From the NCBI GenBank assembly GCA_036245525.1, contig BTPG01000002.1, positions 168,808,625 through 168,872,624 of the forward strand: a stretch of DNA of 64,000 nt, in the 5' to 3' direction. Shown in pieces: positions 1 through 64,000 of this stretch. The DNA is from Semisulcospira habei. Lineage: Eukaryota; Mollusca; Gastropoda; Semisulcospiridae. The translations under genes and the position numbers were made by a program. Numbering within the stretch: position 1 is the first letter of the stretch; each line of letters starts with the position of its first letter. The notes beneath the pieces were generated by a model. That model worked only from the letters and a program-made list of their open reading frames with translations, searched no databases and was not told the origin of the DNA.

Positions 1-170
1 TATGGGTTAACTTATGAAGTCTGAATGTCGTAAAATGAAAGACTTTTCTGCTCCTCTTCTTCTATTAGAAGATTTTTTTTCCGTTACACACAAGGGGCAG
101 TAGAAAATTCTGTTTTCGTGTACCTACTCACACGGATTGTGAAAAGAAGGGTAGAAAAAACAAGATAAGA

Positions 171-385
171 TTAACTCATTCAGCCCAGCGCACTTATTTC
201 CCAAAATTTTACAGGCATCATCCAACGACTATGAACCTTTTGCAGGAGATGGATCGACCATCATAATTCAAGAGGAGTGCCAGGTTAGCTTGGCGCTGAC
301 AGGCGCCAAGCTAATCTGGCACTACCCTTGAACTATCATGGTTGACCCATCTCCTGCTGTAGTGCATCAGGGCTGAATGGGTTAA
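171..385. repeat. TTAA hairpin element, family A (copy A1)
   Basis: Family A elements run from TTAACCCATTTAGCCCC-like to GGGGCTAAATGGGTTAA-like ends. They contain an inner hairpin, GGGTAGTGCCAGATTAGC, then GGCGCC near the apex, then the reverse complement, flanked by ATGGATCGACCATGATAATT and its complement. TTAA boundaries with CCC ends suggest non-autonomous piggyBac-like elements. This copy starts TTAACTCATT and ends GAATGGGTTAA. Confidence 0.85.
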
Positions 386-509
386 TAACCCATTGGCAAT
401 CCAAGCCAACCGTGGAGTAGCTGGATCACTTTAATTCATGGGAAGTTATGTGTGAGTTTTCTATTTGTGTTTTTTCTTTTGGTTGTTTGGTGGTGGTTGT
501 TGTTTCTTT

Positions 510-721
510 ACTTACTTACTTACGCCTGTCACCCCTACCCGGGTATAGGCCGTCGACGAGAGACCTCCAGCAACTCCTGTCCTGTGCTTCTCCTTCGATT
601 CTACTCCAGGTGGTTCCCAGTCTCTTGATGTCTGCTTGGAGGTCTCGACGCCAGGAGTTTCTCGGCCTACCTCTTTTCCTCTTTCCCTGGGGGTTCCATG
701 ACAATGCCTGCCTAGTGATAA
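510..721 (-). mobile_element. 5'-truncated LINE 3' end, antisense, in the intron of the membrane-protein gene
   Basis: The minus strand encodes the last 62 residues of a LINE ORF (from MSWNPQGKRKRGRP to DRRK). These residues are identical to the C-terminus of the LINE at 25433-26442, and the DNA looks identical by eye over about 200 nt. The 3' end carries a (GTAA)n tail (CTTACTTAC on the plus strand). The insertion is flanked by the 12-bp direct repeat TGTTGTTTCTTT at 498-509 and 722-733, a textbook target-primed insertion. Confidence 0.9.
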
Positions 722-764
722 TGTTGTTTCTTTGTAACTTTGTTATTTTTGTTTATTTTAACAG

Positions 765-809
765 GAAGGCAGACACCACTTTTTGCTGTGCCACAAGAAT
801 CAGATGATG
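765..809 (+). CDS. Penultimate coding exon of a single-pass membrane protein
   Basis: A 45-nt exon bounded by a TTTTAACAG acceptor and a GTAAGTGT donor. It translates in the frame of the next exon as RQTPLFAVPQESDD, and the codon split G|AC joins exactly to the exon at 965. It lies on the extracellular side of the predicted membrane helix. A truncated LINE copy sits immediately upstream, so the acceptor's pyrimidine tract is partly a target-site duplication. Confidence 0.65.
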
Positions 810-964
810 GTAAGTGTGATGTATCTCTGGTGTTTATAAATATTATTATAAATATTATTTATAAAAATGTTTACTATGATATAATTCAGGTATATTTATG
901 TGTACCGGTACTTTTGCAGTAAAGCTCAACTTCAGTAACTAACAGTATTTCCCTTTTTCTACAG

Positions 965-1347
965 ACAATGACACACCCACCAATCACCTTTTGGCCATCG
1001 GTGTGTCTATGGGCATTTTGGTCATCCTCATTATTATCATCATCATCATCTTGTGTCGTCACTTGAGGGCAAAGCGTGCAGCAGAATACCGCCAACCTAA
1101 GAACCAGAGGGAGTCTAGGAACATGGATGCTCCCACCTCCCTGAATGTGGTGGATTCGGTCATGGATGTGTCAAATGTACCTGGCAGCCGCCTGCGGGAC
1201 GGGGGAAGTGCTAGCCACCCCACTTCTCCAGTTGATCCCGCTCCACCGTTTCATCCTGCAAACATCCCACCCCCATCATCCCAAATGATGGCACCACCAT
1301 CATATGAGGATGCTGTTAAGGACCCAACATGGGCTTCATACTTATGA
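965..1347 (+). CDS. Terminal exon: transmembrane segment and PPxY cytosolic tail
   Basis: The exon follows a TTTTTCTACAG acceptor and ends at TGA. It encodes a short acidic juxtamembrane stretch, then one strongly hydrophobic helix (LLAIGVSMGILVILIIII, ending before CRHLRAKR). The positive-inside rule makes this a type I orientation with the C-terminus in the cytosol. The ~95-residue tail is rich in Pro and Ser and ends PPSYEDAVKDPTWASYL. PPSY is a PPxY motif of the kind bound by WW domains of Nedd4-type ubiquitin ligases, which is known biology of the motif and only inferred here. The protein family is not recognisable because the ectodomain exons lie before base 1. An adhesion or signalling receptor is possible. 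Confidence 0.75.
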
Positions 1348-1710
1348 GCAAATCAAATCGCAGCTGTCATGAACTCACTCTGAACACATTCTTAGATTAT
1401 CATTTTTCATCTTTAAAAATGAATGACGTCGACCTGGAAAATCTATCGTGCTGACTATAGGATCAGCTTGAAACACATAATCATGTATTTGTCATGTACA
1501 TGGTATGATTTCTTCGTTAATTCAGCCGTTTTACAGAGTGTGAATGGGCGCTCCTGAGGTCAGCCATATTGTGTTATAAACCGGGTCATTATGGACATAT
1601 TTGTAAACTGGTTACTGGTTAAGAAGAGAACTGGCCGGATGTCAATCCACAAACATTCAGTTCATGAACACAACAAACCACAGGTTAGTCCTGTTTAGAA
1701 TGGGCTTAAG
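1348..1710 (+). other. Probable 3' UTR / intergenic DNA after the membrane-protein gene
   Basis: No coding potential or recognised repeat was seen. It presumably contains the 3' UTR of the gene ending at 1347. No unambiguous AATAAA signal was identified, so the transcript end is not placed. Confidence 0.4.
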
Positions 1711-1875
1711 TTAAAATTCCCAAATTTTGTAGTTCTCCTGTTAAAACTACAACCATGACAGTTCAAGGGTGATCCCAGAATAGCTTGGTGCCTGCTAATG
1801 CCAAGCTATTTACGTACCATCCTTGACCCATCATGGTCAGTCCACATCTTGTTGTATGCCAGGGCTGAAGGGTCA
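1711..1875. repeat. Degenerate family A/E hairpin element
   Basis: It retains TTAA, the TTCAAGGGTGAT arm, AGAATAGCTTGG and the outer GGTCAGTCCAC segment. The right arm carries several mismatches (GCTATTTACGTACCATCCTTG), so this is an old copy. Confidence 0.6.
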
Positions 1876-2411
1876 CAACAGACTTGGAAATCATAGGCAC
1901 GTCAAAACTGCATGTGTTTTGACACAAAATGTGGATTAAAAGCCCAGAGCGTGTCATATTGATGGCAAAAATCCACTGTATTCATGAAAACGTGCAGTTT
2001 TGACATGCATGTACTTTGGATTTCCGGAAATTGTTGTGTGCTGCCCTGTGATTTTGGACCTTTCTTGTAAGGCGTTATCAAAGAACTACATACCCGATAC
2101 CAGGAATAGAAGATGGTTCAGCCATTTCGGGGGTTCTTCTGACTTGGTGCCTTCTCAGATTCTCAGGAGATTATTTGCATAGTAGTTGTTTTTGTGTTTG
2201 TATACAGTAGTATGGCTATTTCTGCACAGTTGTTGTTTTCAAAGGACTTCCATCCATTCAAGCTGTGGAACAATTGCCAGTTTATTGTTTCAGGGACTGT
2301 TGTGTATTCTATGTGAAGTGGAAGAGTTGTTTCTACTGTACGATTCATGTACATGCACACCCTCAGTATGGATGGTGTGTGTGTGAAAGAGATATAAGTT
2401 GCATATTTGAT

Positions 2412-2530
2412 ACTAACCCCTTCACTATCGAGAGAAGCTTAATCCAGCTGCAAGAGACATAGATCCTCATGAGCCCCTGCATTTTCAGGGGCTCATGAGG
2501 ATCTATGCCTCTTGCTGACCCTACTTTATG
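2412..2530. repeat. Hairpin element, family D (partial)
   Basis: Family D has the arms GCAAGAGGCATAGATCCTCA and TGAGGATCTATGCCTCTTGC around CATGAGCCCC...GGGGCTCATG. Complete copies run between TTAACCCCTTCACTGCC-like and GGGGTTAA ends. Here the central hairpin (about 2450-2515) is almost perfect, and the right end is not recognisable. Confidence 0.75.
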
Positions 2531-2973
2531 TCCATGTTTCTTGGACAACTAAGTCTGTTTGGCATTGAACTGTTAACTGCCTTTTTTTCTGATTCTGGAG
2601 CTTATGTGACAGGGAAGTGGATGTACAGTGTTGGGAAGGGATGATGTGGGTTAAAGTAGTGTATAATTGTGCATGTGTCTGAAAGAGAGTGTGCTGTTGT
2701 GCATGCGCAGTGAGTTCAGTGTTTTCCTGGAGAACAGCTTTATACAAGAGCTATTTATTATTATTATTTGTTATTATTGAATTTTGTGGCAAGATTTTAG
2801 AAACATTGTGGCTGGTATTATATTTTGATACTCGTTTAAGTGTAAGTTTTGGCATTGGGGTTCTGTGTGTGTGTGTGTGAGTTGGGGGGGGGGGGGGGGT
2901 AGGGGGGGACTTGATTGGTGTAGTGAACAGGAAATGTTACATGGTATTCCTATGCTCTGATTTTATGCATTTA

Positions 2974-3068
2974 CTGACGGGCAAAAGAAATGCAACATTT
3001 TGGGAATCATGGGAAACGCTGAAGTGCTTCTGATGATTCCCAAAAGGTCACATTTTTTTGCCCGTCAG
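2974..3068. mobile_element. Mariner-like MITE
   Basis: A 95-bp element whose ends CTGACGGGCAAAAGAAATG and TTTTTTTGCCCGTCAG are imperfect inverted repeats. It is flanked by TA on both sides (2972-2973 and 3069-3070), the Tc1/mariner target duplication. An internal inverted repeat (TTTTGGGAATCAT / ATGATTCCCAAAA) extends the hairpin. Confidence 0.8.
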
Positions 3069-3540
3069 TATACATGTACATTGTTTGAATTACCCCTAAA
3101 TTAGAATCTCCTTCATTTACAGATCTGAACATTACATTTTTGAAACATTTTTTTAAGGAAGTGTTTTATCTGTGAATGCTTTGGGTTAAAGCTGTATGAT
3201 ATGTACATGTTTGAGGAAGCAGAAAAGAGTAGCTTGCATATGTTTTCTTGGTTCATTAGATGATTGCTGCAGGAATAGTTGTGACCAGCACACAATGTTC
3301 GGTTTTATTTTTTACAAATTTGATTTGTAAGCATAACAATGACTTTCTCGCCTTTGGGAAGCTTCTATATAAGCTGTGTTCTAGCTGTAGGAAAAGGATG
3401 GGCCATGATGGCTCTGAGGTAGTGCCAGATTAGCTTTATGATTTGGCATCAAGCTATAATCTTTTTTTACCCTTAATTTGTCATGATCCATTCATCTTTC
3501 ACAGTGGCATCATGATTGCGCGGTGCATGTGGGCACCAGC

Positions 3541-3608
3541 GGCCAGTTGCATGAGCGAGCTTTAGGTGGGCTGTTATAGCAGGACTAAGCTCGCTCATGC
3601 AACTGGCC
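3541..3608. repeat. Palindrome with 22-bp perfect arms
   Basis: GGCCAGTTGCATGAGCGAGC begins the left arm at 3541, and the right arm (3587-3608) is its reverse complement. The pair belongs to a larger hairpin element (roughly 3480-3710) whose outer parts contain GTGCATG...CATGCA. It is probably related to the element at 38632-38694. Confidence 0.7.
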
Positions 3609-3706
3609 CTAGTACCGTAAACAGTACTGGTGACTGCATGCATGGAGAAGAAGGGTGGGGGGCGGGAGGGGGGGGGGGGGCGATTCACAGTGTGACCACC
3701 AAAGGG

Positions 3707-3900
3707 TTAACCCCTTCACTGCCACATATTTTGTTTCTGAAATTGTTGTTTATTCAACCCCTAAAAGCCAGTATCATCCCAGGAATATGGATGCAAATTG
3801 GTCTCAACAAGAGGCATAGATCCTCATGAGCCCCACCAGTCATGTTGAGTATCTAGACCTCATGCTGGCGGATGATTTTCGAATTTTTCTCGGCAGTCAC
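3707..3900. repeat. Family D element, degenerate
   Basis: It begins TTAACCCCTTCACTGCC, shares that TTAA with the preceding element, and contains the CAAGAGGCATAGATCCTCAT arm. The complementary arm is mutated (TCTAGACCTCATG). Confidence 0.65.
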
Positions 3901-4093
3901 AAGGTGCACTTAGCTGATGTTTCTTTGGTAAGTCCGTTTTGCAGAGAAACACCATTAAGTGTATAGCGCTAGATCTGACCAGCTCCTATACTTGTCAACC
4001 AGGTGTGATTCGATTAATGCTGGATACTCCAGTTTGCAGGATGGCTGTGCAGTGCATTTCCAGATGTATAATCCAGGATAGTTTTTTGTGTTC

Positions 4094-4097
<4 letters not shown>

Positions 4098-4160
<63 letters not shown>
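4098..4160. repeat. (GT)n microsatellite, ~63 bp
   Basis: An uninterrupted GT dinucleotide run. Similar shorter tracts occur at about 2863-2880, 12319-12350, 12906-12980, 23803-23818 and 53419-53439. Confidence 0.95.
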
Positions 4161-4163
<3 letters not shown>

Positions 4164-4287
4164 AAAGTGTTTTATAAGCAATTTCCCAAACTGTTTTAGT
4201 TTGATCCTGATGCGAAAAGCAGCTGTTTTAAATCAGGGAACCTTTTTCGCTTTTATAAACTTGTTCTTGGAGTCCTTTTAACTTTCA

Positions 4288-4376
4288 CTGAACATTCAAT
4301 TCAATTCAAAAACTTTATTTATCCCTAAAGGGCAATTACAGTTTTGTGGATGGGGGGGGGGGGGGGGGGGGGGGGG
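4288..4376 (-). mobile_element. Short LINE/SINE 3' end followed by a poly-G run
   Basis: On the minus strand the sequence reads AATTGCCCTTTAGGGATAAATAAAG, broken here for length, then ends in a TTGAA-type pentamer tail (TTCAATTCAATTC on the plus strand). This resembles a CR1/L2-type 3' terminus. A ~24-G tract is on its upstream side. GAACA flanks both sides (4283-4287 and 4376-4380), a possible short target duplication. Confidence 0.5.
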
Positions 4377-4495
4377 AACAATAAAAGTAGAAATCGTTCA
4401 ATAAACATTAATTAAAATCAAGACATCTAATATCACATTAGTACATGTTATTAATATACTAAATCTGTAGGATCGCTTTACACGGACAGTACATT

Positions 4496-4575
4496 TTAAC
4501 TCATTCGAGACGTGCCACCTCCGGATACATGGCTTATGCCATGTATCCGGAGGCATTACGTCTCGAATGAGTTAA
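4496..4575. repeat. Hairpin element, family C
   Basis: An 80-bp near-perfect palindrome bounded by TTAA. The arms are CTCATTCGAGACG and CGTCTCGAATGAG, with an inner CCGGATACATGGC / GCCATGTATCCGG hairpin. Other copies are at 29373, 38291, 41941 and 59970. Confidence 0.88.
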
Positions 4576-4840
4576 GTGTCGGGACATCTGTACATTTTGT
4601 AAAGTCAGGACATAAAGCAGTGTACTGGAAACACTGTCTCCATGCTTTTTGCATAGGTAATGCCATCATGTTATGTAGCGCGCATATTCTGTATTTAATA
4701 TTTGCATTTTTTTAGGTAACTTCAACTGAACAAAAGCAGTGACAGAAACCCAGCTAGTTTTAAACATCAGAATCTGTGTGGTGTTATTGTCAACAAAGTT
4801 AGTTACAATGATTGGAGGTGAGTGAGTTGTTTCCTCAAAA

Positions 4841-5034
4841 ACATTACCGATGACATGACTTTATGGAAATGTCTACTTCTAGCTCAATTTTAGCCTACTT
4901 ACCCGTTGTGTGCCCACACAACCCGGGAGGCACTCGGGGAACCCCCCCTAGAGGGGCCGAGAGTTGTCTCCCGTTTCCCGCCTTACCAGCTCCGGTCACA
5001 AGACCGGCCAGTTTTGCTACTTCGCTCGTACAGA
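4841..5034 (+). repeat. DIRS left inverted terminal repeat
   Basis: It starts TTACCGATGACATGACTTTA and runs to about GGCCAGTTTT. It is the near-exact reverse complement of 10873-11064. The outermost bases (TTGTTTCCTCAAAAACA at 4827) differ from the outer end of the right repeat, as is normal for DIRS elements. Confidence 0.9.
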
Positions 5035-5634
5035 GAAGACGTGTCTGGCCTGGCTCTCGCGCCGCTTCGACCGGTCCTTCTCTTGCCTACGCTCGTTGCC
5101 TCTTCGTGTGCTCTGCGCCTCCTAGCGCTGACCTGCCTTCTTGTGCCCTGCCTCTGCTGGCGTCGTTCTGCTGCTCTCCTCTAGGCTGTGGAGGTGTATG
5201 ACTACCCTTCCCCCTGTTCCCGATTCGTCTCGGAGGTAAGGTAGTGGTAGTTTCCCACAGCCGGCCCTCGGGCCGAGAGCCGGCTACCGTTGGGCTTCCT
5301 TTCGGCTTTGCTACTACGTGGGCGCCAGTTGTTGAGCTTACGCTTCGGCGCCTTGCACGACCTTTTTTACGAGTCTCCTTGAGGGACGTCGCCTTCCCTC
5401 CTTTGGTATTTCACTGTTGCGAGAAGACGTTGCCTTGTAGACTAGGGTTTCTGTTCTCGTAGGGCCTTCGGGCACCCACACTCCGTTCGTCTACCTTAAA
5501 GGCCCTTTAGCTCTGGGAGACTGTAGCCACTATTTACGCGCCGGTGGTTACGGCGCTTGGAGTACCTTGGTGTGGGGCTAGGCTCCCTTGTCCGCCTTTG
5601 CGACCTTGTGCTCTTTGTCTGTTGCAGGAACCAA

Positions 5635-7656
5635 ATGCTTACCTGCTCTCAATGCGGCGACTTCAAGTGGCCGACGGACAACCATGCGGTCTGCCTCCCC
5701 TGCTCGGGCTGCGCCTCGGACCATCTCTGCGATGTCTGTGCGACCTGGCCGGAGATCCGTTGGTCTGACCTCTGGAGTTTTTACCGGCGAGAGCGACCTC
5801 CGTCTGCTATCTCTCGTCCCACTCCTGTTGACGTCGCCCCTGTGGTAACGACCGCTCTTCCTCGCCTCGGCCTCTCGGAACGGATTGTTCGTCGGGACCC
5901 TGCGTTGTTCGCTGACCAGAGGACTGCCACTGCTGCCACGCCCGCTGACCCTTCCGGAGGGTCTGTTTGCTGGCAAAGCGCCCGCCTCACTGAGCCCGGC
6001 CTGCAGCAGTTCGCCACGAGCCGTCCCACGTTGACTGGCCTTGCTCCTCTCTCTCTCCACGATAAGCCCGCTGATCCTTCCGGAGGATCTGTACACCGGC
6101 ATAGAGCCCTTCTCACTGAGTCCGGCCAGGAGAGACGTCAGCCTCAACCTACGCGACACAGTCGCGCCCCCGACCTTTCCCGTTCCACCGTCAGTGCTAG
6201 ACACTCGCGCTCGCCCCGCGAGCGCCGCCGGAAGGATCGTTCCCCCCGCCGGGAGCGTCGCCGCTCCCCCCGCCTCTCCTCGTCGCGCGCTCGGTCGCGC
6301 TCGCCTTCGCACCGTTCGATGCGTTCGCCGCGTCACCGCCATCGTCGACCTTCTTCCCGTGATCGGCACTCCTCTTCGGTTGTCCGCCGTACTTCACCCA
6401 GACGTCGTTCCCGCGCACCGGACAGGACCCCTCCTCGCTCCTTCCCGCGTTCGCCTCGGCGATCCCCGCCTCCGTCGTCGCTGTCGGCTCATGCCCGGGC
6501 TTCCCGTGAGGTTCGAGATGCGCCCCCGCCCAAGCTTCGACCTTCCTTGGTGCCTCACCCGCCTGCTCGCCAACCCCTGGACGAAGAAGCCCTCAGCTTG
6601 CTGCCCGAAGACTCCGTCTCAGCCCTGTTGGAGGAGGATGCTCGCTCCCTTTCGCCCTCCGACGTCGGTGATGATGTCCCCTCGACCCTTCCGTCGTCGT
6701 CCCGGGCGGAGACCCTCCTAGCCTTGGATGAAGCCGCCAGGATCATCGCGGCCACTCTGCCAGCGGACTCCTGCCCAGCCTCTCCCCCCCTGAAGAGGAA
6801 GGTCTCGGCCTTTGTGGATGCCGAGCGTCAGGTGAAGAGGTTCAAGTCGCTTCCCCAGCCGCCTGGATTTAAGGAGCTGCGAGATGTCTTCTCAGCGCAC
6901 CTGCAACTTCCAGCGTCCCGAGAGCCGGTGTTCTTCTCCGATCGTCGCTGGCCGGCTGGCCTGGACATCGCCTTCCGTCGGGATTGGTATGCCGGTCATT
7001 CCCAGGCTTTCTCCATCCCTCTTCCTGCGATCGACCCCCCGGCCGTGGCGCAAGCTGGCGGCTCCGCCCTCCTTCGCCGTTCTTTACCTCGTGGCCTGGA
7101 TTTGACTGCGTCTCTGGTGCGGAACACCTTAGCCTGCGCTGGGTTCCTGGAGCTGCTCACTCAAGCCCTGGTTCGTCGTGTGGAAGATGCTTGGCATCCT
7201 TCTATCACGCCTCTCCTTGGGGATTTACTCGTCTTAGCGGAAGTCGCCAACCGAGCCGCCTACCACTCGTCCGTTAACGCTATGGCTGCCTCCGCCAACT
7301 GTGACCTGATGCGTCGAGACGCCCTTCTGCTTGCCTGCCGAGGGATGCCACCTGACCTGCGTGCGCAGCTTCGTCGTGCTCCGCTGGGTGGCCCCCTGCT
7401 TTTCGGCGACACCTGGTCATCCGTTCGAGCCTCCAACCCCGACCGCTGGCCTGTGAGTGCTCCTCCTCCCCGCCGCTTTCCGTCCTCCCGCCAGGCTAGG
7501 GGTCGCGCCTCGCGGTCGGTTAGACCCGCTGCTGCGTCAGCCCCTGCTTCGGCCCCTGAGCAGGCCCCCGCCTTTGGCCGTCCTAGACCCTCCAGGTCCC
7601 GTGTCCCCACCTGGCCCCGTCCCGCCCGGCGACCGGGTCGCGGGCGGGCTACCTGA
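5635..7656 (+). CDS. DIRS ORF1, gag-like protein
   Basis: The open frame extends from 5557. The likely start is ATG 5635 (context ACCAAATGC), giving about 673 residues. Near the N-terminus is a Cys/His cluster (CSQCGDFKWPTDNHAVCLPC, then CASDHLCDVC) that looks zinc-binding. A long Arg/Ser/Pro-rich region follows (about residues 160-300, with repeated SR and SPRR motifs), consistent with nucleic-acid binding. The C-terminal half is more globular, and the last ~60 residues are Pro/Arg/Ala-rich. Its 3' end overlaps the RT frame. The sequence CTTTGTCTGTTGCAG just upstream of the ATG would make a good splice acceptor, so an intron in the leader is possible. A structural (Gag) role is inferred from position and composition. 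Confidence 0.75.
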   Translation: MLTCSQCGDFKWPTDNHAVCLPCSGCASDHLCDVCATWPEIRWSDLWSFYRRERPPSAISRPTPVDVAPVVTTALPRLGLSERIVRRDPALFADQRTATAATPADPSGGSVCWQSARLTEPGLQQFATSRPTLTGLAPLSLHDKPADPSGGSVHRHRALLTESGQERRQPQPTRHSRAPDLSRSTVSARHSRSPRERRRKDRSPRRERRRSPRLSSSRARSRSPSHRSMRSPRHRHRRPSSRDRHSSSVVRRTSPRRRSRAPDRTPPRSFPRSPRRSPPPSSLSAHARASREVRDAPPPKLRPSLVPHPPARQPLDEEALSLLPEDSVSALLEEDARSLSPSDVGDDVPSTLPSSSRAETLLALDEAARIIAATLPADSCPASPPLKRKVSAFVDAERQVKRFKSLPQPPGFKELRDVFSAHLQLPASREPVFFSDRRWPAGLDIAFRRDWYAGHSQAFSIPLPAIDPPAVAQAGGSALLRRSLPRGLDLTASLVRNTLACAGFLELLTQALVRRVEDAWHPSITPLLGDLLVLAEVANRAAYHSSVNAMAASANCDLMRRDALLLACRGMPPDLRAQLRRAPLGGPLLFGDTWSSVRASNPDRWPVSAPPPRRFPSSRQARGRASRSVRPAAASAPASAPEQAPAFGRPRPSRSRVPTWPRPARRPGRGRAT

Positions 7657-9736
7657 CTGCCCCCCAGCCTTGCCCCCACCGACCACTTCGGGGTCCCCGG
7701 TCGGTGGGAGGCTAGCCTTTTTCAGTGGAAATTGGCTCACACTCTTTCCCGACGACCCCTGGATTTGCGACACCGTCTCGGCCGGCCTCCGGATCGCCTT
7801 TCGCAGCCCGCCTCCTTTGCGTCGCTCCCCCCTTTGGACCGAGATCCCCAGCGATCCGTTGAAGGCCTCCGCTCTTCGGGGAGAGGTCTCCTCCCTCCTG
7901 AGGAAAGCCGCCACGGAGGTGGTACGCGTCCCCTACTCCCCAGCCTTCTACAGCCGCTTGTTCGTCGTTCCGAAGCCTGGAGGGAGATGGCGACCGGTGA
8001 TCGATCTCTCGGCCCTGAACAAGTACATTACGGCCCCCTCCTTCCGGATGGAGACTGCTCGAGCCCTGAGAGCCGCGGTCCAGCCTCTGGACTTCGCAGT
8101 CAGCCTGGACCTTTCAGATGCGTACCTGCATGTCCCGATGCACCAGGCCTCCAGGAAGTTCCTCCGCTTTGCGATCGACGGTGTGGTATACCAGTTTCGC
8201 GCGCTCCCGTTCGGTCTCAACCTCAGCCCCTGGGTGTTCACCCGGCTGATGGACGCCGTAGTCGCCAAGGCCCGACAGTCCTCCTCCAGTCCGACGTCGA
8301 ATTACCTAGACGACCTCCTCCTACGCAACCAGTCAGAGACCTTGCTCGCGTCGGACAGGGATGCGCTGCTACGGCTTCTGGCACACTTGGGCTTCCTAGT
8401 GAACGACGGCAAGTCGGATCTCTCTCCGTCCCGCCGCTTCGTGCACCTGGGCATGGAATTTGCGACCGACCTCAACACGGTGCGCCTCCCAGCCCCTCGG
8501 ATCCAGAAGATTGCGGACCTAGCAGGTCAGTTAGCACGACAGGACGTGGCCCCCGCCAGAGTCTGGCTCCAGCTTTTGGGCCTGCTGAACGCCGCAGCGG
8601 ACCTTATCCCCCTAGGTCGTCTCTACTCCCGGCCGATCCAGCTGCATCTCCTACTCCATTGGCGCCCGTCGTCAGGCGACTTAACGACGTTGGTTCCGGT
8701 GCCCCAGATGCTGCTGCCTCATCTTCGTCGGTGGACCGACCACTCTTGGCTAGCGTCGGGAGTTCCCCTGGCCGCCCCTCCTCCCCAGACCTCGCTTTGT
8801 GTCGACGCCAGCCTCACTGGGTGGGGCGCTCATCTCCTTCCTCGGTTCCTCTCGACTTCGGGGCCCTGGCCCGCAGACTTAGCGCACACTCACATCAACT
8901 GGCTGGAGATGCAGGCGGTGTGGCAAGCCCTGCAGTTCTGGGAGGATCTCCTCAGACACCAGGAGCTACTCGTCCTCTCGGACAACACGACTGTGGTGGC
9001 TTACATCCAGAAACAAGGTGGCACTCGCTCTCCCGACCTTTGTATGCTCCTCTACCGGATGATGCGTTGGTGCGAGGACCGGGGTATTACCATTCGAGCC
9101 CGACACATCCCCGGACACCTGAATGTCTTAGCCGACTCGCTGTCTCGCCGCAGCCAGCTCCTGCACACGGAATGGACCCTTCGGCAGGACATCTTTCGGA
9201 TGATCTGTGCCCGGTGGGAGACTCCCCAGGTCGACTTGTTCGCCACAAGGTGGAACCATCAGCTGCCGCTCTTCGTCTCCCCGATTCCCGATCCACTTGC
9301 CTGGGCTGTCGATGCACTCTCCATTCCCTGGGACGGCCTGGTGGCTTACGCCTTCCCCCCGACGGTTCTCGTACCCAAAGTCCTTCTCAAGCTTCGGGGA
9401 TGCTCGGCGGTCCTGCTGTTAGTTGCGCCGTTTGCCTGCAACCGCTCCTGGACCACCGACCTTCTCAGCCTCGCCACGGACCCGCCCCTGCTGCTTCCCG
9501 CCCCACGCACCATGCTCAAGCAACCGCGTCAGCCGCTGTTCCACCCCTGCCCGGAGCGGCTCCTCCTTCACGCCTGGAGGTTGTGCGGCAAGCCCTCGGA
9601 GCTAGAGGCTACTCGGGTGCAGCAGTGGAGGCGATCGCTTCGGCCCGCAGACCTTCCACCATCAGAGTCTACGAGGGAAAGTGGCGAGTCCTGTGTTCCT
9701 GGTGCTCTGAGCACGGCCTGTCACCCACGGAACTGA
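7457..9736 (+). CDS. DIRS ORF2: reverse transcriptase, RNase H and downstream conserved region
   Basis: An open frame of 759 residues overlapping the ends of ORF1 and ORF3 in different frames. The true start is unclear and may need frameshifting or re-initiation. RT motifs include KPGGRWRPVIDLSALN, SLDLSDAYLHVPM, ALPFGLNLSPWVFT and the catalytic YLDD at residues 283-286. RNase H follows at about residues 445-575: CVDASLTGWG, then NWLEMQAV, LSDNTTVVAY and HIPGHLNVLADSLSR, with the expected D-E-D-D acidic residues. The segment after it (VDLFATRWNHQLPLFVSP, AYAFPPTVL) matches the conserved block that follows RNase H in DIRS1-like elements and has been interpreted as methyltransferase-like. That last assignment is tentative. 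Confidence 0.85.
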   Translation: MLLLPAAFRPPARLGVAPRGRLDPLLRQPLLRPLSRPPPLAVLDPPGPVSPPGPVPPGDRVAGGLPDCPPALPPPTTSGSPVGGRLAFFSGNWLTLFPDDPWICDTVSAGLRIAFRSPPPLRRSPLWTEIPSDPLKASALRGEVSSLLRKAATEVVRVPYSPAFYSRLFVVPKPGGRWRPVIDLSALNKYITAPSFRMETARALRAAVQPLDFAVSLDLSDAYLHVPMHQASRKFLRFAIDGVVYQFRALPFGLNLSPWVFTRLMDAVVAKARQSSSSPTSNYLDDLLLRNQSETLLASDRDALLRLLAHLGFLVNDGKSDLSPSRRFVHLGMEFATDLNTVRLPAPRIQKIADLAGQLARQDVAPARVWLQLLGLLNAAADLIPLGRLYSRPIQLHLLLHWRPSSGDLTTLVPVPQMLLPHLRRWTDHSWLASGVPLAAPPPQTSLCVDASLTGWGAHLLPRFLSTSGPWPADLAHTHINWLEMQAVWQALQFWEDLLRHQELLVLSDNTTVVAYIQKQGGTRSPDLCMLLYRMMRWCEDRGITIRARHIPGHLNVLADSLSRRSQLLHTEWTLRQDIFRMICARWETPQVDLFATRWNHQLPLFVSPIPDPLAWAVDALSIPWDGLVAYAFPPTVLVPKVLLKLRGCSAVLLLVAPFACNRSWTTDLLSLATDPPLLLPAPRTMLKQPRQPLFHPCPERLLLHAWRLCGKPSELEATRVQQWRRSLRPADLPPSESTRESGESCVPGALSTACHPRN

Positions 9737-10647
9737 CTAATCCTCAGCTGGCGGACTTCTTCCTCTGGCTCTTTCGAGACTTAGGCCTGGCCCCCATCAC
9801 CGTGAGGGGTTACCTGTCCATGATCGCTGACACTTATCGACACCTTGGACACCCAGACCCGGGCGCCTGCAAAGACTTAGCCGACCTTATGGGTCACTTC
9901 GGCATCCAGCGCCCAACACACCGCTCACTCCTTCCCCGCTGGGACCTGCCCTGGGTGCTAACGTGGTTAAATTCTGACAGATTTGAACCCTTACCTTTGG
10001 CCCGTTTCGCAGATGTGACACGAAAGACGTGCTTCCTGCTGGCCCTTGCTACCGCCTCTCGGGTGAGTGAGATACACGCACTCTCGGCGCGGCCTACCTG
10101 CCTACAGTTCCGAGCGGACGGGTCTGTTCAACTCCTCACTGACCCTGCCTTCCTGGCCAAGAACAGGTCTCCTCTGACGGCACCTCATGTTATCACCTTA
10201 CGGCCGCTAAGAACCAACCCTCTGTCTCAGGAGACCAGGCAACAGGATCCCGTGCGCGCCCTTAGAGTTTATCTGCGACGATCTAAAGCCTTCCGCAGAG
10301 GGCGTTCGCGCCTCTTCCTACCTCTGAGACCCAGCAGGAATGACATAACAGCCCAGACGATCTCGTCCTGGCTCCGCTGGGTTATACGCTCCGCGTATCA
10401 AGATATCTCCCCGCAGGGAGCGAAGAGGCTGCACATTCGCGCACATGAGGTACGAGCCATGGCCACGAGCCTCGCATTTGACCGAAACTGCGCTGTCAAG
10501 GACATCGTGGCAGCCGTGGGCTGGCAGACTGAATCTGTATTCGCCCGCTTCTACCTCAGGGACCTGGCAGGCCAAAGAGAGAATCTCGCACTAGTGGGGG
10601 ACATCGCCGCGGCGCAACACTCCCTCCCGGCGCCACCGGCGCCGTAG
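9400..10647 (+). CDS. DIRS ORF3: tyrosine recombinase
   Basis: The frame is open far upstream, but the protein becomes recombinase-like only from about 9490. ATG 9400 is a plausible start (~415 residues). The N-terminal core-binding domain includes RPSTIRVYEGKWRVLCSWC and ADFFLWLFRDLGLAPITV. The catalytic domain shows the first Arg in ATASRVSEIHAL, the H-x-x-R box in IRAHEVRAMATS, and the nucleophilic Tyr in FARFYLRDL. These match the R-H-R-Y pattern of DIRS/phage-integrase recombinases. It overlaps the 3' end of ORF2 by more than 300 nt in another frame. The enzyme would insert the circular DNA intermediate without a target duplication. Confidence 0.88.
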   Translation: MLGGPAVSCAVCLQPLLDHRPSQPRHGPAPAASRPTHHAQATASAAVPPLPGAAPPSRLEVVRQALGARGYSGAAVEAIASARRPSTIRVYEGKWRVLCSWCSEHGLSPTELTNPQLADFFLWLFRDLGLAPITVRGYLSMIADTYRHLGHPDPGACKDLADLMGHFGIQRPTHRSLLPRWDLPWVLTWLNSDRFEPLPLARFADVTRKTCFLLALATASRVSEIHALSARPTCLQFRADGSVQLLTDPAFLAKNRSPLTAPHVITLRPLRTNPLSQETRQQDPVRALRVYLRRSKAFRRGRSRLFLPLRPSRNDITAQTISSWLRWVIRSAYQDISPQGAKRLHIRAHEVRAMATSLAFDRNCAVKDIVAAVGWQTESVFARFYLRDLAGQRENLALVGDIAAAQHSLPAPPAP

Positions 10648-10746
10648 GTATGCACTTCGCTAAAATTGTCGGGAGGTTGCGACTGGGAGGACGGCGCTGT
10701 TACCATTAAGAGTTGCGCGGCACCCTCCTCCTCATCGCAATTCTTC

Positions 10747-10845
10747 CATAAAGTCATGTCATCGGTAATGTTTTTGAGGAAACAAATTCATTTTTCTCTA
10801 AAAGGTATTTTTTCGAAAAATACTTACCGATGACATGACTCGGAG
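10747..10845 (+). repeat. DIRS internal complementary region (circle-junction copy)
   Basis: The first part (AGTCATGTCATCGGTAATG...GAGGAAAC) is the reverse complement of the left end of the element. It joins directly to the reverse complement of the right end (TCATTTTTCTCTAAAAGG...CTTACCGATGACATGACT). In DIRS1 this region templates completion of the ends and formation of the circle. The recombination core is probably around ATGACATGACT / AGTCATGTCAT. Confidence 0.88.
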
Positions 10846-10872
10846 GACCCTCCCTCCTGCCCCGCTTGCCGC

Positions 10873-11064
10873 TTTCGAGCGAAGTATCACAAAAAACTGG
10901 CCGGTCTCGTGACCGGAGCTGGTAAGGCGGGAAACGGGAGACAACTCTCGGCCCCTCTAGGGGGGGTTCCCCGAGTGCCTCCCGGGTTGTGTGGGCACAC
11001 AACGGGTAAGTAGGCTAAAATTGAGCTAGAAGTAGACATTTCCATAAAGTCATGTCATCGGTAA
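10873..11064 (-). repeat. DIRS right inverted terminal repeat
   Basis: Reverse complement of 4841-5034 with a few substitutions, for example CACAAGACC against CGTGACC around position 10905. The element continues with GTATTTTTCG...AGAAAAATGA to about 11102. Confidence 0.9.
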
Positions 11065-11302
11065 GTATTTTTCGAAAAAATACCTTTTAGAGAAAAATGA
11101 ATATTTCATTATAAAAACATGACATACAATGTATGTACAATAGATATGTAAAGAGAGGTTTGTTATTTTAATTTATTTTCTGTAATGTGTTATTGTAAAC
11201 ACACACACACAAGCGTTCACTTACTGGTTATCTCCAATGATCTGTTCAGCATGCAGAGTGAATTAAGGCAGGCAATCGATGTGATGCATTGGTGAAATAA
11301 AT

Positions 11303-11520
11303 TTAATCCATTTAGCCCCGACACACTATAGCAGGAGATGGATCAACCGTGATAATTCCAAGGGTAGTGCCACATTAGCATGGTGCCAACAAGTGCCAAG
11401 CTAATCTCGCACTACCCTTGAATTATCTTGTTCAATCCATCACCTGCCAATGGTACATGGTCATTAGGTGACACTCCAAAATTTAGTTGGGAAATGCAGT
11501 TGTGGGGTTGAATGGGTTAA
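11303..11520. repeat. Family A hairpin element (A3)
   Basis: Runs from TTAATCCATTTAGCCCC to AATGGGTTAA, with arms GGGTAGTGCCACATTAGC and GCTAATCTCGCACTACCC. Confidence 0.85.
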
Positions 11521-11841
11521 ATATTTCAATCAACAACAGAAAATGTTGGGAATTAAAAAATGGCATAAATTGCTAACCACTTTTCATAAATAAGGTGGAG
11601 GGGGTTTCTTATGTGTATATTCTGATTATAAACTTTTTTTTTTAAAACTCGTGAACCTTTTTACAAATGAATGTAGGACTATATGTCAGTTTCTTTTTTT
11701 CCATTTTTGTATCTGTTTGTCATTCCATTCCCTCCGTGTTTCTCTCAGGTGCCTTTGTCCTCTAAAATTGTTGATATCTATGCATTCTGCACACCATTTA
11801 AAATAACCAGAATATTGTATGTTTGTGATATAAGTGTTTGT
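11521..11841. other. AT-rich intergenic DNA
   Basis: No ORF, hairpin or recognised repeat was seen in this stretch. Confidence 0.5.
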
Positions 11842-12089
11842 TTAACCCATTTAACGCCTTGGCCACATTTCCCATTTGGAGATGTCACCTAACGACTTTG
11901 AACCACTTGCAGGAGATGAATCAACCATGATAATTCAAGTGTAATGCCAGATTAGCTTGGTGCCTGATGGCTCCAGGCTAACCTGGCACTACCCCTGAAC
12001 ATAGACCATTTAACTATAAATGGTCTATGCCATGAATTATCATGGTCGACCCATCTAATGCTGTAGGGCATCTGGGCTAAATGGGTTAA
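11842..12089. repeat. Family A hairpin element with an inserted small palindrome (A4)
   Basis: Ends TTAACCCATTTAACGCC and GCTAAATGGGTTAA. Inside the right arm, at about 12001-12030, sits an extra palindrome ATAGACCATTTA / TAAATGGTCTAT that other family A copies lack. Confidence 0.82.
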
Positions 12090-12597
12090 TTGCACCAAAG
12101 TAGGGTATTCTAAATTATTTGCTTTCCATTGTCCCGTGAGTTGTATAAAACCTTGATGATGAGTGCAAACAAATTTATAAATAAACAAATGTTGACTTTA
12201 TCAGTTGTTTTCTCACTTTATACCTGTCCAGTTGTGTTTTGGTACAAATTTATGCATTGTTCAGTTCATGTTGTGAAGTTTCGTTATTGTGAAGAAGTCA
12301 TAATAAAATAATAGTATAGTGTGTGTGTGTGTGTGTGTGCGCGCGCGCGTTTGTTTAGGCATATTTAGGCATATGCAGACAATGCATGCTTTACATGCCC
12401 CCAGCCAAATTTAATAGGAATCAAAGATATAAGTTATGAACAAAAGAGATAAAGAGTGAGTTGCCTATCTTACTGTAATGGTGCCTTAAGAATTTTCTGC
12501 TGTGATACACTTTTTTAAAAAAAATTCCCAATGGTAATTATACCGGTTTATTTGACATTTTGAGTTGAACAAAAGTCGTCTGCTACGAAATATGTAA

Positions 12598-12723
12598 TGC
12601 GCATGCGTCCAGTTGACTTCCGTATAGGAAGTGGAGTGCGTTGCTAGGCAGCCTGGGACGGCGTCTTGTGGAAGATCGCTGACTGACCGAAGTGGCCGGG
12701 TACTTTGCTCTGTGACCGCAAAA
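12598..12723 (+). promoter_or_regulatory. Probable TATA-less promoter of the 263-residue gene
   Basis: Just upstream of the start codon are an NRF1-like site (TGCGCATGCGT, 12598-12608), an ETS-like ACTTCCG (12616-12622) and an RFX X-box-like GTTGCTAGGCAGC (12640-12652). The stretch is richer in CpG than its surroundings. These sites are typical of broadly expressed genes, and the X-box-like site hints at ciliary expression. All of this rests on motif matching. Confidence 0.45.
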
Positions 12724-12783
12724 ATGGCCAAGGAATCGCTCGCACCCGAATTTTTCCAGAATCTTTATAACAGAATTCAAGAG
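12724..12783 (+). CDS. Exon 1 of the DUF4476-like gene
   Basis: Encodes MAKESLAPEFFQNLYNRIQE. The donor is GAG|GTGAGC and the phase is 0. Confidence 0.8.
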
Positions 12784-12901
12784 GTGAGCATAAACTTGTG
12801 TTAAAAACCATGATATCTACGTGTGGAGATTGAACATAATGCGCCATATCCCATCGTAAACAAATAATCACCACAAAAGGTGCAAGAGGTTGTGTCACTC
12901 T

Positions 12902-12946
<45 letters not shown>

Positions 12947-15900
12947 CGTGCGTGCGCCTGCGTGCGTGTGTGTGTGTGTGTTTAGGGAGGTGCTTGTCGG
13001 CATATGACGCTTGCATTTACATTTGGCAGACAGAATTATATCATTTAGAGTGGACGAAGTCAGTGATTAACACATTCTACCCCAGGAACGAAATCCCCAA
13101 ATTTTGAAGTTGCCCTCTGAAGGACTGTATTACAATTCCAGAGACGGTTCGAGCATGATAGTTCAAGGGTGGTGCCAGAATAGCTTGGCGCCTATGGGCG
13201 CCAAGCTGTTCTGGCACTACCCTTGAACTGCCATCTCGATCCGTGTCTTGCTGTGGTGTGTCGGGGCTGAACGAGTTATACGTTTGCTTTTGTTGTTGAC
13301 AGCAAACAGATGATTACAACAAAAAGATACAGATCTTGTATGCCTCTAGAGGATACTTCGATGCTGAGCAGGTAATGGTCTAGAACATTCGATTTGTACA
13401 TCAGGTCTTTTTACAATGTGTCACAATATGGGTGTCATCTTCCGTGTTTCAAGTTTAACCCATTTAAACCCATAGACGCATTTCCCAAACCTTAGAGATG
13501 TCATCTCACAAAGCATGTACCACTTGCATGAGAAGGAATGACCATGACAATTTAAGGGTAATGCCAGATCAGCTTGGCGCCTGATCTGGCACTACCCTTA
13601 AATTATCATGGTTAGTCAGCTGCTGTAGGGTTTTGGGGCTAAATGGGTTAAGCACTGGTAACATGGTCTTTGGGATTTAATCAGTATTAACACAGATACA
13701 TCTGTACATGTAGTTTATCCAGTTTAATTGTGTATGTGCTGTATAGTTATGAGTACATTCATTTATAACAGGATTCATGCAGGATATGCAATGCATGACC
13801 AGTCAATATCAATGCTTTTCTTTTAACTCTTCATCAAACTGCTATCTACTGTCAATTCCTATTTTAGCTGTTGCCCTTTGAACAATAACAGACAGTTCAA
13901 GAGATGATAGCACAAGGGTGGTGCCAGAATAGTTTGGTGTCTAGGGGTGCTAACCAATTCTGGCACCACCCTTGAACTATCTCGAGTTAATCTATATATA
14001 GTAGCATGTCAGGGCTGATACTCTGTAAAATCTTGTATTTCAACATCTTGAGAAATCAAAAGCACATGTGAGAATTCTTTTTGTTGACTTTTCTAATGCT
14101 TTTAATACTGTTGAACCACTGATGCTTTTGCAGCGTATGATGGACTTTAATGTGAACACAAACATTATTCTGTGGGTGCGAGACTTTTTGAAGGACAGGC
14201 CACAACGTGTAAATGTACACGGCAGTCTGTCTGACCAAGTGGTGCTAAATTCAGGCTGCCCTCAAGGTTGTGTCCTCTCTCCGACATTGTTTTCTATATA
14301 CACAGACATTATGCGTTGTCACACTGCCACTTCTCGTCTCTTAAAGTTCTCAGACGACATGGCCCTTGTACGCCTACTCCAAAAAGAAGACAGTCTGGCC
14401 GAGTACTTTGCACAGATAGCAGTATTAGAGTCATGGTGCAAAGATAGTTTTCTGGAAATGAATGTACAGAAAACCAAGGAACTCGTCATTGATGACAGGA
14501 AAGTTGATGATATTTTTGTACCTGTCTCAATTAATAATCAACCTGTAGAGGTGGTCACTGAATTTAAGTACCTTGGCACAGTCGTGGATAGTGGGCTGTC
14601 CTTCACTGGAAACACTGATCTGATTGTGAAAAAAGCAAACCAGCGTCTGTACCTTCTTAGGAAACTGAGAAGTTTTGATGTCAGTTCCAGGGTTTTAGAA
14701 TCCGTTTATAGAAGCCTGATCGAAAGCATGCTGACGTTTAACATCACTGCTTGGTATGGCAATCTCAGTATGAAAAACAGGGGCAGACTGTCACGTATCG
14801 TCAGAACAGCTGAGAAGATCATTGGCCTAGGACAGTACCCAGTAGATGATCTGTACCATAGAGTTGTCCGAAGGATAGCTGCTAGCATTGTCAATGATCC
14901 TAGTCACCCACTCTCTGATCAGTTTTAAATGCTACCATCAGGCAGACGTTTCAACATGCCACTTGCCAAAAGGAATGTTTTTAAGAAGTCTTTTATTCCA
15001 ACTGCTGTCTCGATTTTGAACTCTCGTTTATAATGCTGCGATAAGTATGATCTACTTAACATTACCTCCCATCTTGTGACAGATTGCTTGTGATAGATTG
15101 CTGCAATGATAATTTTTCATGATATGCTTTTGCAGTGTTTGTTAATGTCTTATATTGTTGTTTCATGACGAGCCGAAAGGCAAATTTCTGTCGTGCCTGG
15201 ACTCGAACAGACAATAAAGTTGTATTGTATTGTATTGTATTGTATAGGTTAACACTTTGACTCCCAGAACTAAATGATTTCCATTCCACAGAACAGAAGT
15301 CATTTAGTTCTGAGGGTCAAAGGTTTTAAAGTGATGTGGTATTGTGGCTAAGGACAGTATACAGGAAACAAAGGGCCTCAGGCTGACCGTGGCCATTGTG
15401 GGCCCAAAGACGGTTTGCTACTGGGATATAATAAAAGCTCGTTTTCTCTCTACTTGCAGGCCTCTCTCCTTCTACATGAGCTCAGTCGACCCTCAGACAA
15501 ACTGAAGGCCATCAGAATACTGGAACCTGTAAGCTTTCATCATGACCAGAAAACATTTCTTGTTTTAACCCATTATTTTAAGTCCCAATGCCCTAGGGCA
15601 GGAGACAGATCAACCATGATAATTCCAGGGTAGTGCCAGATGAACTTGGTGTCTGAAGAGACCAGGCTCATCCAGCACTACCCTTGAATTATCATGGTCC
15701 ATCCATCTCCTGCAACTGGTACATGGTTGTTAGGTTGCACTTCCAAATGTGACTGTGTGGTTAACCCATATACTGAGGCTAAAAGCTTCAAATTTGTACA
15801 CTGCCATATGCAAGCTATATTATAGTACTTACAGATAAGGATATAGACCAATGGCTTTAGTTCAAGGGTGGTGCCAGAATAGCTTGGCGCCTAGAGGTGC

Positions 15901-18900
15901 CAAGCTATTCTTGCACTACCCTTGAACTATTTTAGTCAAACTTATTTCACACACTGGTGTATTCCAAATGGTAAGGGTTAAATGGGTTAATGGTTGTTGT
16001 TTTTATAAATCTGTAAACATGTATATTTTGTGCTGGAGCCAGTCATAATAAATGCTCGATTTCATTTTAAAGTACTGGAATGACTGCAAATCAGGCAGTC
16101 ATTTTGAAGTATTTTGGGTTCATTGGCCACCTACTGTACTGTCTTGGCCATATACTACATCCATCTCAGAGGTCCTAATGCTGGGCTAATAAGTATAGGT
16201 TTAAACGTGCATGTGTTTTTCAGAGACTCTGTCGCATGAGCTGCCAGGATGCACGCACCATCTTGACAGCCTTTAACATCCAGAACGATCGCCTCATTGC
16301 TCTGGACAGTGTCAAAAGGTTGGACCTGATATGTTGCATATGTTTCACATAATAACTTCTTTCTTCTTTTTCTTTTTGTGTGGTTGAGGGGGGGGGGGGG
16401 GATATCAGATAAGTGCATTTTTGGCTCACGTGCAAAGTAAAAGTGAGTCTATGATCTGGGCCAGTGGTCGTCTGTTGTCCATCCGCCGTCCGTCGTCAGT
16501 GGTAAACTTTAATGTTGGCATTTTCTCAGAGTCTCTTCAAACTACAGTCTTCAAACTTGGCCTAAGGATACTTTTTGGCAAGACCTTTCTAAACATACCA
16601 ATTTCAGTGACCTCTCACAAAGGTCAAGGTCACAAGGGATCAGGAAATATATCAAAAATAGCTATTTTGGGACATAATTTATTTTTTCTCAAATCCTATT
16701 CACAACTTCACATCCAAACTTGGTACAAAGATACCTGATGGTAAGACCTTTATACGGACACTAATTTGGTTGATCCCTCGGAAAGGTGATCAAGGGTCAA
16801 AAGAGCTCAAGAAATACGTCCAAAATCACCATATTTTTACAAAAAATGCTTTTTCTCAAATACTATTCACAACTTCAAACCCAAACTTGGCCCAAAGATA
16901 CCTGATGGTAAGACCTTTCTATGCATACTAATTTGGTTGATCCCTCAGAAAGGTCAAGGGTCACAAGAGCTCAAGAAATAGGTCCAAAATAGCCATATTT
17001 TGTGACAAAAGTTTTTTTTTCTCAAATACTATTCACAACTTAAAACGCAAAATTGCTACAGAGATACCTAATGGTAAGACCTATCTATGCATACTAATGT
17101 GGATGACCCCTCGGAAAGGTCAAGGGTCACAAGAGCTTAGGAATATGTAAAAAAAAAAAAGACATATTTTGACAAGAAATGTTTTTTTCTCAATTACTAT
17201 TCACAACTCCAAACCCAAATTTGCTACAGAGATACCTGATGGTAAGACCTATCTATGCATACCGATGACATCCTCGATCTCTGTGATGAGAGGAGAGCCT
17301 GGAAGAAAAAGAGAGGCCAAGACCTCACATCAGCAAACAAGTACAGACTTGTCAACAAGAAGATCAGGAAGAGGATGAAAGAAGACAAAGAAGATTGGAT
17401 TGAAGGCCAGTGTTGTAGCGTGGAAGAGGGCATGGCAAACGGCAACAGCAAGAAGGCTTATGAAACGCTAAGGACCCTCACCAAGACTCAACAGCGAACA
17501 GCCGCAGTCATCGAAGACAGCAGCGGCCAACTCCTTACGGAAAACACTGCTGTACTAAACAGATGGACTGAGTACTGCCGAGACTTGTATAACTACAAGG
17601 CTGAGCCAGACACCAGCATCCTCCAAAACAACCAGGCTGGGGCCAGGAAGGCTGAAGACCTGCCAGTGTTAGCTAAAGAGGTGGAAGCAGCCGTACGCGG
17701 CCTGAAGGGAGGAAAGTCTCCAGGTGTAGACAACGTACCTGCTGAACTGTTGAAACATGGAGGAGAAGTAACAACGAAGGTCCTCACTACACTCTGTCAA
17801 AAGATCTGGGAGCAAAAGAAATGGCCAGTAGAATGGACACAGTCTCTAGTGATCCCGCTCCCCAAGAAAGGAAACCTGAAACAGTGCCAGAACTACAGAA
17901 CTATCAGTCTGATAAGTCACCCTAGCAAAGTAATGCTTAGAATCATTCTCAACCGCCTCAAAACTTTCGCCGAGGAACTGCTGGCAGAAGAACAGGCTGG
18001 CTTCAGAGTTGGAAGAAGCACTGTAGAGCAGATTTTCAACTGCCGCGTCCTGATCGAGAAACATCTGCAGCATCAGCGCGAACTCTACCACAACTTCATT
18101 GATTTCAGGAAAGCATTTGATCGCGTCTGGCACGACGGACTCTGGCAAGTCATGAGATCGTTCAACATAGAGGAGGGACTGATCCAAATGATAGAAGCGC
18201 TTTACAAGAACGCCTGCAGCGCGGTTATACTTAACAATCAGTCAGGCGAGTTCTTCAGGACGACGATCGGTGTCCGTCAAGGATGCCTGCTCTCTCCTGT
18301 CCTTTTCAACATATTCCTGGAGAAGATCATGCAGGAAACCCTCCACGACCACCATACTTCAATCTCTATTGGTGGCAGATCCCTGTGCAATCTTCGATTC
18401 GCAGATGACATTGACCTCATGGCAGGCAGCAATAGTGAGCTCCAAAACCTGACAGACAAACTTTCAAGTAGCGCAGGGTCTTATGGCATGGAGATCAGTA
18501 CGGATAAAAGCAAAGTGATGATCAACACCACAAGCGACAGCAGCAGCAACATTCACATGAACGGCCAGAAGCTAGAAGAGGTCAATAGCTTCAAGTACTT
18601 GGGAGCCACCCTGTCCAAAGACGGTAGTTGCATAGCAGAGATCCGTATCAGGATAGGTACAGCAACATCCGCAATGGCCAGGCTGGACAGGATATGGCGA
18701 AGTAACTCCATCAGCTTCACCATCAAGTACAGGCTTTACAAGTCCCTCGTAGTGTCTATTCTACTCTACGGCTGTGAGACTTGGACACTGCTTGCAGACT
18801 CAGAAAAGAAAATCCAGGCCTTTGAGAACAAGTGCCTGAAGAAGTTGCTCCGCATCTCGTACCGCGAGCACAAGACCAACGAATATGTACGGAGCATCGT

Positions 18901-21900
18901 CACTTCCCTGGTGGGCCCACATGAACCCCTTCTGGCAACCGTGAAACGGCGCAAGCTTGCTTGGTTTGGCCACGTGACCCGACACAACACCTTGTCCAAG
19001 ACTATCCTCCAAGGCACTCTCGAAGGAAGTCGTCGGCGAGGTCGTCAGAGAAAGAGTTGGGTCGCAAACATAAAAGAATGGACCGAACTCGAGATGCCAG
19101 ACTTGCTTGCCACCGCCCAAAATAGAACTCAGTGGAGAGCACTGTCTGTTGCTGCTGCCTTTCAGTCCCCCCAACGCCCAGTTCGGGCAAGGGACTGATG
19201 ATGATGATGATGATGATGCATACTAATTTGGATGACACTTTGGAAAGGTCAAGGGTCACAAGAGGTTGACAAATGTGTATAAAATGCCAATAATTGTAGT
19301 TATTATCAACATTTTTGCAAACTTTTCAATCAATTGGCACAAAGGTAGCTGACGATAAGACCTTCCTTCATTCATTCATTCAGTCCTCTCTGCGCCGTCT
19401 GGTGCTTGAGGCGACGGCAAGGGAGCGCCACTTTTGTCTGTCAGCTGCTATTTTGGGTGCTGTTTGCAGAGTAAGGCCTCTGTTCTTGAGCTCTCGCTCC
19501 ACGGTTCGGCGCCACGTCTCCTTTGGTCGCCCACGGTTTCTCTTCCCCTGTGGTGTCCATCTCAGTGCCACCCTTGGTAATGAGTCAGGTGACATTCTGC
19601 AAACGTGGCCTAGCCATCTCCATCTCCGTGTGGCGATGGTTTCAGCGATGCTGTCTGCGCCTGCTCTCTTCCGTAGTTCCTTGTTTGTAATCATGTTTGG
19701 CCAGAAGACCTTCATGATCCGTCGCAGGCACTTGTTCTGGAAGACATCCAGCTTGCGTTCCGTAGCGGTAGTGGATTTCCAGCATTCTGACCCATATAGG
19801 ACACTCAGCACGTTGCTCTTAAAAATACGGAGCTTGGTGTGGATGCTCAGGCTTGTGGTCCTCCAGATGGGTTTCAGCATTGCGAAGGCTTGGTTGGCTT
19901 TGCTGATTCTTGTGGTGATCTCCCTTGTGCAGTCTCCATCTGTGGTAACCTTGCTGCCCAGGTACGTGAACTCGTCCACCTCTTGCAGAGGTTGGTCATT
20001 GATGGTGATTGGGTCGCCCACTATGGTGTTCTTCCTCATGACTTGAGTCTTCCTAATGTTGACCCCGAGACCTATGGAGCTTGCTGACTGTGTCAACTGT
20101 TGTGTCTTCTGTTGCATGTCCTGGTTTCTGCTTGCCAGCAGCCCGATATCATCGGCGTAGTCGAGGTCATCCAGCATTGAGGTCAGCGTCCACTGAATTC
20201 CCTGCCTCCTTCCCTCTGTGGTGCGGCGCATGATCCAATCAATTGCCATTGAGAATAGGATTGGCGAAAGAATACATCCTTGTTTCACTCCGGTTTCCAC
20301 CTTAAACGGTTCGGTGAGCTGGTTGTTGTGGACGACTCTGCACTCAAAATTCTTGTACAGGGACCTGATGACGTTGACAAGTTTCTGGGGGATTCCATAG
20401 TATCGCAGGATTTTCCAAAGGGAGTCTCGATGCAGACTGTCGAAGGCCTTCTCAAAGTCTACAAAGACCACATAGAGGGATCCATTCCATTCGTTAGACT
20501 GCTCAAGGATCTGTCTCAGTACGAAAATATGGTCAATGCAGGACTTGCCTTTCCTAAAACCTGCCTGCTCCCGGCGAAGGATGCCATTCACTGCTGTCGT
20601 AATGCGTTCAAGGAGAATGCGGCTGAAGATCTTGCTGGTGAGGGATAGTAAGGTGATGCCTCGCCAGTTGTTACAGTTCCCCAGGTCTCCTTTCTTCGGA
20701 AGTTTGACGATGGTGCCGGTCTTCCAATCGCTCGGCGCTTCCTCAGTGTCCCAGATCTTTTGAAAAATCTGACAAAGAAGCTGCGGCGTTACCGTATCTT
20801 CTACTTTCAGCATCTCGGGGCACACTCCGTCATCGCCAGGTGCCTTCCCGTTCTTCAGCTTTTGAATGGCCTGCTTGACTTCCGCAATAGTAATGTTGGC
20901 GAGGTTAATGTCCAGGTCCTCCTCCGCTTCAGGAATGTCAGTGAGGGTTGGTGGGTCTGAGCGGTTCAGGATGGACTCGAAGTGTTGCTTCCATCTCTTC
21001 AGCTTCTCTTCCTCTACTGTGACATGAGTTCCATCTTCAGCTCTCACTGGAAGGTCGTGGTGTTGCCCGTAATCGCCCTTCAGCTTCTTGGTGTTCTGGT
21101 ACACTGTCTTCATGTCTCTCTGTTTTGCAGCTGCCTCCGCTTCTTCTGCCAGCCTTTCTGTGTACATTCTCTTGTCTCTTCTCGCTGATGTCTTCACCGC
21201 TTGATCTTTCTCTCTGTATTCTCTTGATATTCTTTCCTTCAGTCTTGGTGATTTGGTATCCAAAAGTTTCTTCTTGATCTGTCTTCTCTCTTCTATGCGA
21301 GCCCACGTGTCTTCTGAGATCCACTCTGTCTTCCTGCTCTTTCTGTATCCTAAAACTTCCCCTCCTGTTTCCTTCATGGCTCTGTTGAAATCTTCAATAG
21401 TCAGCGCTGTCTCATCTTCCAAAACACTAAATCTATTCCTGAGGGCCAACCTAAACTCTTCTTTCACTTTTGGGTCTTTCAACTTGGCCACGTCGTAGCG
21501 CTGATTTCTGGTGTCTCCTATCTTTACTTTCCTAAGCTTCAATGTCACCTTCCCCACCAGAAGACTATGGTCGCTGCCAATGTCAGCATGTCGCATCACT
21601 CGCACATCCTGCAGAGAGTGCCTCCAGCGACCATTAATGATGATGTGGTCGATCTGGTTCTGGGTCTTGCCGTCTGGTGATTTCCATGTGAGTTTGTGGA
21701 TCTCCCTATGCGCAAACAGGGTCCCTCCTATGACTAAGTCATTCTCCTCGCAGAAATTGACCAGCCTCTCCCCGTTGTCGTTGATCACACCCGCTCCATG
21801 TCGTCCCATGGTCCTCTTTCTGTCTTCATTGTCGCAGCCGACCTTAGCGTTGAAGTCACCGATCAGCATCAGCACGTCATGTCGAGGGATGTCTTCCAAA

Positions 21901-24900
21901 ACAGCTTGGAGGGCGTCGTAGAATGCATCCTTATCCTCTTCTTCCGCGTCGTCTATCGGTGCGTAGCCCACAACAATAGACAGCTTTGCGTATTTGGAAT
22001 TCATCCTGACGTACAGCAGGCGCTCGTTCACAGGTTTCCACTGTAGAACGGTGTTGGCCTTGCTCTTATTGATGATGACAGCAACTCCTTCTCGGTGTTC
22101 GTTGTCTGTTCTTCCAGACCAGATGATGACTTCTCCGGAGCTCAACCTCTGTCTGCCAGCACCAGTCCATCTTGCTTCTGTTACTCCCATGAGGGTTAGT
22201 TTGTGGCGGTTCAGTTCACTTACTGCTTGCGCCAGCTTTCCAGTCTGGTAGAGCGTTCGCACGTTCCAGCATCCAATTCTGATCCATCGTTTTGGCGTCA
22301 GGAGTTCCGCTATCGGGGTGGAGACGTCCTTGCGGCTTTGGTCCCCATCCGTCATAAGTCCAGTTTCCTGGTCTGCTTCGCTCCCAGCGCCGGTTGTCGC
22401 TTTTTCCCTTGTTGTCGTTTCCGTAGCAAGTTTCTTTTTACAGGGTGGAGTCGCTAGCCCCACGCCTAACCCTCCTCCTTTATCCTGACTTGGGACAGGC
22501 AGTTAAGCCCCCAAAGGGGCCTCCCTGGTGGAGTTTAAGACCTTCCTATGTATCCTAATTTAGTTGACTCATCGCTGGGATCACGGGGGTTTCACAGATG
22601 TGTGAAAACTGATTAAATTTTGAGAAAACATGGATTTTGTTAGTGCAGAAGACATCCCTTAATGTCAGACATCTGTGGATCGGTCAATACACATGAGCCA
22701 TAAGGGCTTTGCCTTTCTTGTTGCAATATTGTTCTTCAGTCATATATGCTTCAGGCAAAAGAACTGCCTCATTCCAAGGCACATCTGACACTAGTGTTGG
22801 TCAGCAAGGGCAAAGGCCATCGGGCTGACGTTGGCCCGTGCACAGCCATATAGAGATCGAATGTGTAAAACGTTTCTAGATTCCAGTCTCCTAACCCTCT
22901 AACTAACAGAGTTAAATAATTATATGCTCTAAATTGTCATGGTCTGTCGACATCCCACTGTTGCTGTCAGGTGCTAATACTGAGAAACAGTGAACACGAT
23001 CCAACTACAACAGACGTAGATCCCAATGCACCCCGCCGCAGTTGCAAAGGCTCATGAGGATCTATGCCTCTTGCTGGGGCTCTTTGGTGTTGATTTAACA
23101 CATATTTCACAAACACAATCTGTGTCCAATGCCAGCGAAATGGTTAAACAATTGTAAGAATTCAGTGTATGTGTGTGTGTGTCAGGGGGAGGGGGGGGGG
23201 GACAACCTGTGCACATAATATGAAGAGCTGTTGCCCCTAAAAGTTGTTTCATGATGAGTATGATTGTACACAGTTTAACCCATTTAACCCCACATCCACA
23301 GTTCCCAGAATTTGCAGTCAACACCTAACAACTATAAAATGTACATGTGCCACTTACAGGAGATGAACCGACCATGATAATTCAAGGATAGTTCCAGGCA
23401 AGCTCCATCTGAGGCGCCAAGCTGGGAGCTGGCACTACACTTGAATTATCATGGTCCATCCAGTTCCTGAGGGGTGTCGAGTCTAAAACAGGTACTGAGT
23501 GACTGTTCTCTGTGTTTCAGAGTTCTGACTGATAGCCAAACAGTTCTTGGAGAAGAATACATCTTGAGTACATTCCCCTTTGAGGGTGATAAGAGGACGG
23601 CACTTGCAATCTTGCGGACGGTGAGGACAACTGAGTTTTTGTCTACCGTATTGGGGCTGGTCGGAGCAAGTTCTGTAGCATGCAAGTGATGAACATAGGC
23701 GGGCACACATCAGACTCTGACAGTGAAGTAACACAATAAAAACTACGTCATGCCTGGCTACGCCGAACCGCGCTATTGAACGTACATTTGGCGGGAACCG
23801 CTATGTGTGTGTGTGTGTAGACATGAGTTTCTCCTGTGTCTGTGCACATACAGGTCTGAAAATTTAGGAAATACTTCCTTTAAGATGGATCTCAGAGTAC
23901 TTTTCAGCATTTTTAGATTGGATTACTCTTTTTTTTTTTTTTAAATTGCCGTTTATACAAGGTCGGTTGATCCGCATTTGAGTCCGTAATTTGTGTTATA
24001 TTCATTCAAAATTTTTAATACAGCTAGCTTCAAGAAAGACATTCGATGAGTTCGTTAACCAGCTTTTTAACTATTCAATGTTTTAGTAACAAAATAATTA
24101 ATCACAGAAAAAAAGTCTGTGTTACTATAGAGCCGGTTAAAAAACTTGTCCTCACCGTCCAGTGAGGAGAAGTTTTATAGGTCTATAGTTACACTGTACA
24201 TTTATTTGCCTGCATTATTACCTATTTTTTTACACTTTACAACGTTGGATATAAATAATTCAGGTAACTATAGATTTAAAAAACTTGTCCTCACCGTCCG
24301 CGGACAGTGAGGACAATTTTTTTAACTCTATATTTACATGCATTATTTATTTCACTGCAACATTGCAAAGTGAAAAAGTGAAAAAAGAAGTATTAATGCA
24401 GGCAAATAAATAATGCATATAACTATAGGGTTAAAAAAAAATGTCCTCACTGTCCGCGGACGGTGAGGACAAGTTTTTTAAATCTATAGTTACCTGCATT
24501 ATTTATATCACTGCAACGTTGTAAAGTGTAAAAAATAGGTAATAATGCAGGCAAATAAATGTACAGTGTAACTATAGACCTAAAAAACTTCTCCTCACTG
24601 TCGGCGGATAGTGAGGACACATTTTAAAACTCTATAGTTACATCCATTATTTAATTTGCCTGCATTATTACCTCTCTTTTTTTTCACTTGACAATGTTGC
24701 AGTGAAATGTGCTGTCTTGGCCACAGTCATGTCAAGAACTGTGCATTTGCGGTAAAGAGTTCAAATCATATTTGCCGATAAGTCAACTGAAAATGTAATG
24801 TCTGTCTATGAGCGAAATTCAGCTAAAGCTAATGTCAGCTCAGTGAACTGTTGATCTCTGGAATGATGGGGAACTTCCATTAACATTGTGTTTTGTACCC

Positions 24901-27221
24901 TCTTGCAGGTTCGGTCAGATGTGTTTGACAAGATTGGATCAGGCGGTCACCAAGGTTACGCGTCACTGGGTGGGCTGTACACACAGGCTCGTCCTTTGCA
25001 TGAACATCTGTATGGCTCTCTGGCTGAGCAGGCCCTTCACATGCCGGTAAGCAGATTAAATTAACCCATTTAGCCTCGATGCCCTAGAGCAGAGATGGGT
25101 TAATCATGTCAAGGGTAGTGCCAGATTAGCTTGGCGCCTGAAGGCGCCAAGCTAATTTGGCACTACCCTTGAATTATGGTCAATCCGTCTCCTGCAACTG
25201 TTACATAGTCATTAAGCAGCACCTTTCAAAATTTGAAAAAAATGTGGTCATGGGGTTAAATTGTTAAAGCATTGGGCTCTGCCTCGCACGCTCGAATTCC
25301 TCTTTAGTGGCATGTACTGAAGGGCATCCACAGAGAGACACCAGCTGCAGCCAGTTCTGCTTGTTTGCAGAGGGTGTTCCTAGTTATCCATTTGGCTGTC
25401 GGTAGCGCTTTTTGTCAAGGTGATTCCTGCAGGCCCTGATCAAGAGCAGCTATGATGGCATGACATGTCGCGTGATCCACGAAGGGCAGTTCACCAGAGA
25501 GCTCCAGGTCAGAACTGGTGTCAGGCAGGGGTGTCTGCTGTCTCCGTTCCTCTTCCTACTGGCCATAGACTGGGTCATGAAGATGACCACAGAGCACAGA
25601 CGAAGTGGAATACAGTGGACACTGTGGACACAGCTTGACGACCTCGATTTTGCAGACGACTTGGCATTACTGTCCCACACTCATCAACAAATGCAGGACA
25701 AGACCACGAGGCTTGCTGACATCTCGTCCCAAGTGGGCCTCACCATTCACAAACAGAAAACAAAGACAATGAGGCTGAACGCAACCAGGGAAGAACCAGT
25801 CTTGCTTGCTGGCACCCCGTTGGAGGAGGTGGAGTCCTTCACCTATCTCGGGAGCATCATAGACAAAAAAGGCGGCACTGATGCAGATGTCAGAGCACGA
25901 ATCGGTAAAGCCAGAGCAGCCTTTCTCCAGTTGAAAAAAGTGTGGAGTTCCAGAGAGCTGTCACAACACACCAAAGTCCGGATTTTCAACTCCAGTGTAA
26001 AAGCAGTTCTCCTATATGGAGCAGAGACATGGAGATTGACAAAAACCACAGTCAACAGAGTACAGACCTTCATGAACAGTTGCCTTAGAAGAATTTTGAA
26101 AATCCACTGGCCAGAGAAGATCAGCAACGTCAGACTCTGGGAGAGAACAGAGCAGATAACAGCAGAGAATGAAATTGGGCGAAGAAGATGGGGATGGATC
26201 GGTCACAGTCTGAGAAAGCCAGCTTCCAGTATCACTAGGCAGGCATTGTCATGGAACCCCCAGGGAAAGAGGAAAAGAGGTAGGCCGAGAAACTCCTGGC
26301 GTCGAGACCTCCAAGCAGACATCAAGAGACTGGGAACCACCTGGAGTAGAATCGAAGGAGAAGCACAGGACAGGAGTTGCTGGAGGTCTCTCGTCGACGG
26401 CCTATACCCGGGTAGGGGTGACAGGCGTAAGTAAGTAAGTAAGATTCCTGCAGGAATCACTTTGACAAAAAGCGCTACTGGCAATCAAAGGGTTAGGCTG
26501 GCGTCCTTCACTCGCAATTCATTTTGCCCTAAGCCACTGTGTTCAATCAAAATTCTTGAATTTAGGACCTGGCTGCAAGAGAGTACATATCTGTGGGAGA
26601 CAGATCAGCCGTGACATAGTTCAAGAATGATGCTAGAATAGCTAGGCGCCTAGCTCATGGTTGATTCGTCTCTTTTCTTTTAGTATAGTTTCAAGACTGA
26701 CTGACTGGGGTGGGGTGGGGGAGGGGGGCTGGTTCCAAACTCCCCAAAAGGGAACTCCTCCCTCTGCCCCTGACATGTAATACTCTGTGTCAAGCTGTTC
26801 TACCACAACAGTCAATCCATCGATACTAATTAAATGTTTACCCTTTGACTGTCAGTAGCTGTTTTTGTTGTGATGATCCCTGCAGGAATCATCGTGACAA
26901 GAACCGCAACAGGCAGCCAAAGGGTTAAACTGACCTTTTCTTGAATCTTGTTTTCCACAGGGTCAAGGCAAAATCGAGATTCCACCCATGGCCAGGGTTG
27001 GTCACGTGCCTTCCATCTACACGGGCCACCCCTCCTATGCCTACACACCTGACACATCGTACCAAGAGCACCATGGCTACCCAGGCACAGTTGGCTTTCC
27101 TGCACGGGTGGAGGGTCCATCCATTCCCTACCCTGGGGGAGCTCCACCCCTGGGAAACAATACGGGGGCCCCTGCACCCACTGGCTTTCCCAAGCTCGAC
27201 TCTCGGGGATTTGTGTACTGA
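12724..27221 (+). CDS. Seven-exon gene for a 263-residue DUF4476-like protein
   Basis: Exons 12724-12783, 13303-13371, 15460-15528, 16224-16318, 23521-23620, 24909-25046 and 26961-27221 all have GT-AG borders and join in frame to give 263 residues ending at TGA. The start ATG has a good context (GCAAAAATGGCC), follows promoter-like sequence, and is the first Met. Residues ~40-125 contain repeated units with the pattern DKLKAIRIL...DARTILTAF..QNDRLIALDSV and ILSTFPFEGDKRTALAIL. This resembles the alpha-helical DUF4476 repeat (inference). Next comes a conserved-looking segment (SDVFDKIGSGGHQGYASLGG, then LYTQARPLHEHLYG). The tail is low-complexity, rich in Pro, Gly and Tyr. There is no signal peptide or membrane segment, so it is probably cytosolic. 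The function is unknown. Introns 2 and 4-6 carry transposons; intron 4 is 7.2 kb because of two LINEs. Confidence 0.82.
12906..12981. repeat. Compound (TG)n / (CGTG)n microsatellite in intron 1
   Basis: A TG run passes into GCGTGCGTGCGTGCG and back to TG. It lies ~120 nt after exon 1. Confidence 0.93.
13067..13280. repeat. Family E hairpin element, intron 1
   Basis: Family E has the hairpin core of family A but different ends: TTAACNCATTCTACCCC, then AAATCCCCAAATTTTGAAGT on one side only. Here the arms are GGGTGGTGCCAGAATAGC and GCTGTTCTGGCACTACCC. It ends GGCTGAACGAGTTATA. Confidence 0.8.
13303..13371 (+). CDS. Exon 2 of the DUF4476-like gene
   Basis: Encodes 23 residues (QTDDYNKKIQILYASRGYF, then DAEQ). 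The acceptor is TTGTTGACAG, the donor GTAATG, and the phase 0. Confidence 0.8.
13455..13651. repeat. Family A hairpin element with a shortened apex, intron 2
   Basis: Ends TTAACCCATTTAAACCC and GGGGCTAAATGGGTTAA. The right arm jumps from GGCGCC directly to TGATCTGGCACTACCC, so the inner CCAAGCT segment is deleted. Confidence 0.82.
13824..14028. repeat. Family A/E-like hairpin, disrupted at its right end
   Basis: The core is GGGTGGTGCCAGAATAG and CCAATTCTGGCACCACCC. The outer right part stops at GTCAGGGCTGATA, where LINE sequence appears to begin. Confidence 0.65.
14029..15246 (+). mobile_element. 5'-truncated CR1/L2-like LINE in intron 2
   Basis: It carries the 3' half of an RT ORF and a 3' end of five TTGTA repeats after GACAATAAAG, typical of CR1/L2-group LINEs. 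The 5' limit is approximate. The element is in the same orientation as the host gene. Confidence 0.82.
14068..14928 (+). pseudogene. LINE reverse transcriptase fragment with an in-frame stop
   Basis: A 286-residue open segment with RT motifs VDFSNAFNTV, GCPQGCVLSPTLFS, LKFSDDMALV and FKYLGTVVDSGL. The catalytic box reads FSDD rather than the usual F/YADD. A TAA after DQF is followed in the same frame by MLPSGRRFNMPLAKRN and KSFIPTAVSILNSRL, the expected C-terminus. The stop is therefore probably a point mutation, and the copy is dead. Confidence 0.85.
15249..15325. repeat. Short TTAA hairpin, family G
   Basis: Arms CCAGAACTAAATGA...TCATTTAGTTCTGAGG are bounded by TTAACACTTTGAC and GTCAAAGG. 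A relative with the same arms is at 60729-60808. Confidence 0.75.
15460..15528 (+). CDS. Exon 3 of the DUF4476-like gene
   Basis: Encodes 23 residues including LHELSRPSDKLKAIRILEP. The acceptor is CTCTCTACTTGCAG and the donor GTAAGC. Confidence 0.82.
15565..15990. repeat. Family A element interrupted by a family F element
   Basis: The family A copy begins TTAACCCATTATTTTA and ends ...GTGTGG|TTAA|ATGGGTTAA. The internal TTAA of its normal GGGGTTAAATGGGTTAA end is occupied by the family F copy at 15761-15981, with TTAA on both sides. Confidence 0.82.
15761..15981. repeat. Hairpin element, family F (F1), nested
   Basis: Family F is ~221 bp, TTAACCCATATACTGAGGC to GGTAAGGGTTAA. Outer unique DNA (CTTCAAATTTGTACACTGCC) is on one side. 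The core hairpin is GGGTGGTGCCAGAATAGC and GCTATTCTTGCACTACCC. TTAA is duplicated on both sides within the host family A element. Confidence 0.87.
16224..16318 (+). CDS. Exon 4 of the DUF4476-like gene
   Basis: A 95-nt exon (RLCRMSCQDARTILTAFNI, then QNDRLIALDSVK). The acceptor is TGTTTTTCAG. The donor AG|GTTGGA is weaker than the others, and the codon is split AG|A. Confidence 0.82.
16422..17262 (+). repeat. Element with 167-bp tandem repeats, left part (intron 4)
   Basis: It starts TTGGCTCACGTGCAAAGT and GTCCATCCGCCGTCCGTCG. It then contains about four tandem units with a period of 166-168 bp, as shown by GATACCTGATGGTAAGACC ending near 16740, 16907, 17073 and 17241. The same units resume at 19216-19367 and 22536-22640 after two LINE insertions. 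An ACACATGAGCC segment near 22690-22700 mirrors the GGCTCACGTG start. The layout recalls the molluscan 'pearl'-type elements with ~160-bp core repeats, but no sequence comparison was possible. Confidence 0.75.
17263..19198 (+). pseudogene. LINE reverse transcriptase, N-terminally truncated, otherwise open
   Basis: About 645 residues with no internal stop. RT motifs include VIPLPKKGNLKQCQNYRTIS, EEQAGFRVGRSTV, FIDFRKAFDRV, GVRQGCLLSPVLFN and FADDIDLMAG (catalytic DD). The C-terminal part has LYGCETWTLL and RRKLAWFGHVTR, then RRRGRQRKSW, as in RTE-like LINEs. The first ATG in this frame (17255) lies in the target-site duplication, so it is not the element's own start. The endonuclease is absent, so this copy cannot move on its own. 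Confidence 0.88.
17263..19215 (+). mobile_element. 5'-truncated RTE-like LINE inserted in the 167-bp repeat
   Basis: It is flanked by ATGCATAC at 17255-17262 and 19216-19223, and ends in a (GAT)n tail. The host sequence reads continuously across the gap (CTATGCATAC then TAATTTGG), so the insertion is cleanly resolved. The endonuclease domain is missing. Confidence 0.9.
19368..22535 (-). mobile_element. Apparently full-length RTE-like LINE
   Basis: A 3.17-kb element inserted in the 167-bp repeat of intron 4, antisense to the host gene. The 12-bp direct repeat TAAGACCTTCCT flanks it exactly (19356-19367 and 22536-22547). The 3' end (left side) has a short (TGAA)n tail, seen as TTCATTCATTCATTC on the plus strand. 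The leader before the ORF is only ~72 nt, as in RTE-type elements. Confidence 0.93.
19380..22463 (-). CDS. Intact LINE ORF: AP endonuclease and reverse transcriptase, 1027 residues
   Basis: After a ~65-residue basic, low-complexity leader comes the APE-type endonuclease domain: IRIGCWNVRTLYQTGKL, MGVTEARW, VLMLIGDFNAKVG and GSDHSLLVGKVTL. It covers residues ~70-300. The reverse transcriptase follows: GTIVKLPKKGDLGNCNNWRG, EQAGFRKGKSCIDH, FVDFEKAFDSL, GVKQGCILSPILFS and the catalytic DYADDIGLL near residue 770. The C-terminal region contains LYGSECWKST, RWRWLGHVCRM and GKRNRGRPKETW, typical of RTE-like LINEs. All the catalytic motifs I can judge are present and no stop or frameshift is seen. 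The protein would nick target DNA and copy its own RNA there. Confidence 0.93.
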   Translation of the reverse strand: MGLATPPCKKKLATETTTREKATTGAGSEADQETGLMTDGDQSRKDVSTPIAELLTPKRWIRIGCWNVRTLYQTGKLAQAVSELNRHKLTLMGVTEARWTGAGRQRLSSGEVIIWSGRTDNEHREGVAVIINKSKANTVLQWKPVNERLLYVRMNSKYAKLSIVVGYAPIDDAEEEDKDAFYDALQAVLEDIPRHDVLMLIGDFNAKVGCDNEDRKRTMGRHGAGVINDNGERLVNFCEENDLVIGGTLFAHREIHKLTWKSPDGKTQNQIDHIIINGRWRHSLQDVRVMRHADIGSDHSLLVGKVTLKLRKVKIGDTRNQRYDVAKLKDPKVKEEFRLALRNRFSVLEDETALTIEDFNRAMKETGGEVLGYRKSRKTEWISEDTWARIEERRQIKKKLLDTKSPRLKERISREYREKDQAVKTSARRDKRMYTERLAEEAEAAAKQRDMKTVYQNTKKLKGDYGQHHDLPVRAEDGTHVTVEEEKLKRWKQHFESILNRSDPPTLTDIPEAEEDLDINLANITIAEVKQAIQKLKNGKAPGDDGVCPEMLKVEDTVTPQLLCQIFQKIWDTEEAPSDWKTGTIVKLPKKGDLGNCNNWRGITLLSLTSKIFSRILLERITTAVNGILRREQAGFRKGKSCIDHIFVLRQILEQSNEWNGSLYVVFVDFEKAFDSLHRDSLWKILRYYGIPQKLVNVIRSLYKNFECRVVHNNQLTEPFKVETGVKQGCILSPILFSMAIDWIMRRTTEGRRQGIQWTLTSMLDDLDYADDIGLLASRNQDMQQKTQQLTQSASSIGLGVNIRKTQVMRKNTIVGDPITINDQPLQEVDEFTYLGSKVTTDGDCTREITTRISKANQAFAMLKPIWRTTSLSIHTKLRIFKSNVLSVLYGSECWKSTTATERKLDVFQNKCLRRIMKVFWPNMITNKELRKRAGADSIAETIATRRWRWLGHVCRMSPDSLPRVALRWTPQGKRNRGRPKETWRRTVERELKNRGLTLQTAPKIAADRQKWRSLAVASSTRRRRED
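22536..22702 (+). repeat. Element with 167-bp repeats, right end
   Basis: The tandem unit resumes after the LINE (AAGACCTTCCTATGTATCCT, then TTTAGTTGACTC). It ends near ATACACATGAGCC, which is complementary to the GGCTCACGTG-like start at 16425. Confidence 0.6.
22880..23100. repeat. Remnants of hairpin elements (families A and D), intron 4
   Basis: 22913-22980 keeps AGTTAAAT and TTGTCATGGTCTGTCGAC, a decayed family A arm. 23003-23072 has CAACAGACGTAGATC and GGCTCATGAGGATCTATGC, a decayed family D hairpin. Confidence 0.5.
23275..23490. repeat. Family A hairpin element, intron 4
   Basis: It starts TTAACCCATTTAACCCCAC. The apex is unusual: AGGCAAGCTCCATCTGAGGCG and GCCAAGCTGGGAGCTGGCAC. It ends without a clear TTAA, about 30 nt before exon 5. 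Confidence 0.72.
23521..23620 (+). CDS. Exon 5 of the DUF4476-like gene
   Basis: A 100-nt exon encoding VLTDSQTVLGEEYILSTFPF and EGDKRTALAILRT after completing the split Arg codon. Its donor region, GCGGACG|GTGAGGACAA, is repeated exactly within the following intron. Confidence 0.84.
24120..24680. repeat. Large nested palindrome in intron 5 carrying copies of the exon 5 splice donor
   Basis: An inverted repeat of about 430 bp (24164-24596) is centred near 24380. Left AGGAGAAGTTTTATAGGTC... is the reverse complement of right ...GACCTAAAAAACTTCTCCT with few mismatches. Within each arm are smaller perfect palindromes of the form TTGTCCTCACCGTCCGC|GGACNGTGAGGACAA. 24285-24301 is the exact reverse complement, and 24456-24472 an exact copy, of the exon 5/intron 5 junction at 23614-23630. 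Flanking units TGCCTGCATTATTACCT and AACTATAG recur. No ORF or known transposon ends were recognised. Confidence 0.85.
24909..25046 (+). CDS. Exon 6 of the DUF4476-like gene
   Basis: Encodes 46 residues from VRSDVFDKIGSGGHQGYASL to AEQALHMP. The acceptor is CCCTCTTGCAG and the donor GTAAGC. Confidence 0.84.
25061..25266. repeat. Family A hairpin element, intron 6
   Basis: TTAACCCATTTAGCCTCGATG to GGGTTAAATTGTTAA, with arms AGATTAGCTTGGCGCC and GGCGCCAAGCTAATTTGGCA. It begins 15 nt after the exon 6 donor. Confidence 0.87.
25433..26434 (+). pseudogene. Truncated LINE reverse transcriptase (C-terminal ~333 residues)
   Basis: The frame is open from the first base of the insertion (ALIKSSYDGMTCRVIHEGQF). 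Motifs: GVRQGCLLSPFLFL, DDLDFADDLALL, FTYLGSIIDKKGG, LLYGAETWRLT, RRRWGWIGHSLRKP and GKRKRGRPRNSWRRD. It lacks the endonuclease and the N-terminal half of the RT. There are no stops within the remaining frame, so the insertion is probably recent. Confidence 0.9.
25433..26442 (+). mobile_element. 5'-truncated LINE at the centre of a hairpin element, intron 6
   Basis: GATTCCTGCAG is present on both sides (25422-25432 and 26443-26453), an 11-bp target duplication covering one half of the family B centre. The 3' end has a (GTAA)n tail. It is the same LINE family as the copy at 510-721. Confidence 0.92.
26837..26928. repeat. Family B hairpin element
   Basis: Lies 32 nt before exon 7. The arms are CCCTTTGACTGTCAGTAGC and AGGCAGCCAAAGGGTTAA, with CTGCAG at the apex. 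Confidence 0.84.
26961..27221 (+). CDS. Exon 7 (terminal) of the DUF4476-like gene
   Basis: Encodes 86 residues of Pro/Gly/Tyr-rich tail (for example GHPSYAYTPDTSYQEHHGYP) ending SRGFVY and TGA. The acceptor is GTTTTCCACAG. No AATAAA was found soon after the stop. ATTAAA at about 27909 is a possible but unsupported poly(A) signal. Confidence 0.82.
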   Translation, partial: GQGKIEIPPMARVGHVPSIYTGHPSYAYTPDTSYQEHHGYPGTVGFPARVEGPSIPYPGGAPPLGNNTGAPAPTGFPKLDSRGFVY

Positions 27222-27496
27222 GTGTCTGTCTTCGTGTCTGTATTTTTTATTTGCTGTTCAGACTGTTTACCTTCCTCAGTCTGCTGAGCATGATCATAGT
27301 GGATCGAGTGAGATGACCAGTGTGTTCACTTGTCTGCTGGACAGTTGTAAACATTTTGGTCTCCCCTGCTTGTTTCAACATAGGTTGCTTGGGAAATCAG
27401 AAATAGTTCCAAATGTGCACGTGTTTGACACAAACAGGTTGACACAGTGGGTGAAAAACCCAGACAAAAATGCGATATGACATTTCATCTGTGCTT

Positions 27497-27717
27497 TTAA
27501 CCCTTATTATTCATAATACACCAGTGTGTGAAAGAAGTTTGACTAAAATAGTTCAAGGGTAGTGCCAGAATAGCTTGGCGCCTCTAGGCGCCAAGCTATT
27601 CTGGCACCACCCTTGAACTAAAGCCATTGGTCTATATCCTTATCTGCAAGTACTATAATTTAGCTTGCGTATGAGAGTGTACAAATTTGAAGCTTTTAGC
27701 CTCAGTATATGGGTTAA
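27497..27717. repeat. Family F hairpin element (F2), inverted
   Basis: 221 bp from TTAACCCTTATTATTC to CAGTATATGGGTTAA, the reverse orientation of F1. The arms are AGAATAGCTTGGCGCC and GGCGCCAAGCTATTCT, separated only by TCTA. Confidence 0.88.
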
Positions 27718-28412
27718 TCCACTGTTTGCGTCAAACATGCAAATTTTGACCTACTTTCATTATGGAATTGTCTATTGACATTATTTTCATCGAGAAAAAA
27801 AATGTAAGTTTAATTCATTTTGAAATTTACACATTTGGAGATGTTGCAACACACACTAGCTTCATATGAAGCACCGATTTGTTTTCTGTTTGTATTTCCC
27901 TCTCAGCATTAAAATTCAGCATCATTTACCATTTCCAGTATTTGATGGCACTGCTTTTAAATTTGACCAAATTTTGGTTTCTTTTGACCAAATCTTTTCT
28001 CTTGCCAACAAATCTAGAGTGAGGTTTTAGTTAAATAATGCTATGAATTTGGAATCTTTTATAATATGGATAAATGTCCCATGATGAACGTACTACCACT
28101 ATTTGTCTCGGCTCTTTTAGGAGCGTTTGAATTTTTGGTATCTGTACATGTATGTATATAATGTACATTTTCTTTTTAGTTATCATTTTATGTTTGAAAA
28201 TTGCTTCAGCATTAATGAATATGCCAACACAGCATTATCTCCATATGTGCAAATGAACATTTTTTTTCTCTTGTTAATTGGAGATCTTTTCGATGTAACT
28301 GTAACTATCCTCTTTCTCGCCCACATCACACTGTGATACCAGTACATTCTCTGTTGTATGTACACAAATAACTGCACATTTTGTTTGTACCAGACAGAAA
28401 ATAGAACTGAAG
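27718..28412. other. AT-rich intergenic DNA
   Basis: No gene, hairpin element or coding similarity was recognised. It may contain the 3' UTR end of the gene finishing at 27221. Confidence 0.4.
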
Positions 28413-28420
28413 TTTTTTTT

Positions 28421-28451
<31 letters not shown>

Positions 28452-28455
28452 GGGG
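28413..28455 (+). repeat. T18-G25 composite homopolymer tract
   Basis: Eighteen T are followed directly by twenty-five G, then CAGAGCAGTAATA. It is a near match to the reverse complement of 37266-37312 and its flank. Confidence 0.95.
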
Positions 28456-28618
28456 CAGAGCAGTAATACCTGTATCTTGCATTCTGCAGTAAAGATAACA
28501 TTTGGTGGCTGTGTATCCTATGCTGCAACAACATATGAGAAACAAACATTTGATGGGCCAATGTACATGCAGTATGTATTAGTCAGTTCTGTGTGCTTCA
28601 TTTTCAGTATTAACCCTC

Positions 28619-28818
28619 TTAACCCCACGGCCGCATTTCCAAACTTTTGGAGGCGTTGTCTAGACTATGTACCAGTTGTAGATGTATTGATCACGATAAT
28701 TCGAGGGTAGTGCCAGATGAGCTTGGCGCCTGAAGGCGCCACGCTCATCTGGCACTACCCTTGAATTGTCATGATCAATGCATCGCCTGCTGCAGGGTCC
28801 TGGGCCTAAACGGGTTAA
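28619..28818. repeat. Family A hairpin element with ATGAG arms
   Basis: TTAACCCCACGGCC to CTAAACGGGTTAA. The arms read GCCAGATGAGCTTGG and CGCTCATCTGGC, unlike the commoner ATTAG/CTAAT version. Confidence 0.86.
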
Positions 28819-28859
28819 GGTCAATACAGGTTGATTGTGCTGTACTCTAATTTGATTGT

Positions 28860-28946
28860 ATTTTGGCTGTCCGTAGCGCTTTTTGTTGTGATAATTCCTG
28901 CAAGGAATCATTGCAATAAAAAGCGCAAGAGAGGCAAAAGGGTTAA
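28860..28946. repeat. Family B hairpin element
   Basis: TTTTGGCTGTCCGTAGCGC to AAAAGGGTTAA. Its terminal TTAA (28943-28946) is also the first TTAA of the next element. Confidence 0.8.
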
Positions 28947-29155
28947 CCCCCCTTCACTGCCAAGAAACATAAACAGGACCCAGCTGCAAGAGATATAGAT
29001 CTTCACGAGCCCCTGTAGGTGCGGGGGCTCATGAGGATCTACGCCTCTTGCTGTGGCCACTTTGCATCCATGTTTATTGGACGGCCTGGGCTCCGAGATG
29101 AATTTTTTAAGTTTTCAGAAACACTCCCTGCCTCCACTGGCATTTAAGGGGTTAA
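28943..29155. repeat. Family D hairpin element, complete
   Basis: TTAACCCCCCTTCACTGCC to CATTTAAGGGGTTAA, 213 bp. The central hairpin is CGAGCCCCTGTAGGTGCGGG and GGCTCATGAGG. The right-hand unique part includes GGACGGCCTGGGCTCC. Confidence 0.86.
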
Positions 29156-29372
29156 ATTCCTGACAGCCCCACTCAATGAAAACCGCAATGACTAAATATC
29201 ATATTGGTGAGAAGATCGGTGAAGCTTGTACACATAAATGTTTTGTAAACTGCATGTCTTACCCATAATTACTTCATACGCATAATGAATCAGCATGATG
29301 ATATATAATTATATATATATATTTCTTTTTCAAAAGACTACACACACACACACTCTCGCACTGCCAACTGCA

Positions 29373-29453
29373 TTAACTCATTTGAGACGTGCCACATCTG
29401 GACACTAGGCCTAAGGTCGCGTGTCCGGATGCGGCACGTCTCGAATGAGTTTA
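29373..29453. repeat. Family C hairpin element
   Basis: TTAACTCATTTGAGACGTGCC to GGCACGTCTCGAATGAGTTTA, with GTGTCCGGAT against ATCTGGACAC inside. Confidence 0.84.
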
Positions 29454-29806
29454 TGCTTTTATGAATATCCAAAATCCATCTATGTATGTCTTTATATTTA
29501 TTAAAATCGTTCAACAGTTACACATTGAATAATACACCTCACACAGATCACTCCATCATGGACATTCAGTCAAAACTGGAATCAAAATCACTGGACATGC
29601 AAATCGACATGATAAATGTCACGATGGTTACCCCCCTGGATCTGCTAGGTGTTTGCAGCTGATCCAGGTAGGTAATCAAAGCTCAAGAATCTTTCTCTTA
29701 CATTTTCTCTTTAAGTTACCAACTGCTCGCTACAAATGCTCACTACTGCAACATGCTGCCCATTCAGTCACCAGTCCATGCTAGTTCTCTACATCAATAT
29801 CTTTAC

Positions 29807-29883
29807 CCTTTGGCCGTCGGTAGCATTTTTTGTCCGGCAGGAATCATCGCGACAACAAATGCTACCGACGGCCAAAGAGTTAA
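29807..29883. repeat. Family B hairpin element, short apex
   Basis: CCCTTTGGCCGTCGGTAGCA pairs with TGCTACCGACGGCCAAAGAG. Both arms carry the GGCCGTCGG variant, and the apex has lost one half of the GATGATTCC block. Confidence 0.84.
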
Positions 29884-30459
29884 GCACCATGCGCAGAAGA
29901 TTGGGGGAGGCAACCAGTGTCACCTGCCTTGCTTACCATAACCCACGTTCACTCAACTCTCAAACTGTTGAATGCCGGTTCAGAGGCTCAGAATGGTGAA
30001 CAAACGTACCCAAAAAAACTAATGCCGAAAAACAGTCGATTGCTAGCATCTGTGCAGTTTGTGACTTTGGATCTTATGAAAGAGCCTTAAGGTCCAAAAT
30101 TTCAGAACAACACACATTTGGTTATGATGCAGAAGAAGGGAAGGAAACTGTAGTTTTATATTTGTGCTGGTCCATAATCATAGCCCCTGGAGTCATTGCA
30201 ACAAAATCACTACCGACTGCCGAGTTAAAGTGGCCATGCAAATAGCCACAAAGGTTTGGCTGTCAGTAGCACTTTTTATTGTGACGATTCTTGCAGAAGG
30301 GTTTAATACTACAAAGCTGATAAAAGTTTGCATAAGCATTTGCACAGTTTTGTACAAAAACCCAATATCCATCAGCTGTCTCTAAGTGGTAAAAAAAATA
30401 ACACTGTACTTGCACAGAACACTAGTTATACACTGTACATATGGTATCAACTTGTACAC

Positions 30460-30551
30460 TTAACCCTTTGGCTGTTAGTAGTGCTTTTTCTTGTGACGAT
30501 TCCTGCAGGAATCCTCGTGACAAAAACCACTACCAACAGCCAAAGGGTTAA
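30460..30551. repeat. Family B hairpin element
   Basis: TTAACCCTTTGGCTGTTAGT to CAACAGCCAAAGGGTTAA, 92 bp, with GATTCCTGCAGGAATC at the centre. A decayed half copy lies at about 30250-30310. Confidence 0.88.
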
Positions 30552-30659
30552 CACTTGTGTAGAACTCTTTTTAACTGCTGGATCCATTGCCATGTACATG
30601 AATTTGTACAATATGCCTGAGGATTTAACCTGAAGATCTAACGCAATCAACAATTTACA

Positions 30660-31250
30660 GATATTTTACTGATCAAAATGTAGAAAAAAATACTACAGAG
30701 AGTAACGACTAAAATAGTACTGTACATTGTAAATATTTGTGCAAATCTTCCGGTACTAAGTGGCGTATATGCACAATTCTGTTTCATAATGCCAACATTT
30801 CTGTTAATAGTGTTATACTATGGGACAGTACATCTGCTGAGACGCAGCTAATACACAAAACAAAATAAGACCAAAACCACAAAAACACAGTTTCACAACA
30901 AAGTACAATACAATAATACACATTTCTACAACCACAACTGCACTAACAACCGATTTTACGACATGCACACACAGACACATACGTTCCATGCTCAAAGTAA
31001 CATAGAGAAAAAGCCTACACAAAAGAGTGGCTCAAAGGTGAAAGTCAGTTGCCAAAGCCAGCTGGAACAAATCTATCTTTCATATGAATCCACTGTAAGA
31101 GCAGTGAACAATTCACACTGCCTGGCAAGAAAGTGATACAGTATGGCCTACACAAAGAATAATGCATGATGCACAACCGAATTCAATGTGCTTGTGGCTG
31201 TGTGAAGCTGCAAGTAGCAAACTCATTATGCATACACACGGGTGACAGTG
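30660..31250. other. AT-rich intergenic DNA
   Basis: No gene or repeat was recognised apart from short A-runs and AC-rich patches (30840-30990). Confidence 0.4.
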
Positions 31251-31314
31251 CCAAAAAAAAAAAAAAAAATGTAGTGGATGAAAAGGGGCCATGGACTATA
31301 CCCCATAATCCACG

Positions 31315-31395
31315 GCCAGCAAGAGACATAAATGCTCATGAGCCCCTGCATCTGCAGCAGTTCATGAGAATTGTTGCCTCTAGCAGATTGAACAG
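31315..31395. repeat. Family D hairpin, decayed
   Basis: CAGCAAGAGACATAAATGCTC and CATGAGAATTGTTGCCTCTAGC are mutated family D arms. Confidence 0.6.
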
Positions 31396-31739
31396 GCTGA
31401 CTGAAGGGCTGTTCTGTCTGAACAAAAAGGCTGAAATTCAACTTTCTGAGATCTTGATAAAGCTGAATCAGCCTCCAGGACTGAAGACTGTCACCCATGT
31501 ATACAGTTGCATGTGCGTTATGTACATGAGCACGCAACTGTGATCCCACTGCATTCAATTGTGCACCATATAATGCGCACCCCACTGGTCACCTCCCTCG
31601 ATATGCTACTGCGATAAATAACAAGGGATAACCACAGTGCCTGCACTCTAGTTCTTGCACCTTTCATGTTTGACACCTGTGGCCAGCTCTACTATGTAGG
31701 CTTCATCTAGCGCTAGTGACGTCTGTCACACATGTAACC

Positions 31740-31941
31740 TTAACCCCTTCACTGCCCGAGGACGCAGATATTGTAAACATTGCAACTTCAATGTCAAAGA
31801 TGCCCAGCCATCCAAAGAACACAGTAGTTTAGGCAAGCGGCATAGATCTTCATGAGCACCCGCAACTGCGAGGGCTCATGAGGATCTATACCTCTTGCAG
31901 CTGGGTGATGTTCAGTTTATTCTCGGCAGTAAACAGGTTAA
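31740..31941. repeat. Family D hairpin element, complete
   Basis: TTAACCCCTTCACTGCC to GGCAGTAAACAGGTTAA. The arms are GGCATAGATCTTCATGAGC and GCTCATGAGGATCTATACC. Confidence 0.85.
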
Positions 31942-32225
31942 ACCTACCAGATTACTTTACCACTCTTACTGCATTAGCAAAATTACACATCCTTTAAATA
32001 CACGCAAATTCTGCTGAAATACAGAACATTACAATGCACCACTTTGTCAAACATGCAAACAACCACACTCATACAATAGCTGCTTCAATCATTGCATGCA
32101 AGAAACTAAAAATGTTACGCCGTGTTCAATGGTCCTGTTCACCAAAACACAACGTTCTGCATCTTTTGCAAACCACCCAGCAATACATTCACATGCAATG
32201 AACGTTTTTTTTCCATACATTTACT

Positions 32226-35034
32226 CTCTTGGCTTGACTTCGCGAACGAAGATTTTATAGGAGTTGCCCACGACGTCTGCAGGCTTGTTCGTGGCTGCGG
32301 AGGCCAATCCGAGACAGGCAGGTTCGACCGCAGTGGCTGCAGGGGAAGGTATGGCCAGGGTTCTGAGCTGCGGCATCTCTGTTTTTTCTCCTGAGCCGCT
32401 TGTCCTTAAGGCTAGCTCTGTGAGAGTCCTCAAAGGAGACAGCTGCCTTGTAAATGGTGGAGCGCCAGGTGTCACGGTCCGCAGCAAGCGAAGACCACTG
32501 GTGGTGGTCGATTTGGCAGGCACTAAGTGACTTCTTGAGACAGTCTTTGTATCTCTTCTTTGGTGCCCCTCTGTCACGGTGTCCAGTAGCAAGCTCGCCG
32601 AACAGGGTGATCTTTGGTAGGCGATGATCCTCCATCCTGGAGACATGCCCCGCCCAGCGGAGCTGTGTCCGCAGCAGCAAAGCCTCGATGCTCACAGTTT
32701 CAGCCTGTTCAAAGGACCTCGACGTTGGTGACATAGTCACTCCAGTGAATGCCCAGGATGGTACGCAGGCAGCGCTGGTGGAAGCGTTCGAGGAGTCGTA
32801 GTTGGCTGCGGTAGAGGGCCCAAGACTCGGAACCATACAGCAGGGTGGTGAGGACCACAGCTCTGTACACGCTGATCTTGGTGCCTGTTTTCAGCTGTTG
32901 ATTGTGCCACACCCGCTTGAAAAGTCGCCCGAAAGCGCTGTTCGCTTTTGCCAGCCTGCTGTCAAGCTCCTTGTCCAGCTTGGCGTCCGACGTGATAATG
33001 CAGCCAAGGTAAGTAAACTGGTGCACTGACTTTAGTTCAGACTCGCCAATAGTGATGTGAGGAGGGCGATACACTGTCTTGGGTGCCGGCTGATGGAGGA
33101 CCTCTGTCTTTTTCAGACTGACCTCGAGTCCAAAGAGCTGGGCAGCATCTGCGAAGCAAGACGTGATGCGCTGCAGGGCTCTCTCTGTGTGTGCAACGAG
33201 GGCAGCATCATCAGCAAAAAGCAGCTCACGAATCAGTTGGTCTAGGGTTTTCGTGTGGGCCTGCAGTCGTCTAAGGTTGAACAGGCTGCCATCGAGACGA
33301 TACCTGATGTACACTGCATCGTCATCATCGAGGTCCACTGTGGCCTGCTTCAACATCATGCTAAAAAAGATGGTGAAGAGGGTCGGTGCCAGCACGCAGC
33401 CCTGCTTTACGCCGTTGAGAATAGGGAATGGTTCTGAGAGATCATTGTTGAGTCTGACCTGGCCTTGCTGGTCCTCGTGTAGCTGGACAATCATGTTGAG
33501 GAACTTTGGGGGACAGCCAAGTCGCTCCAGGATCTGCCACATGCCTTGCCTGCTCACAGTGTCGAACGCTTTTGTTAGGTCGACAAATGTTACGTACAGC
33601 CCTTTGTTCTGCTCGCGGCACTTCTCCTGTAGCTGTCTCAGCACAAAGACCATATCGGTGGTGCTCCTGTTTGCTCTGAAGCCACACTGGCCCTCTGGGA
33701 GTTGGTCTTCAGCGATGGCAGGTACCAGCCGATTCAGGAGCAGCCTTGCAAGGATTTTCCCAGCAATGGACAGCAGGGTAATTCCCCGATAGTTGGAACA
33801 GTCAGACTTCTCGCCTTTGTTCTTGTACAGGGTGATAACGACTGCATCACGGAGATCTTTTGGTAGTGTTCCTTCCTCCCAGCAGCAGAGAAAGAGGTCA
33901 TGGAGCTTGTTGTGCAGTGCTGTGCCTCCATGTTTCCAGATCTCTGGCGGTATTCCATCAATGCCTGCTGCTTTGCCACTCTTGAGCTGGTGGATGGCTG
34001 TGAGGGTCTCTTCAGCGGTGGGCGGTTCGTCCAATTCAACCTTTACTGGGAGGTGTGGGATTTGTAGGACGACTGCTTCTTGAACAGTGTGCGCTCAGCG
34101 CTGAAGAGGCTCTGAAAGTATTCCGACCAGCGGTTCAAGATGGAAGTATTATCTGTGAGGAGTGCCTGGCCATTCGCGCTTCGCAGGGGACTTTGTACCA
34201 GGTGCCTGGGGCCATACACTGCTTTCAGTGCTTCGTAGAAGCCCCTGTAGTCACCATTGTCAGCACAAAGCTGGGTCCTCTGTGCAAGTCTGGTCCACCA
34301 CTCATTCTGGAGATCTCTGAGCTTGCGCTGGAGACTGCTGCAGACGAGGCGGAAGGCAGATTTCTTCACAGGGCAGGAAGGCTGGGCTAGGTGGGCCTGA
34401 TGGGCGGCTCTTTTTTTTGCTAGGTGTTCCTGGATCTCTACATCGTTTTCGTCAAACCAGTCTTTGTTCTTCTTTCTGGCGAAACCCAAGACTTCTGCAG
34501 AGGATTTTGCAATAGCAGTTTTCAGTTGTTCCCAAAGTGTTTCAGGGGAGGAGTCTACTGGGTCCGCCGTGTCTTTGAGCCTGCGCTGTAAATCTGTCTG
34601 AAAGGCAGCTTTCACATCGTCACGCTGAAGGCTGGCAACGTCAAGCTTTTTCTTGGGGGGCCCCCATTTCTTGGGTTTTGGCTTGAAGTGGAGCCTGAGT
34701 TTGCAGCGGACAAGGCGGTGGTCAGTGTGGCACTCTGCGCTGGGCATCACTCTGGTGAGGAGGACGTCACTGCGGTCCCTCTGACGCACTAGGACATAGT
34801 CGATAAGGTGCCAGTGTTTGGAGCGAGGATGCATCCAGGTGGTCTTTCGACTGTCCTTTTGCTGAAAAGTAGTGTTGGTGATGACCAGTTGCTGCTCCGC
34901 ACAGAACTCCAACAGTAGGCGGCCATTGTCATTGCAGTTCCCCATGCCATGCTTGCCGAGGACTCCTTTCCAGGCTTCAGAGTCCTGGCCCACTCTGGCG
35001 TTGAAGTCGCCAAGGATGATGACTTTGTCGTCTG
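32226..35034 (-). mobile_element. 5'-truncated LINE with a C-terminal zinc finger
   Basis: Flanked by CATACATTTACT at 32214-32225 and 35035-35046 (12 bp, exact). The minus strand carries most of the endonuclease domain, the RT and a C-terminal finger, broken by two frameshifts. It sits in the intergenic region between the two convergent genes. Confidence 0.92.
32255..35034 (-). pseudogene. LINE endonuclease/reverse transcriptase, two frameshifts
   Basis: Segment 1 (35034-34043) holds the C-terminal endonuclease motifs [24 protein letters not shown] and [13 protein letters not shown]. Its apparent start Met comes from the flanking target duplication. A ~1-nt shift near 34085 leads to segment 2 (34034-32709), the RT: GFRANRSTTDMVFVL, FVDLTKAFDTV, GVKQGCVLAPTLFT and LLFADDAALVAH. 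A second shift near 32710 leads to the C-terminal segment, which ends in a C2H2-like finger, FPCSHCGRTCLSRIGLRSHE followed by QAC. The order matches RTE-like molluscan LINEs. With the frameshifts and truncation this copy is inactive. Confidence 0.9.
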
Positions 35035-35272
35035 CATACATTTACTAGTAAATGGTAAACTGTTCACACATACAAACATGCTAGTAACAGCTTTTGTAGC
35101 CATGGCAACCTTTTTCAACACGTAAAAGTCAACTGGTATCTTAAGATTCAAAATGCTTCCTGTAAAAGCAATATACATTTGTTCATGCTCCTTACAAGTA
35201 TACAACACAGGCCTCAGAAAAAAAAATTCTGAGAATATAGCAAAAATGAAAATCCGGATTTGTTTGAAAAGA

Positions 35273-35660
35273 TTGATTGATTGATTGTACATTGCTTAAC
35301 GTCCCGACAGCAACAAGGCTTTCTCAGGACGTGCCTGCACTGCTTGTGAAAAAAAAACTAAACAGAATATTGAATGTATGTCGCCAGCCGGTCAAATACG
35401 TTAAATAAACCTACAACATGGGGCCTAAATAAAGCTAAGACCATTTAGCAACACACATCCAATATCAAGAGCTACAGGCAGCGCAGACAGTAGGGAGAGT
35501 TTTAAAAAGACAAATACAGGTGAATGGACAAAGGGTAGACAGAAACGCATGCCCCAGAATAGAGAGAAAAACCCACCCTGTGGGGTTGACCAGGGTGACC
35601 CTGGGAACTAAAAAATACCTAACCCCACCCAAGGCCCCCAGGGCAGACCCGGGTGGGGGA
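35273..35660 (-). mobile_element. SINE-like element, copy 1
   Basis: A 388-bp unit. On the minus strand it starts CCCCCACCCGGGTCTGCC (GC-rich head) and ends in a (TCAA)n-type tail, seen as GATTGATTGATTG on the plus strand. TGTTTGAAAAGA flanks it at 35261-35272 and 35661-35672. It has no ORF. No tRNA-type A/B boxes were recognised in the head. Confidence 0.88.
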
Positions 35661-35811
35661 TGTTTGAAAAGAAGACTGTACATCACTAGATCACACAGTC
35701 AAATGCATCAATTCATACCTGTTGCCAGTTTCAAATGCGACAGGTTAGCTGATGATAATTTTGGTATTGCATTGTTTTTCACTGTGCTTATTTGGTCTCT
35801 TTTCATTTGTT

Positions 35812-36142
35812 CCCCCACCTGGGTCTGCCCTGGGGGACTTGGGTGGGGTTAACTACTTTTTAGTCCCCAGTGTCACCCTGATCAGCCCCACAGGGTGGGT
35901 TTTCCCCTTTATTCTGGGGCATGTGTTTCTGTCTACCCTTGTTCCATTCAGCTGCATTTTCCTTTTTTAAACCCTCCCTACTGTCTGCGCTGCCTGTAGC
36001 TCTTGATATTGTATGTGTGTTGCTAAATGGTCTTAGGTTTATTTAGCTGGCGACAAACATCCAATATTCCGTTCACTTTTTTTTCTTCACAAGCAGTGCA
36101 GGCACGTCCTGTCGGGACGATAAGCAATGTACAACCAACTAA
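35812..36142 (+). mobile_element. SINE-like element, copy 2, opposite orientation
   Basis: It starts CCCCCACCTGGGTCTGCCC. It ends AAGCAATGTACAACCAACTAA with little tail and is shorter (331 bp). TCTTTTCATTTGTT flanks it at 35798-35811 and 36143-36156. Confidence 0.88.
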
Positions 36143-36201
36143 TCTTTTCATTTGTTATCACACTATTTGTTATAAGGTTTCATTAGCGGATTCTTGATGA
36201 A

Positions 36202-36588
36202 TGATTGATTGATTGTACATTGCTTAACGTCCCGACAGCAACAAGGCTTTCTCAGGACGTGCCTGCACTGCTTGTGAAAAAAAAAACTAAACAGAACATT
36301 GAATGTATGTCGCCAGCCGGTCAAACACATTAAATAAACCTAACACATGGGGCCTAAATAAAGCTAAGACCATTTAGCAACACACATCCAATATCAAGAG
36401 CTACAGGCAGTGCAGACAGTAGGGAGAGTTTAAAAAAGGCAAATACAGGTGAATGGACCTCGGGTAGACAGAAACACATGCCCCAGAATAGAGAGAAAAC
36501 CCCACCCTGTGGAGCTGACCAGGGTGACCCTGGGAACTAAAAAATACCTAACCCCACCCAAGTCCCCCAGGGCAGACCCGGGTGGGGT
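36202..36588 (-). mobile_element. SINE-like element, copy 3
   Basis: Nearly identical to copy 1 and in the same orientation. GGATTCTTGATGAA flanks it at 36188-36201 and 36589-36602. Confidence 0.88.
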
Positions 36589-36639
36589 GGATTCTTGATG
36601 AAATTATCAATTTTATATAGGTATTCTTTTAGGTCTACA

Positions 36640-36790
36640 TCACAGTTCTGGAGACAGAACAACCATAATAGTTCAAGTGGAATAGCTTGGCGCCTACTGG
36701 CACCTAACTATTCAACACCACCCATAAACTACCATGGTCAATCCACATCCTGTTGTAGTGTGTCAGAACTTTATGGATTACCATGGCACA
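36640..36790. repeat. Degenerate family E/A hairpin
   Basis: Keeps ACCATAATAGTTCAAG, GGAATAGCTTGGCGCC and ACTACCATGGTCAATCCAC. Several deletions have occurred in the right arm. Confidence 0.6.
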
Positions 36791-37165
36791 GAGGACAGAG
36801 TCTAATCAGTCTGCATGCGAGGATAAATGCAATTGTTTTCATCCCTACGTCACATGACCAGTTGCTTTAGCGCAACCCGTACCAAAATCCTTGTAGCGAC
36901 AAACGGCGGACTTCTTGTAGCTCTCTTTCTGACGCATCTCTGATGCCAGTTTTGTTCTATAAAAGATCACCAAAACATTATAAAGTTTAAAAAAAATACT
37001 TCGAAACAACATGCACACTACTGGAGACGGCGACGTCATGAAATATTTTAAATTACGTCATGTCTGTTATGTATAAATGTTTTATTCCTTTAATGTCAGT
37101 CATGTCTGGTGTGATCCAGGTCGTAAGATTTCTTCTTGATTTCTTTTACAAAAATAGTGGAGGAA

Positions 37166-37240
37166 TGAAAACAAATGTTATTGGTAGCAGGGGCTTTCTG
37201 CACGGATCCTTGTAGCAAACCCCTGCCACCAATAACTTAT
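37166..37240. repeat. Imperfect palindrome
   Basis: ATTGGTAGCAGGGGCTTTC pairs with GCAAACCCCTGCCACCAAT. It is a single clear copy in this window, with a weak relative at 37404-37445. Confidence 0.6.
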
Positions 37241-37265
37241 ATTATTATATTATACCGCTACTCCG

Positions 37266-37269
37266 CCCC

Positions 37270-37300
<31 letters not shown>

Positions 37301-37312
37301 AAAAAAAAAAAA
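37266..37312 (-). repeat. C25-A22 composite tract (T22-G25 on the minus strand)
   Basis: Twenty-five C followed by twenty-two A. On the minus strand the sequence after the G run is CGGAGTAGCGGTATA, similar to the flank of the tract at 28413. Confidence 0.95.
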
Positions 37313-37470
37313 CCAACAACCACCAAAGAAAAACAACCTAAAACAGCCCCAGGCAAAAATTCTAATTGATTTCGGTGGAGAAATGGCAAAACATCAAGCT
37401 CAGATGTGTGCGGTTGCAGGGGCTCTTGTGGCAAACCTCTTGTGGTCCATGATCAGCTATAGGCTAGCCC

Positions 37471-37551
37471 TTAACCCTTTCAGTGTCAGTAGCATTTTTT
37501 GTCGAAATGAATCATCACGACAAAATCTACTACCAACATGCAAAGGGTTAG
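37471..37551. repeat. Family B hairpin element
   Basis: TTAACCCTTTCAGTGTCAGTA to CATGCAAAGGGTTA, with AATGAATCATCACGACAAAA retained and one half of the apex lost. Confidence 0.75.
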
Positions 37552-37609
37552 ACTGGCGTTGTAACTTCAGTATAAGTTTGATACAACTGTACAGACTTAC
37601 TGAGTTGTG

Positions 37610-37837
37610 TTAATCCATATCATACTGAGGCTAAACGCTTCAAATTTGTACACTGCCATTGATATGCAAGATTCATTATAGTACTTACAAATAAGGATAC
37701 AGACCAATGGCTTTAGTTCAAGGCTAGTGCCAGAATAGCTTGGCGCCTTGAGGCGCCAAGCTATTCTGGCACTAGCCTTGAACTATTTTAGTCAAACTTA
37801 TTTCACATGCTGGTGTATCGAGAATGATAAGGGTTAA
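37610..37837. repeat. Family F hairpin element (F3)
   Basis: The core arms are TTCAAGGCTAGTGCC and GGCACTAGCCTTGAA. Relative to F1/F2 (GGGTAGTG), the same G-to-C change is present in both arms of this one copy. Confidence 0.88.
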
Positions 37838-38290
37838 CCAACTGGCATAATCCTAAAACACTAGAACAACCAACCCATCATGCAAAAGACCCTTGAACTG
37901 ACCCACGCAGCCAAGTGGCCCAATGACAGCTGATGTTGGCCCAAAGACCTTTTGAATACCTAGAGAACCAGAACACATCTAAAGACACACTGGCAGTTTT
38001 AGTTTTTGACGCTTGTTCATTTCAGCCCTCAACTGAACAAATTTCCGGTCATTCAAAACTCAAAAGTTATGTCAGACTGACTAAATCAAAACTCTCCCTA
38101 CCAATATGGTAGCAAATTAAGGTTTCTACAAAGAAACAGAAGAGATAACATCCCTGCATATCAAAACCATCCAATACTAACCTTCTTGCGCATGCGCAAG
38201 TGGTGTTTAAAGTACCCATGGCTGCACCACACAAAGGGGTTAAAATAATTAAAGAAATCCATACTCCATAACTTTACAGTGTAAACCATT

Positions 38291-38367
38291 AACTCATTCC
38301 TGATGTGCTGCCTCTGGATACGTGGCTTGAGCCGCGTATCCAGAGCCGGCACGTCTCAAATGAGTGA
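38291..38367. repeat. Family C hairpin element
   Basis: TTAACTCATTCCTGATGTGC to GGCACGTCTCAAATGAGTGAA, with inner CTCTGGATACGTGGC and GCCGCGTATCCAGAG. Confidence 0.82.
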
Positions 38368-38631
38368 ACTATATTACCAGTACATAAAGTTATAAAACCA
38401 ATATAACGTAAATAGAACGACCTCAATCAATCTCAGTGCAGAGCTTCAAATCCAGCAGTTTACTGTTCAAAATTCATTAGCAAAATTACACATCCTATAA
38501 ATTAACACAAATGTTGCTCACGTACACACGCACTGCTCTGTCTGAGATCAACCATGCAAACAATCACAATCGCAACAGCCCTTTCCATGATCTCTACACA
38601 ACACTCATCTTTATCAATGAAGACCCTAAAC

Positions 38632-38694
38632 ACCTTGTGCAAGCAGCCACCAGTACTATTTACAGTACCAGTGGCTGCATGCACAAAGGGTTAA
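38632..38694. repeat. Short hairpin element, family H
   Basis: CCTTGTGCAAGCAGCCACC, AGTACTATTTACAGTACC, GTGGCTGCATGCACAAAGG then GTTAA. Partial relatives lie at 41340-41390 and 44410-44480. Confidence 0.75.
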
Positions 38695-39019
38695 TTTTTC
38701 CTCATACTCTTGATGATACAGTTAAGAAAATAGTGAACAAGTACTGTAAACAACAACATTAGCTACCTTTGTAATTAGGGGCAAATGCTTGGGTACCGAC
38801 CAATATGCTGAACAAACGTTGATCCAATTTAGCAGTTCATGTAGTGCTATATAGAGAGAGTCCTCCATTGCATGCATATCAGCTGTTTGACTAAAACAAA
38901 AGTGCAACGAACTGTGATCAACGGCCTCGCAGATCTAGGCCGTTAACAGCCAAGATTGCAGACCAGTGCACACGATGCATTGAACGGCAGCCACCTGAGC
39001 ATCTTCATGCATACGAGAT

Positions 39020-39092
39020 GATAAATGGTGTACTGGTCTGTGATTTTGGACCGTACAGCCTCCAGCCCTGAGATCCAAAATCGCAGACCGGA
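39020..39092. repeat. Imperfect palindrome
   Basis: GGTCTGTGATTTTGGACC pairs with GAGATCCAAAATCGCAGACC. A related half-site is at about 2043 and another at 30060-30110. Confidence 0.6.
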
Positions 39093-39266
39093 TCAAAAAA
39101 ACATCAAAAGGGCAATGCCGTCATATGGCAAAAGTGTGTACATTTATGCCCATTTTTGTTCTGTTTTGAAAAAGCAAGATTTTCACTGTATAACAATGAA
39201 CATCTTGCGTTATTTCCAAATAGACATACCGGCTGTTTGCCATTAACAGCAAAGCTGTCATTTCCC

Positions 39267-39480
39267 TTAACCCATATAACCCTACGGCCGCATTTCCCAA
39301 ATTTTAGAGACGTTACCTGGCGACCGTGTACTAGTTGCAGGTGACAGATCAACCCTGATAATTCAAGGGTAGTGCCAGATGAGCTTGGCGCCTGCAGGCG
39401 CCAAGCTCATCTGGCACTTCCCTTGAATTATCAGGGTTGATCCATCTCCTGCCACAGGGCGTTGGGGCTAAATGGGTTAA
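39267..39480. repeat. Family A hairpin element (A12)
   Basis: Ends TTAACCCATATAACCCTAC and GGGGCTAAATGGGTTAA. The arms CAACCCTGATAATTC and GAATTATCAGGGTTG share a variant (CCTGA/TCAGG) not present in other copies. Confidence 0.88.
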
Positions 39481-39970
39481 TCGTTTTGGGACTAGGGGTC
39501 GACTCTGAGCGGGGAGCAGGGGTTATCAGCAAACGTGAATTACAATTCAATATCACTGCATATTATCAACGATTCACTGGATGTGCACACCTGAAAATGT
39601 GCTCAGCATTTTGGTTTGCAGTACCCACCTTCATGAAGACAACATATTTTCACTGCAGTCAAAAGAATTTCAACAGAATAAAATTACTGACAAACTTGAC
39701 ATAAATTTGTTCATGATAGAACAGCAGCATATGCTAAAATGGACGCATAGTTCTCACAAAACAGAACCATTATTTGGTTGACAACACATACACTTAAACG
39801 ACTTTGAAAGGGCAATAAAAGTATAAATTTAGCGCCTACAAAATAAATAAATGAGAAACACAAAATTGCAATCATTCACAAAACTCCCTATAAAACTGAA
39901 AGTATCAGTCAAAGATGTGAAAATATACTGCAAAATGTAGCAATGCAAGACAAATGTCATTAGTAGTAAA
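39481..39970. other. AT-rich intergenic DNA
   Basis: Nothing was recognised here beyond short AT-rich runs. Confidence 0.4.
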
Positions 39971-39972
39971 GT

Positions 39973-40062
39973 TATCCCTTTGGGGGTTGGTAGCGGTTTT
40001 AGTCGTGATGATTCCTGCAAGAATCATCACGCCTAAAACCATTACCGATACCCAATGTGTTA
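39973..40062. repeat. Family B hairpin element
   Basis: ATCCCTTTGGGGGTTGGTAGC to ACCGATACCCAATGTGTTAA, with GTGATGATTCCTGCAAGAAT at the centre. Confidence 0.78.
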
Positions 40063-40730
40063 AAATTCACTGAAAATAAACTTTAAATTGTTGCAGGAAA
40101 AACCTTTGGCGAGGAATAGAACAGAACACTTCACATCCACTGACGACGGATCTTTGATCCAAAACGTTTTTCTTCCTAAGGTTTTCCTACCACACTCTGA
40201 AGTTTCTTTTCATTCATGGAATCCTTGCAGCATTATAATTATTGCCATTTCATTAAAACTCATTGTTGGCGGGGTTCAGGTAGCTAGGAATAAAAATTTA
40301 CCTGGACATCTTTGAAAAATAACAAAATTAATAGCGTGAAAAGGTTCTTAGAGATGAGACACACACGCATATGAAACACTAAAATCAAATTTAAAAAAAT
40401 AAACAACACTAAACAAGATCAAGTTACACTCAGTCGCTGATTTCTAGTACCAGACATATTTATAACATTTCTGCTCACAAGGACCATCTCACAAATGATG
40501 GTGGAATTGTCAGATTCACACTGATTTTATCAATGTAAGTGATGCATGCAAGATTCAAGCAAGTAATTTCTGAAACCCGCTGCAGTTTTGGTTGAGCCAC
40601 GAGTGAGCGCACGCTGCGATACACTAATGAGATCACATCACTCAAATCCTAATTCAGTCATGATTCTAGGGTAGTCATGATTTTTGCTGATTCAGTAGCT
40701 CATACAACACCTCCTTTGACGGAGCAAACA
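40063..40730. other. AT-rich intergenic DNA
   Basis: No gene or clear repeat was seen. It may contain the distal 3' UTR of the exchanger gene on the minus strand. Confidence 0.35.
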
Positions 40731-40734
40731 GGAT

Positions 40735-40815
40735 AGATTCTCATGAGCCTCTGCAGGGCTGCATGTTATTGTTATTGCAGGCTGCAGGGACTTATGAGAA
40801 TGTTTGCTTTTGCTG
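40735..40815. repeat. Family D hairpin, decayed
   Basis: GATAGATTCTCATGAGCC and GGGACTTATGAGAATGTTTGC surround a GCAGGGCTGCATG...GCAGGCTGCAGG centre. Confidence 0.6.
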
Positions 40816-40867
40816 ACCGAGATCAACTAAATTTTTGTTCTTCGTAAGGAAATCTGACAGGCGTACT

Positions 40868-41074
40868 CATTTATCCCAATGCCGTATTTCCCAAGTTTTA
40901 GAAGTATCACTTAACAAGTGTGCACCAGTTGCAGGAGATGGATCGACCATGATAATTCAAGGGTAGTGCCACATTAGCTTGGCACGATCAGGTGCCATGC
41001 TAATCCAGCACTGCCCTTGAACTATCATGGTCGATCCATCTCCTGCTGTAGTGCGTTGGGGCTAAAAGGGTTAA
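40868..41074. repeat. Family A hairpin element
   Basis: The outer arms GGAGATGGATCGACCATGAT and ATCATGGTCGATCCATCTCC are perfect. The inner apex is mutated (TTGGCACGATCAGGTGCCATG). Confidence 0.84.
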
Positions 41075-41828
41075 TGCATGGGTAGGTCACTCTCATCCCG
41101 CAGCTAATAAATAAATGCAAGTAAAAAATGGGATTTCAAAACTCAGAGTAAACACTGCACAGGCACTGAAATGGCATAAAACACTGCAATGTTTGCAAAA
41201 AAACAACAAAGGCGACAAATTTAAAACAATCTAAACATTACCACACAAAATCCATTTTTCAAAAGGAAACGTCTTAATGGAGATCCCCAAAAATCGGGAC
41301 TTTACATAGGGCGAGAAAAATTCATAGAGAATTTACTGTTTACCCCCTTTGTGCATGCAGCTACCATTACTGTATACAAGGGGTGCTAACAAGTAAAAAT
41401 TAACCAAGTTTCTACTGTCTTGTGTCGACAGTTCTTGTGATTTTGTGCTGCATACTGTAAAGGCTACAAGACTCAAGGAAACAAGATGACTATGCCAGAA
41501 TTCTTCTCATGATCGCAAGCTCCTTGCTCCATGGAACTTGGAAGAAAAAAGAGCACACTTGCACCATTTCACCGATGAAAGTAAACATTTTGGCCTTCGA
41601 TATCAAACTGGTGACCTCAAAAGTATGAATCAAAAACAGCACAAACACAGACCCCATCTGGCTTCAGTTTCAAAAAGCTCCGATTTCAAGTTTGTCTGTC
41701 AGTAACTGAACTGTAACTGCACAGTAACTTTTCATACAACCAACCGTCACCTATACAAATAACAAAGACAGAAACATGCTAAAAAAGACTAAGACAACAC
41801 ACTTTACTAAATGTTTTGTCTGTTTAGA

Positions 41829-41932
41829 CATTCAAGGCGCCCAGCATTGATAGCGGCAAGTGTCATGTAGTGCTGTTGCTGGCAACGCTACATGACACTT
41901 TCATAGCTACTGATGCAAGGTGCTTTGAATGA
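41829..41932. repeat. Palindromic element, family J
   Basis: CATTCAAGGCGCCCAGCATTG pairs with a mutated end CAAGGTGCTTTGAATG. The inner hairpin is AAGTGTCATGTAGTG and CGCTACATGACACTT. Confidence 0.75.
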
Positions 41933-41940
41933 TTTAATCT

Positions 41941-42004
41941 TTAACTCATTTGAGACATGCCGCCTCCGGATACACGGTTTATGCGGCACGTCACGAATGA
42001 GTTA
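41941..42004. repeat. Family C hairpin element, shortened
   Basis: TTAACTCATTTGAGACATGCC to GGCACGTCACGAATGAGTTAA. One half of the inner CCGGATACACGG stem is deleted. It lies in the likely 3' UTR of the exchanger gene. Confidence 0.82.
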
Positions 42005-42138
42005 AAAGCATGTCACTTTCTTGCTTGGTTATTTTCATGCAATTCCATGCTTCACAGTCACCTTTAGATGTTAGCGCAGACTTGCATGTACTAATGAGAC
42101 GGACTACTAGGGTCAGGTGTGACGATGAGGCTTGAAGT

Positions 42139-43007
42139 CTAAAGTCGCGTGTCTAGATGATCATCCAGATCAAAGTCTAGATCATCCACATCATCCGTAT
42201 TCAGCGGCTGTCCTTTGTTGGTCTCCTCAAAATCGTTGTCATCGCACTCGGAGGGCTCGCTAGAATCCAGCCACTGCTGCACACGTGACACCACCCCCTC
42301 CTGGTAGTCAGCCTCGTCTGAGATGATCTCCACCTCGATGCCCTGCCGCGAACACATCTCCTGCACCTGAATGGGTTGGAAGTGTTTGGGGGATGTGGCC
42401 GGGCAGCGGTTGTGGCGCAGAGAGGCGCTGGAGGCTGGGACTTCCTCTTCATCCTGACTCAGGCAGTTGTGGTGGGAGGGGGGGTAGAAGTTGTGCGAGG
42501 AAGACTGCAGGTATGAGCTAGCTTTCTCCCCATTCCCCACGTCGCCATTGTGAGCATCAGGGGAAGTGATGGGCTCCTCACTGCACTGGGAGGCCCAGGG
42601 AGGGGGCAGGGTGGAGTGAGATGCCCAGGGTGGGGGTAGAAAATCACTGTCCACCCTGTCACAGATGGGGCCGGGGTCAGACATGGGGGAGTTGAGGTCC
42701 AGTGTAGGTGGAAAAATGTCAAACACGGGGCGATGAGTCTCTGGCCGCTTGGCGGCCAAGACCGTATTTTCTGGAGATGCGTATGGGGAACCTGTCTCGG
42801 TTAAGTGACTGTAGGCCAAATTGTTTGCCCACGAGGGAGCTAGTGACATCAAGGGGTGATCATCATCAGGCATGCTGAGCGACATGGATGATGGCACGGG
42901 AGGGAGCTGGGTGGTACGTTTCCATGGCAAAACACGCTCAGCCTCTGTCTCCTCTGTGGGTGTGGCGGGAGTTTCCTCTTCTTCTGCCTCGGTGGACATC
43001 ACCGGAC
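42139..43007 (-). CDS. NHE terminal exon with PDZ-ligand C-terminus
   Basis: 869 nt. The region is acidic and Pro-rich, with repeated LPPPWAS motifs (LPPPWASHSTLPPPWASQ), an SSLPPV-like Pro patch and an Asp-rich end, VDDLDFDLDDHLDTRL. The stop is TAG. The last four residues, DTRL, fit the class I PDZ consensus. Confidence 0.92.
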
Positions 43008-46000
43008 CTGTAGAAAAAAATTAGGAAAGAGGGGTTCTTCAATTTGTCAGCAAACCATATGAGTCTGTGACTAAAGGTCATTTGTACCAAAAGTAACAAC
43101 CAACAGAAATATCCAAAGTAACAAGCAACAGGTGTCTTTAAAATAGGCTTACTTTAGGCACTGGTTAATTTTGATGTATCTGACATGTGGGCATGTAAAG
43201 TTAATTAAAGTGAATGCAGAAACAGATAATTTCCAGCAGCGAATAATTAAATTTGTCCCTTTCTGAAAATGTTGGTAGTTACAGTGGACATACTGTGCTA
43301 AAAAATGATCACATTAAGTGAGTTTATCTTTTTTGATTATTCTCTTTTAAAAGAAATTAATTGTATTACCTGTTCTCACAAGTGTAAGTATGAAAAGTAT
43401 TTTATTCCTTTTGAAATTATATTTTCTGTAACAATCAGTGTTGTTTGTTACGGTGGACATACTCAGTCAATTTAAATCACAAAAACACAGTTCTTCGTGT
43501 GATTACCACATTTTACAACAAAAAAAAAAGTTCTTCAGTCATTGTCCATAAATGAGATAACAGAAATACGAATATGTTCCCTCAGCAGAGAAAAATGTTT
43601 CTTGTCACACTCAGTGTGACACTGGACATACTATGGGACAGTGACACTGGACATACTATGGGACATACACATGAAAATCTTCTATAGATCAGCCATTCTG
43701 ATGAAAAGGAAACTTTGTGAGAAATGCCAGTGTTCCAACAACAATGTCTTCATAGTGGCATCACAAAAAGAACAAATGTTCTGTTGTAGTGCGGTTTTCT
43801 TGACTAAAAATGTCGGTTGTTATGCATACCACATTTTGTCATAGGCTCATATACATTATTACAGTAACTAACAACTAAGCATTCACTGTTGAAAACAAGA
43901 AATAACTCATTGTACCCCAAGACCAAACTCCCCAAATTTTGCCGTTGTCCTCTGAACACTGCAGTGCAGTGCAGGACACAGATCGACCATGATAGTTCAA
44001 GGGTGATGCCAGAATAGCTTGGCGCCCATAGGCGCCAAGCTATTCTGGCATCACCCTTGATGGGCGCCAAGCTATTCTGGCATCACCCTTGAACTATCAT
44101 GGTCGATCCATATCTTGCTGTATCTGGGGTAGAATGAGTTAAAGTACACACACATATATACAAGCCCAATTTTAACCCATCATCCAATGAAAACTAGCAT
44201 CTTAACCCTTCCGCTGTTGGTAGCCGGTTATTTTTTGCCATGATTCCTGCTGAGATCATTGTGACAAAAATCACTACAGTGACAGCCGACAGGTTAACAC
44301 ACATTTGAGACCCACAACTAATCGTTGCAGCTCTACTCACAGAACATCATACATTAACCCTTTGGCTGTCGGTAGTGATTTTTGTCATGATTCCTGCAGC
44401 TGAAGGGTTAGTCAGCCCCTTTGTGCGTGAAGTCAGCAGTACTGTTTAGGGTCCCCATGGCTGCATGTACAAGGGGGTTAATGGTCCTTAACACTGACAT
44501 ACAGCTAACCTGAGGTGAGGATCTGTGTCTCCAGCGGGGTGGAACCCAGTGAGAAGACAACACCTGGACTGACAATGGCTGATGATGGCTCGGCTGCGTC
44601 CTCATCTGCTGGTCAAATAGAAAATACCACTGAATGTCAACAACACATTCTAATTTCTACCCAGGACCGAAATCCCCAAATTTTGAAGTTGCCTTCTGAA
44701 GGACTGTATTACAATTTGAGAGACAGATCGAGCATGATAGTTCAAGGGTGATGCCAGAATAGCTTGGCGCCTATAGGCGCCAAGCTATTGTGGCACCACC
44801 CTTGAACTATCATGCTCGATCCATGTCATGCTGTGGTGTGTCGGGGCTGAATGAGTTAAACATTCAAGGCAAGGCTGACACAGCAAGCAAGAAAAATGCA
44901 AGGACGGGAGGGAAAAACCACAGGAATTCTCCCTCAGCTGTTCCCTTTCATCGCGGACGATTTTCCATCAGAGAACACAGATTTATATGAGAAGTCACTG
45001 ACTGGAAAGCAAGAGGAACTGAATTTTCACGGAAACTTGCTGATGCAGGGCTCATGAGAATCTATGCCTCTTGCAGATGGCAAGTGAAGCGCGGACAAAA
45101 CTTCCTCAGTCGGCGAACGTACATTATTTATAGTGACCAATCTCGGCAAGCATGAGGTATAGATTTTCATGAGGCCCTGCGGCTGCAGGGGCTCAGGAGA
45201 ATCTATGCCACTTGCACGCGGGGAAAAAAGCGTGGCTGTTGCTCTGTCCTCAGAAACATGTCCCGGAAGGTTCCTACAAATTACACACGGGACCACACAT
45301 AAATAATTCTTTCACTTTCCGTGCTGTGGGAGAACCAGTGGCGAGGACGGCTGATGGGTAGTGCCAGATTTGCTTGGTGCCTGGCACTACCCTTCAGATG
45401 TCCTCGTCAGGCACCACCCTTGAGTGATCATGGCGGACTAAACCCACAAGCTGTAAACTCATTAGGCACTACTCTTCAACAATCATGCTCAGTGTATCCC
45501 CACACTTCCTGCGCATAGTGCTGAGCAGAGTAATGTCCTAAACTTTGCCTCTTTATGCTCCGCAAATAGCAGACTAATTCGTCTCACAGAAAAACAAAGC
45601 CACAAATTACGGCACAAACTAATTCTTATTCGTGTCACACATACAGTCCTGGCACAGGTCTGACTAATCTATCCCCTACACCCTCGCATCCCCACCCAAT
45701 GCCCCACCCCTCATAATTCTCTGCCAAGGTGCAAGTCTGTGAGCAAAGGACTCTTAAATCCCTGCATGATGACCCTTTGATCCTAGTTCTCAGGGCCACA
45801 CGCCTTATTTTACAGGTTACTCAAGACCTCCTCCGTGTTTGCAGACGTTGATAAAACTCTGAACGCAACCAAAAGCGTGAACTTGAATGACACCCTCAGT
45901 TTGAGATATCGCTGGACTAGATCTTCTGCCAGCATGCGGGTAAGCTCTGCATTGGCAGAAACACACAAGTTAATTAGACTGATGTCAATTTAATTTAAAA

Positions 46001-49000
46001 AAAAAAATAGACCCTCACCCAGTTCAATTTTTGTTGAGACATGTCAAGTTTTCAGATTCACGTCAAATTATGAAATTCATGTCAAGATTTTGAGATTCAT
46101 GTTAAGTTCTGTGTTAAGTTCTGAGACTCACGTCAAGTTTTGAGACATGTCAAGTTTTCAGTGTCGCATTTTAAGATTCATGTCAAGCTGACACGTCTTG
46201 CGGTCGGATAGGACCGAACGAGGGCCAGGATTCTTGTCAGCCAAAGGCCTGGAGTGCAGCAGCCCTTGAAACTCTACCTGTCCCAATTGCTGGTGCGATG
46301 TTGAACTGCCAACCTTGCGTCTTTTTTGTTGTTGTTGTAACCCATTCATCCCCGACGCAGTACAGCAGGAGACAGATCAACCATGATAATTCAAGGGTAG
46401 TGCCAGATTAGCTTGGCGCCTGATGGCGCCAAGCTAATCTGGCACTACCCTAGAATTATCATGGCCGAGTCTTCTGAAATGTGGCCGTGGAATTCAATGA
46501 GTTAACTCATTTATTCCGAAGGTCGAATTTCTCTAATTATGCAGGTGTCACGTCTACCAGTTGCAGGAGATGGCTCAACCACGATAATTCAAGGGTAGTG
46601 CCAGATTAGCTTGGCGCCAAGACAATTTGGCACTACCCATGAATTATCATGGTCGAGCCATCTCCTGATGTAGTGCGTAGGGGCTAAATGGGTTAATGAC
46701 GTTTCATGTTTTTATAGCCACTGTCACAGTCACCATTGAGCCTCTCCTCAGAAATTACTTCAGGCAACTAAGCCATGCTACAAACGAGTCAAACTGCCAA
46801 GGTGTAGATTCACTACAGCTAACGTGGCTCGTGAGAATCTACACCTCTTTGTTGGTGGGCTGCAACCGGCTGCATGTGTCCCTCAAATGGAGGATGTTGT
46901 GCTAGGTTACACAAATGACTTGTCTACCTAAATAGTAACCCAAGACAAAAACCCATCAAACCCCCTTCAGAGACACTCACCACATCAGCTAATACACCCG
47001 AGCATAGGTCATCCTTACATCAGAAAGTAGGTCAAACATTGTATCCAGCCTACTAAGGGGCGGATCGGGGCGAGGGAAGCATTGGAGGCCGCCGCCCCCC
47101 CCCCCCCCCCCCCCCCCCCGAAATCTGTAAAATGCTACATGAATATGTAAGTGCTTTTGGGGAGTTTGGGATTCCCCCCCCCCCTCCCCCTCTCCAGAAG
47201 GTGCAAGATGTTCTCCCACAAGCTTGGTGCACCTACCCCCCCCCCCCCCCCCCCCACCCCATTTCGTGTTTTCAACATTACTGTAAATTCAATATCAGAT
47301 CCACAGCCGATAACGGAACATGACTGCAAAGTGGTTTCAGCAAGAGGCATAGATCCTCATGAGCCCCCGCAACTGTGGGGGCTCATGAGGATCTATACCT
47401 ATTGCAACTGGGCAGTGTTCTTTTTTTTTTCCCTTCTCGGCAGTGAAGCTCATTCCTCATTCGTGCAGCATGTTCATTCCTGACAACCAAACACGGTTAA
47501 TCCTGACTGATATGTCTACCATGCAGTACGCAAGGGTCCCGGGCTCACGGCAGCCGCAGTGCGCGGGCCCACTGCGGCCCGCCGAGGGCCCGTGGACGCT
47601 TTGCTACTGGGGGATCTCTCCTGTCATTTTACTGGGGCTGTTGAGCTTGTTATCTGGGTGATATATTACCTTTTGTTTTTAATCTACTGTGCGTTGGGAA
47701 AAATGTTCTATATGGGCATTTCCTGGTCATAAGCAACAATTCACAAGGGAAATCAAGCCTCTTATTCAGCATTTCCTTGCTTTTCCTTGTTAACAATCTG
47801 TCAGCAAAATTCAACAGCAGCGGCAAACAACATTAACAAAGAATCATGCCGAACAGTTCACCTCAAAATGAATGAAAAAATCTGAAGAAGTGGACAATTG
47901 TAAACACACGAAAAATTAAGCCTTTAACTCATTCTACCCCAGACACACCACAGGAAGATAAGGATCGACCATGATAGTTCAAGGGTGATGCCAGAATAGC
48001 TTGGCGCCTATGGGCGCCAAGCTATTCTGGCATCACTCTTGAACTATCATGGTCGATCTGTGTCCTGCACTGCAATGCAGTCTTCAGAGGACAACGGCAA
48101 AATTTAAGGATTTCGGTCTTGGGGTAGAATGAGTTAACTGTTGGTAGGACTTTGTGTCCTGCAGGAATCAAGGCGACACAAAGCAACACTGGCAGGCAAA
48201 GGGTCAAAACAGGCTACACTGAACATGAAAAAATGAATTATTACAGTCATGGTAAACTCATTTAACTCCCAATGCACTACAACAGGAGATGGACTGACCA
48301 CGATAGACTGACCACGATAATTCAAGGGTAGTGCCAGATTAGCTTGGCGCCAGATGGCGCCAAGCTAATCTGGCACTACCCTTGAATTATCGTGGTCAAT
48401 CCGTCCGCTGCCACTAGTACACAGTTGTTAGATGACACCTCCAAAAGTTGGGAAATGTGGCTGTGGGGTTAAACAGGTTAATTGTACTTTCATGTCCAAT
48501 TTGAATGAAAGCACCAAAAAGCAGATCATTTGGGATTTGCACAATGAACGTACACTACTGCTTATAATAAGCATAATACAGTAGAGTCCAGTTAACACGA
48601 ACACGCTTTACACGAATTTCTGGTTTGATACGAACCGTTTTTGAATTCCCGGCTGCGAGCCCTCTTGTTCTCTATCAAAATGTCATGGTCAACACGAAAT
48701 GCTTAACACGAAATTCCTGCTCAACACGAAGATGATTTTGTTTCCCCAAAAGCACATTGTATAGTATTTTCACCTGTTTAACACGAACAACCATCCCAAG
48801 GACTGAGACGATGCCGTCCTCCGTGTAACGCCGCCGCCAAAAGCTTTGTTTACAGAAGTACCCGCTAACGCCGTTACGCAATAGCCACTACGCCTGAATG
48901 ACCGCATCAGTCGTTTAGCTTACACACCTCCGTCCGATCAGCATCGCCAATGGCCGAGGCTATCCAGTGTCCACTGTTTTCAAGCACTAGTGCTCAAAAC

Positions 49001-49145
49001 GCGCGCTCACGTGTATCAGCACACAAGTGACGGAGGACGTTAACTAACACAGGTTCGCCACTGGCCGTTCCGTACACACACACTGACTAGCAAGAGGTAG
49101 AGTGGTGGGTGAGGATGAGAGTAGACGGGGAGGGCTGCACGTTGG

Positions 49146-49176
<31 letters not shown>

Positions 49177-49296
49177 TTTACATAGAGCCCTGTTTCTGAA
49201 AATGATCGGTCGGTGGCAAGCATAGCGAGTTAGTCTTGATGAGATTCTGCCTTTCCCATTCTTTATTCAACCAAAGACTGACCATGTGATGTGCGG

Positions 49297-49328
<32 letters not shown>

Positions 49329-52300
49329 CGCGACGGGGGAACTGCCATCTCAACTGTTTTCTGTATTCTGCCGATCTTCTTGTAAGTGTATTCATTCATC
49401 CACAGTCAGTTATTTTTAGTGTTTGATTTTTCATTCCTCAATACGAGCGTGATAACACACACGCAGAGCTGATTTGTATGCAATAGACGCAAAGTACTAC
49501 AGAGGGTGAAAACAGCAGTTCCAAGGATCGTGACACTGATCAACGCGAAGCCGCGTTCATAGTAACTGCCCCTACACATTGGTACACAGCTAAAAATAGC
49601 ACACTAACTCCTAAACTACACGTGGTTACGGAGCTGTTGAATGAGATGGGTTATTGTTTTCCTGATGGATTGTACATTAAATCCACGGGCTGTATGCATG
49701 TGGTCTGTTGTTGTAATACTGTGATGAGAGTAAGTAGGTAAAGTATATGATACTGTGCACATTTAACCTCCAGGGCAGGGTACACTCAGATGCACATCTC
49801 CCACACAATGTTTCAGACTATGAACAAGTTTTAGTCTAAATCGGTTAACACGAAATACGTTTTACACGAACTAATTTTCCCTGTCCCCAGATATTCGTGT
49901 TAAGCGGACTCCAATGTATATGACAACAGTACCTGTTAAAAAAAAAAAAAAAACAGCCATTTCACGAAATCACCCAAAGCATTATGAACCGACCCCAACC
50001 GGCATATATGCCAACACAACACACAAATTAATTCACAGACGGAACACAAACTGGGTACCTTCAAGTGGCGCTACGGGTCTGGTTAGCCAGTTAAGGCACG
50101 TCCAACGTACTATGAATTATGAAACTGAAAACTGAACTTTTAATGACACCAACCCTTCCTTTGTCCGAGGGGACAAAACTCATCGTGATGTCACAATTAT
50201 TTAGTTGTCGCAACAGCCGTTGTTCATATGCAGTGAGAAAGAGAGGGCTGGGTTCTCTGAAAGTTCAGTTTTCACAGTATATTCAGCGTGCTTAACGTTT
50301 CTGAAATTTTGACTGCTTATGTGACGTACCTTTCAATGGCACTTTGGTTTCATCGGCGGTGACGGCCGAGTCGCTGATGAGATCCGGCTTGGTTTTGGGG
50401 GCGCTGACATCCCCGTTGTGCTGCGAGTACTTCTCATGGTGACCGAAGTTGATGAGACGTCGCAGGTGCTGCTGCAGCGTGTGGTGGGAGGGTACGGGTG
50501 CCGGTGTACTGTCGTCTACCGTGTGTTTCTTTTCCATGATAAACTGCACACAGCCATCGAAACCATGCAGTCAAAAACATGTGTGGGTGGCTGTGCCTGA
50601 TAATCCCGAAATGTGCGCTGGTCTCCAAGTATGCAAAAAGTCATCAGGCTGATATTGGCTGTCAGCCCGAGAGCGGGCTGACAGCAGCCGACATCCGCCT
50701 GACGACCTTTAGAACACTGGGCTCTGGTTCTGAACCTCGTTGCTTAGATGTGGTAATATCTGCCTAACCTCAGTCACCCGTACTACATAGGAAGCCCCAA
50801 AAGAGGCGTCGTTAAGAGGCAGAGATCCTCCCGAGCCTTTGCAGATGCATGAGGATCTACGCCTCTTGCGCGTGGGTTTCAAAGAACACAGAGATAAAAT
50901 CAGACAGCACAAAGGCTAGTCCCAAGTATTAGAATCATGAGGATCTATGCATTCTTACATGGACAAGGTTTGTAGCACTTCTGAGAATTCCTCCTCTTCA
51001 GCAATTAACCCTTTGCGTGTGGGTAACGGTTTTTGTCGCGATGATTCCTGCATGAATCATCGCGACAAAAATCGCTACCCACACGCAAACAGTAAACATT
51101 TGTTTCCCAAGCCTGGCTGATATCCCTCACGAGTGCGACACACTTCACCTAAAGAGCATGGTTGTAAACGGACTAAGAAAGATGCACTAACAATCCTGAA
51201 TCAATGCTGGCTGCAGGGGCTCATAAAAATCTACGTCTCTTGAAAACTAAAATTGAAAAAAAAACTGTCAATGTCACATCTAAATTCTAAAGACAAAACG
51301 ACCAAAGCGTTTCTTTGACCACCAGCACAAACTAGGCGACTTGGCACAATCCAAACGTGTACAGTACTCCAAATACTTACGACAAACCCATTAATGCAGA
51401 CAAATGAGAAAACCAGAAAACCAGTTAGCTACTGGCTGCTATTTGCTTTTTAAAAAAAATATATATATATATATTTTATTGCCCCATACGGGTTTTGTCG
51501 AATCTGCATTTCCCATACAATTACTACCATGGAAACGACAACACTCCACAGGCCACATGTCATGATTGAGGGCCTGTGTATTCAAAGTATGTTGGATCTG
51601 GTAGACTGCACCAAGATATTGATTGAGCATAATTAATAGGTCGAAGGAGGCGACAGAACAGTTTGGCGCCTGAAACGGCCAAGCTATTCTAGCACCCCCT
51701 TTGAACCACAGTATGGTCGATCTGTCTCCCTAAATTGTAACAAGTCTTTAGAGAACTATTACAGTGTGCTCCAAATTTATCCATTTAGCCCCCCGAGGCA
51801 CTACAGCTGGCGATGGATCGACCATGATAATTCAAGGGTAGTGCCAGATTAGCTTGGCGCCAAGCTAATCTGGCACTACCCTTGAATTATCATGGTCGAT
51901 CCATCTCCTGTAGTCGCTACAAAGCTGTTAGCTGACACCTCCAATATTTGTGAGATGCGGACGTGGGGTTAAATGGGTTAACCCTTTTGACTGTCGGTAG
52001 ATAACCTCTGCCGCGCCCGCCACAGTCCGCTACCGACAGCCAAAGGGTTAGAATTTCAGCACTGGGATCAATGTGCTGAGTATGCCGGTCCTGGCACAAA
52101 CCATACTACAGCAAAGCCCAGGAGACAGCAGCAGCCTGTGATGGTGAATAAATGTATTATTCACACCCCCCAAGTCACCGCCCAGCAGAGAAATGAAAGA
52201 AAACAGCCAAGACGACCAAAATACACTTTTGCCCATTTACAACCCCGACGCGCTGCACAACAAAATACCTGCACAACAATATACGGGTTTACGACCAGGG

Positions 52301-55300
52301 TGGTGCCAAAGTAACCTGACCCCAGCCGTGCACTATCCCCTGAACTAGTGTGCAGTCTTCCGACCACCAACCAACACCAACCTCTCAAACGAGGGAATTT
52401 CAACCATAGGGTTTAAGCCTATTTAACCCTTCGGCCGCATTTCCCAAATGTTAGAGGTGTCAGCTAACGACTATGTACCGAATGCAGTAGAGGGATCGAC
52501 TACGATAGTTGAAGGGTAGTGCCAGATTAGCTTGGCGCCATCAGGCGTCAAGCTAATCTGGCAGTACCCGTGAATTATCATTGTAGAGGTGTCATATAAC
52601 GACTATGTACCAGATGCAGGAAATGGAACGACCATGATAATTCAAGGGTAGTGCCAGATTATCCTGGCACCTGCTTCACCCATCTCCTGCAACTGATACA
52701 TACTTAGTCTCCTGCAACCTGTATAAATGTGGCTGTGGAGTTAAATGGGTTAAAGTATGGCTCTTTGACCCCTTGAAGGAATGAATGAACTTTGTTAATG
52801 TCTGATGACACCTTGGTGATTTAAATTTTTTAAATTCATTTTTAACAAGTTTACTACTACTGACAATACGTTTGGCAGAAAAGACGCGTAACTACAAATC
52901 CTTTTCACTCGACAGTATTGCCAGTAGGAGTTAAAGGGTTAATATTCATGCAAAAAAATAAGGATGTGGTGATTTATGGGATGTACATCAAATGACATCC
53001 TTGCCTGCAGAACTCAAATGAATGCAAATGGAGCAATGATTACTTATTAGATATAGTGCAACATAGGTCCCTGCAGGCTTTTAGAATCATTCTGTGACCC
53101 ATATCCATGTGCGTTGGGAAGTGGGACAGAGCTCTCCATGAGGCCTCTGGCAGGTGGCTGGGTACGAGTTGTTGGAGTGAATACTAACACTTGGGCCGTG
53201 CATAGGTCGTTTGGGTGAACAACTATAAAAATGCTGAACAGCTGATGCTTGTTTGGGTGCATGGTATAATATTATTGACATTCAGGCCTTAGGGGGAAAA
53301 AGCCAATGTGTTCAACATACTGTTGTTGGACTTACTGTGTTTTGCCCTTGAAGGACTCAAATAAACTTTGCAGAACACAATGTGATGTCTCGTTTGTATC
53401 TAGGCGACGCTGACAAGTGTGTGTGTGTGTGTGTGTGTGGGTTTATAGAATATATTTTAGTGACATTTCATAGCTGCCTTATTGTGATGAAAGAGCCTAA
53501 ATTACGAAAAATATGTGATATTTAATGTTATGTTTACATTAATTAGCTTACATGTTTATGTGTATCGTTTGAATGTGATGTCTATAGTGGTTGTATTCTT
53601 TATCGGTCTCATTTTGGATTATATTTTGAATCTTGAGTACTAACCATGTTTAAAGTATGTGACAGACTGTAGAGCAAGTGGGACAGATTTCTTCTGCTGT
53701 CTGTCCAGTGATGGTCAATTTTAAATCCTAGCGGGAAAGCCCGCATCCATCACACACAACTTCTAATCACAGCATAAATCAGAATGAAAGACATGACATA
53801 CAAAATCATTATTATTACTGGTACTTACTGCTCTGCGAGCTGGGAACATGTTGTCTTCCAGCAGGTGATGCATGCGCGTGTCGTCAGCATCCTTCCTGGA
53901 ATACACAGCCTCTACAGACTGTATGTCCCGTGGAGGAGGGGCGAAGTACACCTCATTTGAAGACCTGAAACATCCCATAAAGATCTGATAAAACAACTGC
54001 TTCTACGAGGACAAAATCAGAAGGAGCACTGATGAAAAGTTCATGCAATTTAAAAGTACTCATGCAGTTTAACACATTTAGTCTCGACACCTTACAGCAT
54101 GTGATGGATCAAACATGATAACTCAAAGGTAGTGCCTGATGGCGCCAAGCCAGTCTGGCACTACCCTTGAGTTATCATCGTCGATCCATCTCCTGCAACT
54201 GGTACATACTTGTTAAATGACACCTCTAAAATTTGCAAAATGTGGCCTTGGGGTTAAACGGGTTAACACATTGAATCCTAAAGTAAACTAATCAAAATGA
54301 ATTTTTTTTCTAAAATGTATTTTTTTGAAAAATACTTACCGATGGCATTACTATCTGGAATACACTCAATTGCCTATAGATTTCAGCCAAAAGTTGTGTA
54401 ACCAACACAACTGGGGAGGAGACACCGGGGATCCACGCACTGGGGCCCCGGGTGGCCTCCCCTTACTACCCTATCCTGGCATTCGTAGGGCGACCCAGTC
54501 AGTTTCACACATAGCCAAAAACGGCAAGTGGGGCAGTCTGAGTAATGCCATCGGTAAGTATTTTTCAAAAAAATACATTTTAGAAAAAAAAATCATTTGT
54601 TTTTTCAAAATACATTACCGATGGCATTACTATTGGGAAGAATGTCGAACAGGCGGAGGGTGCCGTTCCTATAACCGCAAACCCAACCACCCGTCGGCCC
54701 AGAGAGAGAGAGAGAGAGAGAGAGCACTCCCGACGATTTCAGCTATGACGTGCCTAAGACGCCAGGGGCGCGCGGAGGGAGTGCTGGGCCGCGGAGATGT
54801 CACCCACCCATGCCAGGGAGTCACGTTGGCCGGATAGGTCTCCGAGATAAAAGCGGGCGAAGGTGGAGTCAGCTCGCCAGCCGACCGCTGTAACAGTATC
54901 CTTGACCGAGCAGTTGCGGTCCAGGGCAAGACTGGTGGCCACTGCTCTTACTTCATGCGCCCGGAAGTGAAGAAGTCTATCGCCATCCGGGGAGAGGTCC
55001 TGGTAGGCTGACTTAATCACCCACCGCAGCCAGGGCGACACTGTCTGGGCCGAGATATTGGGCCTGCCTGCGGACAGTGGGAGGAAGAGGCGAGAGCGCC
55101 CCCGGCGTCGCGGCTTAGAGCGACGCAGGTAAATCCTAAGCGCCCGCACCGGGTCCTGTTGACGCGAAACAGGGACCATGTCCGTTCCACGGAGAGGCCT
55201 TACGGTCAGCATCTGAGGGGCTGCCGCCGGGCGGCGGTTCTTGGTAAAAAAGGATGGGTCGGTGAGAAGCTGTGCAGAACCGTCCGCGCGAAACTGCAAA

Positions 55301-58300
55301 CAGGAGGGAAGTACCAAGAGAGCGTGAAGCTCGCTCACTCGGGACGCCGTGGCGAGAGCCAGCAGAAAACATGCTTTCCGGGTCAAATCTAGCCAAATGC
55401 AGAGGTTCAAAGCGGTCCGTGTTCAGCCACGTTAGTACCCAGGCGAGATCCCACCGAGGAACTAGGGAACGAGAGACTGGTCATCGGAGCTCAAAATGTG
55501 CCAGCAAGTCTGTCAGATCCTTGCAAGCGCCTGGGTCTGGCCGGCCCAGGTGGCGGTAAGTGTCCGCGATCATGGAGCGGTATCCTTTGATGGCAACGGG
55601 TGCTAAGCCTTGTTCGTCAAAAAGCCACAGGAAGAACTCCGCCAGCTCCGGGGTGGCTAGATGTGTGGGAGGGAGACTTCTGGAGGCGCACCAGGCCTGA
55701 AGGACCCTCCACTTGCTCTCATATACCCACCGTGTAGACCGTCTGCGGGCTGCTGCAATAGCCGCCACCGCCACATCCGAGAAACCTCTAGCGGCGAGGG
55801 CTTGCCAGACAACCTCCAGGCGTGAAGGAGGAGGCGCTCCGGGCACGGATGGAAAAGCTGCTGGCGGGGCTGCTTGAGCATCGTGGGAGGAGTAGGAAGC
55901 TCCAGCGGCGGGTCCGTCGCTAGCTCGAGTAGTTCCGTGGTCCAGCTCTTGTTCCAGTTGAAGGGGGCCACCAAACAGAGGACTGCGGAGCAACCCAGAA
56001 GCTTCCGCAGAACCTTCGGAACAAGGACTGACACAGGAGTAGCCATAGCGTCACTGATAAACCCGTACGAAGGCTAAAAGTCAAGTCGCACTCCTACCAA
56101 ATTCACAAAGTCACGTGCGGAAGCCAACCACAAGGTCACTGGCGAAGCTCACTGAAAGTCAAAGCCGGTCCGAACCGGACGGCGCTCAGTTCAAACACAG
56201 TAGTCTACAAACTACGAGTAGGAGAGAAGTCAACGAAGTAGAGAGTCCAAGGCTATGAAAAACCCTCAAAGTCGAAGGCCAAAAAACTATCAAACTCTGG
56301 TAGAAAAGTTCCGAACGGAGTAAGGCAAAAACTCGACCGTCCACGGTCAAGCTACGAGTGAAACTAGCTGCGTCGCCCTACGAATGCCGGGATAGGGTAG
56401 TAAGGGGAGGCCACCCGGGGCCCCGGTGCGTGGATCCCCGGTGTCTCCTCCCCAGTTGTGTGGGTTACACAACTTTTGGCTGAAATCTATAGGCAATTGA
56501 GTGTATTCCAGATAGTAATGCCATCGGTAATGTATTTTGAAAAAACAAACTACAGAGTTTACTTTGTCCTCTAAAGAGTACACGTACATGTATACAACTC
56601 CAAGAGATAGAGCACAAAAAAAACACAACAGTTTAAGGGTAGTGTCAGAATATTCTGGCACCACCCTTGAACTATCCCGATCAATTGATTTCCGATGTGG
56701 AGTATCATGCATGAATAGCTTATATTTAAACAAGAAAAGAATACACAATTTCACTCACTCAGGGAACGAAGCGGTGGAGTTTTGAGTTTCGAGACCTTTG
56801 GCAAAGGATGACTCTCTGCTCATGACGGTGCCTAGAAATGTTCCGTGGGAGGTGATGTGGTGCATAGCATCCCGCACGTTGAGAGTGGAGAACACTTTGA
56901 AGATGTTGGTTTCTCGGCTCTTTGGTTTCTCTCGCAACAAGAGAGGCTTCAGATACTTTGTGTTGAAGTGCTCAAACCTAAAGTAAAGAAAATACGAAAT
57001 GATTAAAACTACCATCATTACTAACGCTCTCAACCCCATGGCCACATTTCCAAACATTTGGGAGGCATTGTCTAACAACTATGTACCAGTTGTAGGAGAT
57101 GGACTGATCATGATAATTCAAGGTTAGTGCCAGATGATCAATCCATCTCCTGCTGCAGGGTCCCGGGGCTAAATGGGTTAAAGTTTGTTAACTGATAAAT
57201 TTGAAAACAGGAATACGCATAAATTATGTGCCGTCCGTCCACAAGTATCTTATAAGATCAATACTTTCAGTAATGATGGCAGAACACAAGGATGTTGCTG
57301 TACACCGCAACTCCCATTACCAGGAACCTGCCCAATAACTCTTTCCTATCGAAACACTTCCGGTTTAGCGTTAGCCCAAACAAACCAAACGCTTATGTTA
57401 TAGTGTTGTGCTTGTCGCCATCTACAAGACGAGTTGCTAGTATTCTAGGGTTGGGTTTTTACAAAAATCGCATGAAGGACAGCTATTGGTCTAAGGGAAG
57501 CAACCACTATATGTTTCACCAACCATTTCTAATATCTGAAAGTGAATGCCCTTGTCGGGTGGTGTCGGAACAAGGCCAAAGTAGCCGACAACGTGCCTTG
57601 GATCATCTCCGACGATGAGCTTGTTTGATCCTCAAGAGCGCAGTTTCAACAGTGATTTTTAGCTCGTAAAATTGTGATTCAAGAAGGGACAGATCTCTTG
57701 TGTGATTTCTTTGCTTGTGGAATACATTTTTCTGCCCTGTTGGTGAGTAAATCTGGGTTTTTCATTTCATGTGCTTACACTGTTGCTACCAAAACCACGT
57801 TTCTCATTTTATGCTCCGCCATGTTTGTTCTGTTGCATAATAATCAAATTGGTTCGACTTCCCACTAAACTTTTAAAGTACTTATAATGCTCTTTCCAAT
57901 GATACCCAATTTATCTATGGTTGTTAGCTTGGGAGGCTGTGAAAATTAATTCAAACTATCCCAAAAATGTACGTCACCACGGAACACACCTCCTTTTACC
58001 TGCTACGTCTGCAGGGAACTGACTCGTTGAGAATTTTACGATGGGAAAGAGATAACCATAACCAGCAACTTTCATAATGCAACTTTCAAGTTAAAAAAAA
58101 ACAAAACTACATGAAATCTAAACAATTCAGTTTAGAGAAGACTTTCACTGACGAAAGTTTAATTTAAAATCTGCACGTCAAACACCGTTCTAGAATGAAA
58201 ACAATCAAGATGATTTTATCCCAAAGTCTACCGTATTGTTTGGAAATTGGAGCTCACAGGTGTTTATCTTTCAGAGTTGTTCATATTTTTAGGCTTATTA

Positions 58301-61300
58301 TGCTGATCCATTTCCCTCTTCTCTAAGCCAACCTTTGATCAACACACGTTGGTGCACACAAATAAAGATGGACACACAGCGCTTCCCGCTATTAGTACGC
58401 TTGTGGGCTCATCAGTGTAGCTGCAGGAATCTATCTCCTTCTACTCTAACCCACCTTCTGATCCACACATACTGGCACACAAAAATAAAGACGGACACAC
58501 AGCAATTCCTGCCATTTGTAAGCTCTGTAGTCTGGCGCAGCATAGCTATTCTGAAGAAGAATAGCACGAGCAGCGAAATGACGTCACTTCAAGCTTCATG
58601 TCATGGCATAATTAGTCCGACGCCGCCGTGTTCATAGTGATGACTCGATGTCATACGTCACTCATTGCAGTACTACATTTGATGCATTAGAGATTAAACT
58701 TTGCAGTTTTCCTGCTGATTTCCACACCTAGGGCTTACAGGTCACAATTTGACCTAATAATACTACGCCAGCAGTCTTATGCAAACACTGTTTATGAAAA
58801 ATCATGTGGACATTAATGAAAAGAAAAAAGAAAAATTAATGTTAAGTTAGCTGTTTTACAAATGACTCCGAAAATGTGGTGCAGAAAAATGTCTGATTTT
58901 CACACCTAGGGCTTACAGGTCACAACTGACCTAATCGTACCTGACAGCTGAGACAAACTGTAGGCTTATATAAATTCCGTATATGAAAAATCATGTGATT
59001 ATTATTTAATATTAATAAAAAGATTGTTTTCAACAACAAAAAAAGATTCAATTGTTTTAAGATTAATCACAAATAATTCGTGAAATTAATCCCAAAAACT
59101 TCAAATATTAATTTTTAAAATATTTAATTATCACTCCAAAAGATCTAGAGGTACAATGCTGGTTAACGAACTCATTTCAGTATCTCCCTTTTCATCTAGC
59201 TATATGCAAACTATCTAGTAAAAAATAAGAAAAATTACGGATTCCAGTGTGGATCAACCGGTTTTTGTAAAACAGCCATTTTCTCACCAATGAGCATCTA
59301 AATAACAAACATTAAAAAAATACCTCAAGATTATTCTTTTAGGGACAATATCATACAATTTCAAGCATGTCCGTCCTCAAATGTGGGCTATAGTCACCGT
59401 CACACTCACACAAACAGCGCTTGGCACCAAAAACACGTTCTCTAGCAAGGTTAGTGTAGCTAGACACGACGTCATTTTTATCTTGTTACTTTTTTGCTAG
59501 AATTTGGGGCCCGCATGCCCAACACACCGTGTGCATTCTCTGGAATGCGTTGCAACCAGCCCTATTTCAAAGTCTACCGTATTTTCAATACGGTAGACAA
59601 AAAACCACAAAGATTTTACAGCGCAACGCTGACCATGTAAACAAAATACTTAAATCTAACCGTCTACAAGCTAACCTGTTTTTTATGGAGTTGTGACTAG
59701 TACTGCCGATAATGTCCTCCATCCCCGCCATCATGTGGTCAATGAGCTGAAAACACACAAAGGACTATTACTTTGACCTCCATTTTGCCATGACACAGTA
59801 CAGTCGACATAAATCAACCATCACAGATCACGGGTAGTGCCAAATAAGCTTGGTGCCTGGACAGCGCCAAGCTCATCTGGCACTAACCTGTACTATTGTA
59901 GCTGGCACATCTCCAACTAAAGAAGACACCTTTCAATTGAAGTCCGGTTCCAACCCAAAGCCAAAGAGTTTAACTCATTCGAGGCCAGCCACATCCGGAT
60001 GCACAGCATAAGCCGAGCATCCAGATGCAGCTAATTAATAACCCATTTAGTCCTGACATCTTACAGCACTTGATGGATTGACCAAGACAGTTCAGGGGGT
60101 AGTTCCAGATTAGCGTGGCACCTGAAGGCGCCAAGCTAATCTGGCACTACCCTTGAATTATCATGGTTGATCCATCTCCTGCAAGTAATAATAATAATAA
60201 GAAAAGGAGATTTGTTGAGCGCTTATTCTAAAAGTAGCTCTGAGTGGCACATAGTTGTCAGGTGACACCTCCAAAATCTGGGAAATCTGGAATAAGTGGG
60301 TAAAGTCTGGTTCAAACCTAAAATCCAAAGAGGTATTTTAAAATACACATGGACACACAGAGGTTTGCCATTTCCCATCACCTTCAAGACCCAATACGTA
60401 TAAAATGTACAACCAAACAGTCGCAGACAGAAACATTCAACAAGCTTACACCAGACAACAGTGTCCCTCAGGCAACGGCAGACACATACTGAGTAACAAA
60501 GACAGTGTGATTAAGGAAAATGACTCCTTTACATATGTATATAAATTTGCCTGGCTCATGCATGACCTTTTAGGTAATTATCATCTTTTAACGCATGACA
60601 TTGACTAATGTGCTGTGCGTCACTCTAGACACAGATATGCAGCATTATGTCTTGTGAGTCACGCACTTCATTTCAGGACCACCCCTTCTGAATGCTTTCA
60701 GTCACGGCTCCCATTTTCACAGCAGCTTAACTCTTAAACTTCCAGAACTAAATGACCTCCGTTCAATCAAATGGAAGTCATTTAGTTCTGGAAGTATAAG
60801 CGTCAAAGGGCCTGAATATCTCCAGGTAGAAATTGTACAGGGTACACAGACCCAATCTGAAAATTTAAAGGGTAAAAAACATTGGACAAGTAATACTGAA
60901 TCATTAGCATGTTCTTTAAATAAATAAAAAAATAATGCATCTCGGATGCAGATGTACTGAATTTCAGTGCATCTGCCTACTGATTCATCACATTTTCAGA
61001 TGTGATTGAATTTTAGTGTCATACTAACAGACGCACATACATGGGAGCCCTTTTCAACAAGTATCATTACTAATGTAATCATACATAAATGTAGATATGT
61101 TACCAGTATAGAAAACAACATGTCAATGTGACAAAGTAATATCAGCTACTCACAGTCACATCCACAAAATTATTTCTTTGACCAGACATATAGTGAGGAC
61201 TATATTTTTCTTTTATAGACTGCAGTGAGGTCAATAAGAACTGATAAGACATGGTATAGAATGCAAGATAAGGCAAGAATGGAAAGTTCCTGCTCCTTAT

Positions 61301-63709
61301 CAGACAATTTCACAACACTGTCCCCGCTGAACTCTAAAAGTGGAATTTCAAAAATTCATAACCCACAATGTCATGAGGAGTACACACCCACAGAGCATGC
61401 CACTTCCACGTCCAGTCCACTAACGACATTATCCATTTGCAAGAAGCGTAGATTCTCATGAAGCCCTGAATAGCAGGGGCTCATGAGAATCTATGCTGCT
61501 TGCTGTCAGTGCGTGGCTGTTTACATCCTATGACCTCCGACAGAAGATAATTCACTTACCCTATTCTCTGCACATATAACAAGAACTCTTGTGTGAGAGT
61601 GGAATCCAAAATACTCCAAACCCAATGCACTACAACCAAAAATGGATCGATCATGACAATTTAAGGGTAGTGCCATATTAGCTTGGCACCTGATGGCCCA
61701 GCTTATCTGGCACTACCCTTGAATTATCATGGTTCATTCATCTTCTGCGATGGGCGCATATTGTTAGGTGACACCTCCAAATGCAGCCTTCAGGTAAAAA
61801 ACCAAGGAACCTTCTAAGACACTAAAATAATACAGATAAGACCTGCGACGCGGACGTCCCTGATCTACAATTGGATGAGAGCAAACAGACAAGCGGAAAC
61901 TTACTCTTTCATGAAGCATTTCATTCATAGATGGGTTTTTTTCTTGCTTCCTTTTCACCTTCAGTGCACTCACGACTGGCTTGATGGTAATTCCCTGTCA
62001 TACAAATATCTTATGAAATAATTACTGAATAATTTGACAAAAAATAATTAAATACAATTCATTGCAGCATTCAACCAACACATGATCTTTCAAACAAATA
62101 AATTCAATGCACTAGAACACATAAAACCCACAGTGGAACAGCTAAGAATGCAGACAATAAAAAACATATATGCCTTGAACAAAACACTTAAATTTAAAAA
62201 AAAAAGAAGTTTGTGTTTCGACAAGGTACAACCAGGTGTGTGACTAAGGATGTGCATTACACTTACAGTAACCTTGACTGTGAAAACTGAAAATGTATTC
62301 TCACACACACACACATCACAGATGATAAATAATGGCATACAACAGCTTAGCGGTCATTAGCCAGACCACTCTCCCATGCAACACAATCCAGCTGCAAGAG
62401 ACAGAGATACTCATGAACCCCCGCAGTTGCAGGGGCTCATGAGGATCTATGCCTCTTGCTGACACCACTTTGAATCCTTGTTCCCTGGACGGTTGGGACT
62501 TTGATGTTGAATTAACTACAATTTCAAAACATAATCTGCCATAATTTATGACTTGCACAACAGCTACTCCTGTGGACTCTCAGGAAATACCACCGCTACA
62601 AATTCTACCATGCAAATGCATAACATTCAGCCCTGTGCGTGTGTCCCCTTCAATCTCATTTGCCCAAAGAAAGTTTCAGTGGCAATGACCTCAGCTACAA
62701 AGACACAAAGTTGCATTAACCCATATCATTATTCATACTGAGGCTAAAAGCTTCAAATTTGCACACTGCCATATGCAAGCTACATTATAGTACCAGTTAC
62801 AGATACGGATATAGACCAATGGCTATAGTTCAAGGGTGGTGCCAGAATAGCTTGGCGCCTAGAGGCACCAAGCTATTCTGGCACTACCCTTGAACTATAT
62901 TAGCCAAACTTATTTCACACACTGGTATATTCCGAATGATAAGGGTTAATGCGACTCCACATTTGTTTTTTCCTGCGTGCACTAATCTCCAGTGTCATCC
63001 TGACTTGAAAGGATTTAATTAAAGACTATAAAACTTCACTGTTCTTCATCATTCATAATTGTTTGGCTGTCGGTAGTGCTTTTTGTCCAGGTGATTCCTG
63101 CAGGTATCACCTCAACAAAAACCGCTACAAACAGCTTTGACTGTCCATAGTGCTTTTTGTCTAGGGGAACGATATACCGACAGCCAAAGGATGAACACCT
63201 TCCCTGCTAGACGCAAACTGTGTTTCTGAACTCTTTGTGTATTGTGTGCCAATGAAACCACAATGCGCCAGGAACATAGATACAAAATTGGCTCAGCAAG
63301 AGGCATAGATCCTCATGAGCCCACACAACTGTGAGGGCTCATGAGACTCTATGCCGTTGGATCGGTTTCACCTCTTCTATGTAATGAAGGCATCAAAGTA
63401 CATCTGTCGACACATAAACAGTGTAAGAGTTAAACAAATACCCTGTAGGCAAAACATCGTCAAGGAGCACAACAGACAACACAAAGTGTACACGTGGTTG
63501 ACTCACCTGAATAAAAACGGAGAAGAAAACGATAATGATGGTGGTGGTGACGAACATGCGTTTCTCAGTGACAAGATCTTCGTTGATGAGGAGAGACAGA
63601 CAGAAGGCAATGCCGCCTCGCAGCCCGCCGTAGGACATGATAAACTGGTCAATGCCAGTCAGCTGGATCACACGGCGACGGTTCATCAGGTACACCAAGC
63701 ATACTATAC
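42139..63709 (-). CDS. Na+/H+ exchanger (SLC9 family, NHE2/3/5-like), C-terminal part
   Basis: Eight exons on the minus strand join in frame (63709-63507, 61994-61905, 59746-59676, 56977-56759, 53964-53829, 50543-50330, 44608-44510, 43007-42139) for about 630 residues. They encode the last membrane helices and the whole cytosolic regulatory tail. The hallmark MSYGGLRGGIAF and FVTTTIIIVFFSVF match plasma-membrane NHEs, which exchange external Na+ for cytosolic H+. GITIKPVVSALKVKR and the membrane-proximal helix with MEDIIG correspond to the region where NHEs bind CHP-type calcineurin-homologous proteins (family knowledge). The long tail is Pro/Ser/Asp-rich and ends DTRL, a class I PDZ ligand. 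The exons for the N-terminal ion-transport helices lie beyond the window. Introns carry hairpin elements, a DIRS derivative and a Tigger-like element. Confidence 0.95.
43008..43900. other. NHE intron DNA with repeated GGACATACT motifs
   Basis: Unique-looking AT-rich intron sequence in which GTGGACATACT or ACTGGACATACT recurs at about 43287, 43453, 43624 and 43647. The last two form a 24-bp tandem duplication. Confidence 0.5.
43901..44142. repeat. Family E hairpin element with a duplicated right arm
   Basis: It begins ATAACTCATTGTACCCCAAG and ends TGGGGTAGAATGAGTTAA. The arms are GGGTGATGCCAGAATAGC and GCTATTCTGGCATCACCC. The 30-bp right-arm segment at 44031-44060 is repeated directly at 44063-44092. 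Confidence 0.88.
44202..44296. repeat. Family B hairpin element
   Basis: TTAACCCTTCCGCTGTTGGTA to AGCCGACAGGTTAA. The arms have diverged but the ends are intact. Confidence 0.75.
44354..44411. repeat. Family B hairpin element, right arm deleted
   Basis: TTAACCCTTTGGCTGTCGGT, then GTCATGATTCCTGCAG, then directly CTGAAGGGTTA. Confidence 0.75.
44510..44608 (-). CDS. NHE exon: short tail exon
   Basis: 99 nt: DEDAAEPSSAIVSPGVVFSL and GSTPLETQILTS. The acceptor is CCAG|CA, with an alternative CAG 3 nt downstream. The donor is GTTAGC. Confidence 0.85.
44641..44859. repeat. Family E hairpin element (E2)
   Basis: The arms GATCGAGCATGATAGTTC and GAACTATCATGCTCGATC share the GAGC/GCTC variant, against GACC/GGTC in most copies. 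It ends GGCTGAATGAGTTAA. Confidence 0.85.
45030..45220. repeat. Two decayed family D hairpins in tandem
   Basis: First: GCAGGGCTCATGAGAATCTATG near 45044. Second: GAGGTATAGATTTTCATGAGG and GGCTCAGGAGAATCTATGCC at 45150-45210. Confidence 0.6.
45220..46030. other. NHE intron DNA without recognised elements
   Basis: Contains scattered short copies of GGCACTACCCTT and GGTAGTGCCAGAT near 45355-45420, decayed family A fragments. The rest is unassigned. Confidence 0.4.
46035..46195. repeat. Irregular minisatellite, unit ~20-30 bp
   Basis: Repeated variants of GAGATTCATGTCAAGTTTT, such as GACATGTCAAGTTTTCAG and GAGACTCACGTCAAGTTTT. Confidence 0.75.
46338..46505. repeat. Family A hairpin element
   Basis: GTAACCCATTCATCCCC to GAATTCAATGAGTTAA. 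The arms GGGTAGTGCCAGATTAGC and GCTAATCTGGCACTACCC are perfect. It shares its right TTAA (46502-46505) with the next copy. Confidence 0.85.
46502..46696. repeat. Family A hairpin element
   Basis: TTAACTCATTTATTCC to GGGGCTAAATGGGTTAA. The apex is shortened (TTGGCGCCAAGACAATTTGG). Confidence 0.85.
46797..46853. repeat. Family D hairpin, diverged
   Basis: CCAAGGTGTAGATTC and TCGTGAGAATCTACACCTC. The AGGTGTAGATTC / GAATCTACACCT variant is shared by both arms. Confidence 0.65.
47320..47455. repeat. Family D hairpin element
   Basis: GCAAGAGGCATAGATCCTCA pairs with TGAGGATCTATACCTATTGC, around CCCCCGCAACTGTGGGGG. The left end abuts C-rich tracts (C runs of ~25 at 47095 and ~18 at 47237). Confidence 0.82.
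47924..48136. repeat. Family E hairpin element (E3)
   Basis: TTAACTCATTCTACCCC to GGGTAGAATGAGTTAA, 213 bp. The arms are GGGTGATGCCAGAATAGC and GCTATTCTGGCATCAC. It shares TTAA with the next copy. Confidence 0.88.
48133..48207. repeat. Family B-like hairpin
   Basis: TTAACTGTTGGTAGGACTTTG to GGCAGGCAAAGGGTCAA, with GTCCTGCAGGAATCAAGGC at the apex. Confidence 0.7.
48262..48481. repeat. Family A hairpin element (A16)
   Basis: TTAACTCCCAATGC to GGGGTTAAACAGGTTAA. The arms share the CCACGATAATTC / GAATTATCGTGG variant. GACTGACCACGATA is tandemly repeated at about 48293-48320. Confidence 0.88.
48579..49916. mobile_element. Non-autonomous Tigger/pogo-like transposon (NHE intron)
   Basis: A 1338-bp element flanked by TA (48577-48578 and 49917-49918). 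The ends CAGTAGAGTCCAGTTAACAC and GTGTTAAGCGGACTCCAATG are inverted repeats. Each is followed inward by more copies of TTAACACGAA or TTTACACGAA (and complements), the subterminal pattern of pogo/Tigger elements. No transposase ORF remains. The interior holds a T-run at ~49146, a 31-G run (49298-49328) and unassigned sequence. Confidence 0.82.
50330..50543 (-). CDS. NHE exon: cytosolic tail, helical HLRRLINF segment
   Basis: 214 nt: FIMEKKHTVDDSTPAPVP, HHTLQQHLRRLINFGHHEKY and SDSAVTADETKVPLK. The acceptor is TGTGTGCAG and the donor GTACGT. Confidence 0.9.
50640..50720. repeat. GC-rich imperfect palindrome
   Basis: GGCTGTCAGCCCGAGAGCGG and GCTGACAGCAGCC, within GGCTGATATTGGC...GCCGACATCCGCC. 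Related fragments occur at about 15370, 22810, 37925 and 47555. Confidence 0.5.
50806..50880. repeat. Family D hairpin, shortened
   Basis: TAAGAGGCAGAGATCCTCC and TGAGGATCTACGCCTCTTGC surround GAGCCTTTGCAGATGCA. Confidence 0.72.
51005..51095. repeat. Family B hairpin element with covarying arms
   Basis: TTAACCCTTTGCGTGTGGGTA pairs with CTACCCACACGCAAA. The GCGTGTGGG/CCCACACGC change from the usual GGCTGTCGG/CCGACAGCC is present in both arms. Confidence 0.88.
51120..51775. other. NHE intron DNA, mostly unassigned
   Basis: A decayed family D arm (GGGGCTCATAAAAATCTACG, ~51216) and a decayed family E copy (51640-51760, GTTTGGCGCCTGAAACGGCC) are the only recognisable items. Confidence 0.45.
51776..51981. 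repeat. Family A hairpin element with a 94-bp perfect palindrome
   Basis: Runs from ATCCATTTAGCCCCC to GGGTTAAATGGGTTAA. From 51812 to 51905 every base pairs with its partner. There is no loop and the centre is GGCGCC. Confidence 0.92.
51978..52051. repeat. Family B hairpin element
   Basis: TTAACCCTTTTGACTGTCGGT to CCGACAGCCAAAGGGTTAG. It shares its first TTAA with the family A copy to its left. Confidence 0.82.
52423..52753. repeat. Family A hairpin element, partly duplicated
   Basis: Two successive left halves (TGTTAGAGGTGTCAGCTAACG at ~52448 and TAGAGGTGTCATATAACGAC at ~52584) each lead into GGGTAGTGCCAGATTA. The second hairpin lacks its right arm. It ends GGAGTTAAATGGGTTAA. Confidence 0.75.
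52940..53820. other. NHE intron DNA, unassigned
   Basis: Contains a (GT)n tract at 53419-53439. Otherwise no element or gene was recognised. Confidence 0.4.
53829..53964 (-). CDS. NHE exon: cytosolic tail
   Basis: 136 nt: SSNEVYFAPPPRDIQSVEAV and RMHHLLEDNMFPARRA. The acceptor is GATGTTTCAG and the donor GTAAGT. Confidence 0.9.
54069..54266. repeat. Family A hairpin element
   Basis: TTAACACATTTAGTCTCG to GGGGTTAAACGGGTTAA. The left inner arm is shortened (GGTAGTGCCTGATGGCGCC). Confidence 0.84.
54297..56549 (-). mobile_element. Internally deleted DIRS element (NHE intron, same strand as the gene)
   Basis: A 2.25-kb element with inverted terminal repeats (about 54330-54505 against 56380-56535, e.g. 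GGCATTACTATCTGGAATAC / GTATTCCAGATAGTAATGCC). The circle-junction copy is at about 54545-54655, where reverse complements of both ends meet. Only the end of the RT region and the recombinase remain; gag, RT core and RNase H are deleted. The end sequence (TTACCGATGGCATTACT) differs from that of the element at 4827 (TTACCGATGACATGACT), so this is a second subfamily. Confidence 0.9.
54754..55993 (-). pseudogene. DIRS tyrosine recombinase, frameshifted
   Basis: The N-terminal part (55993-55481) has WVYESKWRVLQAWC and AEFFLWLFDEQGLAPVAIKG. A frame change occurs between 55481 and 55410. The catalytic part (55410-54754) has the first Arg in ATASRVSELHAL, the box FRAHEVRAVATS and the Tyr in FARFYLGDLSGQ. 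A remnant of the preceding ORF (VLVPKVLRKLLGCSAVLCL) lies at 56046-55960. It is closely related to the recombinase at 9400-10647. Confidence 0.88.
56575..56720. repeat. Decayed hairpin element beside the DIRS copy
   Basis: TTTAAGGGTAGTGTCAGAATA and TATTCTGGCACCACCCTTGA, without the GGCGCC apex. It lies within 40 nt of a coding exon. Confidence 0.65.
56759..56977 (-). CDS. NHE exon: cytosolic regulatory domain
   Basis: 219 nt: FEHFNTKYLKPLLLREK, SRETNIFKVFSTLNVRDAMH and LETQNSTASFP. The donor is placed at GA|GTGAGT. A second possible donor lies 4 nt further. Confidence 0.88.
57035..57181. repeat. Family A element, hairpin apex deleted
   Basis: CTCAACCCCATGGCCACATTT to GGGGCTAAATGGGTTAA. The core jumps from AGGTTAGTGCCAGATGA to TCAATCCATCTCCTG. 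Confidence 0.78.
57182..58220. other. NHE intron DNA, unassigned
   Basis: Contains a more CpG-rich patch (57340-57440, with ACTTCCGGTTTAGCG) and an imperfect inverted repeat near 57560-57600. No exon with NHE similarity was recognised. Confidence 0.4.
58224..59600. repeat. Possible TIR element with internal tandem duplications
   Basis: GTCTACCGTATTG near 58228 is inverted as CAATACGGTAGAC near 59587. The right side also carries a direct copy (CAAAGTCTACCGTATT, ~59568), forming a palindrome. Inside are a ~110-bp tandem duplication (58325-58515, CACAAATAAAGATGGACACA) and a ~170-bp one (58715-59040, CACACCTAGGGCTTACAGG). No ORF was seen. Confidence 0.45.
59676..59746 (-). CDS. NHE exon: membrane-proximal regulatory helix
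   Basis: 71 nt: LIDHMMAGMEDIIGSTSH then NSIKN, with split codon AG|G. The acceptor is TGTGTTTTCAG and the donor GTTAGC. Confidence 0.92.
59803..59930. repeat. Decayed family A hairpin
   Basis: GGGTAGTGCCAAATAAGC and GCGCCAAGCTCATCTGGCAC remain recognisable. Confidence 0.6.
59970..60305. repeat. Family C and family A elements, the latter interrupted
   Basis: TTAACTCATTCGAGGCC...GCAGCTAATTAA is a decayed family C copy. It is followed by a family A copy with arms TTAGCGTGGCACC and GGCGCCAAGCTAATCT. That copy is interrupted at 60186-60243 by AATAATAATAATAAG and a TTGTTGAGCGCTTATTC fragment, which looks like a small retroposon 3' end flanked by AGT. Confidence 0.65.
60306..60728. other. NHE intron DNA, unassigned
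   Basis: No element or exon was recognised. Confidence 0.4.
60729..60808. repeat. Family G hairpin element
   Basis: TTAACTCTTAAACTTCCAGAA pairs with TTCTGGAAGTATAAGCGTC. The arms are CCAGAACTAAATGACCTCC and GGAAGTCATTTAGTTCTGG. Confidence 0.78.
60809..61430. other. NHE intron DNA, unassigned
   Basis: AT-rich with a local ATGCATCTCGGATGCAGATG inverted motif (~60935). No gene was recognised. Confidence 0.4.
61436..61505. repeat. Family D hairpin
   Basis: TTGCAAGAAGCGTAGATTCTC pairs with GAGAATCTATGCTGCTTGC. The AGATTCTC/GAGAATCT variant occurs in both arms. Confidence 0.78.
61617..61790. repeat. Family A hairpin element, truncated right end
   Basis: GGGTAGTGCCATATTAGC and GCTTATCTGGCACTACCC, ending GTGACACCTCCAAATGCAGCC without TTAA. 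It lies 110 nt from an NHE exon. Confidence 0.72.
61905..61994 (-). CDS. NHE exon: end of membrane domain, GITIKP segment
   Basis: 90 nt, phase 0: GITIKPVVSALKVKRKQEKN then PSMNEMLHER. The acceptor is TTTGTATGACAG and the donor GTAAGT. Confidence 0.93.
62385..62470. repeat. Family D hairpin
   Basis: GCTGCAAGAGACAGAGATACTC pairs with GGGGCTCATGAGGATCTATG and CCTCTTGC. Confidence 0.8.
62716..62949. repeat. Family F hairpin element (F4)
   Basis: TTAACCCATATCATTATTC to GATAAGGGTTAA, with arms GGGTGGTGCCAGAATAGC and GCTATTCTGGCACTACCC. Confidence 0.86.
63060..63196. repeat. Family B hairpin, rearranged
   Basis: GTTTGGCTGTCGGTAGTGC, GATTCCTGCAGGTATC and CAAAAACCGCTACAAACAGC, then a second partial unit ending CCGACAGCCAAAGGAT. 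Confidence 0.7.
63285..63360. repeat. Family D hairpin
   Basis: CAGCAAGAGGCATAGATCCTC pairs with GGGCTCATGAGACTCTATGCC. Confidence 0.78.
63507..63709 (-). CDS. NHE exon: last transmembrane helices
   Basis: A 203-nt exon encoding IVCLVYLMNRRRVIQLTG, DQFIMSYGGLRGGIAFCLSL and KRMFVTTTIIIVFFSVFIQ. The GGLRG Arg sits in the conserved loop/helix near the transport site. The acceptor is CTCTTGTACCAG and the donor GTGAGTC. Confidence 0.93.
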
Positions 63710-63759
63710 CTGGTACAAGAGCAGAAAAAAACCACACAAGTTAATATGTGCATACACAA

Positions 63760-63948
63760 CCCTTTTAGCCATGGAAGTTTTACTGAACGACTATGTAGCA
63801 GTTGCAGGAGGCGGATTGACCATGTTAACTCAAGGGTAGTGCCAGATGAGCTTGGTGCCTTCAGGCGCCAAGCTCATCTGGCACTACCCTTGAATTATCA
63901 AGATCCATCCATCTCCTGCTGCAGGGTCCTAGGGGCTAAATGGTTAAG
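63760..63948. repeat. Family A hairpin element
   Basis: The arms GGGTAGTGCCAGATGAGC and GCTCATCTGGCACTACCC are the ATGAG/CTCAT version. It ends GGGGCTAAATGGTTAA. Confidence 0.84.
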
Positions 63949-64000
63949 GACACAATACCTGGTACAAGAGCAGACAAAAGAGATATATATAATAATGTGT

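Follow-up and report, generated by a model that had tools for sequence, protein, structure and literature searches.

A palindromic array in intron 5 of a Semisulcospira habei gene carries sense and antisense copies of the intron's own splice donor and may be a product of local fold-back copying

Intron 5 of a DUF4476 gene in the snail Semisulcospira habei contains an array of four palindromic units, whose core repeats the exon 5/intron 5 boundary of the same gene exactly and in both orientations. The array lies within a stretch of 64,000 nucleotides of contig BTPG01000002.1, which we refer to as the window and in whose coordinates all positions are given. Four things can be read directly from the DNA: the sequence identity, the palindrome geometry, the truncated repeat that borders the array, and the finding of no other genome copies at the search sensitivity applied. 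Our preferred explanation, which we hold with moderate confidence, is that the array is the product of local fold-back copying, that is, of serial template switching, that captured the exon 5/intron 5 boundary. The features that matter for the argument are the following:

12724-12783, 13303-13371, 15460-15528 and 16224-16318, + strand: upstream exons of the same gene
23521-23620, + strand: exon 5 of the DUF4476 (PF14771) gene, with final codons CGG ACG (R T)
23614-23630, + strand: junction 17-mer, GCGGACG and then GTGAGGACAA, across the exon 5/intron 5 boundary; three exact genome copies, all at this locus
23621-24908, + strand: intron 5, GT...AG
23636-24114, + strand: truncated high-copy interspersed repeat of about 479 nt, starting 15 nt past the donor cut
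24115-24708, no strand: array of four palindromic units in inverted arrangement, outer limits approximate; no other genome copy found
24137-24184: palindrome copy 1, centre damaged, left arm holding 24146-24160, the complement of the donor over 15 nt
24276-24325: palindrome copy 2, centre 24300/24301, holding the antisense 17-mer at 24285-24301
24432-24481: palindrome copy 3, centre 24456/24457, holding the sense 17-mer at 24456-24472 and a donor-like GTGAGG at 24463
24580-24628: palindrome copy 4, with diverged arms
24909-25046, + strand: exon 6, opening with V-R-S-D
59149-59603, - strand: another copy of the repeat, by eye also shortly after a donor-like site

The exon 5 donor is credible as a true splice site, judging from the open frame, the AG/GT borders and the T|V pair kept in relatives. 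Joined together, the six exons make up a single open frame of 177 codons; their inner borders carry AG/GT, the frame across intron 5 reads ...AILRT|VRSDVFD..., and the joined protein without exon 4 matches PF14771 with an E value of 1.3e-6. The query without exon 4 found nine protein relatives, the named ones being from Pinctada and the nemertean Tubulanus. T precedes the intron 5 boundary in all eight relatives that cover it, the residue before it being variable, and V follows the boundary in nine of nine. The match to one of the protein sequences, P0009, begins exactly at the V-R-S-D of exon 6, after letters that resemble read-in from an intron, and agrees with the exon 6 start assigned here; the position of intron 5 is therefore probably shared with the relatives and old, as far as protein letters can tell. 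A single locus of the gene was found in the genome (five matches from ten candidates, all five on exons 2 to 6).

The 17-mer GCGGACGGTGAGGACAA occurs exactly at 23614-23630 and 24456-24472 on the + strand and at 24285-24301 on the - strand. The sense recurrence and the exact reverse complement of the junction reported in a first-pass annotation of this DNA are thereby borne out, as is its 15-nt complement of the donor at 24146-24160, which is exact over those 15 nt and has two mismatches over 17 nt. Allowing up to three mismatches, the window contains eight matches, namely the junction and seven within intron 5, against 0.04 expected from 100 shuffles; further near copies lie at 24300-24316, 24441-24457, 24589-24605 and 24604-24620. 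The same annotation had taken the two exact intronic matches as two pieces of evidence, which overstates the case: 24285-24301 and 24456-24472 belong, as its two arms, to a single inverted duplication in which 24248-24323 is 97% complementary to 24434-24509 over 76 nt, so that they represent one match that was duplicated.

The palindromic units are spaced by 139, 156 and 148 nt, the segment 24120-24642 is self-complementary at 83%, and parts of copies 1 and 4 are inverted duplicates of each other (99% over 71 nt). Folded as DNA, the array is predicted to form a hairpin of -224.8 kcal/mol, compared with a mean of -55.8 kcal/mol for 20 shuffles. Within copies 2 and 3, the junction match comprises half a palindrome plus one nucleotide past the symmetry centre, and the other edge of the match lies 10 nt into intron 5, 5 nt before the start of the repeat. 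The arms carry the sequence GTTTTTTAAATCTATAGTTAC..., with A in place of G at one core position in five of the eight arms, so that the commonest core form matches the junction at 16 of 17 positions. The variable position reads ACGG in three arms and AG in five; since the form found in the junction contains a CpG, that form may be the original one. The 24-nt block at 24137-24160 recurs unchanged at 24276-24299, and 24458-24481 is its full complement. That this block is kept in copies 1 to 3, despite the divergence of copy 1's counterpart in copy 4, suggests an exchange of short tracts inside the array. We also considered an assembly artefact and think it unlikely, as the copies differ pairwise by 1% (1R versus 4L) to more than 30% (ungapped), a spread that fold-back chimeras at the read level would not show.

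Whether the array belongs to a dispersed family was addressed by searching the genome assembly (1,983,391,078 bases, 1.98 Gb, in 507 contigs). The first-pass annotation had proposed a genome search for the 17-mer and had named an abundant transposon motif at many unrelated sites as the outcome that would speak against it. The search returned exactly three copies, all within 860 nt at this locus. With up to two mismatches there are 81 genome sites for the 17-mer versus 167 for a reversed control, and hence no excess of 17-mer-like sequence; the 75 off-locus sites (81 minus 6), spread over 1276 possible words, translate to about 0.06 exact copies expected genome-wide, and the 167 sites of the reversed control to about 0.13. 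The whole array found two matches in the genome, one being the array and the other its complement. Four matches were obtained with a 33-nt arm pattern (three mismatches allowed) and six with a 115-nt piece from between palindromes (E up to 1), all in the array; a 40-nt array piece with up to three mismatches found itself once. The outcome that the annotation had named as adverse thus did not occur, and an abundant transposon motif is not supported, the 17-mer, the array and the three pieces all being confined to one locus in these searches, and copies at unrelated sites, as expected of a dispersed transposon or MITE, were not seen at the sensitivity used. These searches pass over very common words and score the best candidates only, so that very diverged relatives of the array could escape them. 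In the rest of the window, the array has no match of 14 nt or more other than the junction.

Beyond this genome, a 20-nt core pattern found no stretch in viral contigs and one stretch among the contigs of prokaryote genomes, on a bacterial contig (L009), which we take as chance. The plasmids searched gave no match, Rfam gave none anywhere in the 64-kb window, and a peptide read through the array drew no candidate from the protein database. The core letters of the array, as six strings, were absent from the text of a library of 5.39 million papers, and among the papers listed on related subjects none describes a donor-copying palindrome layout.

Between the donor and the array lies the truncated repeat. 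In a genome BLAST that scored 40 of 5277 first-look candidates, matches to the repeat span 23652-24114, and comparison of the flanks with 11 copies and with the copy at 59149-59603 places its 5' end at 23636. A T-run and a GTCTACCGTATT...AATACGGTAGAC hairpin mark the start of the family; the hairpin start is clear in 10 of the 11 inspected copies, the remaining one (L023) being diverged there. Beyond the point equivalent to 24114, common sequence continues in 11 of 11 copies, in some after internal gaps and in one (L025) only to about 147 nt. The intron 5 copy is without the second hairpin arm (23 nt) and without everything past 24114, and the array begins within a few nucleotides of this cut-off end. 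The 900 nt that follow the equivalent of 24114 in the 11 copies hold no match to the array. Construction of the array from the adjoining repeat or from the junction flanks was rejected, as there is no similarity beyond the 17 nt. As a separate observation, the donor is also able to pair locally with the start of the repeat (23614-23655, about -12 kcal/mol), which would be a second possible occluding structure.

How might such an arrangement have arisen? Let us suppose that a copying strand left the intron, entered the final part of exon 5 and came to a halt at GCGG. The stalled strand would then snap back on the self-complementary CCGCGG and copy itself. The captured piece, no fewer than 7 nt from the end of exon 5 together with 10 nt from the beginning of intron 5, would become the core of four palindromes lying head to head as this process was repeated between two fold-back points. 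The high-copy repeat, later or perhaps in the same repair, would have landed immediately after the donor, leaving only 17 nt of common sequence beside the exon; this displacement of the remaining junction-like sequence is a step that we propose. As a by-product, the pre-mRNA would carry its own antisense to the donor, together with decoy donors. That such copying took place, which way it ran and whether it came before the repeat are inferences. In its favour, 24285-24301 is a perfect reverse-complement copy of nearby sequence (23614-23630), and the template appears local rather than dispersed, three of three exact copies being at the junction or in intron 5. The first-pass annotation had raised, as one of its two readings, that a palindromic element arose by copying the junction. 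This is the better supported of the two, considering the single locus and a match that starts at the symmetry centre, with the copying itself reconstructed.

Several observations count against fold-back copying. The arms show no similarity to the sequence around the junction outside the 17 nt, so that only these 17 nt link the array to the junction. The distance from the arms to the junction, about 500-1000 nt, is long for template switching: the nearest complementary arm is 516 nt away, with the repeat of about 479 nt between them, and so exceeds the 100-nt limit on template distance that was used for the scan in PMC7954356, a limit of that scan and not a definition. On account of this present-day separation, we class the array as made like a template-switch product and not as a proven one. 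Five nucleotides, CTGAG, between the end of the junction match and the start of the repeat are also unaccounted for by the fold-back model.

The most serious competitor is coincidence, in which an unrelated palindrome, perhaps an old element's last surviving copy, agrees with the donor over 17 nt by accident. We consider this unlikely, though it deserves attention. Random windows modelled on this one (25 for each of three Markov orders) contain on average 0.36 matches of at least 17 nt per 64-kb window, so that what is remarkable is the location of the match, between a donor and its own intron, and not its existence. A donor-like GTGAGG core would help the likeness, the arms past the 17 nt are unlike the junction flanks, and the commonest core form, with A for G in five of eight arms, reaches only 16 of 17. 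Location, however, is where coincidence fares poorly: when the 60-nt junction was compared with random 590-nt stretches, the longest match was 12 nt, reached in 3 of 3000 trials, and among the gene's 11 splice junctions ten have no more than 10 nt in common with any place within 3 kb (one of them fewer than 8), compared with 17 for the exon 5 junction. The few exact copies expected in the whole genome, as calculated above, and the edge of the match falling at the symmetry centre of the palindrome also speak against it. Another possibility, which we regard as quite improbable, is that the array is a private remnant of a Helentron/HINE-like or other tandem-repeat transposon, the junction match being either coincidental or linked to the insertion. 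The unit spacing falls within or next to the 140-180 bp of oyster HINE monomers described in PMC7492417, and a high-copy repeat adjoins the array; yet no second genome copy was found, and the 11 copies of the adjoining repeat are followed by no array match within 900 nt. An array lying between conserved flanking modules at many loci, as expected of Helentron/HINE elements, was not observed, this one having been found at one locus.

A different question is whether the array does anything. In a strong form, it would be a selected splicing switch in which 24146-24160 hides the donor and the sense copies compete for that segment, tuning the use of exon 5. With default parameters at 37 C, in an RNA running from exon 5 to exon 6, the predicted pairing of the donor with 24146-24160 is 0.98; it is 1.0 at 15 C, 0.91 in a shifted context and 0.91 with another parameter set, and in growing transcripts 0.57-1.0 once 24165 is reached. 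Five other donors are predicted to be 0.64-0.89 paired, versus 1.0 for the exon 5 donor, and their pairing beyond 300 nt is 0-0.64, versus 0.98. The duplex of the donor with 24146-24160 amounts to -30.3 kcal/mol, against -8.8 kcal/mol for the U1 5' end, for which we used what we take to be its sequence. On a scoring matrix that we likewise presume to be correct, the donor-like site at 24463 scores 8.56, equal to the true donor, with 5.41 for 24307 and 5.63 for 24611, and using the 24463 donor would bring an in-frame stop at intron positions 67-69.

These figures make donor occlusion physically possible, and to that extent the other reading of the first-pass annotation, control of splicing by competing base-pairing, stands. 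With dangling-end energies off, however, the pairing with 24146-24160 falls to 0.01, and 0.68 goes to a local hairpin that involves the start of the repeat; since one energy setting abolishes the donor pairing, control of splicing is unproven. A limit of 500 nt on pair span likewise abolishes the pairing (0.0, compared with 0.77 at 600 nt and 0.74 at 800 nt), the donor is predicted to be 0.76-0.80 paired already ahead of transcription of the array, and such folding predictions ignore U1 binding and the kinetics of transcription. In human genes, moreover, active splice sites are depleted of conserved complementary regions (PMC8052449). An effect of the array on splicing is possible under these models but not required by the evidence, and we think it very improbable that the array is a selected switch. 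That a fold-back across an exon-intron boundary provided a one-step route to a cis-antisense splice switch, here a working control of exon 5, seems to us to have an even slimmer chance of being correct.

According to PMC8794818, PMC8604942 and PMC7954356, template switching creates or repairs inverted repeats, and copies of this kind arise by short-range switching in apes, in yeast and in RNA genes; ape template-switch tracts have a median of 12 nt and a maximum of 128 (PMC7954356). The array resembles the mutations described there in its reverse-complement copies of nearby sequence, its perfect hairpins and the apparent homogenisation of its arms. It differs from them in copying a splice donor, in having four serial palindromes and in the distance of about 500-1000 nt. 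With the Helentron-associated elements of the oyster (PMC7492417) it shares a short array of units of about 140-180 bp beside a mobile element, but the Pacific oyster arrays have central tandem repeats, whereas the units here are palindromic and inverted, with a single locus found. Introners, the intron-creating transposons treated in PMC9860276, similarly have repeated sequence in common with the intron's own splice site. Unlike them, the array sits inside an intron of apparently old position and provides neither of its real splice sites; an intron gain of the introner type was rejected on the grounds that the intron 5 position looks old and its boundary is common to relatives. Long-range pre-mRNA complementarity of the kind called PCCRs (PMC8052449) offers the parallel of a complement, located in an intron, by which a splice site might be occluded. 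The difference is that the predicted pairing of the array would involve the true donor, a kind of site that in human genes is depleted of complementary regions.

If the array did originate locally by fold-back copying, it exemplifies how an error in DNA copying can supply a gene with a perfect antisense to one of its splice sites, and the interest of the locus lies in this mutational route to a self-antisense splice donor. It would join the literature on template-switch mutation with that on long-range pre-mRNA structure, and it would predict that, genome-wide, private palindromic arrays in introns contain an excess of copies of the splice sites of the intron in which they lie.

Lastly, we note other features of the window. 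Long open frames at 5527-10647 include, by eye, reverse transcriptase-like and tyrosine-recombinase-like stretches, and look DIRS/Ngaro-like; a stretch similar to them lies at 54754-56050 on the - strand. Further reverse-transcriptase-like frames, also by eye, are at 14029-14928, 17246-19198, 19380-22502 (- strand), 25424-26434 and 32709-35041 (- strand). One reverse-transcriptase-like frame of 1040 aa has a relative, in a jgi record, that is 86% identical over 95%, its named relatives being from Dreissena, Littorina and the catfish Hemibagrus. Between exon 4 and exon 5, 16552-17263 is a tandem array whose period is about 167 or 333 nt. Many sites, for example 25109-25177, 46380-46620 and 51812-51905, carry members of a family of palindromic repeats around AGCTTGGCGCCAAGCT, the last of these sites being a perfect palindrome of 94 nt.
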